Shown here piece by piece: positions 1 to 64,000 of a stretch of 64,000 nucleotides of DNA. This DNA comes from Multifurca ochricompacta. Taxonomy: Eukaryota; Basidiomycota; Agaricomycetes; Russulales; Russulaceae. Made by a program: the position numbers and the translations under genes. The stretch covers positions 100,636-164,635 of the forward strand of contig WTXG01000070.1 in the NCBI GenBank assembly GCA_022496185.1. Direction: 5' to 3'. Under the pieces are notes generated by a model. The model ran no database searches, had not been told where the DNA came from, and saw only the letters and a program-made list of their open reading frames with translations. Positions within the stretch are counted from its first letter, which is position 1; the number at the start of each line of letters is the position of its first letter.

Positions 1-95
1 TTATTGAATACATCGGTGCTTGTCTTCTGGACTCTCCCTTGGATGCTTTGACTCGACCCTCTCAGTACTTCTGGTACTTTCCGCTTAACATCGTC
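1..95 (+). repeat. Fragment of a gypsy-1 family LTR in inverted orientation
   Basis: Bases 1-95 are close to the reverse complement of about 228-327, which lies inside the LTR that begins at 98. The match stops two or three bases before that LTR starts. It is therefore a piece of a second LTR of the same family facing the other way. The rest of it lies outside the window or was lost in a rearrangement. No coding potential. Confidence 0.75.
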
Positions 96-97
96 TT

Positions 98-676
98 TGT
101 TACGTCCGGTGCGAGACGTTCTGCACGACTTGTGCAACAGCGTCGTACGTGTGTTCAGGTAAGAGGTCAATAAGGCCTCTTGGAGTTTTAAGATGAATGA
201 GTCAAAGTCAACAGGGCTGCTCCCGAGTGACAATGTTGAGCGGAAGGTGCCAAAAGCACTGAGACGGTCGAGTCAAAGGTTTCAAGGGGAAGTCCAGAAG
301 ACGAACACCGATGTATTCAATAAGTCGAGTCTGAGGTCTACAAGGTAGTTACAGTGGACTTATATACGTAATCGAATGGGCGTCTATAGATAAGATAACG
401 GAGTCAAGTGGGCCCGAATATACAAAAGTGGAGGGCGTAAAGCCTGGCTTCTGATAGGGGATTAAGTAAGTGTCCGGTCGTAGAGATAAGGGATAAGATA
501 AGAGTCCAAACACGAGTACAGTAACACAAACATAGACAAAGGCAATCACGGGGAAGGGAGCAGGGCACGTGAGGGATCCCACGATGGAGACGTGATCTGA
601 TAATGCAAAGTAGGCGGCAAGGAGGGGTCGTTGTTAGGTAGGAGAAAGAAAGTCGGAAGAGACGGGGTTCGTAACA
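98..676 (-). repeat. 3' LTR of gypsy-1
   Basis: Starts TGTTACG and ends CGTAACA on the plus strand. It matches 6976-7555 closely along its whole length with scattered, mostly transition, differences. The high similarity suggests a fairly young insertion. It contains an open frame of 77 codons present in both LTRs, which I treat as chance. Confidence 0.92.
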
Positions 677-690
677 TCACCCCCTCTTCT
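677..690 (-). other. Polypurine tract of gypsy-1
   Basis: Read on the minus strand this is AGAAGAGGGGGTGA, directly upstream of the 3' LTR. That is the expected place of the primer for plus-strand DNA synthesis. It supports the minus-strand orientation of the element. Confidence 0.7.
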
Positions 691-707
691 GGTTCTAGCA
701 GACCCGG

Positions 708-1544
708 CTAGAAACGACTCATACCATCATCATCCTGTATCAACTCCAAGTAATCGTCGGCTACATTACGGTCATCCATCGTATAATTTTCCTTGTCCGA
801 GTCCTGCGGACATTGGTGGGTACGAAGGAACCCATACGGACCGCGCTGACCACACAGGCGGCACATGTCGTAGATCGGGCAGTCCAACTCGCGGTGCCCT
901 GAGTTATGGCGGAGGCACTTGCCGCACCATCCTGACGGATTGACAATTGTCGGGGCAACTCCTACACGGCGGAAGATGCAGAACCAGCTCCAATGGAGGT
1001 TGCTGCGACAGTGCCGACACCATTTGCGGTTCAGGGGGCAGTTCCAGCTGATGTGATACTTGCTGTCACATCGCCAGCACGTCTCTCCACGAGGGTTCTC
1101 ATGCATGCGCGGCATCTCGAACCGGTTTGGCAGCAACACAGGAGCGGCCCCCAATGATCGTGGGGGTAGGGGTCGAGCATATGTATCGGCGTACCTCTCG
1201 GCAATCGTCTGGTAGGCGTCTCCTTTCTCCAGCCTCTTCCTGATCTCCACCAACTCCTGTTCCACCTGGAACATCCCGTTCGTCAGCCTTGCCATCATCT
1301 TCGCATGCTCTTTATACTGTCTGTTAAGCGTTGTGCGCAATGTCAAGTTCTTCTGCAGTCTCATCACCTCGGCTTTGAGACGCGGAAGGCGCATGTCGTT
1401 GAGCACTTCATCGATGGCAAAGGCGCGGGAGTCTTCGGCAGCCAGATGTCCAAGCTGCTCGTCAGTCATGGTGTGGTGAAGATGTCCTGTATACCTTTCT
1501 TCTAAATAGACTGGGGCTCCATAGACAGGGCCATCTTTCTTCAT
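708..1544 (-). CDS. Accessory zinc-knuckle protein encoded at the 3' end of gypsy-1
   Basis: A 278-codon intact frame lies between the chromodomain frame and the 3' LTR, in the place where some retroelements carry an extra gene. Residues about 45-120 look like an amphipathic coiled coil, rich in Leu, Glu, Arg and Lys. The second half carries four compact Cys/His clusters, starting near CWRCDSKYH, WCRHCRSN, WCGKCLRHN and MCRLCGQRG. These resemble zinc knuckles or small treble-clef motifs and imply nucleic-acid binding. The last ~35 residues are acidic. The frame overlaps the end of the chromodomain frame (1462-2307) by about 80 bases. It is one of the few undamaged frames of the element. I do not recognise a named family. 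A second Gag-like nucleocapsid or an RNA chaperone is possible. Confidence 0.6.
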   Translation of the reverse strand: MKKDGPVYGAPVYLEERYTGHLHHTMTDEQLGHLAAEDSRAFAIDEVLNDMRLPRLKAEVMRLQKNLTLRTTLNRQYKEHAKMMARLTNGMFQVEQELVEIRKRLEKGDAYQTIAERYADTYARPLPPRSLGAAPVLLPNRFEMPRMHENPRGETCWRCDSKYHISWNCPLNRKWCRHCRSNLHWSWFCIFRRVGVAPTIVNPSGWCGKCLRHNSGHRELDCPIYDMCRLCGQRGPYGFLRTHQCPQDSDKENYTMDDRNVADDYLELIQDDDGMSRF

Positions 1545-2307
1545 ACACCCGCGACATCCATTCCTCCATTGGTGTAAAATATGTACTTGGCGATGGCGAC
1601 AGTCCCGTCAGCCATGGTGATCTCGAGGGGAAGTAGGTCGAAGAATTGGGGTTGTTAGCAAAGAAGGGGAATTCCGGCACCTCATCATCCAGCTCCATGC
1701 CGAGCAGGTCATTTGGGTGTGGCTCTTCGCTGTGCTTGAAATCGTCATTTGGGTTGGGGGACTGGTTTTTGACTCGGGCCTCAGCAGCTTCGTAGTCGAT
1801 TGGGGAGGAGGGACGTGTGGAGGGATGAGCAGAAGGGAAGTTCTCAACCACTGCAGTGGTGGCGGTGAAGGCATCGATGGCAGCGTTGGCAGCGATAAAA
1901 GACATGATAGATTGGATAGTGTTAGAACGTTGCTGGGGGAGCATGTACTGAAGAAATGGATGGGGCTCCGGGGCGTTTCTTTTAAACATTTCTAGGCGCT
2001 TCTGGGTGCCGAATGTGGAACTCCGAGATAAGGGTGGAGCAGAGATATCCCTGGCGGGTTCCCACGAATTGTCAGAGTCTGGGAATCCCTTCCACTTGAT
2101 CAGGTAATGTAGTTTGCGCCCTCGGCCTTGTCGCTTGGAGTCTAAAACGCGCTCCACTTCCCATTCTTCTTCACCATCGATAAGGTCAGGCGGGGGTCTC
2201 GGGAAGTTCTCTCCATGAATGGAGGTTTCCTTGAAAGGGGTCAGAAGCTTGGCATGGAAGACTGGATGGATCTTCCATTTCGGCGGTAACTGCAACTTGT
2301 AAGACAC
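1462..2307 (-). CDS. gypsy-1 pol C-terminus: integrase end, chromodomain and tail
   Basis: A 281-codon frame. Residues 1-40 contain the end of the integrase (WKIHPVFHAKLLTPF), typical of gypsy elements. Next comes a chromodomain (about residues 45-95) with EEEWEVERVLDSK, the LHYLIKWKGF strand and the SWEPA end, including the aromatic residues that bind methylated histone tails. A long low-complexity acidic and proline-rich tail of about 180 residues follows. Chromodomains direct chromovirus integration to heterochromatin. The frame must originally have been continuous with the integrase; frameshifts upstream separate it. Confidence 0.85.
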   Translation of the reverse strand: MSYKLQLPPKWKIHPVFHAKLLTPFKETSIHGENFPRPPPDLIDGEEEWEVERVLDSKRQGRGRKLHYLIKWKGFPDSDNSWEPARDISAPPLSRSSTFGTQKRLEMFKRNAPEPHPFLQYMLPQQRSNTIQSIMSFIAANAAIDAFTATTAVVENFPSAHPSTRPSSPIDYEAAEARVKNQSPNPNDDFKHSEEPHPNDLLGMELDDEVPEFPFFANNPNSSTYFPSRSPWLTGLSPSPSTYFTPMEEWMSRVYEERWPCLWSPSLFRRKVYRTSSPHHD

Positions 2308-3228
2308 ATCTGACAGCTTCCTTGTGATCCGGAAGGGTCCGTGACGTCGGGGTGCTAATTTGGCCGAGGGGTGTGACGTGTGAATGTTCTACCCTCGAGC
2401 CATACCCAGTCATTGGTCTGATAAGGTGTGAATGTGCTTGGCTGTGCTGCCAGAAGCTGTTGCACCTTTACCAGATTTTCATTGGCTGATTTCCGCAGCT
2501 CCTCCCATTGGCCGATTCGTTCGGTTACTGACGGGACGTTGATAGGCTTATCTGCCCATGTGGTGCGTGGAGTCCAGCCCATGATAAGGGAGAAGGGGGT
2601 GGATTTCGTTGTTCCATTGGGCCATGAGTTGTGAGCGAATTCCGCCGTCGACAGCCATTCTGCCCAGTCGTCCTGCCTGCCGTTGCACCAAAACCGGAGA
2701 TACTGTTCTAACCATTGATTCGTCCGCTCGGACTGTCCATCTGTCTGTGGATGGTATGCCGTCGAGATGTTCTGCGTGATGTCCAGCGTCTTGCATAAGG
2801 CCCTCGCAAACGCCGATGTGAAACGGGTGTCTCGGTCAGAGATGATCTTTTAGGGAGTCCGTAGTGACGGTATACATGGTTCAGGTATAGTTTCGCCACT
2901 CCTTCGGCTGTGATAGTTTCGTTGCAGGGAATAAGAGGGCCGCTTTGGAGCAATCATGATCCGTGACTGTAAGGATAGTGTCAAAGCCTTGTGATTTGGG
3001 CAGCTTGACAATGAAGTCCATGGCGATGGTCTGGAAAGGAGTCGAGGTACTGGGAGTGATGGGGTACATTGGTGGGACTTTGGGTGCGTGTTCACCTTGT
3101 TTGCCTGACATGCTGCACACCCTTGTACGTAGCTCTCGACATCCTTTTTCATATTGGGCCACCATAGTCTCGTTTAGCCAGGGCATAGGTGTTGGCAATG
3201 CCTGGATGGCCGGCAGAGGGAAGGTCAT
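2307..3228 (-). pseudogene. gypsy-1 integrase, frameshifted
   Basis: Fragments in different minus-strand frames spell an integrase core. The zinc-binding region ends with YVQGCAACQANK. The first catalytic Asp is in AMDFIVKLPKSQGFD and the second in a SDRDTRF-like segment. The usual HPQTDGQSER-like glutamate segment and the WAEWL helix follow in other frames. At least three one-base shifts are needed to read it through, for example near 3152, 3100 and 2840. The enzyme would insert retrotransposon cDNA into the genome; this copy cannot make it. Confidence 0.8.
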
Positions 3229-3580
3229 GATGAAAATGGATCACCCCCCTCTTAATGTTGTCGCCACCGGTGACAACGAGTCGGTCCCCGTCTTTCCACC
3301 ACAGACCGTTGATCTTCTTTAGATTATGAGCATCAGCCCATGAACGGCACAGGTCTGGTTCATGTTTTGGGAGACTTGTGCCCAGAGTCCATGTCATGGA
3401 GACTGACAACGGCCGTTTGGCAAATACTTCTTCTGGGAGGACAGTGATGTTGTTATTGTCATCCTCCCCTATATGCATGTCTGGTCTGCGCGACAATGCA
3501 TCTGCTCTAGCGTTCTGACTCCCGGCAATGTGTTTCAACGTGAAATTGTATTCTTCCAATTCCAAGACCTCTCGTGCCAC
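3149..3580 (-). pseudogene. gypsy-1 RNase H end and integrase zinc-finger region
   Basis: A 143-codon frame beginning in the conserved RNase H tail (NFTLKHIAGSQNARADALSR). It continues through a linker into the HHCC zinc finger of integrase (HFHHDLPSAGHPGIANTY). It ends at a one-base deletion just before the conserved WWP motif that normally follows. The frame upstream ended at another shift near 3650. Confidence 0.8.
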
Positions 3581-3629
3581 ACGTCGACTGATCTTATGAG
3601 GTTCTTTCCAGTATAAGAGGTTAGAATGA

Positions 3630-4100
3630 TCAGTGTGGATGACGGTTTGTGGGGGTCCCAGCCAGGTAGGGTCGCCAGTGTCGCAACGCCTTGACTATGG
3701 CTAAGAGTTCCCTGTCCCAGATGTCGTAATTTCTCTCAGCAGGGGAGAAGGTTTCGGAGTAATATGCCACTGGGTGAAGCACTTGTACGGCATCTCTCTG
3801 GTATAATACTGCCCCATTCGCAAAGCGTGAGGCGTCCACCTCTACCTCGAAGGGGTGGCTCAGATCTGGTTGGATAAGTACTGGTTCCGAGCCGACGAGG
3901 TCCCTAATCTGTTCAAACGCCTGCTGTTGTGCGGCATCCCAATGCCATGGTACGTCCTTTTTCAGTAGGTCGTTCAGTGGTCGCGCTATGCCTGAAAATC
4001 CCTTGACGAATCGTCGGTAGAAGTTACAGAATCCGATGAACGATCGGACATCCTTGACGCAGGTCGGCACGGGCCACTCCCGGATCCCCTGTACCTTCAT
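3630..4100 (-). pseudogene. gypsy-1 reverse transcriptase thumb and RNase H
   Basis: A 156-codon frame with the RT connection motif (RSFIGFCNFYRRFVKGFS), the Asp-containing RNase H start (EVEVDASRFANGAVL) and the YDIWDRELLAIVKAL helix. It opens at a missing C after the preceding RT fragment (…RMDP). It closes near 3650, where the TDHSNL-like segment continues in another frame. Confidence 0.85.
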
Positions 4101-4611
4101 GGGTCCATGCGCACTTGTCCTCCTTCCAGGATGACCCCTAGATACTCAACACTCCGTTGTTCGAAAGAGCATTTGGCAGGTTTAAGGTAGAGATCATGTT
4201 CCTGCAGTACATCCAGTACCTGATGTACACGACGTCGATGGTAGTCCAAATCATCCGTGGTGGCTACTAGGATGTCGTCCATGTAGACCACTACTTCTCC
4301 CGTGAGAATGAGATCGCGGAGGATGTGGTTCATCATAGACTGAAACGTTGCCGGTGAGTTCGTGAGACCAAAAAACATAACATTGGGTTCGAACAACCCT
4401 TGATTTGTTTTGAACGCCGCCTTGCACTGATCACCTTCCTTGATTCTAACGTTATTGTAGCCCCATCGTATGTCCATCTTCGAGAAGAGGGACTTATCCC
4501 TCATAGTGTCAATGAGTTCGGAAATGAGCGGCAGGGGGTAGGCATTCTTTACAGTGTATGTGTTAATTCGCCAGTAATCCTGAACCGGTCGCAGCTTGCC
4601 GTCCTTTTTTT
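4097..4611 (-). pseudogene. gypsy-1 reverse transcriptase core
   Basis: Contains the RT palm and fingers: [36 protein letters not shown] and the catalytic [12 protein letters not shown]. The frame is open from a short A run near 4605 down to 4097. The run is one A short compared with the related element at 23580, which has the extra Lys before DGKLRP. The upstream protease/RT frame therefore stops soon after the same point. Confidence 0.88.
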
Positions 4612-5376
4612 GATGAAGAAGAAGGGCGAGGCGTACTGCGACTTGGATGGGCGAATATATCCTTTTGCCAAGTGTTCTTCAAGGAATTCTGTCAGTGCCA
4701 CCTGCTCAGACTGGGACAGCGGATAGATTTTGCAATCTATTGCTGTAGGTGTATCGGGGAGTAGGTCTATGGCGTGGTCCCATGGTCTGGAAGGTGGAAA
4801 ACGCTGGGATTCTTCTTCGGAGAACACCTTCCAATGCCTATGGTAGACACTCGGCACTATGTCGCGGTATGTTTTTTCTGTCTGCCCCTGTATTGCCTTT
4901 TGAGCTAACTCTGATGCTTTAGTGACATAACAGTGACCTGGGTCTTCCTCTCCTGTGCTTGTGGCTTTTATTGTCAGATGTCGGACTGCGTAGTCATAGC
5001 CTATGGACGTAATGATAGTGGGATATGATTCTTTGTCCATTGTCGCGTCAGCCCAGTTGATCTTGGGCTCAAACGCGGCAAGCCACGGATATCCTAAGAT
5101 GAGATCTTCGTCTCCCAAGTCTGTAATCAGGAAACGAATGTTCTTCATGGTTTCTCCAACCTGGACTTTTAGATCCGTGTAATGAGTGATCTTTCCAGCG
5201 CGATTGGCCGTTCCGTCAATGTTCCAAATGTTCTTTTCCTGGGGAAGTGCCAGCTGTCCCAGACCCATCGTCTTGATTAGTCGTGGGTGAATAAAATTGT
5301 CTGTGGCTCCGGAGTCCACTAGAATATCTCGATCGGCCGTCCTCTGTGTAGTTTCAAAATGGACTGGTATTTTCAA
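4549..5376 (-). pseudogene. gypsy-1 aspartic protease and start of RT
   Basis: A 275-codon frame. The retropepsin active site is DSGATDNFIHP (near residue 22), followed by the flap region and the ILGYPWLAAFEPKINW segment typical of gypsy proteases. After a linker comes the start of RT: YHRHWKVFSEEES, PWDHAIDLLPDTP and [20 protein letters not shown]. It then runs out of frame at an A-run deletion. It lies downstream of gag in a different frame, so expression would normally need frameshifting or a separate start. Confidence 0.87.
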
Positions 5377-5444
5377 TGATTTGAATCAACTAGCATACAC
5401 AGAGGTAACATGGAGTGCTCGCACCCAGGCCGATGGGTTTGAGC

Positions 5445-6956
5445 CTAACAAAAATCCTTCTTTGCAAACGCCTTCTCTACTAGTATAGCGCGCACTTCCT
5501 CACTCTCCTTCATCATGTTGGCCCATATGTCCTGAGCTTTTTCTTCTTTTGACCGCTTGTCCACAGCGGGGGGGTTGTTCTGGACAGGGTGTTCTGGTGC
5601 CACCGTGGCAACGGCAACTTGTGCTCCCTTCTTGGGACAATCCCGGGACATGTGTCCCAATGCTCTGCAACGGAAGCAGCGCCCTTCTTTCATTAGTGTC
5701 TGTCGCTCGTCTTCCGTAAGTGCTGCCCGAGCTCGGGCTCGATCTGCAGAGGTATCCATAGCATTTGGATCCTTCTGGCCATGTGGCGTGGGCTTTACTC
5801 CGAATGCTGCCTTCCACTGGTCTCGGGTTTTTCCCTTTTTGGTGTCAACTCCAAACCTTGTCTGGAAATCAAGGTAGTCTTGTTGCTGTCTCCGAGCAGC
5901 GTCAACCCATGTGTCCCAGTCGTGGGGGTGATGAAACTGAATAATATTCTTGACCAGGGGGTTGGGCAAACCCTGTGAAAAGAGGTCTAGCGTTGCCTCT
6001 TCATCCGTGTCATAGCCGGCCCTGTTGGCTAGACTTCTGAACTTGGCGACGTATGCATCAAGTTCTCCCTTCTCCATTCTAAGGGACTTTAATTCCCGGG
6101 CTGCCTTCTGCTTGGCCTGCCCATCCGTGAAGGCATCTTTGAACCGCTCAGCGATGGTCTCCCAAAGACCTTCACTAGTGGTACGACGTCCACTTTCGAC
6201 TTGTTCATTCAGCCATTCCAGCTGTTCCATGGTCCAGTCGTCAACCGCATCCCCCCGAATCAGGGAAAGGAACAGATTGGCTCGTTGAAATGGATTGACA
6301 ATCTGTGGGACGTCATGGTTGAAGTTTTTAAAGGTTGTGAACTCCAACATGAATTTTTTGCTTTGTGAGCGATCCCCAGTGAACGTTTGGGGAAGCACTC
6401 CTGATAATCGTCCGGACGGGGGAGGGATGTTTGGTGGTGCTGCCACTGGGGCTGGTGGGGCGGGGTCTGGAAGTTGGGCGGCAATGGTGGACATGTTTTG
6501 GTAAAACGGGGTGGCGGTGTTGGTGGATTGTATAGAGATCTGGGGAGTTGTCAAAGCAGGGGCTCTGAACGTGACAACTTCAGGTGCAACTGGGGCTGTA
6601 GACGACGCTAATACCAGTGCTTCTTCGCTAGGTTCTTCTACGTACTCCTCTGGTTCGGAGTCCGTGATAATGGCCGGAGGGTTTTCTCTCCACGGGCCTA
6701 GTCCAAATTCAGGTGGGGCAGGTCTGGTTGTAACCCAAGAGTTTCGACTGTCCGAGTATCGGATACAATACCAAACTCTTTTCTCTTCGTCGTATTCTAC
6801 CGGTTGGTATCTTCCGTCGTGATAGACGTAGTATCCAAACTCGGATTCAAAGTCCTTCCAGGCGGCAGAGCCAAGTACTTGCTGTGAAAGATTATTCTCG
6901 TCTCTGCGTTCGATGAGCTCTTCGCGGAAGAGGGTCTGACTGCGGCTGGAAGCCAC
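5445..6956 (-). CDS. gypsy-1 Gag polyprotein
   Basis: An intact 503-codon frame. The N-terminal third is Pro- and acid-rich. The Ty3-type capsid region runs through residues ~190-370, with FTGDRSQSKKFMLEF, DDWTMEQLEWL and DLFSQGLPNPLVK-like blocks. A CCHC zinc knuckle (CFRCRALGHMSRDC) near residue 430 binds RNA. It packages element RNA into cytoplasmic particles. The ATG at 6956 lies close inside the 5' LTR (6976), leaving a very short leader. It is the best preserved gene of the element. Confidence 0.9.
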   Translation of the reverse strand: MASSRSQTLFREELIERRDENNLSQQVLGSAAWKDFESEFGYYVYHDGRYQPVEYDEEKRVWYCIRYSDSRNSWVTTRPAPPEFGLGPWRENPPAIITDSEPEEYVEEPSEEALVLASSTAPVAPEVVTFRAPALTTPQISIQSTNTATPFYQNMSTIAAQLPDPAPPAPVAAPPNIPPPSGRLSGVLPQTFTGDRSQSKKFMLEFTTFKNFNHDVPQIVNPFQRANLFLSLIRGDAVDDWTMEQLEWLNEQVESGRRTTSEGLWETIAERFKDAFTDGQAKQKAARELKSLRMEKGELDAYVAKFRSLANRAGYDTDEEATLDLFSQGLPNPLVKNIIQFHHPHDWDTWVDAARRQQQDYLDFQTRFGVDTKKGKTRDQWKAAFGVKPTPHGQKDPNAMDTSADRARARAALTEDERQTLMKEGRCFRCRALGHMSRDCPKKGAQVAVATVAPEHPVQNNPPAVDKRSKEEKAQDIWANMMKESEEVRAILVEKAFAKKDFC

Positions 6957-6975
6957 TGTGAGAGACTTGACTTGA

Positions 6976-7555
6976 TGTTACGTCCGGTGTGAGACGTTCC
7001 GCACGACTTGTGCGACAGCGTTGTACGTATGTTCAGATAAGAAGTCAATAAGACCTCTTGGAGTGTTTAAGATGGATGAGTCAAAGTCAACGGGGCTGTT
7101 CCCGAGTGACAATGTTGAGCGGAAAGTGCCAAAAGCACTGAGACGGTCGAGTCAAAGGTTTCAAGGGGAAGTCCAGAAGACAAACACCGATGTATTCAAT
7201 AAGTCGAGTCTGAGGTCTACAAGGTAGCTACAGTGGACTTATATACGTAATCGAATGGGTGTCTATAGATAAGATAACGGAGTCAAGTGGGCCCGAATAT
7301 ACGAAAGCGGAGGGCGTAAAGCCTGGCTTCTGATAGGGGATTAAGTAAGTGTCCGGTCGTAAAGATAAGGGATAAGATAAGAGTCCAAACACAGGTATAG
7401 TAACACAAACATAGACAAAGGCGGTCACGGGGAAGGGAGCAGGGCACGTGAAGGATCCCACGATGGAGACGTGATCTGATAATGTAAAGTAGGTGGCAAG
7501 GAGGGGTCGTCGTTTGGTAGGAGAAAGAAAGTCGGAAGAGACGGGGTTCGTAACA
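6976..7555 (-). repeat. 5' LTR of gypsy-1
   Basis: TGTTACG...GTAACA, about 580 bp, the partner of 98-676. Its outer flank (7556 onward) is the RT/RNase H coding sequence of another gypsy element, so it sits inside or against that element. Confidence 0.92.
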
Positions 7556-9050
7556 ATTCCAGTGCCAAGGTATGTCCTTCTTCAACAGATCGTTAAGTGG
7601 TCGGGCTATGGCAGAGAATCCTTTGACAAATTGTCAATAGAAGTTGCAAAAACCAATGAATGATCGGACGTCCTTGGTACACTGGGGGGTAGACCATTCC
7701 CGAATTCCTTGTACTTTTATGGGGTCCATGTGTACCCGCCCTCCTTCCAGGATGACACCTAGATATTCAATGCTAGTTTGCTCGAAGGAACACTTGGTGG
7801 GCTTCAGGTAAAGGTTGTGTTTTGTCAGGATGTTGAGCACCTCGTGAACTCTGGCTTGGTGATGGTTGATGTCGTTTCCTGTGGCCACCAATATATCATC
7901 CATATATACAACTACCTCCTCCATAAGGATCAGATCTTGGAAGATGTGGTTCATCATCAACTGAAAGGTTGCTGGTGAATTTGTCAGGCTGAAAAACATG
8001 ACATTGGGTTCAAAAAGTCCTTGATTGGTCTTGAAGGCGGCTTTGGGTTGGTTGCCTTCACGGATATGAATGTTGTTGTAACCCCAGCAAATGTCCATTT
8101 TCGAGAATAAGGCCTTGTCATGCATTTTGTTGATAATTTCAGAGATCAGGGGGGGGGTAGTTGTTTTTCACCATTAGCTCATTAATCCATCTGTAGTCCT
8201 GTACTGGTCATAACTTTCCATCCTTCTTTTTGATGAAGAAGAAAGGCAAAGTGTAAGGAGAGTTTGATGGTCAGATATACCCTTTAGCCAAATGTTCTTC
8301 CAAGAAGGTTGAGAGCACCTCCTTCTCGGGCTGAGACAGTGGATAGATTTTACAGTCAACTGCCTGTGGGGCATCCAGGATAAAGTCAATGGTGTGATCC
8401 CATGGCCAAGAAGGGGGAAAGCATTGTGACTCTTCTTCTGAGAAAACTTTTCAATGTCAATGATATTCTTTGGGGACCACCTCTTCAAATGTCTTTTCTG
8501 AATTTTTCTGTGCCTCTGCCTGAGCCAGCTCCGATGCCTTTGTCACATAACAATATACCTGATCCACAGGTTCCACATCACTCCAGGTGACTGCTGACCC
8601 CATGACTATAGCATGGGTAAGGGGGTGTCATGCAGCATAATCATATCCCAAGGATGTAATAAGAACCAGATAGAAATCCTTGTCCATGGTTGCCTCTGCC
8701 CAGTTGATCTTTGGTTTGAATGCTGCCAGCCAAGGATATCCTAAGACCATGTCTTCATCTCCTAGATCCATAACGAGGAAACGAAGTTGTTTAGTTCACT
8801 CCCCAACCTGTACTTCCAGGTCACAGCAATGTGTAATCTTTCCCACTTTGTTAGCAGTTCCATCTATGTTCCATATGTTCTTTTCTTGGGGAAGTAACTG
8901 CATCCCCAATCCTAATGTTCTCTGGAGCCTTTGACTGATGAAATTGTTGGTAGCTCCCAAATCAATCAAGATTCGTCTGTTGGCTGTCTTCTGTCATGTT
9001 TCAAAATGAACTGGTATTTTCAGGGACTTGAAATGACTAGTATATACAGA
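7556..9050 (-). pseudogene. gypsy-2 protease and reverse transcriptase remnant
   Basis: Encodes a decayed protease (DLGATNNF in place of the usual DSGAT), the RT fingers, [10 protein letters not shown] (Arg of the relative replaced by Cys), [12 protein letters not shown] and the connection segment. In-frame TGA codons lie where gypsy-1 has Arg: GYI-stop-PS, KL-stop-PVQDY and FCNFY-stop-QF. The fragment ends at the junction with the gypsy-1 LTR. Confidence 0.85.
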
Positions 9051-9094
9051 AGTTACATGGAGTGCTCTTTCCCAGGCCAATGGGGTTGAGCCAA

Positions 9095-10591
9095 TTAAAA
9101 ATCCTTCTGGCCAAAGGCCTTATCGACAAGCAGGGCATGCACTGCTTTGTCTTTGTTCATCATGTGCTCCCAAATTGCTGCAGCTTTTTGTTCTTTGGTT
9201 TTTGGGGCAGTTGTTGGGTTTTCTTTAACAGGTGGCAGAGCTTCGGTGGTGGCGGTAGAAGTGGTTGCCACAGTTGCCTTGGCAGTGCGAACTGTTTTCT
9301 TTGGACAAAACCATGACATATGTCCCTGGGCCTGGCAGTGGAAGCAGCACCCTTCTTTCATAAGGGTTTTCTTTTCATCATCGGTGAGTGCTGCATGGGC
9401 TCTGGTGCAATCTGCCGATGTGTCCATGGTGTTGGGATCTCATGAAGTTGCAGGTTTGACTCCAAATGCTGCCTTCCACTGGTCATGGGTTTTACCCTTC
9501 TTTGTATCTACACTGAAGCACATCTGGAAATCCAAATAATCCTGCTGTTGTCTTCTAGCAGTGTTTGTCCATTGGCTCCATGACTCAGGGTGATGGAATT
9601 GAATGATGTTCTTCACCAGGGGGTTGGGTAATCCCTGGGAGAAGAGGTCCAATGTGGCCTCCTCGTTCACATCATACCCTGCTCTCTTGGCCAAGTTGCA
9701 GAATTTGGCTACATAACTGTCCGAATCTCCTCTTTCCATTTTCAGGGTCTTTAATTCTCTGGCAGCCTTTTGCTTGGCCTGCCCATCTGTGAAGGCATCT
9801 TTGAATCTCTGTGCCACTATATCCCACAGATCCTTGTCTGTGGTTCTGGTTCTGGCTGTAATCCTGTCATTCAGCCATTCTATCTGTTCCATTGTCCAGT
9901 CATCTACGGAGTCTCCTCTGATGAGCAAGAGGAAGAGGTTGGTGTGTTGGAAGGGGTTCACTATCTGTGGGACATCATGATTGAAATTTTTGAATGTCTC
10001 AAACTCAAGCATGAACTTTTTGCTCTGAGAATGATTGCCAGTGAATGTGGTTGGCAGGACTCCTGTAAGGCATCCTGATGGGGGAGGGAGGTTCGGTACT
10101 GGGACAACTGGAGTTGGGTTGGGTAACTGTGCAGCAATGGTGGACATGATTGGGTAGGTGATAGTTGGGGTGTCTGAGGTTTGCCATGTGATCTGGGGAG
10201 AGGCCAAAGCAGATGTTCTGAACATGGTACTCTCGGGTACAACTGTCTGAGCCATAACACTAGTGGCTATGACTTGTGTGTCTTCACTGCTTTCTTCAAT
10301 ATATTCTTCTGGTTCTGAATTGGTGATGATAGCTGGAGGATTCTCTCTCCAAGGCCCTAAGCCGTATTCTGGTGGGGTGGGTCCTGTAGTAACCCAGGAA
10401 CAGTGGCTCCTAGAGTAACGGATATGGTACCAAACCTGTTTCTCTTTGTCATATTCAACAGGCTGGTACTGGTCATTGTGATAGATGTAGTATCCAAACT
10501 CGGTTTCAAAGTCTTTCCAGATGGCAGAGCCAAGGACTTGTTGTGAAAGATTATCCTCATCTTGGCGGTCAATGAGTTCTTCATTGTGCAA
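9095..10591 (-). pseudogene. gypsy-2 Gag remnant
   Basis: Two frames in register (9440-10591, 383 codons; 9095-9427, 110 codons) are separated by one stop codon near 9437. They parallel the gypsy-1 Gag, including the capsid region and a zinc knuckle (CFHCQAQGHMSWFC). The knuckle keeps its Cys and His, but its neighbouring Arg residues are changed to His, Gln and Trp. Confidence 0.87.
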
Positions 10592-10640
10592 GGTCTGGCT
10601 TCAACTGGATGAAGCCACAGTGGGGAGAGACTCAGCTTAA

Positions 10641-11234
10641 TGTAATGCCTGGTGTGGGCGTTCGGCATGACATGTGACTGAGTCATGTAGCAGAACTACA
10701 GAATCAATGTTCGCTGTGTTACTAGCATACAGAGTTGAGTGACAAGTCAATACCAAGGAGCTAATCCCTTAGTACTGTTGAGCAGAAAAGTGCCAGAAGC
10801 ACTGAGATGATTCAAGAGTTGGGTCTTAGAGATCACCCAGAAGGTAATGCACCAAGTCAATTAAGAAGCTGAGTCTAAGGTATACAGGCTATCTAGACAG
10901 ACCTTATATATGCAATAGAAGTCAGGGTCTGAATCAGAGTAATGTACTTGATGTATCAACAAAGTTGTAATCTAGCTAAATGGGGAAATGGAGTAGAGGT
11001 GGGCCAGGTGCGAATATATGTAGATGGATCTGGTATAGTTGTGATTCTGGTGGGAAAATACATAAGAGTTCGTATGTAAAGTATGAGTCAGAGATAAGCA
11101 AGAAGTCAAGTCATAGATAAGGAACAAACAGGCACAAAGCCAGCCATAACACAGTCAACAAAGATCAAACGAGGCCAAACAACATGTCACATGAAGAGGA
11201 AAAGAAGTGAGATGATGTAGTGGGGTTCATAACA
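10641..11234 (-). repeat. 5' LTR of gypsy-2
   Basis: Starts TGTAATG and ends ATAACA on the plus strand, 594 bp. Blocks resembling the gypsy-1 LTR (GAGCAGAAAAGTGCCAGAAG, CTTATATA) show it is a diverged member of the same family. Its outer end abuts LTR-S copy A, which lacks its first ~14 bases at that point. Confidence 0.8.
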
Positions 11235-11484
11235 TGTCTGGAGATGCTTCAGGCATCTAAGGTTCGCTTAGGCTGTAGATTAGATTAGATTAGATTCCAG
11301 AGTATCAGACTTTTTATGTTATCTTTATTACACTTTTTCTCACCTTACTCAGCTGATTAGTGATCAACTTAGTAATGCACAGTATAGCATGTGATTCTCC
11401 TTTGGCCAATGGCCTTAGTCCCTCACTGTTTATTGTCCAGCACTTGTGGACTTATTCCCAGTGTGCACAGACCATCCCTTGGGG

Positions 11485-11491
11485 TATATAA
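11485..11491 (+). promoter_or_regulatory. TATA box of LTR-S copy A
   Basis: TATATAA, conserved in all LTR-S copies in the same place about 30 bases before the duplicated block. It predicts that transcription starts at or just before that block. Confidence 0.6.
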
Positions 11492-11518
11492 GGGTGTCTG
11501 TTTTGTCTCTTTCACTTC

Positions 11519-11665
11519 AGAGTTTCTTCAACCTCTGAAGTGTAAATCCTACTATACTTTCTACTTTCCTTTGACTAATGTCTCCTGTAGATACTTGTCT
11601 TTCTAGGTCAGTAGTATAGTTAATATAGAGTTTCTTCAACCTCTGAAGTATACTTGTCTTTCTAG
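11519..11665 (+). other. Duplicated block with and without a GT-AG interval, copy A
   Basis: Block a (11519-11541, 23 nt), GT-AG interval (11542-11590), block b (11591-11606), 20-base linker (11607-11626), then a and b again joined directly (11627-11665). The 39-base second unit equals the first with the interval removed, with no mismatch. The interval starts GTAAAT, has CTAAT before the end and ends TGTAG, so it looks like a fungal intron. Confidence 0.85.
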
Positions 11666-11715
11666 CTTTACCACTACTAACCACAGTCAGTAACCAGCAG
11701 CATGATTGTTCAAAA

Positions 11716-12620
11716 ATGGAGGGGGCAGGCAATAAGGGAGAAGTCTTTGATAAAGTGTTGGTAGAAGTTACAGAATCCAAGGAAGGCTTGGAGTTGTTTC
11801 AGGGTGTGTGGGGGAGGCCATTTTGTGATACCCTCTAGTTTAGCAGGGTCCATCTGGATACAGCCAGCTGTGATAACCAGGCCAAGATAGTCAATGGTTG
11901 TTTGAGCAAAGGTACATTTTTCAGGCTTTAGGTATAAGTCAAACTGTTGGAGGTGCTGGAGGACTTGGTGGGTAAGTGTTCTGTGGTGTTCCATGGTGTC
12001 TGTGAATATCACAATGTCGTCCATATAGATGACAACATGGTCAGTGGTAAGGAGATCTTCAAAGGCTCTATTCATGAAGGCTTGGAATGTGGCAGGAGAG
12101 TTACAGAGTCCAAAGAACATGACAAGGGGTTCAAAGAGACCTCAATTGGTCTTAAAGGCAGCTTTCCATTCATCACCTTCTTTGATGCAGATATTATTAT
12201 ATCCCCAGCAGATATCAAACTTGGTGAAGTAGCAGGCATGGTGAAGTTTGTCAATGAGTTCTGGGATCAAGGGTAGGGGGTAGGCATTTTTTACTGTGAT
12301 TTCATTCAAGGCTCAATAATCTTGGACAGGACATAGTTTTCCATCCTTCTTTTTCACACAGAAGAAGGGGCTAGCAATGGGGGACTTGGATTCTCTGATG
12401 TATCCCTTGGCAAGGTGGTCATTTAAGAAAATGTCCAGGGCTTTCTGTTCTTCAGGGGTGAGCTTGTAGATGCCACAGTCTCGCACTTTGGCATCTGGTT
12501 TGAGTTCTATGGCATGGTCCCATGGTTGGTGCTGTGGTAAACATTGAGAGGCTTTCTCTTCAAAGACAGATCAGTATGCAATGTATTCAGGAGGGAGTTG
12601 TTCTTCTAAGGATGTAGGGG
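11716..12620 (-). pseudogene. Element X reverse transcriptase
   Basis: RT motifs in order: [51 protein letters not shown], the catalytic HVVIYMDDIVIF and LQAFLGFCNFYQHFIKDFS. Stop codons interrupt the frame near 12314 and 12147. The reading ends at the junction with LTR-S copy A. Confidence 0.85.
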
Positions 12621-12959
12621 TCTTCACTTGATCTGCAGCAATCTGGGTAGACATGGTGGTCTTGGCATGGATGTGGACAATGAATTCAGGGGCACTTCAT
12701 CTGGAGTGATCATGGGGTGATCTGTGATTAAGGCTGCAAAGATTTCTGCTGCTGCTATGAGTGTCTGGTCCATCAGGGGTTTTACTGTGATTGTAGATAG
12801 GGTGGGGCAAGAGGGGTGTGTTGAAGCAAAGGTCAGAGGGGTCATGGTAAGGGTGCAGGACATGGGGCAGTGTTTCAAGGTCAGAGTGTCTTCTTTCCAG
12901 TTCACTTCTGGGTTGTGGCAATGTAGCCAGTCAGTTCCTAGGATAATGCCATGATCCCC

Positions 12960-13370
12960 TATATTGGTGACATAGAACTCAGCAAGTTCTTCATGGTATT
13001 GGTCTTGGAGGGGTAGTCATAGGGTTTGGGTTGTGATGTGGTAAATAGCTCCATTAGCATTACTAGTTCCATCCACATTCTTGACTCAGAGAGGTTTGGC
13101 AAGGGTGCTCAAGGTTAGGTGATGTGCTTTGGTGTAGTCTTGGTGGATTATCAATCCTTCTGCCCCACTATCTATTAGGGCACATGCACTGATTTTCTTC
13201 CCAGTGTTTCATCCAATGAGTTCTGCTTTGAGCACAATAGAAGGTGATCTAGCATTTCTAGTCACTAACAAGGATACATGCTCAAAACCAAGGTTATCTA
13301 GGACCGCAGAGTGGCTCATACAAGGAACACTGGGGGTACAAGAAGTCCTCACAGACAGTGCAGCTGTAGG
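12960..13370 (-). pseudogene. Element X protease region
   Basis: Contains a DSGAEGLI-type retropepsin active site and the ILGTDWLHCHNPEVNW block that closes gypsy proteases. Interrupted by stop codons. It lies between gag and RT as expected. Confidence 0.7.
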
Positions 13371-14096
13371 ATGTGTTAAAAATCTGAAGGTCCATCTTCA
13401 TCCATCATATATGGCATTGGATCTTCATAACTCTTGGTGGCAGATACTGACAGGTAATCAGGGGGAGGTCGTGGTGCTTGGGGGGGTGTTTCTTCTGATG
13501 CCAGGGCTCTTACTGGGGTAGGGTGAGGAGGTCCTTGACCTTGGATGGCTCTGGTCTTGCTGTGACATTGATTGGCAATGTGGTTAGGCTTCCCACAATA
13601 GAAGCAAAGCTTGTTCTCTTGTTGATATTTCTTTTCTTCTGGGGTTAGCTTGGTAGTGTGTGGAAGGGCATTAGGATTTCTGGACTGGGAGGGGGCCACA
13701 AAGTTGACTTGGGCTTCTGGGTTGTCAGTGGTGGTTTCTCCAATGCATAAATGGAGAGGTTGTGGCTTGGTGGTCTTGCCATAGAGTTGCCATGCTGCAT
13801 CAAATTCTCTGGCTTTAGTAACAAGATCATGGAGTGTGGTGGGCTGTGGGGATAGTCCCAGGAGTTTCTGTCCTAGATTTTGATTGATCATGCTTCAGAA
13901 GGCATAGATCTTGGTGTTCTCATCCACTGTAGCATGGGTAGCATGGGTGGACCATTCTTGGTACCAGTCATTGAAGGGGCGAGTGCCTTGGTGGATTTCA
14001 TACATGGCTTTGGTGGACAAGAGGCAACTCTCTACTGGAATGAATTGTTTCTCAAAGTCAATTCTGAAGTGGTCCCATGTCCCAAAGGAAGGGGGG

Positions 14097-14600
14097 TGTT
14101 GAACACAGGATGTGTTCAGTGATGCTTCAGGCATCAGGTGATTAGATTAGCTACTTTGTAGATTAGATTAGATACCGGAGTCTTGGACTTTTTACATTAT
14201 CATTATTATCTTTTTTCTCACATTCTGCAGTAGCTGACTGATACACCATGTAACATGTGATTCCTGTAGTAGCCAATGGCCTTATGCCCTCTTGTTTATT
14301 GTTTGGACTTTGTCCGGCACTTGTGGACTTATTCCCAGTGCACAGACCATCCCTTGAAGAGTATATAAGGGTGTCTGTTTCGTCTCTTACACTTCAGAGT
14401 TTTCTTCACCTCTGAAGTGTAAGTCCCAGTCTCTCTACTTACTACCATACCTATAACTAACTGTCTCTTGTAGAGAACTTGTTTTCTAGGTGTGTAGTAT
14501 AGTAATATAGAGTTTTCTTCACCTCTGAAGTAGAACTTGTTTTCTAGCTTAACCTGCTAACACCCACAGTCAGTATGCTGCACCTCATGCCTGTTCGACA
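14097..14600 (+). repeat. LTR-S copy B, complete solo LTR with target duplication
   Basis: 504 bp, from TGTTGAACACAGG to CTGTTCGACA, flanked by GGGGG on both sides (14092-14096 and 14601-14605) inside the gag of element X. The 5-bp duplication and TG...CA ends define this repeat as an LTR. The copy sets the true ends of the family. Confidence 0.92.
14396..14547 (+). other. Duplicated block with and without a GT-AG interval, copy B
   Basis: Block a 14396-14418, GT-AG interval 14419-14473 (GTAAGT...CTAAC...TGTAG), b 14474-14489, linker 14490-14508, fused a+b 14509-14547. Both a and b differ from copy A, yet the fused unit is identical to copy B's own a plus b. Confidence 0.85.
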
Positions 14601-14771
14601 GGGGGTTGGCTTGGAGTGCAGTATTGGTGCAGTCTCTGGCCCATTCTCCTGCTGGTGTATCAAGTTTGAAGTGGGTGAGGGCTGCAGAGACTCATCTACT
14701 TTGATCAGTGAAGGCCCCTTCATTCTGTTGAACAATCATGCTGCTGGTTACTGACTGTGGTTAGTAGTGGT

Positions 14772-16191
14772 TAGTGATTGGCAGGGGTAACCCTGGGGTA
14801 TCCTCATTGGTACCCATACCCGTACCCGTACCCATCACTATGGGTACGGGTAACCCGTGGGTCACCCGTGAAAACACATGCAAGTTTTTTACTTGCATTG
14901 CACATTTCAGATGACCGGCCTGGGCCTTCCTGGACCAAGACGATACACAACGCATTCATTTGTGGCTGCTTAAGATCCCTCAATGACTCTTGTTTTATGT
15001 TTAGAAGATTAAGATAATTTATTATTCCATTTTTATCTTATTATTCTGCTTTCAATTTTATACAAGCACAACTAAAATACAGTATACAGAGATGATTAGA
15101 TAGGATGTTATAGAACATTGATGAAAAGCCTGTCAGATAACCACACAGAATGCAAAAAAATTTGATGAACACATCGCAATTGACAGGGGTAACCCCTGGA
15201 TAATTGTTTTGATACCTGGGTTACCCATAAAATGAAACGCATGCAAGTTCTTTACTTGCATTGTGCATTTCGGACATCTGGCCTGGAACATCCTGGTCTA
15301 AGAGATATGCACTTGGACACAACGCATTCATTTATGGCTTCTTAAGATCCCTCAAAAATTCCTATTTTATGTTCATAAGATTAAGATAATTTATTATTCC
15401 ATTTTTATTTTATAATTCTGGTTTCAATTTTATACAAGCGCAACTGTTCTTTGCATTTCTGCACATTTCGGATAAATGGCCCAGGCCATCCCGGTCAGGG
15501 AGATAAGCACTTGGACACAACGCATTCATTTATGGCTACTCAAGATCCCTCAAAAATTGTTGGTTTATGTTCAGAAGATTAAATGGATCCTTTATTTACA
15601 TTACTATTTTATTATTCTGCTTTCATTTCATACAAGCGCGACTGTTTTGGCGTGTCTAAGTCAACCTTCCTTAATAGGAAGGAGGTCAGACCACCATGCG
15701 ATGCAATGTAGTTGCTGCCCCATGCAGCTTGTAGATACACGCGGGCCTTGTTTCAGTAAACTAATTTAATAATTTGATTATATTATAGTCTAAAGTAGTC
15801 TAGAGAGTATTTTAGATAGTGCCAGACTGGCAGAATTGATCGCGTGTTAATAAAACAGATGCATCATGATTTTCAAGAAGTGGATCACTGATAACACTTT
15901 TATTTTACATCGCACTGTTGATCTGCTTTGATACTTCATATGATAATACTAGAACATATTTAAAGATACCCTGTAGCATACATCAGATGAGATCTTTTAT
16001 TTTTGTGGCTGCAGATGTGTTTTATCTTAGAATTTCTACTGATCTTGTCAATGCATAATTGGCACCTATACCCGCCAAACCTGCTGCATGGGTATGGGTT
16101 TCCATGGGTTGGGAGCCATATACCCGTACCTGTACCCGGCAAAACCCGTGGCACTTACCCACATGGGTATGAAAACCCTTGACAATCACTA
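14772..16191. mobile_element. Non-autonomous hAT element, copy 1
   Basis: Termini TAGTGATTG...CAATCACTA are perfect inverted repeats. Flanks GTAGTGGT and GTAGCAGT (14764-14771, 16192-16199) are an 8-bp target duplication with two changes, as expected for hAT. The ends carry many GGTAC/GGGTA-type subterminal repeats. Inside are about three diverged units of ~200 bp (from about 14880, 15240 and 15455). No transposase is encoded. The right ~560 bp match the left end of the transposase-bearing element at 16820 in reverse. Confidence 0.88.
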
Positions 16192-16203
16192 GTAGCAGTA
16201 AAG

Positions 16204-16350
16204 CTAGAAAGACAAGTATACTTCAGAGGTTGAAGAAACTCTATATTAACTATACTACTGACCTAGAAAGACAAGTATCTACAGGAGACATTAGTCAAAG
16301 GAAAGTAGAAAGTATAGTAGGATTTACACTTCAGAGGTTGAAGAAACTCT
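16204..16350 (-). other. Duplicated block with and without a GT-AG interval, copy C
   Basis: On the minus strand: a 16328-16350, interval 16279-16327, b 16263-16278, fused a+b 16204-16242. Same sequence as copy A. Confidence 0.82.
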
Positions 16351-16649
16351 GAAGTGAAAGAGACAAAACAGACACCCTTATATACCCCAAGGGATGGTCT
16401 GTGCACACTGGGAATAAGTCCACAAGTGCTGGACAATAAACAGTGAGGGACTAAGGCCATTGGCCAAAGGAGAATCACATGCTATACTGTGCATTACTAA
16501 GTTGATCACTAATCAGCTGAGTAAGGTGAGAAAAAGTGTAATAAAGATAACATAAAAAGTCTGATACTCTGGAATCTAATCTAATCTAATCTACAGCCTA
16601 AGCGAACCTTAGATGCCTGAAGCATCTCCAGACACATCCTGTGTCAACA

Positions 16650-16819
16650 TCCATGACCTCACCAAGAAAGATACCCCTTTCCTCTGGACCCCCAACCATG
16701 ACCTTGCCTTTTCCACCCTAAAAGATGCTTTCACCACTGCCCCTGTCCTCACCCTCCCTGACCATACTAAGACCTTCCATGTCATCACTGATGCCAGTGA
16801 CTTTGCCATTGGTGCTATC
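16650..16819 (+). pseudogene. Element X RT/RNase H remnant, in original orientation
   Basis: Plus-strand coding DLTKKDTPFLW, then an RNase H start with VITDASDFAIGAI. It continues in frame from the RT that ends on the other strand at 11716. It is cut at 16820 by the hAT element. Confidence 0.85.
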
Positions 16820-19800
16820 TAGGGATCAGCAAGGGTTTTCATACCTGTGCAGGTAAGTGCCGCAGGTTTTGACAGGTACGGGTATGGGTATACAACTCCC
16901 AACCTGCCAGAAACCCATACCCATGCAGCAGGTTTGGTGGGTATAAGTGGCCATCAGTCATTGACAAGATCAGCAGAAATTTAATGTTAAAATACATTTT
17001 TAGCAAACAAATGACAATATTTTATTTGATGTATGCTACAGGGCTTTTGTAAATATGTTCTAGTGTTATCCTATGAAATATCAAAGCAGATCAACAGTGC
17101 AATGTAAAATAAAAGTGTTATCAGTGATCCACTCTCTTGAAAATCCTGATGCAACTGTTTTATTAATGTGTGATCAATTCTGCCAGTCTGGCACTATCTA
17201 AAATACACTCTAGACTACTTTAGACTATTCTATAATCTAATTATCAAATTAGTTTACTGAAACAAGGCCTGCGTGTATCTACAGGCTGCATAGAGCAGTA
17301 ACTACATTGGACCAGCATATTGGTCTGATCTCCTTCCTATTAAGGAAGGTTGACTTAACAATTGCAGCACATCTTATTTACTAACGCGCGATCCTTTCCG
17401 CCAGTCTGGCACTGTTTATAATCCATACAAAATTATTTTAGACTACTTTATAATCAGATTATTAATTTATTTTACTCAAACAGGGCCCATGTGTATCTAT
17501 TGGTGTCCATTTCTGCATAGGGCAGTGACTATCTTGCATCACGTGGACCGGGTCAGAGCGGTCCGGACTCCCTTCTATCTAAGAAGGGTCAACTTTACAA
17601 GACACACAAGATGCACATGTTATGCAATCACGTGACACCCTCTGGGTGGCTTGCAAGCAGTCCAGGATGCCAGAAATGCGCACAATAAGATATAGTTCAG
17701 TTCTTGTGGTCAAAATGGAAGTGAACATGTACAAAGTAGCAACCTTTTATACTACATAAAAGTGTGACAATAATTACAGTAAATAGTCCTATTTGCTTGT
17801 GACAAGATGTGTTAAGGAATGTGTTGCATGTGCAATGTGGAATTGTCTCTAAATCAGTTAATGGACACACTTTAGATTATCTTATCACGATCATTAGATC
17901 AACTCCACCCAGGTGTCTGGCTGTTTAGTCCTGAACTATCAGGTCGCTACTGGCTTGTCTCAACAATTTGTGGACACTGTGTCAGTAGATAGAACAATAT
18001 AAAGTTGCAAGGACAGTCTAAAAGTAGTCTATAATGTATTCTAGAAGGTGCCAGACCATGTAAATAGACCATGCGTGATCACATATGTGTCCATAACTGA
18101 TTGTTGTCTCATTTTGCATCAGACATATTATCTGATCTGGCACTTTGTAGGATAGTAGTAATAGGCATATTATTGCTGTATAAGCAGAACTAAACATCTC
18201 TGACTACCTCAAGCCTTACACGTGCATCAACCTCCATTCTGCGCAGTTATCTTACAGGCCTTTTCATTGTCATCTACCTATAGCAACACATGGCATCTTA
18301 TCTTATATTTCCTAACTGACATCTATACTTTTTTTTCTGGGTCCAGGCGTAAAACAACCCCATTTCTCAAATTTAGACTTTTACAAACCAACATTCTCAA
18401 ATTTAGACTTTCTGAGTATATTGTTTCAAAATGTCCCCCTCCAGCTCTAGCAAAGCTGCTCCCAATTTACATCCTTCAAGCTCTCACAAACAAAAGCAGA
18501 CTACGCACGTCCTAGAGAACGCTGATCCACTGCTAACAAAGAATAAGAAAGCAAAGAAGTCACCGCATTCATTGACAAACCCAAGCCAAGCACTGCTCCC
18601 TACTAAGGATACAAGTGCTGGTAGTTTTGGAAGCCGGCAGGCCTCCAATGACATTGAAGACATTGAAGATGAAGATGATCTTGTTGAAGGCCAAATAATA
18701 GAGGCCGCTGATGGAAGCAACAATGATGACAATGATCCTAGTGGTTCTAGCATCATAGTGATTGATGATGATGAACCTGAGGAGTCTGCAGAAGATGAAC
18801 TAAGTCAGTCATTTCCTGCACAATGTCACTGTCTTTTCTAAAACATGCGTAGAGAGACTTTCAAAATATTGGAACTCACCAATCTATGCCTTTTTCAAAC
18901 CATATCCCCATGTTGATCACATTGATGGCCATTGAGCTCATGTCTTTGAGTGTAATGCAAAGCACTGCAAAGGGAAAGGTCAGCATTACTGGCACATCCA
19001 ACATTACCTGGATACAGGGGATGCCAAATCAACAAGCAACTTGAGGTGTCATGCCAAACTCTGTTGGAGCAAGGAGATTATAGAGACTGCGGACCAGAGT
19101 AAGGATGTCTGTGCTGCATGAGAGGCCATGGAAAATGCTACATTGAAAAATGGGTCAATTACTGCAATGTTTGAGAGGACTAACTTCAATAAAGTAACTT
19201 ACTCTTATTGGCAACATACCAAGACAGAATCACGGTATGTCACCACCAATAGAGAGCTGTGACCATACTGAGATTGTTCTTGACTGTGGCAGTGCGGAGA
19301 TTGTTCGATGGGTTTTGGAAAGCGTTCAACCCTTTAACATTGTCAAGGATCGGGGGTTTCAGTCACTGATGAAAACTGGGAGGCCTGAATGCTACATACC
19401 TTCACCTTTCACTGTGTCCCACAATGTCAAGAATGTCTTCGTTCGGTGTTGCCAGAGGATTGCATTGATGCTACAGGTGTGTGAATGTGACATCTATATC
19501 AGAGCTGAAATGTTGACTTATGCTTTACAGGAATATGATGGCGCCTTGAACTTTGTGACAGATGCTTGGACGTTGCCTAACCACAAGGCTTATGTTGCTG
19601 TTACAGTCCACTTTGAGCGGGATGGTGTCCTTGTTGCCATGCTTCTCAATCTCGTTGAGGTGGCCATGTCACATTCAGGATTGAACCTTGCTGCCGCATT
19701 TGCAAAGATCCTTGATGATTTTGGTATTGCTGATAAGGTCAGTATCCAAACAAGTGATGAGGAATATATAAACTTAACACATTCCCATAGATCCTAAGCA

Positions 19801-20667
19801 TCACTTGTGACAATGCAACCAATAACGACAGAATGGTTGATGAACTAAAAACCCTCCTTGCCAAATTCACTGGCCCAGCAAGTTGAACACATTGCTTTGC
19901 ACACATCATCAACCTGATTGCTAAGACTGTCATTTGACAATTTGACATTCCACAGGCACAAGATGGTGAGATCATTGACAAGGCAATGATTGCATTATGC
20001 ACACTAGCAGGAGATCTTGATGTTGAGGAAGTATTGACCCAGGCAGATGGTGGTGATGATGATGATGATGACAACAATGAAGATGGTGAAGGATGGGTGG
20101 ATGAGCGCCAAGGGATGTTGGAGCTGGAGTTGGACAATCTTGATGGTGATGTACAACCAGTGTGAACAATGTTGGTGAAGGTGCATCCAGTTGGCACTAA
20201 TGCTGTAGATCTCTGACTAAGCACCCATGCTAGATCCACAAGATAGCATTTGCGATCAAAAACTCATCAATGCTCATCCTCCCAAAATGGGTTTCCACTC
20301 TCAAAGACCTCAATCTCAGTTGTCATATGATGCCCCAGGACATGTCCACCTGATGGAACTCGACATATGACATGCTGAACTTTGCTGTGACATATTCTGA
20401 AGCACTGGACATTATCACTGGTGACCAGGAGATGAAGCTGAGGCAGTACAAGATGGATGCAAATGAATGGGAGATAGCTTGTCAGCTGTGCCAGGTTCTA
20501 AAGGTGAGTTTTCATACCTTGTTTGATTCTTTTACTCATTCTGTCCAGATCTTCAAGGATGTGACACTCTTTTTCTCCCATGATGGCATCCCAAGCATTG
20601 CAATGGTCATTCCTGCCATGGACCACATTGATGAGGTTCTTGCCACCAATGCACTCAATCTGTGATA
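16820..20667 (+). mobile_element. hAT transposon, left portion, with decayed transposase
   Basis: The left terminus (TAGGGATCAGCAAGGG) corresponds to the termini of the two non-autonomous copies. The preceding 8 bases, GTGCTATC, would be the target duplication. About 1.6 kb of non-coding sequence precedes the transposase gene. The element is cut at 20668 by the LTR of gypsy-4 and its right end is absent. The sequence before the transposase includes a palindromic TTCCTATTAAGGAA motif also found in the short copies. Confidence 0.85.
18431..20665 (+). pseudogene. hAT transposase (BED finger plus RNase H-like core), decayed
   Basis: Order: an acidic Ser-rich N-terminus (18431-18820), then a BED-type zinc finger around 18880-19080 (FECNAKHCK ... 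NLRCHAKLC). The hAT core follows, with VRWVLESVQPFNIVKDRGF, PECYIPSPFTVS, NFVTDAWTLPNHKAYVAV and a NNDRMVDEL region. After an acidic insert come ITGDQEMKLRQYKM and MVIPAMDHIDEVL. The dimerisation end is missing. There is a frameshift near 18820, at least one likely intron, and several TGA codons that fit Arg CGA codons (18936, 19119, ~19883, ~19935). Inactive. Confidence 0.85.
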
Positions 20668-21208
20668 TGTGATGGATTTTACACTGGCCAAGGCGACATG
20701 AGACTGACTGACAAAGAAACGGACTTTTATTGACACACTACATTACTGTTGCTTACTGAGGGCTCAACCCCTCCTCCTTCTCCTTGGTTCTAGCTAGTTC
20801 TACTGTGCAACCACTAGATCATACATCATAGTACTAGAACCTTCTACCCACTATGACATAGCTAAACCCACCTGTATTTAAAGAGCAGTAAAGTAGAGAG
20901 ACAGACCTAAGTCTGTTCTCTTGTGCCCAATCCAAGGTGCTTTGACTTCACTTGAACTCCCTCTGTAAGAACCCCACTTGAACTCTCCAAGACGCGACTT
21001 GGAGAGCCTTCGACCCTCTTGAACTTGTTGCAGGACTGAGTGTCTCTGCCGTCGACCTCGACTCTCGCGCGTGCCCTAGCGACTCTGTCGTGGGCTTGAA
21101 CCGACTTGACTCTAAAGGCTTGGAGTCTTGACTTGAACTTGATACCTCTTGACTTGGGAGACTAGCTCCTGCTCGACGATCGACACAGTGCCGCACCTAA
21201 CTGTGACA
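20668..21208 (+). repeat. 5' LTR of gypsy-4
   Basis: TGTGATGG...CTGTGACA, 541 bp. Nearly the same as the 3' LTR over the first ~450 bases, including TATTTAAAG ahead of AGTAAAGTAGAGAGACAGAC. It then diverges until the last ~15 bases. Confidence 0.9.
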
Positions 21209-21654
21209 TTAGAACAGACTTAATCGAACTTAGGACACTAGAACTCACCGAACGCACAAGGCGACGACGACGCGTCCCTTGCCCTGACACCCGAACCCGA
21301 ACCCCGACCACAGAACTGACAAACGACCCCCGAAGCTGCTTGACTATCAACGCGATCAGTAATATCCATAAATGAACACTCGAAACACTCACCTGAATTG
21401 CAAGGAGACGACACCGCGTCCCTTGCCCAAATCCCAACAGCACGACGTCTTACTCAGCGCATGACCCCCGATCCCCAACATCCGAAGAAGCGTCTCTTGA
21501 AGACAACTCCCCACTCCGATATCTGACAGACGAGTTAGAACCGCAAACGCATGGCAACTTACCTATTGACTTCCATAACCGCTTTGCTCTTCTTGCGGCA
21601 GCAGACAGCCCCACCCCGAATGACGAAAACACAGAAGTACCAACACCACACACA

Positions 21655-22827
21655 ATGACGACTAGACTGAACACCAGGCAGGCACGAAGGGCCGCGGAGG
21701 AGGACATCGTGGAGTCGCAGACCAGTCGACCCAAACGAAGCCCCAAAGATAGGCCAATTACCAGAATGACAGGAAGAAACCCTGATGAACCACCGCAAGG
21801 ACCCCCCGCTCCAGGAGGAGGGGCAACGTATTCGGGAGGGCCCATGATGGGCGTACCACCACCCTTCTTCGATGGAGACCGAGACATCGCGATGGATTGG
21901 CTCGCCAAACTAGAACTATTCTTCAGCCTCAATGAAACAGTAGCCATGGTTCAGAACGAAAGAACGAGAGTTGCGTTCACACTAGGACTGCTACGAGGAC
22001 CCCAAGTAGACCGATGGGTGATAGACCAGATCAAATGGTTGACCGACATCAAAGAGGGAAACATCCGAGTCCCATACATTTGGGACAAATTTAGACAAAT
22101 ATTCCGAGATGCATGGGCCGACGTGGCAGCTGGACAGAAAGTGCTGCGAGCATTAGATTGCTTACAAATGAGAGATTCCAATATCGACGAATACATCGCC
22201 GAGTTTCGCACGCTGGCTACAAGGGCCGAACTCCATATTGATGACCCAGCCGCTTGGCAATTCTTTCACCGAGGCCTCCCCACGCGATTGGTTCAGACTA
22301 TGCTCCTATTTGACCAACCTAAGACATTTGATGAAGCAGCAGCCTCGGCCAGGAAACACCATGCAAACTGGTTGTATAGCAAAGACGCCCTTGGCACTCG
22401 GTTGACAACAAACACGCCACCCCGAGGCAACAAATTTACATTTTATAAGAAACGCAAGTCGGACCCACACTCACAAGGAGCCGATGTCATCAAAAAGGCA
22501 GTTACAACAGAAGAGAAAGAGCAATATAGGAAGGATGGCCGATGCTTTGAGTGTGGGCGCTGAGGACATCTCATCAGGGACTGCCCGAATAAGAAGCCGT
22601 GCATTAATACCAATACCAGCGCCAGTAGCCCGGCTCAGACCGCCACGATCACAGAAGTCCCTTCGACAACTACAACGGCACCTACTAAAGCTCACACACA
22701 GAAACTGGTAGAGACGACCGAGATAGACGTCGACGCGCTCGCCAACGCTCTTCGATCCATGAACGACGATCAATGCCTCGCCCTTCAGAGTAAATTCAAA
22801 GGGGATGAGGATTTTTATATCGCTTGA
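21655..22827 (+). pseudogene. gypsy-4 Gag with an internal stop
   Basis: 302 codons to a TGA at 22561, then 88 more in frame to 22827. The capsid region holds FFDGDRDIAMDWLAKLELFF and YIAEFRTLATRA. The stop falls inside the CCHC zinc knuckle: CFECGR-stop-GHLIRDC. CGA to TGA at that codon would explain it. The reading before and after is undamaged, so the gene is otherwise fresh. Confidence 0.88.
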
Positions 22828-22889
22828 ATGATGCGGCCTTCATTTGAGCGTTAATCTCACACCATGTATTTAGATCACCTATTAGAGCA

Positions 22890-25800
22890 ATGACAATCTC
22901 TGTTCCATTACATGGAGTGAAAAAAGAGGCCAACATAGAAGCTCTCATCGACAGTGGAGCCACAGAAAACTTTATTAATTATAAAACAGTAATCAAACAC
23001 AGACTCCCCACAAAGTGCCTGACAATTCTGAAATGACTACAAAACGCAGATGGGTCACCTAATGCCACACGTTATATCACACGATGCGTTGATCTCCACG
23101 TCGTCACCAACGACAAAGCGCAAAAACACAGATTTTACGTCGTGTCAATCGGAACGGATGAAGTGATTCTAGGATATCCGTGGTTCGCAGCAAATAACCC
23201 ACACATAGATTGGACAACAGGACACCTCATGGACAAGGTCACATTCAATCTACCTACCGAACAGATAAAGCAACTCAACATCGCGCAAGAGTTAGCAATC
23301 AAAGCTAAAGATAAGATAGAACGATCCTGGGATCAGATTGTCCCTTCAGAGTATCACCGACACCAGAAAGTATTCAGTGACCAGGAAGCTCAACGCTTCC
23401 CCACAGAACGACCCTGGGACCATAAAATCAAACTAAAAGCAGACGCTCCGGCCTCAATGGACTGTAAGATCTATCCACTCGGACCGGGAGAACAAGACGC
23501 GTTGAACACTTTCCTCGACGAACATTTGAAAAAGGGCTATATTTCGGCATCAAAATCACCATACGCATCTCCATTCTTCTTTATTAAAAAGAAGGACGGA
23601 AAACTTAGACCCGTACAAGATTATCGTAAACTGAATAACTGGACGATCCAAAACACTTATCCTCTCCCGCTTATCCTGGAACTTATTGATCGAGTCCGAG
23701 GAAGTACGTTGTTCACAAAGATGGACATTCGCTGGGGCTACAACAATATCCGTATTGTACCCAAAGACCACTGGAAAGCTGCATTCAAAACTAATCAGGG
23801 CCTCTTTGAACCCAATGTGATGTTCTTTGGCTTAACCAATTCCCCCGCGACATTCCAGACCATGATGAATGCCAAGTTCAGAGATGAACTCAATGATCAT
23901 GACGCAACAGGAAAGGCGTGGTTTACAGTCTATATGGACGACATCCTTATTCACACAGATAACGATCTCGACAATCACCGATCCAAGGTCCATCGTGTTC
24001 TGGATAAACTTAATCGCTTAGATCTCTACCTCAAACCAGAAAAGTGTGCCTTCGAACAAATGCGAATAGAATACCTTGGACTCATCTTGGAGGCGAATCA
24101 AGTTCATATGGATCCAGTCAAAGTGGAAGGCGTCGCCACCTGGAAGGTCCCCCCACAACCATGAAAGAAGTCCGATCATTCTTAGGGTTCTGCCAGTTCT
24201 ATCATCGCTTCATTCAGGGCTTTAGCAAGATTGCCGCCCCTCTGAATGCCCTAACCAGTGCCAAGAATCTATGGAAGTGGACAGCAGCAGAACAGCATGC
24301 CTTCGATACACTTAAAGAACACGTAACCTCTCAACCGGTGCTCGCACAACCGAATTTTGAACAGCCGTTCATCATAGGTACAGATGCTTCTGGATATGCT
24401 GTCGGCGCCACGTTAAGCCAGAAGGACCCTGTGGGACGCTTACATCCTATCGCATACCTCTCGAAAACGCTTGACGAGACTCAGAGGAATTGGGACATAT
24501 ATGATAGAGAATTATTTGCGATTATGGTAGCCTTTCGTGTCTGGCATCAATATCTCCTTGGAGCCCGACACAAAGTTCAGGTCTGCACAGACCATAATAA
24601 CTTACAGTATTTTAGAGAACCACAAAAACTCAACCGAAGACAGGCTCGTTGGCTTCAGGAATTGGCTGATTTTGATTTCTCTCTGGAACACGTCCCCGGA
24701 AAATTACACACTGTGGCAGATATGCTCTCACGATGGCCTGACGCTGATCACGGAACCGAAGACAATGAAAAGGTCGTAATCCTCCCCAACAACTTATTTC
24801 TCTGAACGCTACAAACAGTTAAACACCCCTTCCTGTCTGACCTGCTAGCGCGACGGGACATTCTCCGACATTATCACGATCATGTCCTCACGGGACACCC
24901 GGGTATTGAAAAGACTATGCGAAAGGTACTAGCCGATTACGACGGCATCGGTCTTAGGGAATTCGTCCGAGAATATGTTCAGGGTTGCGCGACATGTCAA
25001 GAAAATAAACCAAAGTTAACTAAGAAAGCCCCTTTGTTTCCATTCAATGTACCGGCCTCAGCCGGCCCCTTTCAGTATGTTGCGATGGATCTTATCACAG
25101 ATCTCCCGCCCTCGGGGCATTACAATGCGGTACTCACGATTGTGGACCAAGGCTGCTCCAAATCAGCAAAATTCATTCCCTGTTCGAAAGACATCACAGG
25201 GGAAGGGATCGCTACCCTGTATTATCGACATGTTTTTCCAACCTTCAGTGTCCCACGACGTATCATCTCTGATCAGGATCCCCGGTTTACCTCACACTTT
25301 TCCCGTGAACTCGCCCGTGTACTGGGTATCCAACAAAACCTGTCGACCGCTTTTCACCCCTGAATGGACGGTTCGAGCGAACGTATGAATCTATGGCTCG
25401 AACAATACCTCCGCCTTTGGCTTGGTGACGATCAATCTTGATGGCCGGACTACTTGCCCTTAGCCGAATTCGTCCATAATTCATGGACACACGACAAATC
25501 CAAGCTATCTCTGCATGCGCTAATACACGGCGTTTCGTTCGATTGGAACGGACAATTATCCGAGTCTAGTGTTCCCCAAGTCGACACCCGTCTCCGCGAC
25601 CTTCAGGCTGCACGTACCCACGCTGAACTAGCGCTTCGAACCCCCATGAGTCGCCCGTCGCGACCTCCTCTCGCAGTGGGCACTCAGGTTTGGTTGGAAG
25701 GGCGCAACCTGAAGACCCACTTCCCATCGACTAAGTTAGCCCCCTGCCGTTATGGCCCCTTCTGCATTCTGAACTGTATCTCCCCTGTGGCATATCGCTT

Positions 25801-26119
25801 GTCCCTGCCTTCCCACATGAATATCCATGATGTGTTTCATATTGATCTTCTATCTCCCTATCTCGAAACTGTTGCACATGGCCCCAATTACCTCAGGCCC
25901 CCACCAGAGCTTGTTAATCAGGAAGAAGAATATGAAGTGGCAGCTATCCTTAATCACCGGCTCCACGGGCGTTCTAAGAAGCTCCAATTTCTGGTCAGCT
26001 GGGTCGGCTATCCTGCCAGTGAGAACTCTTGGGTTGATAGCTCTGACTGTCATGCCCCTGCACTGATCAAACAATACTATGATTCTCTTCCCAGGCGTCA
26101 GGGACAACGCCTCCCTTAA
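22890..26119 (+). pseudogene. gypsy-4 Pol: protease, RT, RNase H, integrase, chromodomain
   Basis: Protease DSGATENFI near 22950 and the LGYPWFAANNPHIDW block. RT with [10 protein letters not shown] and VYMDDILIHT. RNase H with GTDASGYAVGATL, YDRELFAIM and TDHNNLQYF. Integrase zinc finger from HYHDHVLTGHPGI to GCATCQENK. Catalytic segments AMDLITDLPP and SDQDPRFTS, then a glutamate in SSER. A chromodomain (EEEYEVAAILNH ... WVGYPASENSW) closes it. In-frame TGA codons lie near 23037, 24803, 25361 and 25438. A one-base deletion in a C run near 24156 shifts the frame. Gag and Pol are in different frames. Confidence 0.9.
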
Positions 26120-26180
26120 GAAGGGGGTGACTACATGTTTTCCCACCTCCTTTCCCCCACACACACTTCTTCCTCTTATC

Positions 26181-27354
26181 ATGGCCCGCACCAAACGACT
26201 CACTCGCCTCTTTTCCCCACGCAAAGGTGTCAAACCAGGCCCTAGGATGTCTACCACACGCCGACCTACCAACACTCAGCCTTCACCCTCCACCCCAGAC
26301 CCTAACTTAGAGACCAGTTTGCTGTTGCTGCTGCTGATGCAGCAAACCTAGGTGCGCTCAAGTTTCCACAAGATGCCCCTACACTTCCAACCACACCGGC
26401 TTCATCAACCCCTCCTTCACACTTTTCCTTTACTATGTCTGACAATCCCATCCAAACCCTCACCAATGCCATCTCCATTACAACATCTGTGAATCAAAAT
26501 CTAGACCCAGCAGTTCGTAACCGTGTATTGACCATGCTACAGGAGACACGTTCACGCTTAGAGGCTGATGCTACTGGAGGAACTCAAACCCAGAATGGTA
26601 CTGGAGACCAGCGACCACCTACCCCAGAACTGGACCGTCTACCTGGCAATGCTGCTGCTACCCGACAATCACCCATCCCTTACACTTATCCAGGCCCCCC
26701 ATTTATCCGCAACCACATGCATAACACTTGTCACTACTTTCCCCATTTAATCACTGACTCACATGGTTATCGAAGGATTGCTCGCTACATTGCTTACGAC
26801 TTTCAACAAGATGAGCCCACTGTTGTCTGCACCATGGGGGCTGATGAGCCTGTCTTTCGCTTTCCTCTATATGCACGACCTCATGCCCGACACCCAGGTT
26901 CCCCAATCCTATCCTCACACTCTTTCAGCAACGACTCTTTGACCCGGACACAGAATTTACACCAATCGTCAGTCATGCATTGGATGAACTTCAGGACCCA
27001 GGTGCTTGGGCAGAAGTTGCCCGCTTCCGCTATGCTACTCGACGACTGGATGGCGCTCTTCGTGAACTGGCCCACTGGAGACGACAGGTTAGCCGAGCCC
27101 ACCAAGACATCCAAGAAACAGTCCATGCCATGTCTAGGGCTGACGTTTACTATCGCCTCTTCCCTTATCTCACTTATGTATATGCACCCACTTGGGACAT
27201 AATCCCTACTGCAGCAGAAGCCATGACCTTTGCCCCCAATCCTGAACTCCGTGCAATCCTTCAAGCTGGTGGAGTTGGCAGTACACGCCGCCCTCGCTCC
27301 CGCCGTCGTCTCACGCTACCTCCTCACATGATTACATTCACAGTTGGTCACTGA
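26181..27354 (+). pseudogene. Accessory gene at the 3' end of gypsy-4
   Basis: Between the chromodomain and the 3' LTR lie a short basic frame (26181-26349) and a longer one (26435-27202). The longer one passes by a one-base shift near 26905 into 26980-27354. Visible features: a Thr/Ser/Pro-rich N-terminus, a Leu-rich helix (RNRVLTMLQETRSRLEAD), a central segment with Tyr, His and Pro (FIRNHMHNTCHYFP), a helical stretch (LDGALRELAHWRRQ) and a basic C-terminus (RRPRSRRR). No zinc knuckles and no family recognised. Position matches the accessory gene of gypsy-1, but the sequences look unrelated. Confidence 0.55.
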
Positions 27355-27376
27355 GCTTGGGGACAAGCTGAACTGT

Positions 27377-27389
27377 ACAAGGGGAGTGA
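27377..27389 (+). other. Polypurine tract of gypsy-4
   Basis: ACAAGGGGAGTGA sits directly before the 3' LTR, as expected for the plus-strand primer. Confidence 0.65.
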
Positions 27390-27953
27390 TGTGACGGATT
27401 TTACACTGGCCAAGGTGACATGAGACTGACTGACAAGGAAACGGACTTTTATTGACACACTACTTTACTGTTGCTTACTGAGGGCTCAACCCCTCCTCCT
27501 TCTCCATGGTTCTAGCTAGTTCTACTGCGCAACCACTAGATCATACATCATAGTACTAGAACCTTCTACCCACTATGACATAGCTAAACCCACCTGTATT
27601 TAAAGTACAGTAAAGTAGAGAGACAGACCTAAGTCTGTTCTCTTGTGCCCAATCCCAGGTGCTTTGACTTCACCTGAACTCTCTCTGTAAGAACTCCACT
27701 TGAACTCTCCAAGACGCGACTTGGAGAGCCTTCGACCCTCTTGAACTTGTTGCAGGACTGAGTGTCTCTGCCGTCGACCTCGACTCTCGCGCGTGCCCTA
27801 TCGACTCTGTTGTGGGCTTGAACCGACTTGACTCCAAAGGCTTGGGGTCTTGACTTGGACTTGATACACCTTGACCCTTCGTGGCCTCGAGACTTGACTG
27901 AAGTTGCTTCCTCTTGATCGACCTCGACACAGTTCTCGCACCTAACTGTGACA
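27390..27953 (+). repeat. 3' LTR of gypsy-4
   Basis: TGTGACGG...CTGTGACA, 564 bp. See the 5' LTR for the difference near its end. Directly followed by LTR-S copy D. Confidence 0.9.
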
Positions 27954-28302
27954 ACATGTGATTTCTGTACTGGCCAATGGCCTTTCTCCCTCATGTTTAT
28001 TGTTTGGACTTTGTCCGGCACTTGAGGACTTATTCCCAGTGCACAGACCATCCCTTGGATAGTATATAAGGGTGTCTGTTTTGTCTCTTACACTTCAGAG
28101 TTTCTTCAACCTCTGAAGTGTAAGTCCCTTCTCTTACTTACTATCATACCTTGAGACTAACGCTCTGTGTAGTAACTTGTCTTTGTCTAGGTCAGTAGTA
28201 TAGTATAACAGAGTTTCTTCAACCTCTGAAGTTAACTTGTCTTTGTCTAGCTTAACTCGCTAACCTCTACAGTCAGTATGCTGCGCACATGCCTGTTTCA
28301 CA
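27954..28302 (+). repeat. LTR-S copy D, 5'-truncated
   Basis: Begins inside the LTR (ACATGTGATTTCTG) because the gypsy-4 LTR abuts. It has the TATA box (near 28069) and the duplicated block, and ends CTGTTTCACA. A 28-base spacer follows, then copy E in the opposite direction. Confidence 0.85.
28097..28250 (+). other. Duplicated block with and without a GT-AG interval, copy D
   Basis: a 28097-28119, interval 28120-28172 (GTAAGT...CTAAC...TGTAG), b 28173-28190 (18 nt here), linker 28191-28209, fused a+b 28210-28250. Block b differs in length and sequence from copies A and B, and the fused unit carries the same difference. Confidence 0.85.
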
Positions 28303-28383
28303 CAGTTAAGCGTGCCCAGGGCCCATAACCTGTCAAACAGGCATGAGGCGCAGCATACTGACTGTGGATGTTAGCGGGTTAAG

Positions 28384-29918
28384 CTAGACAAAGAAAGTTA
28401 CTTCAGAGGTTAGAAGAACTCTATATTAACTATACTACTGACCTAGACAAAGAAAGTTCTACATAAGAACATTAGTCTAATAGTAAAGTAGATAGTAAAG
28501 AGAAACTTACACTTAGTGATTGGCAGGGGTAACCCTGGGGTATCCTCGTTGGTACCCGTACCCGTACCCATACCCGTCACTACGGGTACAGGTAACCCAT
28601 GGGTTACCCATGGGTCACCCGTGAAAATGCGTGCAAGTTCTTTACTTGCATCGCGCATTTCAGATAACCGGCCTGGGCCTTCCTGGACCAAGAAGATACA
28701 CAACGCGTTCATTTGTGGCTGCTTAAGATCCCTCAATGACTCTTGTTTTATGTTTAGAAGATTAAGATAATTAATTATTCCATTTTTATTTTATTATTCT
28801 GCTTTCAATTTTATACAAGCACAACTAAAATCCAGTATACAGCAATGATTAGATAGGATGTTATAGAACATTGATGAAAAGCCTGTCAGATAATTACACA
28901 GAATGCAAAAAAAATTGATGAACACATAGAAATTGGTAGGGGTAACACCTGGATAATTGTTTTGATACCTGGGTTACCCATAAAATGAAATGCGTGCAAG
29001 TTCTTTACTTGCATCGTGCATTTCGGAGATCCAGCCCGGGAGATCCCAGTCAAGGAGATATGCACTTGGACACAACGCGTTCATTTATGGCTACTCAAGA
29101 TCCCTCAAAGATTCCTATTTTATGTTCATAAGATTAAGATAATTTATTATTCCATTTTTATTTTATTATTCTGGTTTCAATTTTATACAAGTGTGACTGT
29201 TCTTTGCATTTCTGCGCATTTCGGGTAAATGGCCCGGGCCATCCCGGTCAAGGAGATAAGCACTTGGACACAACACGTTCATTTATGGCTACTCAAGATT
29301 CCTCAAAAATTGTTGGTTTATGTTCAGAAGATTAAATGGATCCTTTATTTACATTATTATTTTATTATTCTGGTTTCATTTCATACAAGCGCGACTGTCC
29401 TAGTCCCTGGATGCACATTTCTGCGCATTTAAGTCAACCTTCCTTAATAGGAAGGAGGTCAGACCACCATGTGATGCAATGTAGTCGCTGCCCCATGCAG
29501 CTTGTAGACACACGCGGGCCTTGTTTCAATAAAGTAATTTGATAATTAAATTATAGAATAGTCTATATTAGTCTAGAGTGTATTTTAGATAGTGCCAGAC
29601 CGGCAGAATTGGTTGCACATTAATAAAACAGATGTATCATGGTTTTCAAGAAAGTGGATCACTGATAAGGATTTTATTTTACATCGCACTGTTAATCTGC
29701 TTTGATATTTTGTAGGATAATACTAGAACATATTTAACGCCACCCTGTAGCATACATCAGACGAGATCTTGTATTTTTGTGACTGCAGATGTGTTTTATC
29801 TCGGAAATTCTACTGATCTTATCAATGCATAATCGGCGCCTATACCCGCCAAACCCACTGCGCAGGTATGAAACCCCTTGACAATCACTACTTACACTTC
29901 AGAGGTTAGAAGAACTCT
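28384..29918 (-). other. Duplicated block with and without a GT-AG interval, copy E
   Basis: On the minus strand: a 29896-29918, interval 28459-28510 (starts GTAAGT, CTAAT near the end), b 28443-28458, fused a+b 28384-28422. The hAT insertion and its duplication sit at the a/interval boundary. The fused unit is identical to this copy's own a plus b, which again differ from the other copies. Confidence 0.82.
28514..29890. mobile_element. Non-autonomous hAT element, copy 2
   Basis: 1377 bp, termini TAGTGATTG and CAATCACTA, with a perfect 8-bp target duplication CTTACACT (28506-28513 and 29891-29898). Same layout as copy 1: subterminal GGGTA/GTACCC repeats, three ~200-bp internal units (from about 28636, 29000 and 29205) and a right part matching the transposase-bearing hAT. 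Confidence 0.93.
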
Positions 29919-30228
29919 GAAGTGGAAGAGACAAAACAGACACCCTTATATACAATCCAAGGGATGGTCTGTGCACTGGGAATAAGTCCACAAGTGCCAG
30001 ACAAAGTCCAAACAATAAACATGAGGGAGAAAGGCCATTGGCCACTACAGAAATCACATGTTACATGGTGTATCAGTCAGCTACTGTGGAATGTGAGAAA
30101 GAAAGTAATAATGATAATGTAAAAGTCCGAAACTCCGGTATCTAATCTAATCTACAAAGTAGCTAATCTAATCACTTGATGCCTGAAGCATCACCAAACA
30201 TCTTCTGTGTTCAACACTATGAACCTGA

Positions 30229-30304
30229 GGCCATGTAGCTCAGTGGTTTAGAGCACTGGACTTGGCTTGTCCAGAGGTCTTGGGTTCAATCCCCAATGTG
30301 GCCA
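30229..30304 (+). tRNA. tRNA-like sequence, possibly tRNA-Ala(GGC) or a SINE head
   Basis: A cloverleaf can be drawn. The acceptor stem pairs GGCCATG with TGTGGCC, with two G-T pairs. The D arm is GCTC...GAGC with an A-box (TAGCTCAGTGG). The anticodon stem CTGGAC/GTCCAG has loop TTGGCTT, giving GGC. The T arm TTGGG/CCCAA has TTCAATC, which is also the B-box. TTTT follows five bases later (30309), a pol III stop. The six-pair anticodon stem and T at position 37 are unusual. Its place in a transposon nest leaves a tRNA-derived SINE or pseudogene possible. Confidence 0.5.
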
Positions 30305-30911
30305 TTTCTTTTCTAGTGTGTGAGCCAGGGTCCTGTTTAAGGTCCCTTGATTGGGGTGTGTGTTTAGCCAACACTGAAGACCCCATATGATTCTCTTGAG
30401 GCTGCAGGTGGGTTTACATTGTATCTAGACATAATATGAGCTGATCTTGTCCTCTTGGGGCTGCAGGCTCTTGGTATCGTCAATATAGGTGTATTCTTGC
30501 TGTACAAGCAGGGCTGTTTGTCTCTGACTACCTCAACCCTTACGCATGCATCAATCTCCACATTCTGCACAGCTTTTGACAAGTGTTTTCATCATTTTCA
30601 TTGTTATCTCATTTAAGAACACTTTTTACATATCTTATCTAATCTTTCCTTGTAATTGGGATCATTGCACCCATTACAGCCATGATGCAGCTGATAACAT
30701 GTTCATGCTAAATCATCTACTTTGTGATCAGATTTCTACTGATTTTGATGATTGCTATTGCACTTGTACACACTAAAATTATAGTCAAGAGCTGCAGCCT
30801 GAGCTGGTGGCTTTGGCTTTTAGCTACTCTGGGCCAGGCCAAAGCCCTTGCTCAATGGCTTGGCTTGGCCCAGCTTCTGGCTTTCAGCCAGGCCAGGCAC
30901 TTCACTATTCC
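30305..30911. repeat. Transposon debris including a hAT 5' remnant
   Basis: About 30480-30620 resembles 18170-18290, the stretch before the hAT transposase (TTGCTGTA-AAGCAG, CTCTGACTACCTCAA, GCATCAA-CTCC). The region 30800-30900 is built of short GGCC/AGCC-rich repeats (GGCCAGGCCAAAGC). No gene seen. Confidence 0.55.
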
Positions 30912-32113
30912 TGAAGAGAAATGTATTTTCTGACAGGATAACAATCCCAAGCACACCTCCAAAAAGGCTGCTAAATGGCTTGTAGAGCAGGAGATCAATC
31001 TTTTGGGTTGGCCTACACAGTCTCCAGACATTAACCCCATAGAACATCTATAGCACATGCTCAAACATGGATTCTAGGCTATGAAAAGTGGAGGGAATAG
31101 ACTATTAATAGGGGGTACCAGTGTTAGTCTGGTACAGCAAGCTGAATTTGCCAGTATGGTTGGCAATAGCATGGAAATCAACCTAAGAGCAGAGCAAGTG
31201 TGAATAAGAGTAAAAGCGATTGTTAAATTCGCTTTTGTGAGAACTAAGTTGAAGCAGACAAGTGGATTTGATGGGATCAAAACTGGATAATGATTCTGAA
31301 CAAACTAGTAAGGTTTTTATACATTTTAGCTATAGGAGTAAATATAGGAGGCATAAGACAGTAAAGTCAAAACTGGAGGTCAAATATCTGGCCAGAGAGG
31401 CATACAATGTGAACTACAAGTTAATCAGAATGAAGTGCGAAGCAGAGAATGCAAGACAAAGGGGTGCACGAAAGGAGTGGAACTGTAATGTACAACTGTA
31501 ATGTTTTAGTTGCACTTGCATAAAATCAAAACGGAATAAGATAATAATTGAGATAAGAAATGCATTTACTCTTCCAAACATAAAACCATAATTTTGAAGT
31601 AATCTTGAGTAGCCATGAATGAACGCGGCAATAATCTTGTGTCCAAGTGCAATCTTGACACTCCTAAGATCCTTCTCCTCTGGCCGGGCTGGTCTGTCCA
31701 GAATGCGCAATGCAGCAAAAAGCCTGTTAGAGGGGTCTGGGAAGTATGGGAGAGGGCATCAGTAGAATTGGATAAGATCAATGAAGAGGACTGTCAGAGA
31801 TTGATAGAGAGTATGCCTAGAAGGCTAGGAGCAGTTATCATAGGCCAAAGGAGGCCATACTAATTACTAGAATTGGTGTTTAATGTATAGAAAATAGATG
31901 CTAAAAAAACTGTCCAGATGATGAAGCAGATTTAATGGTTTATATCTTCATCAATTCTTCATAGACTCTTATGATTATAGACCCATTGGAACGCCCTGCA
32001 TCTAGGCTATGTTTCATACACTCATACCTTGGCTTCATGCCTTTTGGTTACTTTGTAATATATCCATTTGTACAAACATTCAAAACATCCAGACAGTTTT
32101 TTGAGTGACTGTA
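30912..32113 (+). mobile_element. Tc1/mariner element remnant, split by other repeats
   Basis: The transposase core is visible at 30924-31070 (QDNNPKHTSKKAAKWL, NLLGWPTQSPDINPIEHL). The C-terminus lies at about 31725-31862 (GVWEVWERASVELDKI, RLIESMPRRL). The 3' end carries an inverted terminal sequence, CAGACAGTTTTTTGAGTGAC, ending ACTGTA at 32113, typical of fungal Tc1 elements with a TA target. The 5' terminus and N-terminal two thirds are missing. Stop codons replace expected residues. About 650 bp of unrelated sequence separates core and C-terminus. Confidence 0.8.
31480..31724 (-). repeat. Diverged hAT internal-unit fragment inside the Tc1 remnant
   Basis: On the minus strand it aligns, with many changes, to the repeated unit of the non-autonomous hAT elements. 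Shared pieces include CACTTGGACACAA-like, TTCATTCATGGCTACTCAAG, ATTATTATCTTATTCC and a GCATTCTGGACAGACCAGCC counterpart. It lies exactly between the two Tc1 coding pieces, so it probably inserted there. The 400 bases before it (31075-31480) are unassigned. Confidence 0.5.
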
Positions 32114-32378
32114 GGTCAAAAAGAATGGGTTGGCAGGGTATGGGTTGTAACAGTAAGAGAGCTCAAAACTAAGGTCTTTTGAGCTAAGTACCTACTGTAT
32201 TTATACAGTTTGAAGTGAGTAACATCATGAAAGAACAAAAGAGAATATAAGAAATACATTGAGGACATTGTCTTTCTGTAGTTGAGAGTAAGGGAAAAGA
32301 GGCTCAAATGGGCTCAAAGAAAGAAAGAAGCAAAGGAAGAAATGCTTGTCATACAAGCAATAGTTACCAGAAATGTTA

Positions 32379-35300
32379 TCATACAAGTAAATGGTTATCA
32401 GTTTGCAACAGAGCATTAATGTAACAGTCTAGCAGCAATTTCACCATCTCCAAATGTCCATTTCTTGCCGCTGCCTGCAGAGAATATCCAAAATGGCTGC
32501 CCTCCGCATTGATATCAGCACTATGGTCTAGCAGCAATTTCACCATCTCCAAATGTCCATTGTATGCCGCCGCCTGCAGAGCATATCCATAATGGCCGCC
32601 CTCTGCATTGACATCAGCGCCATGGTCTAGCAGCAATTTCATCATCTCCAAATGTCCTCTGACTGCCACCACCTGCAGAGCATATCCAAAATTGCTGCTC
32701 TCTGCATTGACATCAGCACCATGGTCTAGCAGCAATTTCACCATCTCCAAATGTCCTCCGACTGCCGCCGTGTGCAGAGCATATCCATAATTGCCACCCT
32801 CCGCATTGACATCAGCACCATGGTCTAGCAGCAATTTCACCATCTCCAAATGTCCTCCGACTTCTGCCGCCTGCAGAGCATATCCAAAATAGCCACTCTT
32901 TGCATTGATATCAGCGCCATGGTCTAGCAGCAATTGCACCGTCTCCAAATGTCCATTTATTGCCGCTGCCTGCAGAGCATATCCAAAATAGCCACTCTTT
33001 GCATTGACATCAGCGCCATGGTCTAGCAGCAATTTCGCGATCTCCAAATGTCCATTTCTTGCCGCTGCTTGCAGAGCATATCCAAAATCACCGCTCTTCG
33101 CATTGATATCAGCGCCATGGTCTAGCAGCAATTGCACCGTCTCTAAATGCCCATTTATTGCTGCTGCCTGCAGAGCATATCCAAAATAGCCACTCTTTGC
33201 ATTGACATCAGTGCCATGGTCTAGCAGCAATTTCGCGATCTCCAAATGTCCATTTCTTGCCGCTGCCTGCAGAGCATATCCAAAATTGCCTTCCTCCGCA
33301 TTGACATCAGCACCATGGCCTAGCAGCAATTTCGCGATCTCCAAATGTCCATTTCTTGCCGCTGCTTGCAGAGCATATCCATAATGGCCGCCCTCTGCAT
33401 TGATATCAGCGCCATGGTCTAGCAGCAATTGCGCCATCTCCAAATGCCCATTTATTGCTGCTGCCTGCAGAGCATACCCACAATAGCCGCCCTCCGCATT
33501 GACATCAGCATCATGGTCTAGCAGCAATTTTGCGATCTCTGAATGTCCACTGACTGCCGCTGCTTGCAGAGCATATCCAAAATCACCGCTCTTCGCATTG
33601 ATATCAGCGCCATGGTCTAGCAGCAATTTCACCGTCTCTAAATGCCCATTTATTGCTGCTGCCTGCAGAGCATATCCATAATGGCCACCCTCCACATTGA
33701 CATCAGCGCCATGGTCTAGCAGCAATTTCACCATCTCCAAATCTCCATTGTCTGCCGCTGCGCACAGAGAATATCCATAACAGCTGCTCTTCGCATTGAC
33801 ATCAGCACCATGGCCTAGCAGCGATTTCACCATCTCCAAATGTCCATTGTATGCCGCTGCCTGGAGAGCATATCCATAATGGCCGCCCTCCGCGTTGGCA
33901 TCAGCGCCATGGTCAAGCAGCCATTTCACCATCTCCATTTGGCCAATTACGCATGCCGCTTGCAACGGTGTATCATAATAGCCGCCTCGAGAATTCACAC
34001 TCCCAGGTTGCTTAATCCCCAGATATTCCACCAGCCCAGGGAAGCCGCAGCGAGCCGCGTAGTATATCGGGTGTACCGAAATGTCTTCTGTCCCCCTCTC
34101 CCAGGGACTGTCCGGGTCATGTATTCCAATCCAAGCTATGAAATGGGTCTTGTCTGGGTCAAACAGGGATTCCATTCCATCTCGTACATCCAAGGAGACA
34201 TCTTCGACTTGTGCGTGATCGACCCAGTGCTCTGCCGCGTATCGAGACAACGGGAAGTTCAAGATAGTATCAGTGTCCATGGTCTTGTCAAATCCGAGAA
34301 GCGTGCTCAGGCATGTCTGCGCAAGCACTCTATGCGACTCTTTGGGGAGAACGTGGTAGCGCTTTTCCGTCGATCCCGCCAGCCGGTCTGAGGTCAGGAA
34401 TTCTCGCACAGAGAAGTGCGCAAACTGTACAACACGACACTCTTCTCCTTCGTCATCGACGTGATTGACAATGACAACCAAGCTGGAGCATATGGACAGT
34501 ACAGTTCCGTCAGAGTCCGGGTTTTCGCCAAGTTACGTCATGCCTTGGCATATTGCCAGCCTCGAAATTGAATTCAAGCATCGTCGCAACCTTCCTCGAC
34601 TCGGAGTGGACGAGCAGAGAAAGCAAGGCATTGGAACAGGCGATGAGCAAACTTCCAGTCATTATCTTCGATCCTCCGTAGCGTGGCCTCATATGTTTCA
34701 TCCAGTGTTTTTGGGAGTGATTCGAGCGTCAAATGGAAGTTCCTTTGTTGACAGCGGCGCAGTGTCTCCAGTTGGCAGAATACCCATCTGAACCTACACC
34801 ACGACATGAATAATGATCGCGAAATAAATATTCGTTTTGGTTAGAAGCTTACATTCCATTTGCCTTTTCCGAGAGCGTATTGATCACGAGTTTCTTTCTC
34901 TCCGCCTCCCACATACTCATCATGGGGTCCGTGTTGACGGTTGAGTCGATATATTCGGAGATATCCCGCGCTTGCCCGCTTTCTGCATGAAGGGACACAA
35001 AATGTTGCGCCAGCTCTGTAAAAGCTTTCTGAATATCTGGTTCGGGGCGGCTAGTAACGCAGATCCTTAAATTTCGGAGGCGGAGGTCGACGAGGTTTTT
35101 TGATAAGTCTCAATACTTCATCGCGTTTAGACGGCATTCCAGAGAGGGGACATTCATCAAGGGCATCAATAATGATGTACACCGGGTCCTGAACAGGTGT
35201 TACGAGCATGGCCTTCAGAGTTTCTGCAAGAACCTTCTCGTCGGGCTGCTTCTCGCCATTATCATGTTTCGAGTACAACTCAGAGACGATTCTACGATAG

Positions 35301-36990
35301 GCATCTGACTGGGAACGGAACTGTGTCAAGAGAGAGGACAGTAGACCACGGATATTTTTGCTTTTCCTTGTCTCGAAAGTCGCAATAAAAGGATGCCAAG
35401 TGGTAGGCAGATCCAGGAGAACGCAGATCCTGGATATGCTCAACGATGGTGGAACTGACCATTCAGATGAGTGCTGGCGATACCCTATAAAGCTAGGTAA
35501 ACGTACCAAAGGATGCTCTTGCCAGATCCCGCTTTCAAGAAAAGACTGTCAGCAACAAGAAGCACCCAGATAACGCAGTCAACCTACCATTCCCATTTAA
35601 CCACAGAAGCGAACCCTCCGATTTCCATTTCTTGAATGTTTCGCCTTCGATGAACCACTTGGCGGTTCCCTCATGGTAAAGTTTGCGCGCAACGTTGTGA
35701 TTTGTGGACGGGTCAGGAGCTGAGAGCCATGTCCGAATGTCCTTGTTCATCTGATCATCTGCAATGAATGTCTTAGCTGCCTTGTCTATAATGTCACTAC
35801 CAAGAGGATGACGAACACATCATCTTGTTCACATTACCAAATGTGTGCGCCGCTACGGCGAGAGACTCTTCCCGGGTCAATTTGTCTAACCTCTGAAGGG
35901 CGTCCTGGACCTCATTATCCCCTATCAGCGTCCTTCCGTACGCCCCTGCCAAACGTTTACTCGCGGGAGCATAAAAACGGTAGTTCACTCACTGAGCCGA
36001 CCTTTCTTAATCTTTTTCGTCGCCAGAGCGAGGATGGTGAGCAGTTCCGCCATCGTCTTGACCAAAATCTCGAGCATGGACTCGGTAATGGAAGTCTCAG
36101 GGGAAGTGTATATCTTGAGGCGGAAGAGAAAACCTTGCATGGATTCGAAGAGATCGTGTATAGAATCAAAATCTTTACTGAGTTTCTTTGACGCCTTGGT
36201 ACGAAGGTGAGATAACTAGTTGGAAGCAAGGGAGGGGGATACGAACAGAGAGAAGGGAGCTAATGGCAGGAAATATGACACGTGCGGGTGGAAACACCTG
36301 AAAAACAAAATTGTAAGCCGGTCATAATGAATGGGCCACACTAATCAGGACTTACCGAACCAATACAGTGGACTAGTGGTGTGTAGTTCGTGAGGGCGAG
36401 GATTATAGTCACAGTTGGTTTAAGTCCCCTAAGGAGCTGCATCTTGCGATCGCCGTTCCGGAAATTGTTAAACCAAGATTTTCCTCCTTGAAGTACGTCG
36501 ATCACGGCGTCTGCGGTGTTGCATCCTTTCAGCTTCTTGAGAAGCTGGTGTTCGGACAGATTTGTGCCTGTTTTTGTAAGATACTGATCCAGGGCAGTCT
36601 TTAGGATGAGCTCCAAATGAGAAGAGGAGGCAATTGTGAGAGTTTGTGAGGGGAAGCTGAAGACATGAAGATAGACTGGGTTATGGGCAATAGAGAGAAG
36701 AGTAAGAGGATCCCTGGGAAAGGCGGTGGATGGCCATCGATGGTTTTTGTATAGATAACCGCCTGAAAACGATGATAGCCGCTGGGACGTAGAGGCAACA
36801 CAGATACTTCATTTAAGGTATGTCTCAAGTGATGGTTAAACTGAATGTTGCAGACGAGGCACCAGAACGGGTCATGGAATGTCAGATGATCAAGGCACGA
36901 CAGCGCAGTCTGAGATGAAATCACCTAGAAAGGTAGTCGTAATAGATAAAGATAAGATAAGAGAACACTCACTTCTGAAGTGAATTGTAC
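32379..36990 (-). pseudogene. NLR/STAND receptor: Goodbye-type domain, NACHT, ankyrin repeats; frame-broken
   Basis: Read right to left. Around 36990-36617 lies an N-terminal region of unknown type. Next is a helical domain resembling the fungal STAND 'Goodbye' domain in several exons (ALDQYLTKTG ... FPPARVIFPAISSLLS ... FDSIHDLFESMQGFLFRL ... GDNEVQDALQRLDKLTREE). Then NKDIRTWLSAPDPSTNHNVA and the NACHT domain: P-loop GNAGSGKSIL (~35520), Walker B YIIIDALDECP (~35160) and a TSRPEP motif. A winged-helix-like part leads into VVQFAHFSVREFLTS. The last 700-codon frame (32379-34481) holds about 17 ankyrin repeats. One-base shifts are needed near 36713, 35365, 35095, 34590 and 34525. Such receptors act in fungal non-self recognition. 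This copy looks broken unless the shifts are sequence errors. Confidence 0.82.
32400..34030 (-). repeat. Tandem 99-bp ankyrin repeats
   Basis: Sixteen consecutive 33-residue units of the form xxxxGYALQAAAxxGHLExxxLLLDHGADxNA, preceded by one diverged unit. Framework residues are nearly constant. Changes concentrate at the first four positions (GGHY, SGYF, SGDF, SSNF, EGNF), after AAA (YN, IN, RN, VS, VG), and at MVK/TVK/IAK/TVQ/MAQ. The frame stays open throughout, unlike the upstream domains. Confidence 0.93.
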
Positions 36991-37336
36991 ACGGAAAGGA
37001 TGCTTAAGTACTGTAAATGAGTGTAGTATATAACCGAGACAGTAAGGATTATGTCTAATCAACTAAGTATTCACGGGAAGGTAAAACACAGTCCTGCTGC
37101 TGCTGCACAGCACATAACCCAACTATCAGCACTGCACTGCACGACAGGAGTCACGAGGTAAATTTAATCTAGTTAGTCCTGCATTATGACATGTTCGCGT
37201 GTAGAAAACTTGTGTAGAACTTATCGATAGCAATCATTTGGCCGCCTTGCTCACCATGAGCAAGCATATCTAGAGTTGACTGAATGTCTATTCAACTACC
37301 GTACCAGGACCAGGACAAGTAGGTGACGCGTTCCGC
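36991..37336. other. Intergenic region between NLR and reductase genes
   Basis: About 350 bases without a recognisable gene. It contains CTGCTGCTGC and other short repeats. It should hold the 5' end of the NLR gene, whose first exon I could not fix. Confidence 0.5.
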
Positions 37337-38869
37337 TCATTCCTCTAGCACAACCGTGCGACGACAAGCAAAGCCGCCCAAACTTCCGTGCATGACAGCA
37401 AACACGACCAAAAACACGACGACAAGCACGATCCCAAACCTGCTTCCCATCACGCCCACACCCACACCTACACCAACACCTCGACGAACTCCGACCGGTA
37501 CATCCGAGCCTAGCTTCCAGTCCCGACTAGCAGACAATGGGGAACCTTTAGCGCCAGCTTCATCAATAGCAATTATTTCTTCAGGTGTAAGTTCCGCTAG
37601 TTGAGGGACAGACAGGTATTCATCTAATCGGGTCCGTTTCCCAGTGGTGGTGACCACGACGATTCCCTTCGCATGCGCCCACTTGAAGATCACCTGACCC
37701 GGTGTACCTCCGATCCTAGCTGCGATCCTAGCGAGTACGGGGTCGACAGGTCCACCAGGAAATGTTGTAATAGGACTTCGAACAAAAAAAAAAAAAAAAA
37801 AAGCCGCGTTTGTCGTTACTTGGAAGAACTAGGGAAAGGGAAAGGGGAGGGGGGTGGGGGGGAATCGGAACTCACGCGAGACTGCCGTAAGCTTCGGTCA
37901 CGATACCGTGCTTCGCTGAAAACTCCAGCACGTCCTTCCACGAAGCGTAGTTGTACGGATGAAGCCGGATCTGGTCATATAATGGAACATTCAGCCTTGG
38001 GATTTAAACGCCCCCCCCCCTCTCTCTCTCTCCCTCACCTGGTTCACAGCCGGGACCCTCTTTCCCGTCTTGACGATGCGCTGTAATAGATCCAGGGTAA
38101 AATTGCTAACCCCAATACTCCTACCAGAGGTGAGGAGGGCTAGATCCTCCCAGGAAAAGAAAAGAAAGACGTACTTGGCAAGCCAGCATCCTTCACTTTA
38201 TTCATCTCTTCCCAAAGTCCCTCAAGATCATTCATTTTCAACACTCCATAATCCATGAACAAGATACAAATCGAGATGTTTTAATCCCAACTAGTAGAAA
38301 ATGGAGGAGGCGGGTTGATGGATTGGGGGTTGGTCAGCTTAAAGGTGTGTGTGTGTGTGTGTCGTACCTTTTGCAAACTAGAATGTACTTCCTCTAACAC
38401 CACACCACCATCATACTTGGTCGTGATCCAAACATCCTCTCGCCCAAGTCCGCTCTCCCGTATCGCCTTGCCGACGAACTGCTCGTTCGCATAGACTGTT
38501 TTGTTCCAAAAGAAAATATATCATTCAGCTCTGAACGCGAAACGCAAAAAAAAATAAAATGAAAAAAAAAAAAAAAGATGCAAAAAAAAAAAACGCACTG
38601 GCGGCTGTGTCGAGGTGCGAAAATCCCGCTTCTAGCGCTTGTTCCACGACTTCCGGTCACGTCCTGTGTATATATGTCCATGTTACAGTCATCGATCAGG
38701 TCATTTTTTTTGTCAGAGCACATACCTCGAACTTGAATTTAGAACCCGTGCCAAACGCAAGCACTGGGATCTGTATATCATTTATCATTATTTTTATTAC
38801 TATTACTATGAAAGAAGTGTTCGTATTTACCTGATTTCCATCGTTGAGTGTAATTCTAGGGACTGACAT
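37337..38869 (-). CDS. Aldo/keto reductase with a C-terminal membrane segment
   Basis: Starts MSVPRITLNDGNQ at 38869, followed by short introns. Segments in order: IPVLAFGTGSK, FSHLDTAA (Asp of the catalytic region), YANEQFVGKAIRESGL (catalytic Tyr), DVWITTKYDG (Lys), LDLYLVH (His), GVSNFTLDLLQRI, LHPYNYASWKDVL, GIVTEAYGSLA, GGTPGQVIFKWAHAKGIVVV and LAELTPEEIIAID. These are the family's barrel and NADPH-binding elements. It reduces carbonyl substrates using NADPH; the substrate is unknown. After the usual end come a Gly-Val repeat and a hydrophobic stretch (FGIVLVVVFLVVFAVMHG), a likely membrane anchor. Possible one-base faults lie near 38653, after LYLVH (~38260) and at the splice site near 38175, so the model needs checking. 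Confidence 0.78.
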
Positions 38870-39243
38870 GGATGTTCAACTCGAAGGAAAGACTTGGCCC
38901 TCATGAATCAGATCACAAATAATGGCGTCAATTCCCAATAAATGGTGTGTGTGTGTGTGAGAAATTCCACATAATCAACAAAAAAAACATCGCAATGCAC
39001 AAAAGCAATACGCAACACACAACATTGATAACTACAATAAGAACGAAATAGACCTATTGCCGCCAAAGCGAATAACAACGCATAAACATGCACACACGTA
39101 TATACGAGCTAAATCTCGGTCGGTCATAGTGAGTGAGTGAGATCAGTGACCCGCGAGGCGCAAATGGTGTCGCCCAGGGGTTTGCAAGTCCATTTTTACC
39201 TGGACTACCGTTTTGCCCAAAAAACTGCTCTTTCTGCGATTCA
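38870..39243. other. Intergenic region
   Basis: Holds the reductase promoter and the 3' end of the G-alpha gene. A short TG repeat lies near 38945. Nothing else seen. Confidence 0.5.
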
Positions 39244-41395
39244 TTACATGAGCTTGAGCGTTTTCAGGTTAATCCGTAATATTGCTTCGCGGACTAGAAC
39301 CCTAGTGAGACCTTGACACCAACTAATTATGGAATTATAGAACACTCACCACTCGTGATGATCTGAGCAGTCTTCGCCTTATCTATCACCGCCGTGAAGT
39401 GAACTGCATATAGTTACGATAATCCTCAGTCAGCACCATCCTCCGGTTCTCTTGTTCCATCATACTCACTGAACAACTCTCTGTCGCGATTGCTCGAGTT
39501 TTGATTGTGCAACAACCCAAACTTATTGCGCAGGTCTAAAACGTTACATCAGCGATGCGATTAGTCATCCATCCTTCTCGAGTTGACTGAAACTGCAAAA
39601 CGCACACTTTGACACCGGCTCGTATTCATTCGGCCGGTCACCGTATGTAAGCAAATGATTCTCAACTGAACACCAGCTTCTATTCTTTTCCCGCAGAAGT
39701 CGCACTTGTTTAGAAATAACACGATTGGAACTTTTTCAAGCAGCTTATTTGAGACGACCGCGCGCCACAGGAGAAGCGAATCCTCCAAACGATTAACACG
39801 TGAGTCCTGTGACACCAAACAATTGGGAATCAGAGCAGCAGCAGACAAATATAACCTAGACGGACGCGCACGTACCTCCGTGAGCACTTGATCAAACGCT
39901 GATATAGGCGCCAAGAAAATGATGGCATTCACTATCAAGTGGGGCTCAGAAAAGAAGAGTGTGGAAAAAAGAAGATATGGGCGCACCGTCTTGGAAAAAC
40001 GGCGCCCATGCATGGCGCTGACTGCGAGAACCGCCAACATCATAAATCACCCAATTGCTGTTTCCTCTTATGCTTCCCATATTGATCGTGAATGAATGTT
40101 CCACCACCCCAACAGTTTTCAGTCGTGCTTTGAGAACGTCCTCTAAAACCATCACGATCAGAATGTGCCCCAAGGGATATGGACGGTACAGGGTGAACGC
40201 ACCATCGGTGGGCGCGTACATCTTCGCCGTGATGCGCTCAATTCATCGAGATAGCTGGATAGATATTCAAATTAATTAGCCTGGCCGGGCGCTCGAATAT
40301 AATTAGGCGCAGACGCACAATCCACTGCTCTCTTGCAGCCTCACCCGCTTCTCTACCAAGCGTCGGCGCACCCATTCGTCTTTCCAGAGACGGTTCATTG
40401 AGTTCCGACAGCTTTCCAAGGTATGAACAGGATCTGAGGGATCTTCCCACCATGGCACTGAAACCGAGGCCGATTTCCGTTTCGAACGGCTTCGGCCTAA
40501 TGTGAGAGCACGCTTCCAGTTGCTCGTCGTGCGCACAGCATATTCGCCACGCGGTACAGACCATCCAGGTGCACTCCCGTCCCCAAGACGGGTCGCCTCG
40601 TCTTCGTCGTCGTCTTCACGTAAATTACGAATGAGACGAGCCTCCAATTCGAGTACGGGCGCTAGCGCTGTGCTGTATTCGGCATACTTCTCAGCGGCGA
40701 TACGGCGGGTTTCTGGGTCCGTTGAAACTGAGGAGACTGCGGTCTGACCGTCGCTGAGAAGGGACGCAGTGTCTGAGAGCTCGGATATCTCCTCTTCCCG
40801 CTCGGCAGAGATAGTGTCAAGGACTCTGTGAGGTGATGAGTGTGAGGAGGACAAGTAATATGGGGTGGAAAGCACCTTCGAACGGAGCGGACAAGGTTGA
40901 GGTAGATAACAATTCGCCATGCCATTCGCTCCGCTTGGAAGGCTGCTGGTGTATGTAGGAGCTGGAACTCTGCGGTACAGGTGAGCGTGGGAATATATGC
41001 AGACGGGTCAATGGATGATGAGGAGACTTGTATGCGTAAGCCGAGAGTGGTAGTCACGCGGTCATCAAGCAGATGCATACTCCTTTTTTCAAACCAAACG
41101 ACCATCAAAGGCAAAGAAGAATGATGAGAAACCCACGTTTGAGAGTTGTGCTTTTCCCGCTCTCGCTTTGACCCAAGAGGAGGATCTTAACGTCGGGCTT
41201 GTTCTTCTTGAGTTCTGCTCGCTCCACCCGTAGTTGCTCATCGATAGCGTCACTAATATGTTTAGCTTGTTGCTCTGCGAGTATCCTCATCTCACGCTGA
41301 GCTGGTGTCTCATCTGAGGGGGGACGGAGGACGGCATCTAATGGGTCGGTTAAAGAATGACGATGATTCTGAGGGATAGATTTGGCTGCGACCAT
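39244..41395 (-). CDS. G-protein alpha subunit, atypical (Ser in place of the catalytic Gln)
   Basis: Seven or more exons. P-loop LLLGQSESGKSTTLK near 41150. Helical domain FQLLHTPAAFQAERMAWR, then an insert of roughly 120 residues rich in Ser, Asp/Glu and Arg (40310-40760). Switch I is ARLKTVGVVEHSF. Switch II is YDVGGSRSQRHAW, where most G-alphas have DVGGQ. Next come FLAPISAFDQ, the guanine-binding FLNKCD and, at the end, FTAVIDKAKTAQIITSV with tail ...ILRINLKTLKLM and stop at 39244. It would act at the membrane with receptors and beta-gamma. No Cys near the C-terminus and no N-terminal MG myristoylation start (MVAAKS). One-base deletions near 40245 and 39640 break the frame. Confidence 0.85.
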
Positions 41396-42302
41396 GTTGA
41401 TGATGAGGGGATGAGGAGAAACAGAGTGATGAAATGATGTAGGCGTAGCAGGTATATAACGGGGAATCTGGAGGTTGACAGAACGTGGAGTGTGATGGAA
41501 GATGGCCGTCGCAAGTGCAGCGGCTCGAGTGAGGTGGTATCAAGTTGGGAAAGTGAAGTACCTGAGAGTTCTAACGGACAGGCTGGCAACCGTGATAGAA
41601 CGGGGATGGAATGGACCGAAAGGGGGAGGGGAAAGGATGGAAAGGCAGAAATGATGCAAGCAAGAGTAAGAGTAAGAATAAGAGTAAGATTGGAAGGACC
41701 AAGTAGAGAGGACGAGAAGGAGGAGGGTGAGGGAGGGTGAGAGAGAGGGGGGGGGGACGAGGAAGAGACAAGACAAATGACAAGTAGTTAATTATTATTT
41801 GATAACGTACAAAAGGGAAGAGAAGGAAGGTGAAAGTGTTGATGAACGTGATGAGGACCCAGTTATCCCAAAAAGTACTACCAATTACTTCTTTTTCCCT
41901 GCCTTGCCTTCCACAGGTACAGTCCGCGGGTCCCTGTCTAGATCTCCTGGTCTTGCTCGTTACTGTTCCCTTTCTTACTTGGCTTGGCAACAACTGTCAT
42001 CATTGTGGCAGTGGGTAAGTGTATGAAGAATATTTGGCAACGTAAACCTGTCCAAGAACCCTGTAACATCATCATCATCAGATCAGCATCAGGAGGAGTT
42101 CATATGTACTATGTACTGTACGACGGTAAACACAGATACAAACAAGTCCGTGGACTCCACGTGATTTTGATCTTCTCACGCATGCGCGTCGCGTCCTCAG
42201 TACGCTCAAGCCTGAGAGGTCGACTGTTCCTGGTCGACTGCTGCTACTGTTGCTCTGTTTCTGTTCTGTTCTTCTCTTTACAAAAAATCGATACCTTTAA
42301 TC
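41396..42302. other. Shared upstream region of the G-alpha and proteasome genes
   Basis: The two genes diverge from here, so both promoters lie in these 907 bases. Long purine-rich stretches (GAGAGG, AGAGTAAGAGTAAG repeats) span 41600-41760. No other coding sequence was found. Confidence 0.6.
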
Positions 42303-43500
42303 ATGTTTTTAACTCGTTCAGAGTATGGTAAGCTTTAATTTGTTCTTTCAATATGTATATCCTAATATCATTAACGTTCTTTCTCCATTCAAGACCGCGG
42401 CGTCAACACATTCTCACCTGAAGGACGATTATTCCAAGGTCAGAACACAATGTTTTTTTTTTTTAAATTAGAAACATCCAATCTGATCAGAGAGCTACAG
42501 TCGAATATGCTATCGAGGCCATCAAAGTATGTCCTCACCATATGTGGGGTGTGAATGACGCATTTAAAACAGGGTCGTGTTCCTCCCTCCCCCACCATCC
42601 CTTACCTCTATCTCCACCTCTCCAGCTTGGTTCCACAACCGTAGGAATCCGCACGCAACACGGCGTCGTCCTCGGCGTCGAGAAACGCGTTCAATCACCT
42701 CTACTCGAAGCTTCTTCGATAGAGAAGATAATGGAGATCGATACACATCTAGGCTGTGCCATGTCCGGTCTCACTGCCGACGCGCGGACCATGGTCGATC
42801 ACGCTCGCGTCACCGCCCAAAACCATGTGTTCACCTATGACGAGCGAATCAAGATTGAGAGCGTCACTCAAGCAGTTTGCGACCTCGCCCTCCGTTTTGG
42901 CGAGAGTGTTCATGATGAAGACGCTATGATGAGCCGACCGTTTGGTGTTGCCCTGCTGATTGCTGGAATTGATGAACTCGGTCCACAACTGTGCGTAAAA
43001 TTTATCCATGATTTACATATTTCGTTCCTTTCCTTTTCTTTTTTTTTCTAATTTTATGGACGAACTTGTAGATACCATACCGATCCTTCAGGGACGTTCG
43101 TCAGATACGATGCCAAGGCGATCGGCTCTGGCTCTGAGGCAGCGCAAAGCGAGCTTCAAGACAAGTGGCACTCGGTGCGTTGCTCCCCTCCCCCCCCCCC
43201 CCCCACCTCTCCCCGTCTTTGTCCCGAATTGGAACTTATGGTTCCTTCCCCCCCTTTGTTAGCAAATGACCCTCAGAGAAGCTCAAGTGCTTGTGTTGAG
43301 AGTTCTCAAACAAGTCATGGAAGAAAAGCTCGACCAACATAACGTTCAGCTCGCTGAGGTACGAAATATCACGTGACCAATCCATCCTCCAAACTTCTTT
43401 TCTAATATCCTAATCCTATTAACCGCGCCAGGTGACCACCGACCAAGGCTTCCATATTCTGGACGAGATTGCGCTGAAGGAAGTTATAGATACGATGTAA
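42303..43500 (+). CDS. PUP2: 20S proteasome subunit alpha-5
   Basis: Seven exons: 42303-42327, 42394-42438, 42501-42526, 42626-42990, 43072-43174, 43263-43358 and 43432-43500. They join in phase to 242 residues, the usual size. Start [20 protein letters not shown] is the alpha-subunit signature, followed by [19 protein letters not shown]. The alpha-5 traits follow: [39 protein letters not shown] and [17 protein letters not shown]. Alpha-5 is a structural subunit of the outer ring of the proteasome, in nucleus and cytosol. All introns are GT-AG and short. No damage seen, which makes it a useful control for sequence quality. Confidence 0.95.
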
Positions 43501-44342
43501 GTTTGTAGCACCAAATTTAAATCCGCTGGCGAGCCGGTACGCGCTACTGCCAAGGTTGTATCACCATTATATTTTTTTTTTTTTTTTGGAAATTTGCTTG
43601 AAAAGAAAACAAGATCGAAAGAAAAAATAAAAATTCCTAGGATGACTCAACCCTCGCCCCCTCTGCGACTTGTACCTCCACACATAAGACAGGTCTTTGT
43701 GTGGCTATTTGGGAAGGAGGGGAGGGTAGTCATGAGCGTTTCCCCCCCCCCTAGGTTTAAATGAGCCTGTTTGTGTATGTAGAACGACGACTACGAAAAA
43801 AAAAAGTAGAAACGAAAAAGGGTGTGAAAAATGACACAAGAGGGGGGGGCGACGGGTTTAATTGGTTGGTAGTTTCCCTTCTCCCCCCTCCTCTCCACCA
43901 CCTCCCACTCTACACCTGAGCGTCCGCAGCAAGGTAATGTGATATTACACAGAAGTATCGAACCCTTAAGCGATGACTTTGTAAAAAATCATATGATGAT
44001 GGTGATTATGATGATGATGGGGATGAGTGGTAATGATGACGGACGATGGAGCGGCTGTAAAAAGGGTATCGAAAAAATGATGCTTGGAACCCCCCTCCCT
44101 CCCCTCTTCTTCTATCTTTATCTGCTTCTTCTTCTTCCTCATAAACATATAAGCGAAATCACAAGACAACAACAAAGAAAAAAAAAAAGAACGAAGTGTG
44201 TCAATGACATTCAAAAAAATACAAAGCAGTAGAAAAAAAAACAGAAACAGAAAATGGGCCCACAGGGCCTGAAAAAAAAAAAAACCCCCCACCTCCTTTT
44301 CTTCCCTTTTCCATTTTAACCCCTCCCCCCCTTCCCCCCCAT
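43501..44342. other. Intergenic, rich in homopolymers and simple repeats
   Basis: Contains runs of T (43570), C (43741), A (43796) and G (43843), ATG/GAT repeats near 43995, and poly-A/poly-C runs near 44280-44340. No gene supported. Confidence 0.6.
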
Positions 44343-45707
44343 TCAATTACACAAATCAAACGGAATGCGATGTTCTGCGCGTCTAACAGCTTGAACTCCA
44401 TGCCATCGACTACGCAGTGCAGAAAGCGCGTCCTACAAAAATAACACACAAACCCCAAAAGAAAAAAAAAAAAAGTTTCAGCTTTTTTTTTTCCCCCAGG
44501 TCCCGGGGATACGTATATGTGTATGTGTGGGAAAGAAAAGAGAAGCACTGACCTGCATAAGGACAGTTACGGCACGAACACGCTGGCGCGTGGTACCAGC
44601 ACTAACATCAATACCGTGAGCTTGATTCAGAACCCGAACCCGAGTCCGAGTTCGAGTTCGAGTCCGAGACTCATAACCAGCACCTGCCGACTGGGATATT
44701 GATGTCGTTCTTGTTGTTGAAGACGTCGTTGATGACGATGATGATGATGATGTTATTGGTGTCAATAATGCTGAATAATAAGCTGTCGCCGATGGCGGCG
44801 GCGGTTGTTGCGATTGGGACTGCGGTCGTGGTGGTTGTATTTGTGGTCGCGGTCGTGTTACTGGCTTGGTCGGTGACGGCACGACGATCTCGATCTCGGC
44901 ATCGGCGTCAAATATGTCTTTGGGCTATAATGTATTTTTTTTTTTTAAAAATGGGGGAGGAGGCAGGTCAATAACGAAATTTATTATACAATAATATATC
45001 CCAAAAGCAAAGATGGTGTGAAAAAAACACCTTTTACATAAAAAGAGGAAAACAGAAAGATGTGTAATTTAAAAAAGGTATTTTAACTTACCAAGGCAAA
45101 GCTTGAACGTGTTGGCGCACGGGGTGGATTTGAAAACCGGTAATCTACCGTCTTCTCGCGTGAGTCAGTTGATAAAAAAAAATAGATTATGATGATGATG
45201 ATGATCGGCGGTTAAGAGGGCAATAAGTGGCGCAAGAGGGGAAGAAGAAGAAAGGAAGGAAGGAATGAATGAATGAAACGCCGTGAGAAAAAAAAAAAGT
45301 AAAAACCGAAGAAAAAGTAAAAGAAAATAAATAAAAGGGGGAAGGGGGACAGGGGGATGGATGGGGGTGGAAATGGATGGACAGATGGACGGACGAATGG
45401 ATGGGTGGATGGATGGATTTACCTTTAGAAAGTCGCTGTCAAGTCGCGGTGGATAGCGCGGTGGATGTGGAGAGAAGGAAGGAGAGGATTTAGTGCGTCT
45501 GATTCCGAGCTTGTTCCAACCTCGCCTCAAATGACCAGCAGTGATTCCGCCGCCGCCATCTCCGCTGCTTCTGCTGCTGTTACCGTTGCCATTGCCATTG
45601 CGGTTGCGGGTTACCGAATGACTGGAACTATGACTACGACTACCGGCCAACTGCGACTGTGAAAGAACGAAAGTGATGGATGGGAGCGTAGGGTCGGGTG
45701 AGCGCAT
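44343..45707 (-). CDS. Hypothetical low-complexity protein, four exons
   Basis: Exons 45423-45707, 45092-45154, 44553-44924 and 44343-44432 join in phase at good GT-AG sites to 269 residues. The first exon encodes a Ser/Asn/Gly-rich stretch with SHSSSHSVTRNRNGNG and GHLRRGWNKLGIRRTKSSPS. The middle has DYRFSNPPRAPTRSS and the acidic PKDIFDADAEIEIVV. The third exon is Pro/Gln then Ser/Thr-rich. The C-terminus is a likely helix (RQRVRAVTVLMQDALSAL). The first intron holds a GGAT repeat. I recognise no family. A further exon around 46200-46310 is possible, so the start is tentative. Confidence 0.5.
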
Positions 45708-48700
45708 CTCTCTTTCTCTCTCTCTCTCTCAATCAACACGAAGTGGGGAGAAGAAGAAGAGGAAGAGATGAGGAGATGGGGATGTACTGCACGAAGGAAA
45801 CCAAGGGTGACTTGTAGGGATACGGGATGGGGGGGAACGACTCACAGCCCAAAGCGAGTCTTTATATGTGTATTATGCGGGGGAAGCCTCCTGCGTGGTT
45901 CTGCTGTTAAGATTACTAGTATAGTAAGTAGCGATTCAATAATCTGCGTCCCCCCCACCCGCATAAAGGATTTCTTTTAAAAAAGGAACAAAGCATTAAC
46001 AACAGCAGCAGAAGTCATAATGCGCGTGTTTGTGCATGCGTTACAAAAGATATGCAGTTAACCGATCACGAGGAAGGGACCCAGAGGAGAGGAGAGGAGA
46101 GGAGTCATTCGACGAGAAGAAGTGCCGCGTTGTCATATCCGACGTGACTTGACTGGCGTGGGTACATGCACTTAATCTTCTTCCACTAATACACACACCA
46201 CCACCACCAACAATAACAACCCGGTGACGGCGGCGTGCCAATGACATGACAGGGATGGATGGCACCGAGTTGAGAGGACGATCGAAGTTTGACTTGTAGG
46301 GATTCATAGATGCGCCACCCTCCCTCTGGAATAAGGAAATTTAGAAAGAAAGTGTGCGAGAGTTGTGTATGAGAGAAAGAGAGAAAAGATAGATTTTCCC
46401 GAAGTGACAGAGAACCCTCCGATTGGTGTGTGAGCGAGCTCCATGCGAGAAAAAAAAACAACAAACAGGAAAGGAAGGACTCTCTTAGAAGGTCTCACTC
46501 TCTAGATAGCCTTGAGGAGGTGCCAAACCCGAACTTGCCGGACTTTTGGCCACCACCCCCGCAGGTATATGGCTACAAATGGGAGAGTGGAAAACCTCCG
46601 GAGATGGGGGCGAGATCTTATGGCAGATAAAGAAAAAGAGAGAAAGAGAGAAAGAGAGAGAAATTGGCCATTCAGCCATCACCTCCCCCTCTCTCCCCCC
46701 CTCGTGATAGGGTATGACCCATTTTGGTTGATTGGTTGTTGTTTTCTTTTTTTTTTTTTGTTTCCTTTTTTTTCGATGTCAATGGCAGTGGCCACACAAC
46801 GCCCATAGTTTCTCCGCCGAGATGTGGAGCCTGAACCTGTTTATGGTGTCGTCGGTGGCAGTGGGTAGATTCTAGATGTCCATATACCGCCGGCATAGTC
46901 CGCCAAGTGTCAGGGAAGAAGAAGGGTTCGGAGAGGCGAGGCGTTGGTGAGTTAATCGGGCGCCAGCCGCTTTATTAATTCGCGCCAGTTAGCGGAGGGT
47001 AGGCGGGCCATTGTCTACCTAAATAAGTTCATGTACGTCAGTCAGAAGAGATATATTATATCTTCATCAGACCCTAGTTAGATACCATTGCGTTCGATGT
47101 GTCAATCTTTACTCTTTCGCTAGCACACAAGGAAGGGTGGAGGGGAGGACAACCGTCGAACATACGTCAGAATGCTTGAACGCATGGACAATATGGGTGG
47201 GTGTAGGGGAGCACAGTCAGTCACAGAGAGAAAGTAACGGGTCACGTCAGCTAAGAACTGAATGATAATAACGATCAATGAAAAATGGTAATGATAATGA
47301 TGAGTTGAGAGTGTGAGTGCGTGAGTGTGTGAGAGAGAGAAAGGCCATGGATGCCCATCAGTTGTCATGAGCCACCCCCGCACATGTCAGATTAAAATTT
47401 TTGCCCTGACTATCGAACACCAAATCATCGTGTATCATGGATCCAAGGAAGAACACCCCTCGGCACTGAGCCACATAAAGTCAAAAGTCAGTCACGCACG
47501 CACAATAAAATCCTTCCTCCCTTCCTTCCTCCATTTTGTTTGGGTGAGTGGAATGGTTGGAGTGCCAAATAATAAAATAAAATAAAAATAAAACCTCCTC
47601 CGTGATCGACGGGGTGGATGCGACTCACTTTAACTCGGAAAAATTCATCAACTTAGACGCTGCCCCGCTCTCTCCGAGTGTCTCTCTCACACGGACCACG
47701 CACTCAACGAAAGGGGGTAACGCCAACGCACGCAAAGGCCAAGGTGTCGTTTGTCAGCGTGTCACCGTTCAACCTTCAAGATCGATCCCGGCCATGGCGG
47801 TGCTGAGGTTATATTATTGCACACACCCATTTATAAAAACTCCTGCCTCCCCATCAATCCTTTGATAACATGTCTCTCTCATTAGAAAGAGGTTTGCTTG
47901 GTTTGGAAGGAAAAATAAAATAAAATAAAATAAATTCCGAGAAATTGTGTTTTGGATATTTGGCGACGCACACCCACCCACACATACCCGCACATACCTC
48001 CTTCTCCTCCCACCTCCAGAATCTCACTCATGGCAGTTCATAGATAACCACGCTGTTCATCATCTGAAGGGAAAATCACGCGTGGAAGGTGAGAGGAAGA
48101 AAGTACGTACTGTATGTTACCAGAATGAGAGTGACAGTTGACATCCACCCGTATTCATCCATTACGCCATTGGCACGGCCCCTTTTCAACTGGGACGTAG
48201 AAGAAGCAGAAAATACGAAGCCAGGGCACCATGAGACCCCCCCCCCCCTCCTTCCACCCCCATTCAACCGAGGCGTTGTTGTCATATGAACGGGCGCGGA
48301 GCGGGAGGGGGGAAGGGCGCGGGAAAACGTAGTTGTTCTGTGTCCGAAAAAAAAAACTATTGGACGTGGACTATTACGCCCGACTGCAATCTCACAACTC
48401 AAAAACATAAAATAAAATTCATTTTTTAATAAAAAAAAACCAACCGTTTTCGCTGTTTTCTGTAGCAGGCGGCGGGCCCAAAGCTGTGGTAATTTTAGGG
48501 TCGAGTGGACCAATTGCAATTATGTTAGGAGGAGGAGGAGGGAGGAATTGCGCGAGTGAACATTCATGACCGCCCAGACTACGCCCCCCCTCCTACCCGT
48601 TCCGCAAACGCGTTTGTTTCGTCATTCACTTCACAGTACAGTTGCGGATTCGGTTGTTCTTTTTTATTTATTACGATTCTCTCATTTCCAAGCGTTGGAT

Positions 48701-51700
48701 TTGGTCCCACATGGTTGTCGCTTAGTATTACAGTTGCGGTACGTATGTACAGTATGTATGAAAATATGAAAATATTGAATATACGAATTCTTCTTCCTCT
48801 TCCTCTTCCTCATCATGGAATCGAGACCGCATCTTTCCGCCACCATCTTGATCATGGTCCGTCCAAGAATATTGAAAAACATCGGGTCTCATCAAACCAG
48901 AGCAGAATGATCAATCAATGATAGTGAGGATGATACGTTTAAACATTAACATTTTGTCAGTACGTGTTCGGTCGGTCAGCTGGGGATGTGAAAGGGGAGA
49001 TTAAACTCGGCCCAGGCAACAACCCAAAGAATACTTACCAGTTAGTCTGGGTATTTCGTATTTTCGACGACGGACGGAGATTACAAAAAGAAGGGGGATA
49101 AAGGGTCCATTTTCTCATTCCTCATTGGTGGGAAGGTTGGAAAAAATACCTCAAAAGCCCGGGCTATAAACTTTTCCCCTCCCCGAGAGGGTTCTTTTTG
49201 ATTTGACATGACACAACCCCCCTCTCTCATTCAATCTCTCTCTCACTCAACAGCTCAACATAATCTCGACTGACCGGCTCTTCCAGGCTAATTAACGGAA
49301 AAAGGAAGGAAGAACGGAAGGAAGAACGGAAAGAAGGAAGAACGGAAGGAAGGAACCCTTGACCCCTCAACAATTCGACTTCGACCTCGACCTCGGCCGT
49401 GGGCCCCGCGACTATGACAACGATCACTTTTTGGGGAAAGGGGTTTTTTTTTTTGTTTTTGTTTTTTTGTAAGTTCTGTCGCACAGAACACGGCGGCGAG
49501 GGGGGGGGGGTGGGGATGGGGGTTCCAGGCGTATGACTTCACCTTTCGGCTTTAGGATGATGATGATGATGACGATCTGGACATCATGATACGGCTGTGA
49601 AGGAACACACACACACACACATCTTCTAACCCATTCACCCAACCCAACCCATTTCTTTTCCAATCTTTTTCCTCTTCTTCACTGGTCTGTGCGCCCTATC
49701 CATCCGCCTACAGGTTTCGGAGCGTAACGCAAACGAAAACAACGTGGGGGGAGGAGGTGTGTATGTGTCAAAGAGTTAAGATCAATTGACTTCTATTGTC
49801 CCCCCCCCCCCCTTTCCGCGAAACTCCTTCCTCGGGGGCGATCCAAAGGAAATGGGCCCATTGATCACGTTAGCGTTTGGCGTTGGGCTGCCTGCTACTG
49901 CGCGCGCTCGCGCCGAATGAAATTCAGTACTTCCCAACCCCTCATCCATGGCCATATCGCGTCACATGTGCTTAGAGTGAGTGAGCGGAGTGGAGTTGGG
50001 TTTTTAAGCTGGGGGGGGGGGGGGGGGGTTGATGTTGATAAACGATAAACATTTACCCCTCCATGCCACTCGTGTGAGTGTATTCTTTTTTCATCCAACA
50101 TCCATCAATGCATGCAAGGGAAGGAAGATGACACTATAGCGATTTCACGCTCCAAGCGCCCCGCAGCAGCAGTGTTCTGCGAATTCGGCTTTTTTTTTTT
50201 TTTTCTTAGGTGGCCAAGCCAAACGAACGAACAGCAGGACCTCAGTTCTCCGCCCCCCCCTCCCCTCTCCCTCTCTCCCTCCTCTTCTTCATGTGTGTTG
50301 TGATGCCTCTCTGGATTCTTCCAGTTCTTCCTCCCTCCCTTCCTCGCTCTCTTGCTTTCTGCAATCGCTGCAACCCTGTTAATTTACTCCTTCTCCCCTC
50401 TGCCGTCGCCTTCCATAAAAAGGCCCTCAAGTTCGACCTTTGGAAACGCTCTTTGCCATGGTTTTTTTTCCCTTCTCGATTCTCATGGATGCCGGAGCTC
50501 CCTTCTCCTGTTGATTTAGGCCCATACTTAGAACGGCGACGTTTTTAATTGTTTATTCTTCAGACTCGGCATCTATATATCCTTTATCCCCCTTAAATTC
50601 AATAAACAGTACAGTATAGTACAAGTACAAGTACGTGTGAGCTAGTTGCTCCTCCCCATTCGATAGCGAACCCAAACGTAGATGGAAAAAGCCTATGCTG
50701 TAATAAAAAAGGAAGAGATGCAAAAAAAGAGTTACTCTACTAGCTGCTTTCACGAAATTGAAAGACAGGCGGTCTGCCTGTCTCGGTGTAGCACCCACCG
50801 TACGGTGGTTGCTTACTCCGATATGGAAGTTGTTATTGTGAAGGGGAAGAGATGTAGACGTAGAAAAGGGAAGAGAAAGCAAGATAAGTGAGGGAAGAAG
50901 ACCAGTGCTTAGACTCGTTTAGACATCTGAGGGCGAGCTGAGAAGATAAGAGCAACGCAAGGGGGAGTTGTTTTTCTTTTTTTTTATGGTTTCTTTAGTA
51001 GTGCTGATTATTGCAGGCATCTATATCAGCCAGCCTTTTTTAAAAAATTTTTGCTATGTAGCCTGCTAGGGTCGCTATCTTTGGAGCGTTAAGGACCGTC
51101 GGTGATGGACGGGTGGATAGATGGGACCAATTCCAATGAGAAGGATCTTGACCGTCTACTCTTTTTCAAACCAAGTCAAAAACTAACATTGGCAACCCTT
51201 GCGAGAAATGAGAACTCGTTCTTTCTTTTCATCTTCTTTAATTGCTCGCAGCGGCAGGGTGGATAGGCAAAGCTTGCTTGGCTTGGAATCTAACAAAGCC
51301 ACTACGTGATTCCGGGCTCGTGTCGTGTCAGCGTCGGTGTCGGTGTCGTGTCGTGCGAAGAAGAATCGATTTCTTTTCCTTTCTTTCCTTTCCAGGAGGA
51401 TGTGCTCTCCCGCTCGCAAAGAAAGAAAGAAAAAAAAAAAACCCCCCTGATCCCCGTCAAATCTCTTCTCCAGGAAAATCACCGCCAAAGGGGGTTGTTG
51501 AATTTTGCGTTGACGGAGACGCTCCCGTCTGATGATCCCTTGAGAGTGGTTCAGGCGGTTCAAAATTCCTTTTTTGCCCTCTGCATTGCGCGAGATTGGT
51601 AGGGGCTCTGCATGTCACGACGTGACTGAGCGGTTGCCCTCAACGGTGGCCGGGTCGCGCTCTGTCCACCGTCCATTTAAGAGTCAGAGTTCTCGGTAAA

Positions 51701-51754
51701 AAAAAGAGACAAGCAACGGGAAACGAAAAATCCCATTTAAAAAAAAAAGTTACA
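45708..51754. other. Six-kilobase gene-poor stretch of low-complexity sequence
   Basis: No convincing gene on either strand. Possible exon-like pieces exist on the minus strand near 46180-46310 (NPYKSNFDRPLNSVPSIPVM) and 46480-46580, but I cannot join them. The region has many homopolymers (for example ~19 G near 50011, C near 49801 and 48241, A or T runs throughout), AC/GT, GAGA and ATG repeats. A small inverted repeat of CTGACGTACATGAAC-type sequence lies near 47030. Confidence 0.55.
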
Positions 51755-53331
51755 TTACAGGAAGAACCTTAGGTACCGGCACAGGGGAAGTGGCGGCGGT
51801 CCTCCTCCCGATAATCTGTGGGGCGTCGGCGTTCCCGGGTCTTGCTTTGAAACGCCAGCAGGTATGTGGATACGATGCTCGTTCGCAGGGAGGAATGGAG
51901 CATCGTTGACCACGGTCGGGTCGGGATTTCCTCGCCATCCTGAAGGGGTGATCGTCGTGGAAATTTCATCCCCCCCAGACGATGTCGCTGACCCCTGCGA
52001 CTGCGACTGCGGCTGCAGGGTGTCTTCTGATAAGGGGAGTAGGATGGGTGGAGCGGTAGCGCGGGCTTCGATAGAGGCTTTGATAGCCGTAAATTCTTCG
52101 TCGCCCGTCCAGGTCCCTACGAGCGCATCGAGATCGGTGTAGCCTTTCGCTTTGATGACCGCCTCGCGCAACGCCTTGTTAGCGGACTTGCGGGCTTTGA
52201 ACTGGGAGACGCAAAACTTGGTGGAGGCCCAGTGGTTATCGAGGTACTTGCACTTAAATGTGTGTGTGTATGTTATGGGTGAGTACCGTGATGTTGCGGC
52301 CCCTGGCAGACCAGGTGGAAAGAGAGAGAACACGTACGAGGCGAAGATAGGGTAGGATGAAGGTTTCTTCGAGGTTGGTGAGTGGAGTGGGAGAGAACAC
52401 GGTCGGATTCGCCTCTGCGGCGGTGGCGATCATCACCGAGTCCGCACCGGTGATTGAGCGTATCCGTCGTGCGTCCTCGAAGCCCACACAGTCACCATTT
52501 TCGATGACTGCAACATCGCCTCCAAAGCCCTTGACAAAATCGACGACCTCCTTGAGGCGATGGATGAGCGCGCGCTCGCGCGGGCGCATGTTGCGCGTTC
52601 GGCAGTGGATGGTGAGGCAGTTGATGCCTGTGTTGACGATTCGTTCTACGAGGGATAGTGTGTCTTCTTGTTTTGGAAGCAGACGAATTTTGGCAGAGAC
52701 GGAGATGTGAGGGGGAAGCTCGCGGCGAAGGGCGGTTAGAATGGAGCATAGGAGGTCGGGGTTCGTCAGCAAGGCAGCACCCATGCCCGCGTGGGTCGAG
52801 AAGGGCTTGGGACAACCACAGTTGAGCTCGATACCGGAGACGTCGTCCATGACTACACGCGCTGCCTGCACAGCGAGATCCGGGTCGGCCGAGCCGACCT
52901 GGAAGATAAGGTAGGGCTTTTCGATGGGATGGCAGGTGAACATGGCGCGCTCCTGCTTGCCATTGTATGAGATCGTTCCGGATATAGCTACATGGATTCT
53001 CGGTATGAAGGACTTGATCAGAACTGCAAAGAGAAGGGGGGTGACGCACGATCTACGACTCGCTCGGCGAGAACCATAGCCTTATCCACCATCTCGGGAC
53101 CCCAAACGAGCTTCGCACCATGTTTTAGAGCGAAAAGTCTTGTCGGAACTTGTACACAACATAAGATTACAAAGGAGAAAAGGTCATCAGATATTTTCAT
53201 GACGTACGGGCACCAGAACGGACCATTGGGGCAAGCATGACTCCATTCCTATAATCGTCAGGTGTGAGGGGGATTAATCGAGGACGTTTGATATCACGGG
53301 GAGGTGAAGAAGAAAGAGAGCGTCGAGACAT
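51755..53331 (-). CDS. DUS2: tRNA-dihydrouridine(20) synthase
   Basis: Four exons: 53208-53331, 53050-53148, 52338-53023 and 51755-52252. They join in phase to 468 residues. The Dus TIM barrel shows MLAPMVRSGALPTRLFAL (FMN binding), the catalytic-loop cysteine in GIELNCGCPKPFSTHAGMG, VSAKIRLLP, INCLTIHCRTR, VAVIENGDCVGF and a DSVMIATAAEANP end. Then comes a helical domain with YLDNHWASTKFCVSQF. It reduces uridine 20 in the D-loop of cytosolic tRNAs using FMN and NADPH. The match is to Dus2 (yeast Smm1). The last ~110 residues are Pro/Ser/Gln-rich and probably flexible. No frame damage. The neighbour Exo84 diverges to the right. Confidence 0.9.
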
Positions 53332-54701
53332 AATCAATAAATGAAAGTTGTATTTACAAAAAGAAGAGATGGAAGATGTAACTCTCATTCAAGAGTAGAG
53401 TAAGAGTTTTCTCAGCTCAGCCGTACGGCGAGTTGAGTGTCTAAGTCGAGGTCGAGGTCGAGGGCTGAGTCAAGATGGTGTCAGTTCACAGCTCGCCCAC
53501 TACCAGTCACCTAAGTTCTCTGCACATTTCTTTCTACTTCTGCGTTTCTTTCTTTTCTTTCTTTTCTTTGGCGAGCCAAGTCAAGTACCCATATCTCGAA
53601 GTCTTTCGTCCCTTTTGGCTAGGCTGGAAGAGCGTCTTTGCTCTTTACCTCGTATCGTAGAAAACCAACTTCATCAACCAATCAATTTTCGGTCTCTTCC
53701 TTCGCTACCCTTGCTTTGGCAGCTTGTGCTTATTTCCTGATATTTAAGTCCAGGCTGCAATGCCAAAGTCTGTTTTGTACTCCATTCAATGTCAAAATCG
53801 ATGATGATGTGCTTGGACAAGGAAGTGGTATATCAGCTTTAGCGGTGTATCTGGCCCACCCTTTCTGCCACATGGTTCTCGGTATCATTTCACGCAGCAA
53901 CTCAAAACCATAACGTATAATGACATAAATCGTCGAAAAGTGGCCATTGACATGATCTGCTAGTCTGGTTATTAGGAGACTCTGATTAGTTCGAATTCCT
54001 TCAGCAACGAAAGTTATTCTGGCGACTCTTCAGGCTGATCAAGCGCATTGTCAAACGACAGGAACAGTAGCTATCGGATCTCTGAATATTAGACTACATC
54101 TCTGTGAACATCAGATGGATGAAGTCCGTTTTCTTGCTATCTCCTGTAAAGCCTTGCGCCCTTGCTCGTCACACAGGCCATGTATGCTTCCGAACAGGAC
54201 GCGTTCGTCTTAGGAAGACGTGTGCTTTCAATACCATCGGAACTGACGGCGTAGAATAAGATAACTCCCCGTAAGCTACCCGAGGTGATCTAGAGGGCGA
54301 CGATGACGTTGAGCCTATGTTCATATCAGGGGGCGCAGCAGCCGAGTGCGAAAAAGAAGCGAAAGAGTAGTTTCGGTGTCAAAAACTCAATTCAACAATT
54401 CAACACTTATTGATCTGTCCCAAGCAAGGCCATGAAAGGCTCCTGTACCATCTGCTGAACGCATACAGGAACTACAAGAGCTTCATGCACCATCGTAGTA
54501 TTTGTTACATAGGGCAGGCAGCCTGTCTCCTCCGTGAAGCTAGCATACGTTCCGAACGGGATGAACCCCCAATCGTTGAGTCAAAGGTGGATTCTTCCAG
54601 TAGGCAGTTAGCACCAAAAAGTATCACACTTAAAGAGTGATTGTACTCGGGCCGGGGATAACAACTCGGATATCGTCTTGGACACCACACACGACACAAC
54701 G
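53332..54701. other. Intergenic between divergent DUS2 and EXO84
   Basis: Promoters of both genes lie here. Only short chance frames are present. A TCGAGG repeat lies at about 53445-53462. Nothing else recognised. Confidence 0.55.
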
Positions 54702-57024
54702 ATGGAATCTCTTCGTAGCAGGCTTCATCCCGTAGAGGCCCAAAACCAGCAGGAAAATTGAATAAACCTAACAAAAGTGTTCGCAAGTCTCGTATCGATG
54801 ACAAGATCAAGCGTCGCATGTCCACGCGCTATGCCACAATCTCTGCTCCCACTCCTACCGACCCATCTTTTCCCTCAATACCGACAATACCACTCGGTAT
54901 ACGCCGTGATGGTCTTGAAGTAGTAAGTGAAAAGATGAGATAGTTCAACAAGAAGCTCCCTCGAAAGAAGATATCCGTGACGCCGAGAACAGGTTGCTCG
55001 ATGTTGACGACTTTGATCCGGATGCTTGTGCGTATTCATCCTCTTTACCTTGCCCAAAAACCGAGGGATCTGTGCCTTAGATCTTAAATTGAAACTCGCC
55101 AATTCTACCGAGGCGGAACTCCGTTCTCTACAGTCATCATTACAGGACTCAAAAGATGAGGTCGCTGCTGATCTGCAACGTAACGTATTCAAAAAGTGTG
55201 GTCACCTCCATTCATATTCGGGAATTCATTCATCTTATCCACGTCGTAGTTACGCCCAGTTTGTTTTTATCTCCAAGGAGATTGCGTTATTAGAAAACGA
55301 AATGATGGAGCTTAAGAGAGCCTCGCCGAATGGAAAAGCATGCCTTCCGTCCTGCACATTGAAGAGTCTGCTTCCGTTTCCGGTCCGTCGGTTTCGTCAA
55401 CCTTCGCTCTTTCCCCCACTAATTGATATCCCACAGACCGTCGACGGAATGTCCGCTCGTCTGTTGCCGACTTGCGCGTGCTCTACGCGAACCAAATGCA
55501 GAATCTACACACGCAGGTTGAAGGATCGGCCAAGTATGTACCGACGACGCCTGGGCGGCACGTGGTGGCGGAGATGGACGGTATCCTCGCACTTAACGCA
55601 GCGACGTACAAGCCGATAAGTTCGGTGCTGTTCGTACTTCTGGATGATGCAGTACTGGTTGCTCGGAAGCGTCGTCGGCGTAACGCATCGGAAAGCGACA
55701 AACTGGTCGCAGATCGGTGTTGGCCGCTGAACGAGATGCTCGTTCTGGACACCAAAGATACAGCCAGTACGTACCTGTTAATGTTCTCCGCATATATACC
55801 AAGCTTATGCTTATTGTTACCCTTCTCGCTCCTCCGACTCATAAGCCCTTATTAATGTTTTCAAGGTCAAGCATGGAAAGGAGACGCATGTGTATCGTAC
55901 GGAGGCTGCCGCGGTTAAGAAGAATCTGCTTGCTCAGTTTCGGCAGGTTGCGGAGGAATTGGCGGCCAAGAAGCGCAAGGAACGTGAAGGCGAGCATGAA
56001 CGACGGAAGAGTTTGTGGGCTGGGGGTGGCGTACGTTACTCGGGTTCTTCTTTTCGTACCTTCCAGCCCACTCTAATAGTCGATCGATTTCTAGCACGGT
56101 TTAGGAGCCGCGGGGGACGTCCCTCCGATGCCCGATTGGATGTCGGATCTTGCGCAGCAAGCAGGGATGAGGGATGGTGGGAAAGAAGGCACAGAAGAGG
56201 ATGTACGATGGATTGGAGAATTTGCAGATGATTTGAACGTGGCGATTGGTCTGCGTGAGTGGGATAAGGCAGTAGGTCTTGTGGAACAAGGTGGGCTCCT
56301 TCCAATTGCCACAGGCCTCTTTATTTATATCAGATACTCCAACGCAGGGCAAGCGAAGATTCCGACAATGCCGCTGTTGGCGGGAAAGCTCACACCCTTA
56401 ACAGCGTTGCTTACCTCTTCTCTCTTACAAGCACTTTCCTATCCTCACAACCACAAAGAAATGGTCAAGAAACTGATTTCCCTACTCCTCCGACTGGATG
56501 CTGGCGCTGCAGCGCGCACGACGTTTCTTGCGGCTCGCACGGAGACGGTACATCGACTTGTGCGTATGATTCGGTTTGATGGCCACATAGGAATGTACAT
56601 AAGCGACCTGGCGATCACGATCTTTACGGTAATTAAGCATACGGCGGACTGGTTCCTGGCGAGTTTCAAGGAGAATGAGGTTGCCAGCAGTGAGTGGCAG
56701 TTTGTGTTTGTATCGAGTTTAACACCTCCAATTCAATGTTTTTTTCTTTTACAGGTTTCATCGAGTGGGCAAGGTCTCTGATAGAGCATTTTGCGGAGAT
56801 GTTTAGGATACAGGTTTTCAGTACGGACGTTGAGCAAAGCGTAGTTGATGAGGCACTAAGCATCACGCATAACCAAAGTCACAAGGTGGGTTTTGAAAGG
56901 GCCCGTTGTCCACGTACACAGTTCTAACTTCTTTTGACATGGGGGGAAAAAGCTTCTTGAAGAGTTTGGCCTCGATTTTCGTTTCATTCTGGATACACTT
57001 CTTGTTTCACAGCCTGCTGACTAA
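54702..57024 (+). pseudogene. EXO84: Exocyst subunit Exo84, with frame breaks
   Basis: MESLRSR start, then SVRKSRIDDKIKRRMSTRYA and DVDDFDPDA. The conserved helix follows: LANSTEAELRSLQSSL, YAQFVFISKEIALLENEM and LAEWKSMPS. A PH-like domain lies at ~55530-55900 (MDGILALNA ... VLFVLLDDAVLVARKRRR ... VYRTEAAAVKKNLLAQF). Helical rods at 56100-56960 end in LLEEFGLDFRFILDTLL. Exo84 is part of the exocyst, which tethers secretory vesicles at growth sites. One-base deletions are needed near 54722, 54937 and 55317, and an in-frame TGA lies near 55425; introns otherwise fit well. For an essential gene this is odd, so it is either a decayed copy or contains sequence errors. Confidence 0.82.
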
Positions 57025-57812
57025 GATATGGACGTCTCTTTTTCTGCTACTCTCGTTCGTCGGGTGTTCGTCGGGTGACCTCAACGCGTATGTGACCTTT
57101 GGTGTTCTTTTCATTTCTCTCGGTAGCGTTTCTCGGCACCTAACATTTTCCCTCGGTCTTCGCTGGTTTCGACAACCTTCGAGGTTTGGAATTAGGTAAG
57201 ACGTGGATAGCTCTCATATTGGAGGTCTGTGGGAGTCCCTTGTGTTAGCAACTTTTCCCTTCGGTACTACCTGGATCGATCATTGCGGTCCTTTGACAAT
57301 TGAGCCAACAACCTGAAAGGGGCTTGTAGTAGGGCACCTGGGCTAGCTCTTGAGTTGAAGCTCGAAAGGGGCGACAAGGGTTCAGAGGTGAATAGCGAGC
57401 CAGCAAGCACTAGATTAAATGGATGGTGGTTGAGACAGCAAGACGGGCCGGAGCAGGCAGAGGCAGAAGAACTCATGAGTGAGGATCAAAACCCTAAACC
57501 TTTTGATTTGTGAAAGGCAAAAACAATTGAATATAGCGAGTAGATCCCATATTCGCCTGAAGATGTATTTGCCCAAGGCATCCGATATTCACTGAAACTT
57601 TCGAGCTGCACATATTCATAAACCAAAGGGCTACCTTGCATTCATCGAACACCTTGGGTAAACCCGTTGTGGTGTAATTGGTTTTGATCTGATGAGTAGC
57701 ACACAGCTCTTCAACTCGTCACCAAAGAGTATCTTAGCTTCTACTTCCAATCGTATATAATATGAAGGGAGATAGTATACTCAGTTACAGCCAACAACCC
57801 TAACCTCTCATC
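57025..57812. other. Intergenic region 3' of EXO84
   Basis: Convergent with the metalloprotease on the right. Short frames only; no function seen. Confidence 0.5.
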
Positions 57813-58913
57813 TCAGTAGAGGTTGATGCCCCGGTACTGATAGATTACTTGTGCGAGTCGGCTGTACTGACCTAAAGCGAGTCGCCGCAATCAATGCCAT
57901 TCTGATCTCATGCAAAGGAATTCTGTCCTTACCATTGGTGAAACGTGTCCTGCAAGAATCGAATGTGTAGTCCATGAAGTTGTCGATGGGGTCCGAGCCG
58001 GGTTGCGAGCAAGTGTCACGGCCTATGGGGCAGCCATAGGCAGGGGATGCCTCCGCGGGGGTGTCGTCAACGTAGTCACCCCCATTGCAACCACCCTCGA
58101 AGGTGTGTAATAGACCCACCCAATGGCCGACCGCATGCACAACGACCTGGCGTGCCAGTTTCGTCAGTATCGTCAAATGAGCCGAAAAGATCGGCCCTAC
58201 CTTGCCTTGGTCAAAATTGGGGAACCCCCCGCCAGGGAGAGTGGAGTACGTGAGGGTGACGCCGTCAAGAGACGGATTGCTTTGGTAGTCCCAGGGGAAA
58301 GTTCCAAGACTCATGAAACCCCCCGACTCTTCCGCGGACCTGCACAGGGCCAGAATTGGCTTTGTATATCACCATGGGACCTGATGCTCACCCGACACTA
58401 TAAATGTTAAGATCCCGGACATCACCCAGGCGAAGTGTTTGCTTCATTTGGACCATAAATAGTGAGTTGGGATTGCCACCAAAAGTGAACCAGTTGCCAT
58501 TCTGAGTGCGGTCTATTCCAGCGATTCTAAACGAGAGGCCAACAGGACTGAAGAAAGTGTTGAGGACATTGATCTGGGTAGTGATATCACTGTCACTGAT
58601 TTCATAATAGTGAATCAGCCTCTGTGTGCTCAAATAATACCAAGACGAACGAGATATATCCGCCTGCAATTGTCTGATCCACGCAGATGACATGGAAATA
58701 TACATTTATCGTCGTCGAACCGCGTGCAACATTTTCAGCCCGAGGGACGTGAGTCACATTGTTCTCCGCAAGAACCTTCTTCGCAATGGCGTATGTCTCC
58801 TTGTTAACAAGTGTACCGCAAACAGGAGAGTTATTGAGGCCGTCGGAGACTGCAGTAGGGGACGCGAGGGCAACGGAGATGCCCCATAGAATAGCAAAGA
58901 CGAAAGCAAGCAT
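57813..58913 (-). CDS. Secreted M43-type metalloprotease homologue, HAVGH (likely inactive)
   Basis: Exons 58651-58913, 58392-58595, 58201-58339, 57933-58146 and 57813-57871 join in phase to 292 residues. The N-terminus [19 protein letters not shown] is a signal peptide. The catalytic domain of the pappalysin/cytophagalysin type shows [15 protein letters not shown] and then [13 protein letters not shown], where active members have HEVGHW. The zinc-binding histidines and the later DNFMDYT Met-turn remain. Cys-rich GCPIGRDTC is present. Loss of the catalytic Glu predicts no peptidase activity, although the gene is otherwise intact, which hints at a binding or decoy role. Ends [19 protein letters not shown]. 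Confidence 0.88.
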
Positions 58914-61096
58914 GTTCTGGAGAAGGAGACAGCAGGTGCAGAGGAGCTAAAAAGAGCCCCAAGTAGCAGAACAGAGGGTGCTTTCGGCAAAATTCAACGC
59001 CCTACTGAAGCAGCTTTATACCAAAAGCGCAGACCTAGATCCTGGTGCCGAAGAGGCATAGAGATGGAGTCAAATTAGATCAGAACTAGAAGATGAAGAG
59101 TTAGTGCAGCTGGAGCCGAGCAGATGGGTTTGGGGTATTGATATTCACTCGGTGATGTACTCTGAAAGGGCAATGGATCTGGTAGGGAAGACAAGCCAAT
59201 GACGCCAACACTTGCATCTGGCACAAATGATTCCGTCACTTAACTAATAATATCACAATCGGCCCAACTCACATTGTTCCACCAACAGCGTGGTTAACTG
59301 TCTGTCTCCAATAGAAAGTGGGAACGGTAGACATCAAAAAGCGGTTCATACTTGAAGTTGCTATCATCCTATCTCGCTAAATGGTCTCCGCACCCTTGAG
59401 TATTCTCCTGAGCTTGATAGTACAATCCCGCTTGGCGGACCGACAGCAATTTCACATGATCTCATCTGAAGGATAACTTCCTTCATTTCATCTAATAGAG
59501 ACCTGATCGCGGCGCGAAGGCGACTGCGAGTTGGCGAATGAGGATCGGGAGGAACAGAGATCAAAGCGGGGCAAAGCCATGTCATGCGACACAGAGAGAG
59601 CACCTTGAGAGTCGCCTGCTTTCCCGGGGAAGAGCAAGTTGCAGGGATGCATCCAAAGAAATGGAAAGACAGCAGAGTTACTGACAACTACCAGAAGATA
59701 GTTTAAAGTTGAATTCGGTACGAGTCAAGGATGTTAGTACAAAAGAGGGGATCAGGCGAGAAACCGCAGTCTACAAGACATCATGATATCAAGTCCTAGA
59801 ATGACATGAGGAGGAATTTGGAGTCAATTAAGGCGGGACACTGGCATGTTACAAATATGGGCTTGTCAATTCTCAGCTTGCAGGGAACGTAACCGTACAA
59901 TTCGTAGGTGTTTTGGAAAAGCCGGTAGTGAGTGACGGTGCAGGGGCCGATGATTGGCTATGGCCAACCAATATGAACGTGATTAAGTTGACAGAAAGGA
60001 TGCACCTGTCACGGGCATTGGCGCACCACACACACACACACATTCTTGAGAACGGAAGCTCGCGTCAATATCCGCGAAACCAATCATGCTAAAATGGTGA
60101 AATGGAAGGGTGCTGTGGCTGCCGACTGAGTGCCGAGAGTACTTGAATAAATCTAGCCTGGGTTTTAATAATAATTTTAAAGTCAGACATTCATCACTTT
60201 CACAATCATCACTACACCAAGTCCGCTCACGCCTCTCGCTTCTTGCCACTTCATGTATTAGCTTGTAACGTCCATAACTTACTGCACCACTCAGTTGGCC
60301 CATGCGTCCCGAGCCGAGCCGATGACGGTCTTTTTGTGTAATGTCCGAAACACTAGTGTGTCTTCCCATGTGCAGGTGGAGCTGGCAACCTGTAAGCGAT
60401 TTGGATCATGAAACCTCAACAGAGTTTGAAAGGACGGGATGTGCTGCAGGCTGTCAGCCTGGAAGGGCTGAGGAACCTCGAAGAGTAAGCGGTGAATCAG
60501 TCGCGTGCAAAGTTAACTAACTAACAGAACATGTTGACCTGCTGGAGTTCCGTACACAGATGTGGCAGCTTGTTTTGGCGTCGCGTGAACAATCCACTCT
60601 ATCACACTGGCACGTCATTAATATCCCTTTCTACCGGCGTTACTGAGAATTTGACCGCAATTACCCTTCAGACACCTTGTATACTCACATGGTGACAGTA
60701 TCCCCGCACCCGGAATCCATGACAATTGGAATCATACAGTATGTACCATCGCTGCATTACAGGGCAGAAGAGAATTCCGAGTGGCTATCGTTACGCGAAC
60801 ATAATCCGCCAAGTTTCTCGGATCCAACTACAACAGGACACATTACTTTTCGCCGCTTGACAGAGTAGTCTACTTTTAGTCCATCCAATTCAATGTAGCT
60901 ACATTCGCGTGTGGTCTAATCTTTGTCTTCCCAGCATCACGATGTCAAGACTATATGAAAGAGTTTCTAGTAGCCTGACCTGTGCCTTTCGTATAAAACC
61001 CCCTCACGAGCGCGCTTAGCTCTACGGAAAGCATCGTCTACTCTCTGCTACTTGGGACCCTTTCCAGCTCCTCTGCACCTGCTGTCTCCTTTGTTG
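58914..61096. other. Intergenic between two protease genes
   Basis: About 2.2 kb between divergently transcribed protease genes. Only short frames without recognisable motifs (for example near 59364-59687 and 60677-60868). CA repeats near 60033. No transposon recognised. Confidence 0.5.
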
Positions 61097-62202
61097 ATGA
61101 TGCTCACCTCCTTCTTTGCTGCTCTATTGGGCACCTCCATTGCCCTTGCATACCCTGGCCCTGTCTCCAACCCACTGGCACTCCGTTCTGCTGATAGTGG
61201 TCGTGTTTGTGGCACAGTTGTTTCTAAGGATACGGTCACCGCTATGGAGAGTAGATTTGAAGAAAAATTGGCTCAGATCGCTCGGGTGAAGGGTGATCGA
61301 GACACTGTGACTGTGACACTCCAGGTATATTTCCATGTCATTTGCCGGAATCAGACACTTGAAGGCGGATTTCTCGAGTTCGTTTCATTATTAAGTAGTA
61401 GTTGAGCATTGAGACTGATTCACTATTCTATTTCGATATCAGTCGTGGCTACATCGATAATCAAATGGACGTCCTCAACTCTGCCTATGCCAACTCTAGC
61501 CTCTCATTCAGATTAGAGCGTTTAGATTACACTGAGATGGCTGAGTGGTTTTGATAATGCCAGCCCTGGTACACAACAGCAAACTAATATGAAGCAAGCC
61601 CTCCATCTGGGTAGCGGAGCTGATCTTAATATTTACACTGTCGGGTGAGAATCAAGTTCAGGGTGGTATGCGAGACTAATTCTGGCGTTATGCAGATTCA
61701 CATCGGGGGAGCGGCTCCTAGGTTATGCGACCTTCCCCGACGCATACAGAAGCGATACGAAAATGATGGCGTTGTCTTACTCTATTCTTCTCTCCCTGAT
61801 GCGGGGCTCCCCCGTTTAATGAAGGCATGGTAGGAGTGACTATTATTTCCTTCAAATTTGAACTGACTAGACTCTGTATTGCAGACCGCTGTACACCAGG
61901 TCGGCCATTGGTTGGGACTGTACCACACCTTCCAGGATGGCTGTGATGGCGAGGGTGATTATGTTTATGACACTCCGTCGGAAGCAGAACCTGCATTTGG
62001 CTGCCCCGAAGGCCGTGATACTTGCGAGGCCCCAGGTTTGGACCCTATTCACAACTACATGGACTACACGATGATTCTTGTATGAATCAGTTCACCCCTG
62101 GTAAGGAATGCTCACCTTTTGACGAGAGAAGAGTCTTAGTGATCCGCTTTAGGTCAAGCTCAACGTGTGCTAGACCAGCTTAATGTGTACCGGACATTCT
62201 AA
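61097..62202 (+). pseudogene. M43-type metalloprotease pseudogene, HQVGH
   Basis: Signal peptide MMLTSFFAALLGTSIALAYP, then the same exon pattern as the neighbours: VYFHVICRNQTLEGG, SLSFRLERLDY, AEWFDNASPGTQQQ-type segment, LNIYTVG, and [13 protein letters not shown] with Gln for the catalytic Glu. Then GCPEGRDTC and HNYMDY. Frame breaks: an extra T near 61554, a shift in the LLGYATFP exon (~61740) and a lost base just after MDYT (~62072). Last exon GQAQRVLDQLNVYRTF. Confidence 0.85.
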
Positions 62203-62893
62203 GATGTGGATTGAGGCTGTTAGTGTATAGTTGTACTGGTGAAGCTTTCTCCAGTATTAGTGGTCATCGGCTCAAGCTTTTTTAAAAAAATACAATTTAT
62301 ATTCTGCATGAGGCTAGCTACTACAAGCAATGATGAAACGGGCCGGTAGCGACCTTCACTTTTGGCCACAATAACTGAAGTGAGTAACAAACACCTTTGG
62401 TTGGTCTAGCAAGGTATCCTCTTCTACCACATCAGCCAATGGCACTGAAATCAGAGGCAATATTTTAGGTCTGGGATTCACAACCTGGAAGGGATAGGGG
62501 CTGATCCAGTTGCGCAAAGCATAGCAGAACTGTGGGAGCCAAGTCCAGTTTTGGTCGTCATCCTCTCTTTGAGCCTATGGGAAGTACAATGAACTCCCTT
62601 CTTGGCTCAGGCTTTGTGTGAAGATGCATTTTCCCAGGCCCACAAACTCATGAAGCTTCCCTACATACTCATGAATTTTGAATATGAAAGGCACACCCTT
62701 CTCAGGATTTTGAGGAAATGCTTTGTCGTGCAAGTGGCTTTAGTTCAATAAGAGAGAAAATGGGCTCTTTGGCTTGTCACCAAGAATAACTTGGCAAGTT
62801 GTTTCAGAAAACATATTGCTTCTACAGTCATTGGTAGATAATATAAAGGGCGGTGGCATGTTCATGTCATCATGATAGATTCCACACATAGAT
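62203..62893. other. Intergenic between convergent protease genes
   Basis: 690 bases shared by the 3' ends of both genes. No features beyond AT-rich tracts. Confidence 0.5.
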
Positions 62894-64000
62894 TAGACGC
62901 TGATGCCCCGGTACGTAGCAAGCTGAGTTTTGAAACGGTCGATTTGACCTAAAGCAGATCGCCCCAATCAATAAGACTCTTCTCTCGGTAAAAGGCGAGC
63001 AGTCCTTACCAGGGGTGAACTGATTCATGCAGGAATCATCTGTGTAGTCCATGAAGTTGTGGATGGGGTCAAGGCCTGGTGAAATGCAGGTATCAATTCC
63101 TTCGGGGCAGCCAAACGCAGGCGCCGCCTCTGGAGGAGTGTCTTCGACGTGATCGCCCTCGCCATCACAACCACCCTCGAAGGTGTGATACAGTCCCAAC
63201 CAATGACCAACCTCGTGTACGGCGGTCTGCCGTGCCAGTTAGTCTAGTCAACATCATCAAATCTGAAAAGATCACTCCTACTTTGCCTTGCTCATAATCG
63301 ATCTCCCCCCCATCAGGGATAGTAGAGAAGAGGAAAACGACGCCGTCATCTTGCGAATCGTATCTGTAGTCGTAGGGGAAGGTTGCATAACCTAGGAGCC
63401 GCTCCCCCGATGTGAATCTGCATAGCGCTAGAATTTAGTCTCGCAAACTAAACCTGAGACTTGATGCTTACCCGACAGTATAAATGTTAAGGTCTCCTGC
63501 ACCACCCCGACGAAGGGCTTGCTTCATTTCACTCTGCTGACTTGTTTCAGGACTGGCGTTTTCAAACCAGTCAACGTTCACAATGTGGTTCACTTCGACG
63601 AGATCGAACGAGAGATCAGTATCAACATAGGCAGAGTTGAGGGCATCAACTTGAGACCGGACTTGACTATCACTGGTAAATGAAACAGTGAATCAGTCTG
63701 TGCACGCTCAGATACTGAATAACAATGAAACTAACGAGAGATATCCGCGTTCATACGTCTCATCTGCACTGATGACATGGAAGTATACCGAGATCGTCGT
63801 ATTGTGTGAAGAACCTTCCACCTGAGTAACGTAATTCACTTTGTTCTCTGCAAAATGCTTCTCCGCCGCAATGAGCGTCTCTTCTGAAATAGTTGTACCA
63901 CAAACACGACGATCATAGATGGTGCTAAGAGGGTTGGAGACAGGGCCAGGGTACGCGAGGCAGATGGAGGTACCAAATATAGTGGCAAAGAGGGAGATTA
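62894..64000 (-). CDS. Secreted M43-type metalloprotease, HEVGH intact; 5' end outside window
   Basis: Exons 63736->64000, 63472-63672, 63282-63417, 63010-63226 and 62894-62948, all in phase; the start lies beyond 64000. It begins inside the signal peptide ([18 protein letters not shown]). Domain: [25 protein letters not shown], the complete zinc motif [22 protein letters not shown], the [11 protein letters not shown]et-turn and a final [18 protein letters not shown]. Expected to be an active secreted zinc endopeptidase. It is the closest relative of the pseudogene at 61097, from which it is separated by 690 bases tail to tail. Confidence 0.9.

Follow-up and report, generated by a model that had tools for sequence, protein, structure and literature searches.

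Retroelements are expected to lose introns from their transcribed ends. An LTR in which an intron-like interval and its spliced form lie side by side is found in a 64,000-nt stretch of DNA from the basidiomycete Multifurca ochricompacta (contig WTXG01000070.1, positions 100,636 to 164,635; hereafter the window), where a block a, an interval beginning with GT and ending with AG, and a block b are followed, beyond a short gap, by a and b fused with the interval missing to the base. How does the second block come to match the first, and how are both kept through reverse transcription? The answer that we regard as likely is that the fused block is rewritten during replication from the strong-stop cDNA of a doubly spliced 5' leader, while a predicted hairpin formed with U3 would keep the 3' LTR unspliced. 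The family would thus appear to give the spliced leader a landing site of its own.

The window contains five copies of this LTR, termed A to E (Table 1). All five had been reported to carry the pattern in an earlier sequence-only reading, and for A, B and D it proved exact when checked base by base. The two minus-strand copies, C and E, also show it, but C is the inverted twin of A (11235-11679 versus 16190-16634, 100% complementary over 445 nt, 4.5 kb apart) and, being identical, provides no independent case; E was compared by eye, with b, gap and fused block in agreement. A 270-nt stretch around copy D is identical to a further genomic copy, L077. Intron 1 of copy E holds an insertion (~28514-29890) with terminal inverted repeats TAGTGATTG...CAATCACTA and the 8-bp AGTGTAAG on both sides, which is hAT-like by eye and has relatives at ~14771-16190 and 16910-17314. 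Other features of the window include two more elements (187-7365 and 20667-27688), whose near-identical direct terminal repeats (97% and 96%) lie 6.9 and 6.7 kb apart and whose gag/pol-like ORFs appear gypsy-type by eye, a 700-aa ankyrin-repeat ORF of ~15 units of 99 nt (32379-34481, minus strand), and a host gene for dihydrouridine synthase. Among the 120 matches listed of 588 for the latter, the top identity belongs to a protein named from Lactarius tabidus (81% identity, 79% query coverage), and the named matches among these 120 are from Agaricomycetes.

Table 1. Features of the five LTR copies in window coordinates, with the evidence or remark for each.
Feature	Position	Strand	Evidence or remark
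Copy A, TATA box TATATAAG	11485..11492	+	sequence; block a begins 34 nt past its first T
Copy A, predicted hairpin, left arm (final 10 nt of U3 with first 4 nt of a)	11509..11522	+	arms, accessibility
Copy A, block a, predicted leader exon 1	11519..11541	+	start coincides with start of fused copy; transcription predicted to begin at first base of a
Copy A, predicted hairpin, right arm (end of a with intron-1 donor)	11533..11546	+	arms, accessibility
Copy A, predicted intron 1, GTAAAT...CTAAT...TAG	11542..11590	+	base-by-base check, splice motifs
Copy A, block b, predicted leader exon 2	11591..11606	+	base-by-base check
Copy A, predicted intron 2, gap (GTCAGT...) and fused block (...TAG)	11607..11665	+	family splice motifs
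Copy A, fused a-b, predicted landing site of strong-stop cDNA in 3' LTR RNA	11627..11665	+	exactly a+b
Copy B, whole LTR (L039), solo, TGTTGAACACAG...ACA	14097..14600	+	GGGGG on each side; converted to window coordinates
Copy B, block a	14396..14418	+	base-by-base check
Copy B, predicted intron 1	14419..14473	+	base-by-base check
Copy B, block b	14474..14489	+	base-by-base check
Copy B, predicted intron 2, GTGTGT...TAG	14490..14547	+	contains fused block 14509-14547
Copy C, block a	16328..16350	-	inverted twin of A
Copy C, fused block	16204..16242	-	sequence check
Copy D, block a	28097..28119	+	base-by-base check
Copy D, predicted intron 1	28120..28172	+	base-by-base check
Copy D, block b	28173..28190	+	base-by-base check
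Copy D, predicted intron 2	28191..28250	+	contains fused block 28210-28250
Copy E, fused block	28384..28422	-	own a at 29896-29918; TIR insertion in intron 1 parts a from b

The LTR belongs to a large Ty1/copia retrotransposon family, as indicated by its reverse transcriptase, gag, LTR pairs and target duplications. The promoter pattern TATATAAG...CTCTT has 1,620 matches (up to 3 mismatches; reversed control, 0) in the assembly holding the window (53.8 Mb, 605 contigs). The LTRs are ~500 bp long, end in TGTTGAACACAG...ACA and are accompanied by 5-bp target duplications, with matching 5-bp flanks in 7 of the 15 TG...CA pairs examined. A conserved GGTTATGGGCCCTG, the primer binding site (PBS), lies 3' of the 5' LTRs, and AGGGA precedes the 3' LTRs. 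The assignment to Ty1/copia follows from an RVT_2 piece (L068:3-389; PF07727, E 1.3e-20) upstream of an AGGGA-preceded LTR, and from a copia-type gag ORF (PF14223, E 2.3e-8) after the 5' LTR of L042, which is itself followed by the PBS. A longer RVT_2 ORF at L068 (E 4.7e-62) sits in the flank 3' of the LTR and is probably part of another copy. As to the half-tRNA(iMet) primer of Ty1/copia elements, we take the PBS to resemble the complement of an initiator tRNA anticodon arm, but three pattern searches for an initiator anticodon arm matching it gave 0 matches. Scans of viral contigs with the LTR pattern and the reverse transcriptase of the L068 flank ORF as query returned no relatives.

The relationship between split and fused blocks was examined in 142 unique LTR copies, drawn from 8 loci of one ranking, 30 of another set, 90 of 100 listed promoter-pattern places, 2 intronless loci and the window, with copies identical over 270 nt dropped. 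Of these, 126 were assayable. The remaining 16 comprise 10 without a matching second a (L035 and L092, where the second a has indels, and 8 interrupted or cut by foreign sequence), four intronless copies (L030, L087+, L129 and L130), L076, which ends inside a, and L128, which has an extra unspliced unit. Some measurements refer to an earlier set of 121 copies, from which six short or discordant copies had been dropped.

The copy-by-copy comparison proposed in the sequence-only reading was run on the 126 copies, which hold 64 (a,b) variants (18 of a, 45 of b). The fused block equals the copy's own a+b in 117 when b is stopped at the first mismatch past 14 bases, and in 115 when b is read to the donor, L019 and L021 differing at the last base of b. 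By the stricter rule 11 copies are discordant, or 13 with L035 and L092, which differ by indels. When fused blocks were shuffled among copies (2,000 shuffles), the mean number of matches was 4.3 and the maximum 12, bearing out the claim that the variants differ and that each fused unit fits its own a and b. In the 121-copy set, every polymorphic column of a and b has its counterpart in the fused block, a single-copy column being the one exception, and two further changes are confined to the fused block. In 51 pairs of nearest neighbours whose U3 differs by less than 5% but whose a/b variants are not the same, the fused block of each copy follows its own a and b (b over the matched part only); the exceptions, L048 and L080, involve a single base each and are both in the discordant list. 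A second set, consisting of listed pattern matches with no promoter filter and partly overlapping the main sample, gave matching block a at 41 of 41 loci (10 variants; shuffled mean 7.0, maximum 16). The exact match between split and fused blocks is thus real, general and beyond chance. The blocks are short and the loop sequence is of low complexity, which would favour ordinary tandem duplication, an artefact of assembly or an intron-like appearance arising by chance; these permutations, the exact GT...AG edges, and the 1,424 and 1,108 genome matches to a+GTAAGT and gap+a, compared with 0 for the reversed controls, contradict such explanations and leave them hardly any credence.

The extent of divergence indicates how often the match is renewed. 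Comparison of the split with the fused block within each copy shows 13 differences in 4,915 sites (15 counting L019 and L021), or ~0.3%, compared with 15.9% of sites between blocks of different copies. The 5' and 3' LTRs of the same element differ at 34 of 5,354 sites (0.64%) over 11 element pairs, 7 of them with matching 5-bp flanks; this sum omits four of the 15 pairs, three with gaps of at least 88 columns and one with LTRs 21 kb apart and different flanks. Because the within-copy difference does not exceed the divergence accumulated by LTRs after insertion, recopying has been frequent, and the fused block is plausibly recopied in every cycle.

The sequence-only reading had argued that direct repeats have no pairing constraint, so that covariation implies recopying from spliced RNA. 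The premise needs some qualification, as a-b cDNA would pair with the fused block, and first-strand transfer relies on such pairing. Selection alone could then be invoked, with mismatched elements dying and no routine recopying taking place. This is very improbable, in that 13 discordant copies exist, each of the 64 variants would need matched double changes, and the landing block is replaced by cDNA in the transfer. Because first-strand transfer would overwrite the fused block with cDNA, recopying follows even with a pairing constraint, and the conclusion outlives the argument: copying of the second block from spliced RNA stands, with two amendments, as the best account of an exact, intron-free and variant-wise match.

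Recombination has probably also acted on these LTRs. L032 and L033 (G000:C7, ~20.5 and 26.5 kb) are the LTRs of one element, with matching 5-bp flanks CAATT and identical U3, and are unlike in intron 1 and U5 as well as in b and the fused block, the latter two having changed together. This difference looks like the conversion of part of one LTR, and is not expected from replication alone. L005 and L125, for example, are less than 2% different in U3, yet have clearly distinct a/b variants, a pattern that suggests that U3 and the leader blocks often recombine.

The conversion-like exchange in L032/L033 lends some plausibility to a different scheme, in which transcription starts from the fused block as an ordinary R, and gene conversion, or spliced RNA captured from time to time, maintains the likeness of the split copy upstream. 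The position of the promoter argues against it, the first T of the TATA box lying 34 nt from the start of the first block a in 126 of 126 copies. Furthermore, DNA conversion would not omit the intron to the base across dozens of variants, and the within-copy divergence is more than 50-fold below that between copies. A start at the fused block is accordingly an improbable explanation, and a start at the first base of block a is taken as likely below.

The interval between a and b fits the spliceosomal GT...branch...AG pattern, judged from its motifs. As had been reported from the window, it carries a donor, a branch site and a terminal TAG, here found as GTAAGT in 123 of 126 copies, CTRAY in 121 of 121 and TAG in 123 of 126; its length, previously given as 49-55, extends to 49-56 over the sample. 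The unit formed by the gap and fused block looks like a second intron, which the sequence-only reading had missed. In 123 of 126 copies the homology after b stops at GTCAGT, GTGTGT or GTTAGT, and the TAG that ends the fused block is followed by C in 121 of 126. The unit is 56-61 nt long, with GTNNGT and TAG each in 119 of 121 copies; donor positions 1, 2, 5 and 6 are invariant in 119 of 121, while positions 3-4 are variable (CA or GT). A YTRAY branch motif occurs in 56 of 121 copies, the weak point of this assignment. Variation among the first 8 bases of the gap is concentrated at positions 3-4 (CA or GT), whereas the last few, next to the fused block, differ between copies in both length and sequence (TAAT, AATAT, AATAC, TGTAT and others). 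The variation at the gap/fused junction might reflect imprecise landing or scatter of the start site.

With splicing of intron 1 alone, a cDNA of the form a-b-gap-a-b-U5 would land on the fused block, and each cycle would add an extra gap+fused unit; with removal of intron 2 as well, the cycle would close. A scheme limited to splicing of intron 1, with landing of the cDNA on the fused block and loss of the extra unit in each round by slippage or recombination, has the merit that the signals of intron 1 are far stronger and that no second intron with a weak branch site is required. It predicts arrays, or an a-b followed by the gap, whereas this product has 0 matches in the genome (pattern sensitivity 78 of 121), none of the 126 copies has the gap sequence after its fused block, and the homology stops at a GTNNGT donor as described above. 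We therefore consider splicing of intron 1 alone unlikely, and prefer the removal of both introns.

The possible replication products are defined by the state of the donor RNA (unspliced, or with intron 1, intron 2 or both out) and the landing site (first or fused a), and were sought in the genome using patterns whose sensitivity on the 121-copy set was 112 for a+GTAAGT, 96 for gap+a, 71 for U3-a-b-U5 and 94 for the unspliced unit. The standard LTR corresponds to both introns out and landing on the fused a, and accounts for the a+GTAAGT and gap+a matches counted above. Loss of both introns with landing on the first a gives U3-a-b-U5, with 29 matches. L129 and L130 are LTRs of this form spaced by ~6 kb, with the PBS after the first, and were probably carried through replication in that form, while deletion from one a block to the other may account for part of the single cases. 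Exactly one copy, L128, carries a whole unspliced unit at the fused site, as would result from the landing of an unspliced RNA there. For the intron-2-only product, the genome pattern search found none on the fused a but L128, and the pattern for landing on the first a is uninformative (28 matches, compared with 20 for the reversed control). At C14:35972-36009 (G000), a match resembling the end of intron 1, b and U5 lies just after an a+donor match at C14:35909, with no fused match listed nearby; C14:35909-36009 may be a candidate intron-2-only product.

The split and fused blocks with their tracking, the splice signals, the boundaries, the TATA spacing and the product counts are read directly from sequence. 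These observations can be assembled into a replication cycle, for which we infer the start site, both splices, the landing on the fused block and the poly(A) site from the DNA sequence. Transcription would start at the first base of a, and polyadenylation would take place downstream of the fused block, so that the 5' R would be encoded by split DNA and the 3' R by fused DNA. At the 5' end, intron 1 and intron 2 (the gap and the old fused block) would be removed to give the leader a-b-U5. The minus-strand strong-stop cDNA of this leader would anneal to the contiguous a-b in the unspliced 3' LTR RNA, and would be extended across the gap, b, intron 1, a and U3 to yield U3-a-intron-b-gap-[a-b]-U5 again, with the introns kept and a single fused copy renewed from the 5' exons.

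This cycle requires the 3' LTR to escape splicing, and the left arm, contributed by U3, of a predicted hairpin that the sequence-only reading had likewise missed would cover the intron-1 donor there. In 116 of 126 copies the end of a and the intron-1 donor (CTCTGAAGTGTAAG) form the reverse complement, N aside, of the last 10 nt of U3 together with AGAG (mostly CTTNCACTTCAGAG), and the hairpin loop is the variable part of a. In an RNA starting at AGAG, U3 is transcribed at the 3' end only, so the hairpin is predicted to form there only, hiding the intron-1 donor in the 3' LTR alone. A first, cruder measure of accessibility, the mean unpaired probability, separated the contexts weakly (86 of 121), with real U3 below shuffled U3 in 73 of 121, and was replaced by opening energy. 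The predicted cost of opening the intron-1 donor (25 C) is 12.9 kcal/mol with U3, 4.5 without it and 5.05 with shuffled U3, and in this folding prediction it is greater with U3 in 126 of 126 copies, which are related and hence give non-independent counts. Opening of the intron-1 acceptor costs 4.2 with U3 compared with 4.0 without (greater in 77 of 126), and that of the intron-2 donor 8.1 in the unspliced 3' context compared with 4.1 (harder in 105 of 121). The arms are nearly invariant, too constant for a covariation test, and their conservation could instead reflect promoter sequence.

Taken as a whole, we lean towards regarding the family as a case of terminal redundancy made by splicing, in which the 5' R consists of two mini-exons, the 3' R is a cDNA fossil inside intron 2 renewed each cycle, the U3 hairpin acts as an end sensor, introns are kept through reverse transcription, and the sequence of a processed RNA is written back into the LTR as a rule. 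If this is correct, the DNA that encodes one R of an LTR element does not have to be that encoding the other, and splicing can belong to the replication cycle. Each copy would also record its own RNA processing, making splicing and start site readable from DNA alone, and the hairpin would provide a natural position switch for splice-site use.

A search of the open-licence literature, covering titles and the starts of abstracts, found no description of an LTR holding introns plus their spliced copy. One candidate precedent (PMC5542766) was rejected, as the intron mentioned in the part consulted lies in the leader of a vector named LTR1.20, and the consulted part of another article (PMC12789967) provides background only. 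In foamy viruses, according to the sections consulted of PMC3694450, the major splice donor lies within R and is open at the 5' LTR but presumably hidden by structure at the 3' LTR. The present family is alike in having a putative splice donor within the LTR, and folding predicts a comparable hiding at the 3' LTR in the 126 of 126 copies noted above. The foamy virus donor serves mRNA splicing and poly(A) control, and those sections of PMC3694450 make no mention of a fused copy of a spliced leader. With Ty1/copia elements (Pseudoviridae) the family has in common RVT_2, copia-type gag, TG...CA LTRs of ~500 bp, 5-bp duplications and the PBS. By contrast, the textbook R of Ty1/copia is collinear and identical at the two RNA ends, whereas here two mini-exons are predicted at the 5' end and their fused copy at the 3' end. 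Copies of Penelope-like elements keep introns, and are not known to use LTR strand transfer or to carry a fused spliced block; these elements have a different reverse transcriptase family, the enzyme here being RVT_2 and not of the Penelope type. In intron-bearing retrotransposon reporters, loss of the intron marks passage through RNA, whereas in the present family the intron stays and its spliced form is placed next to it, naturally and in each sampled lineage.
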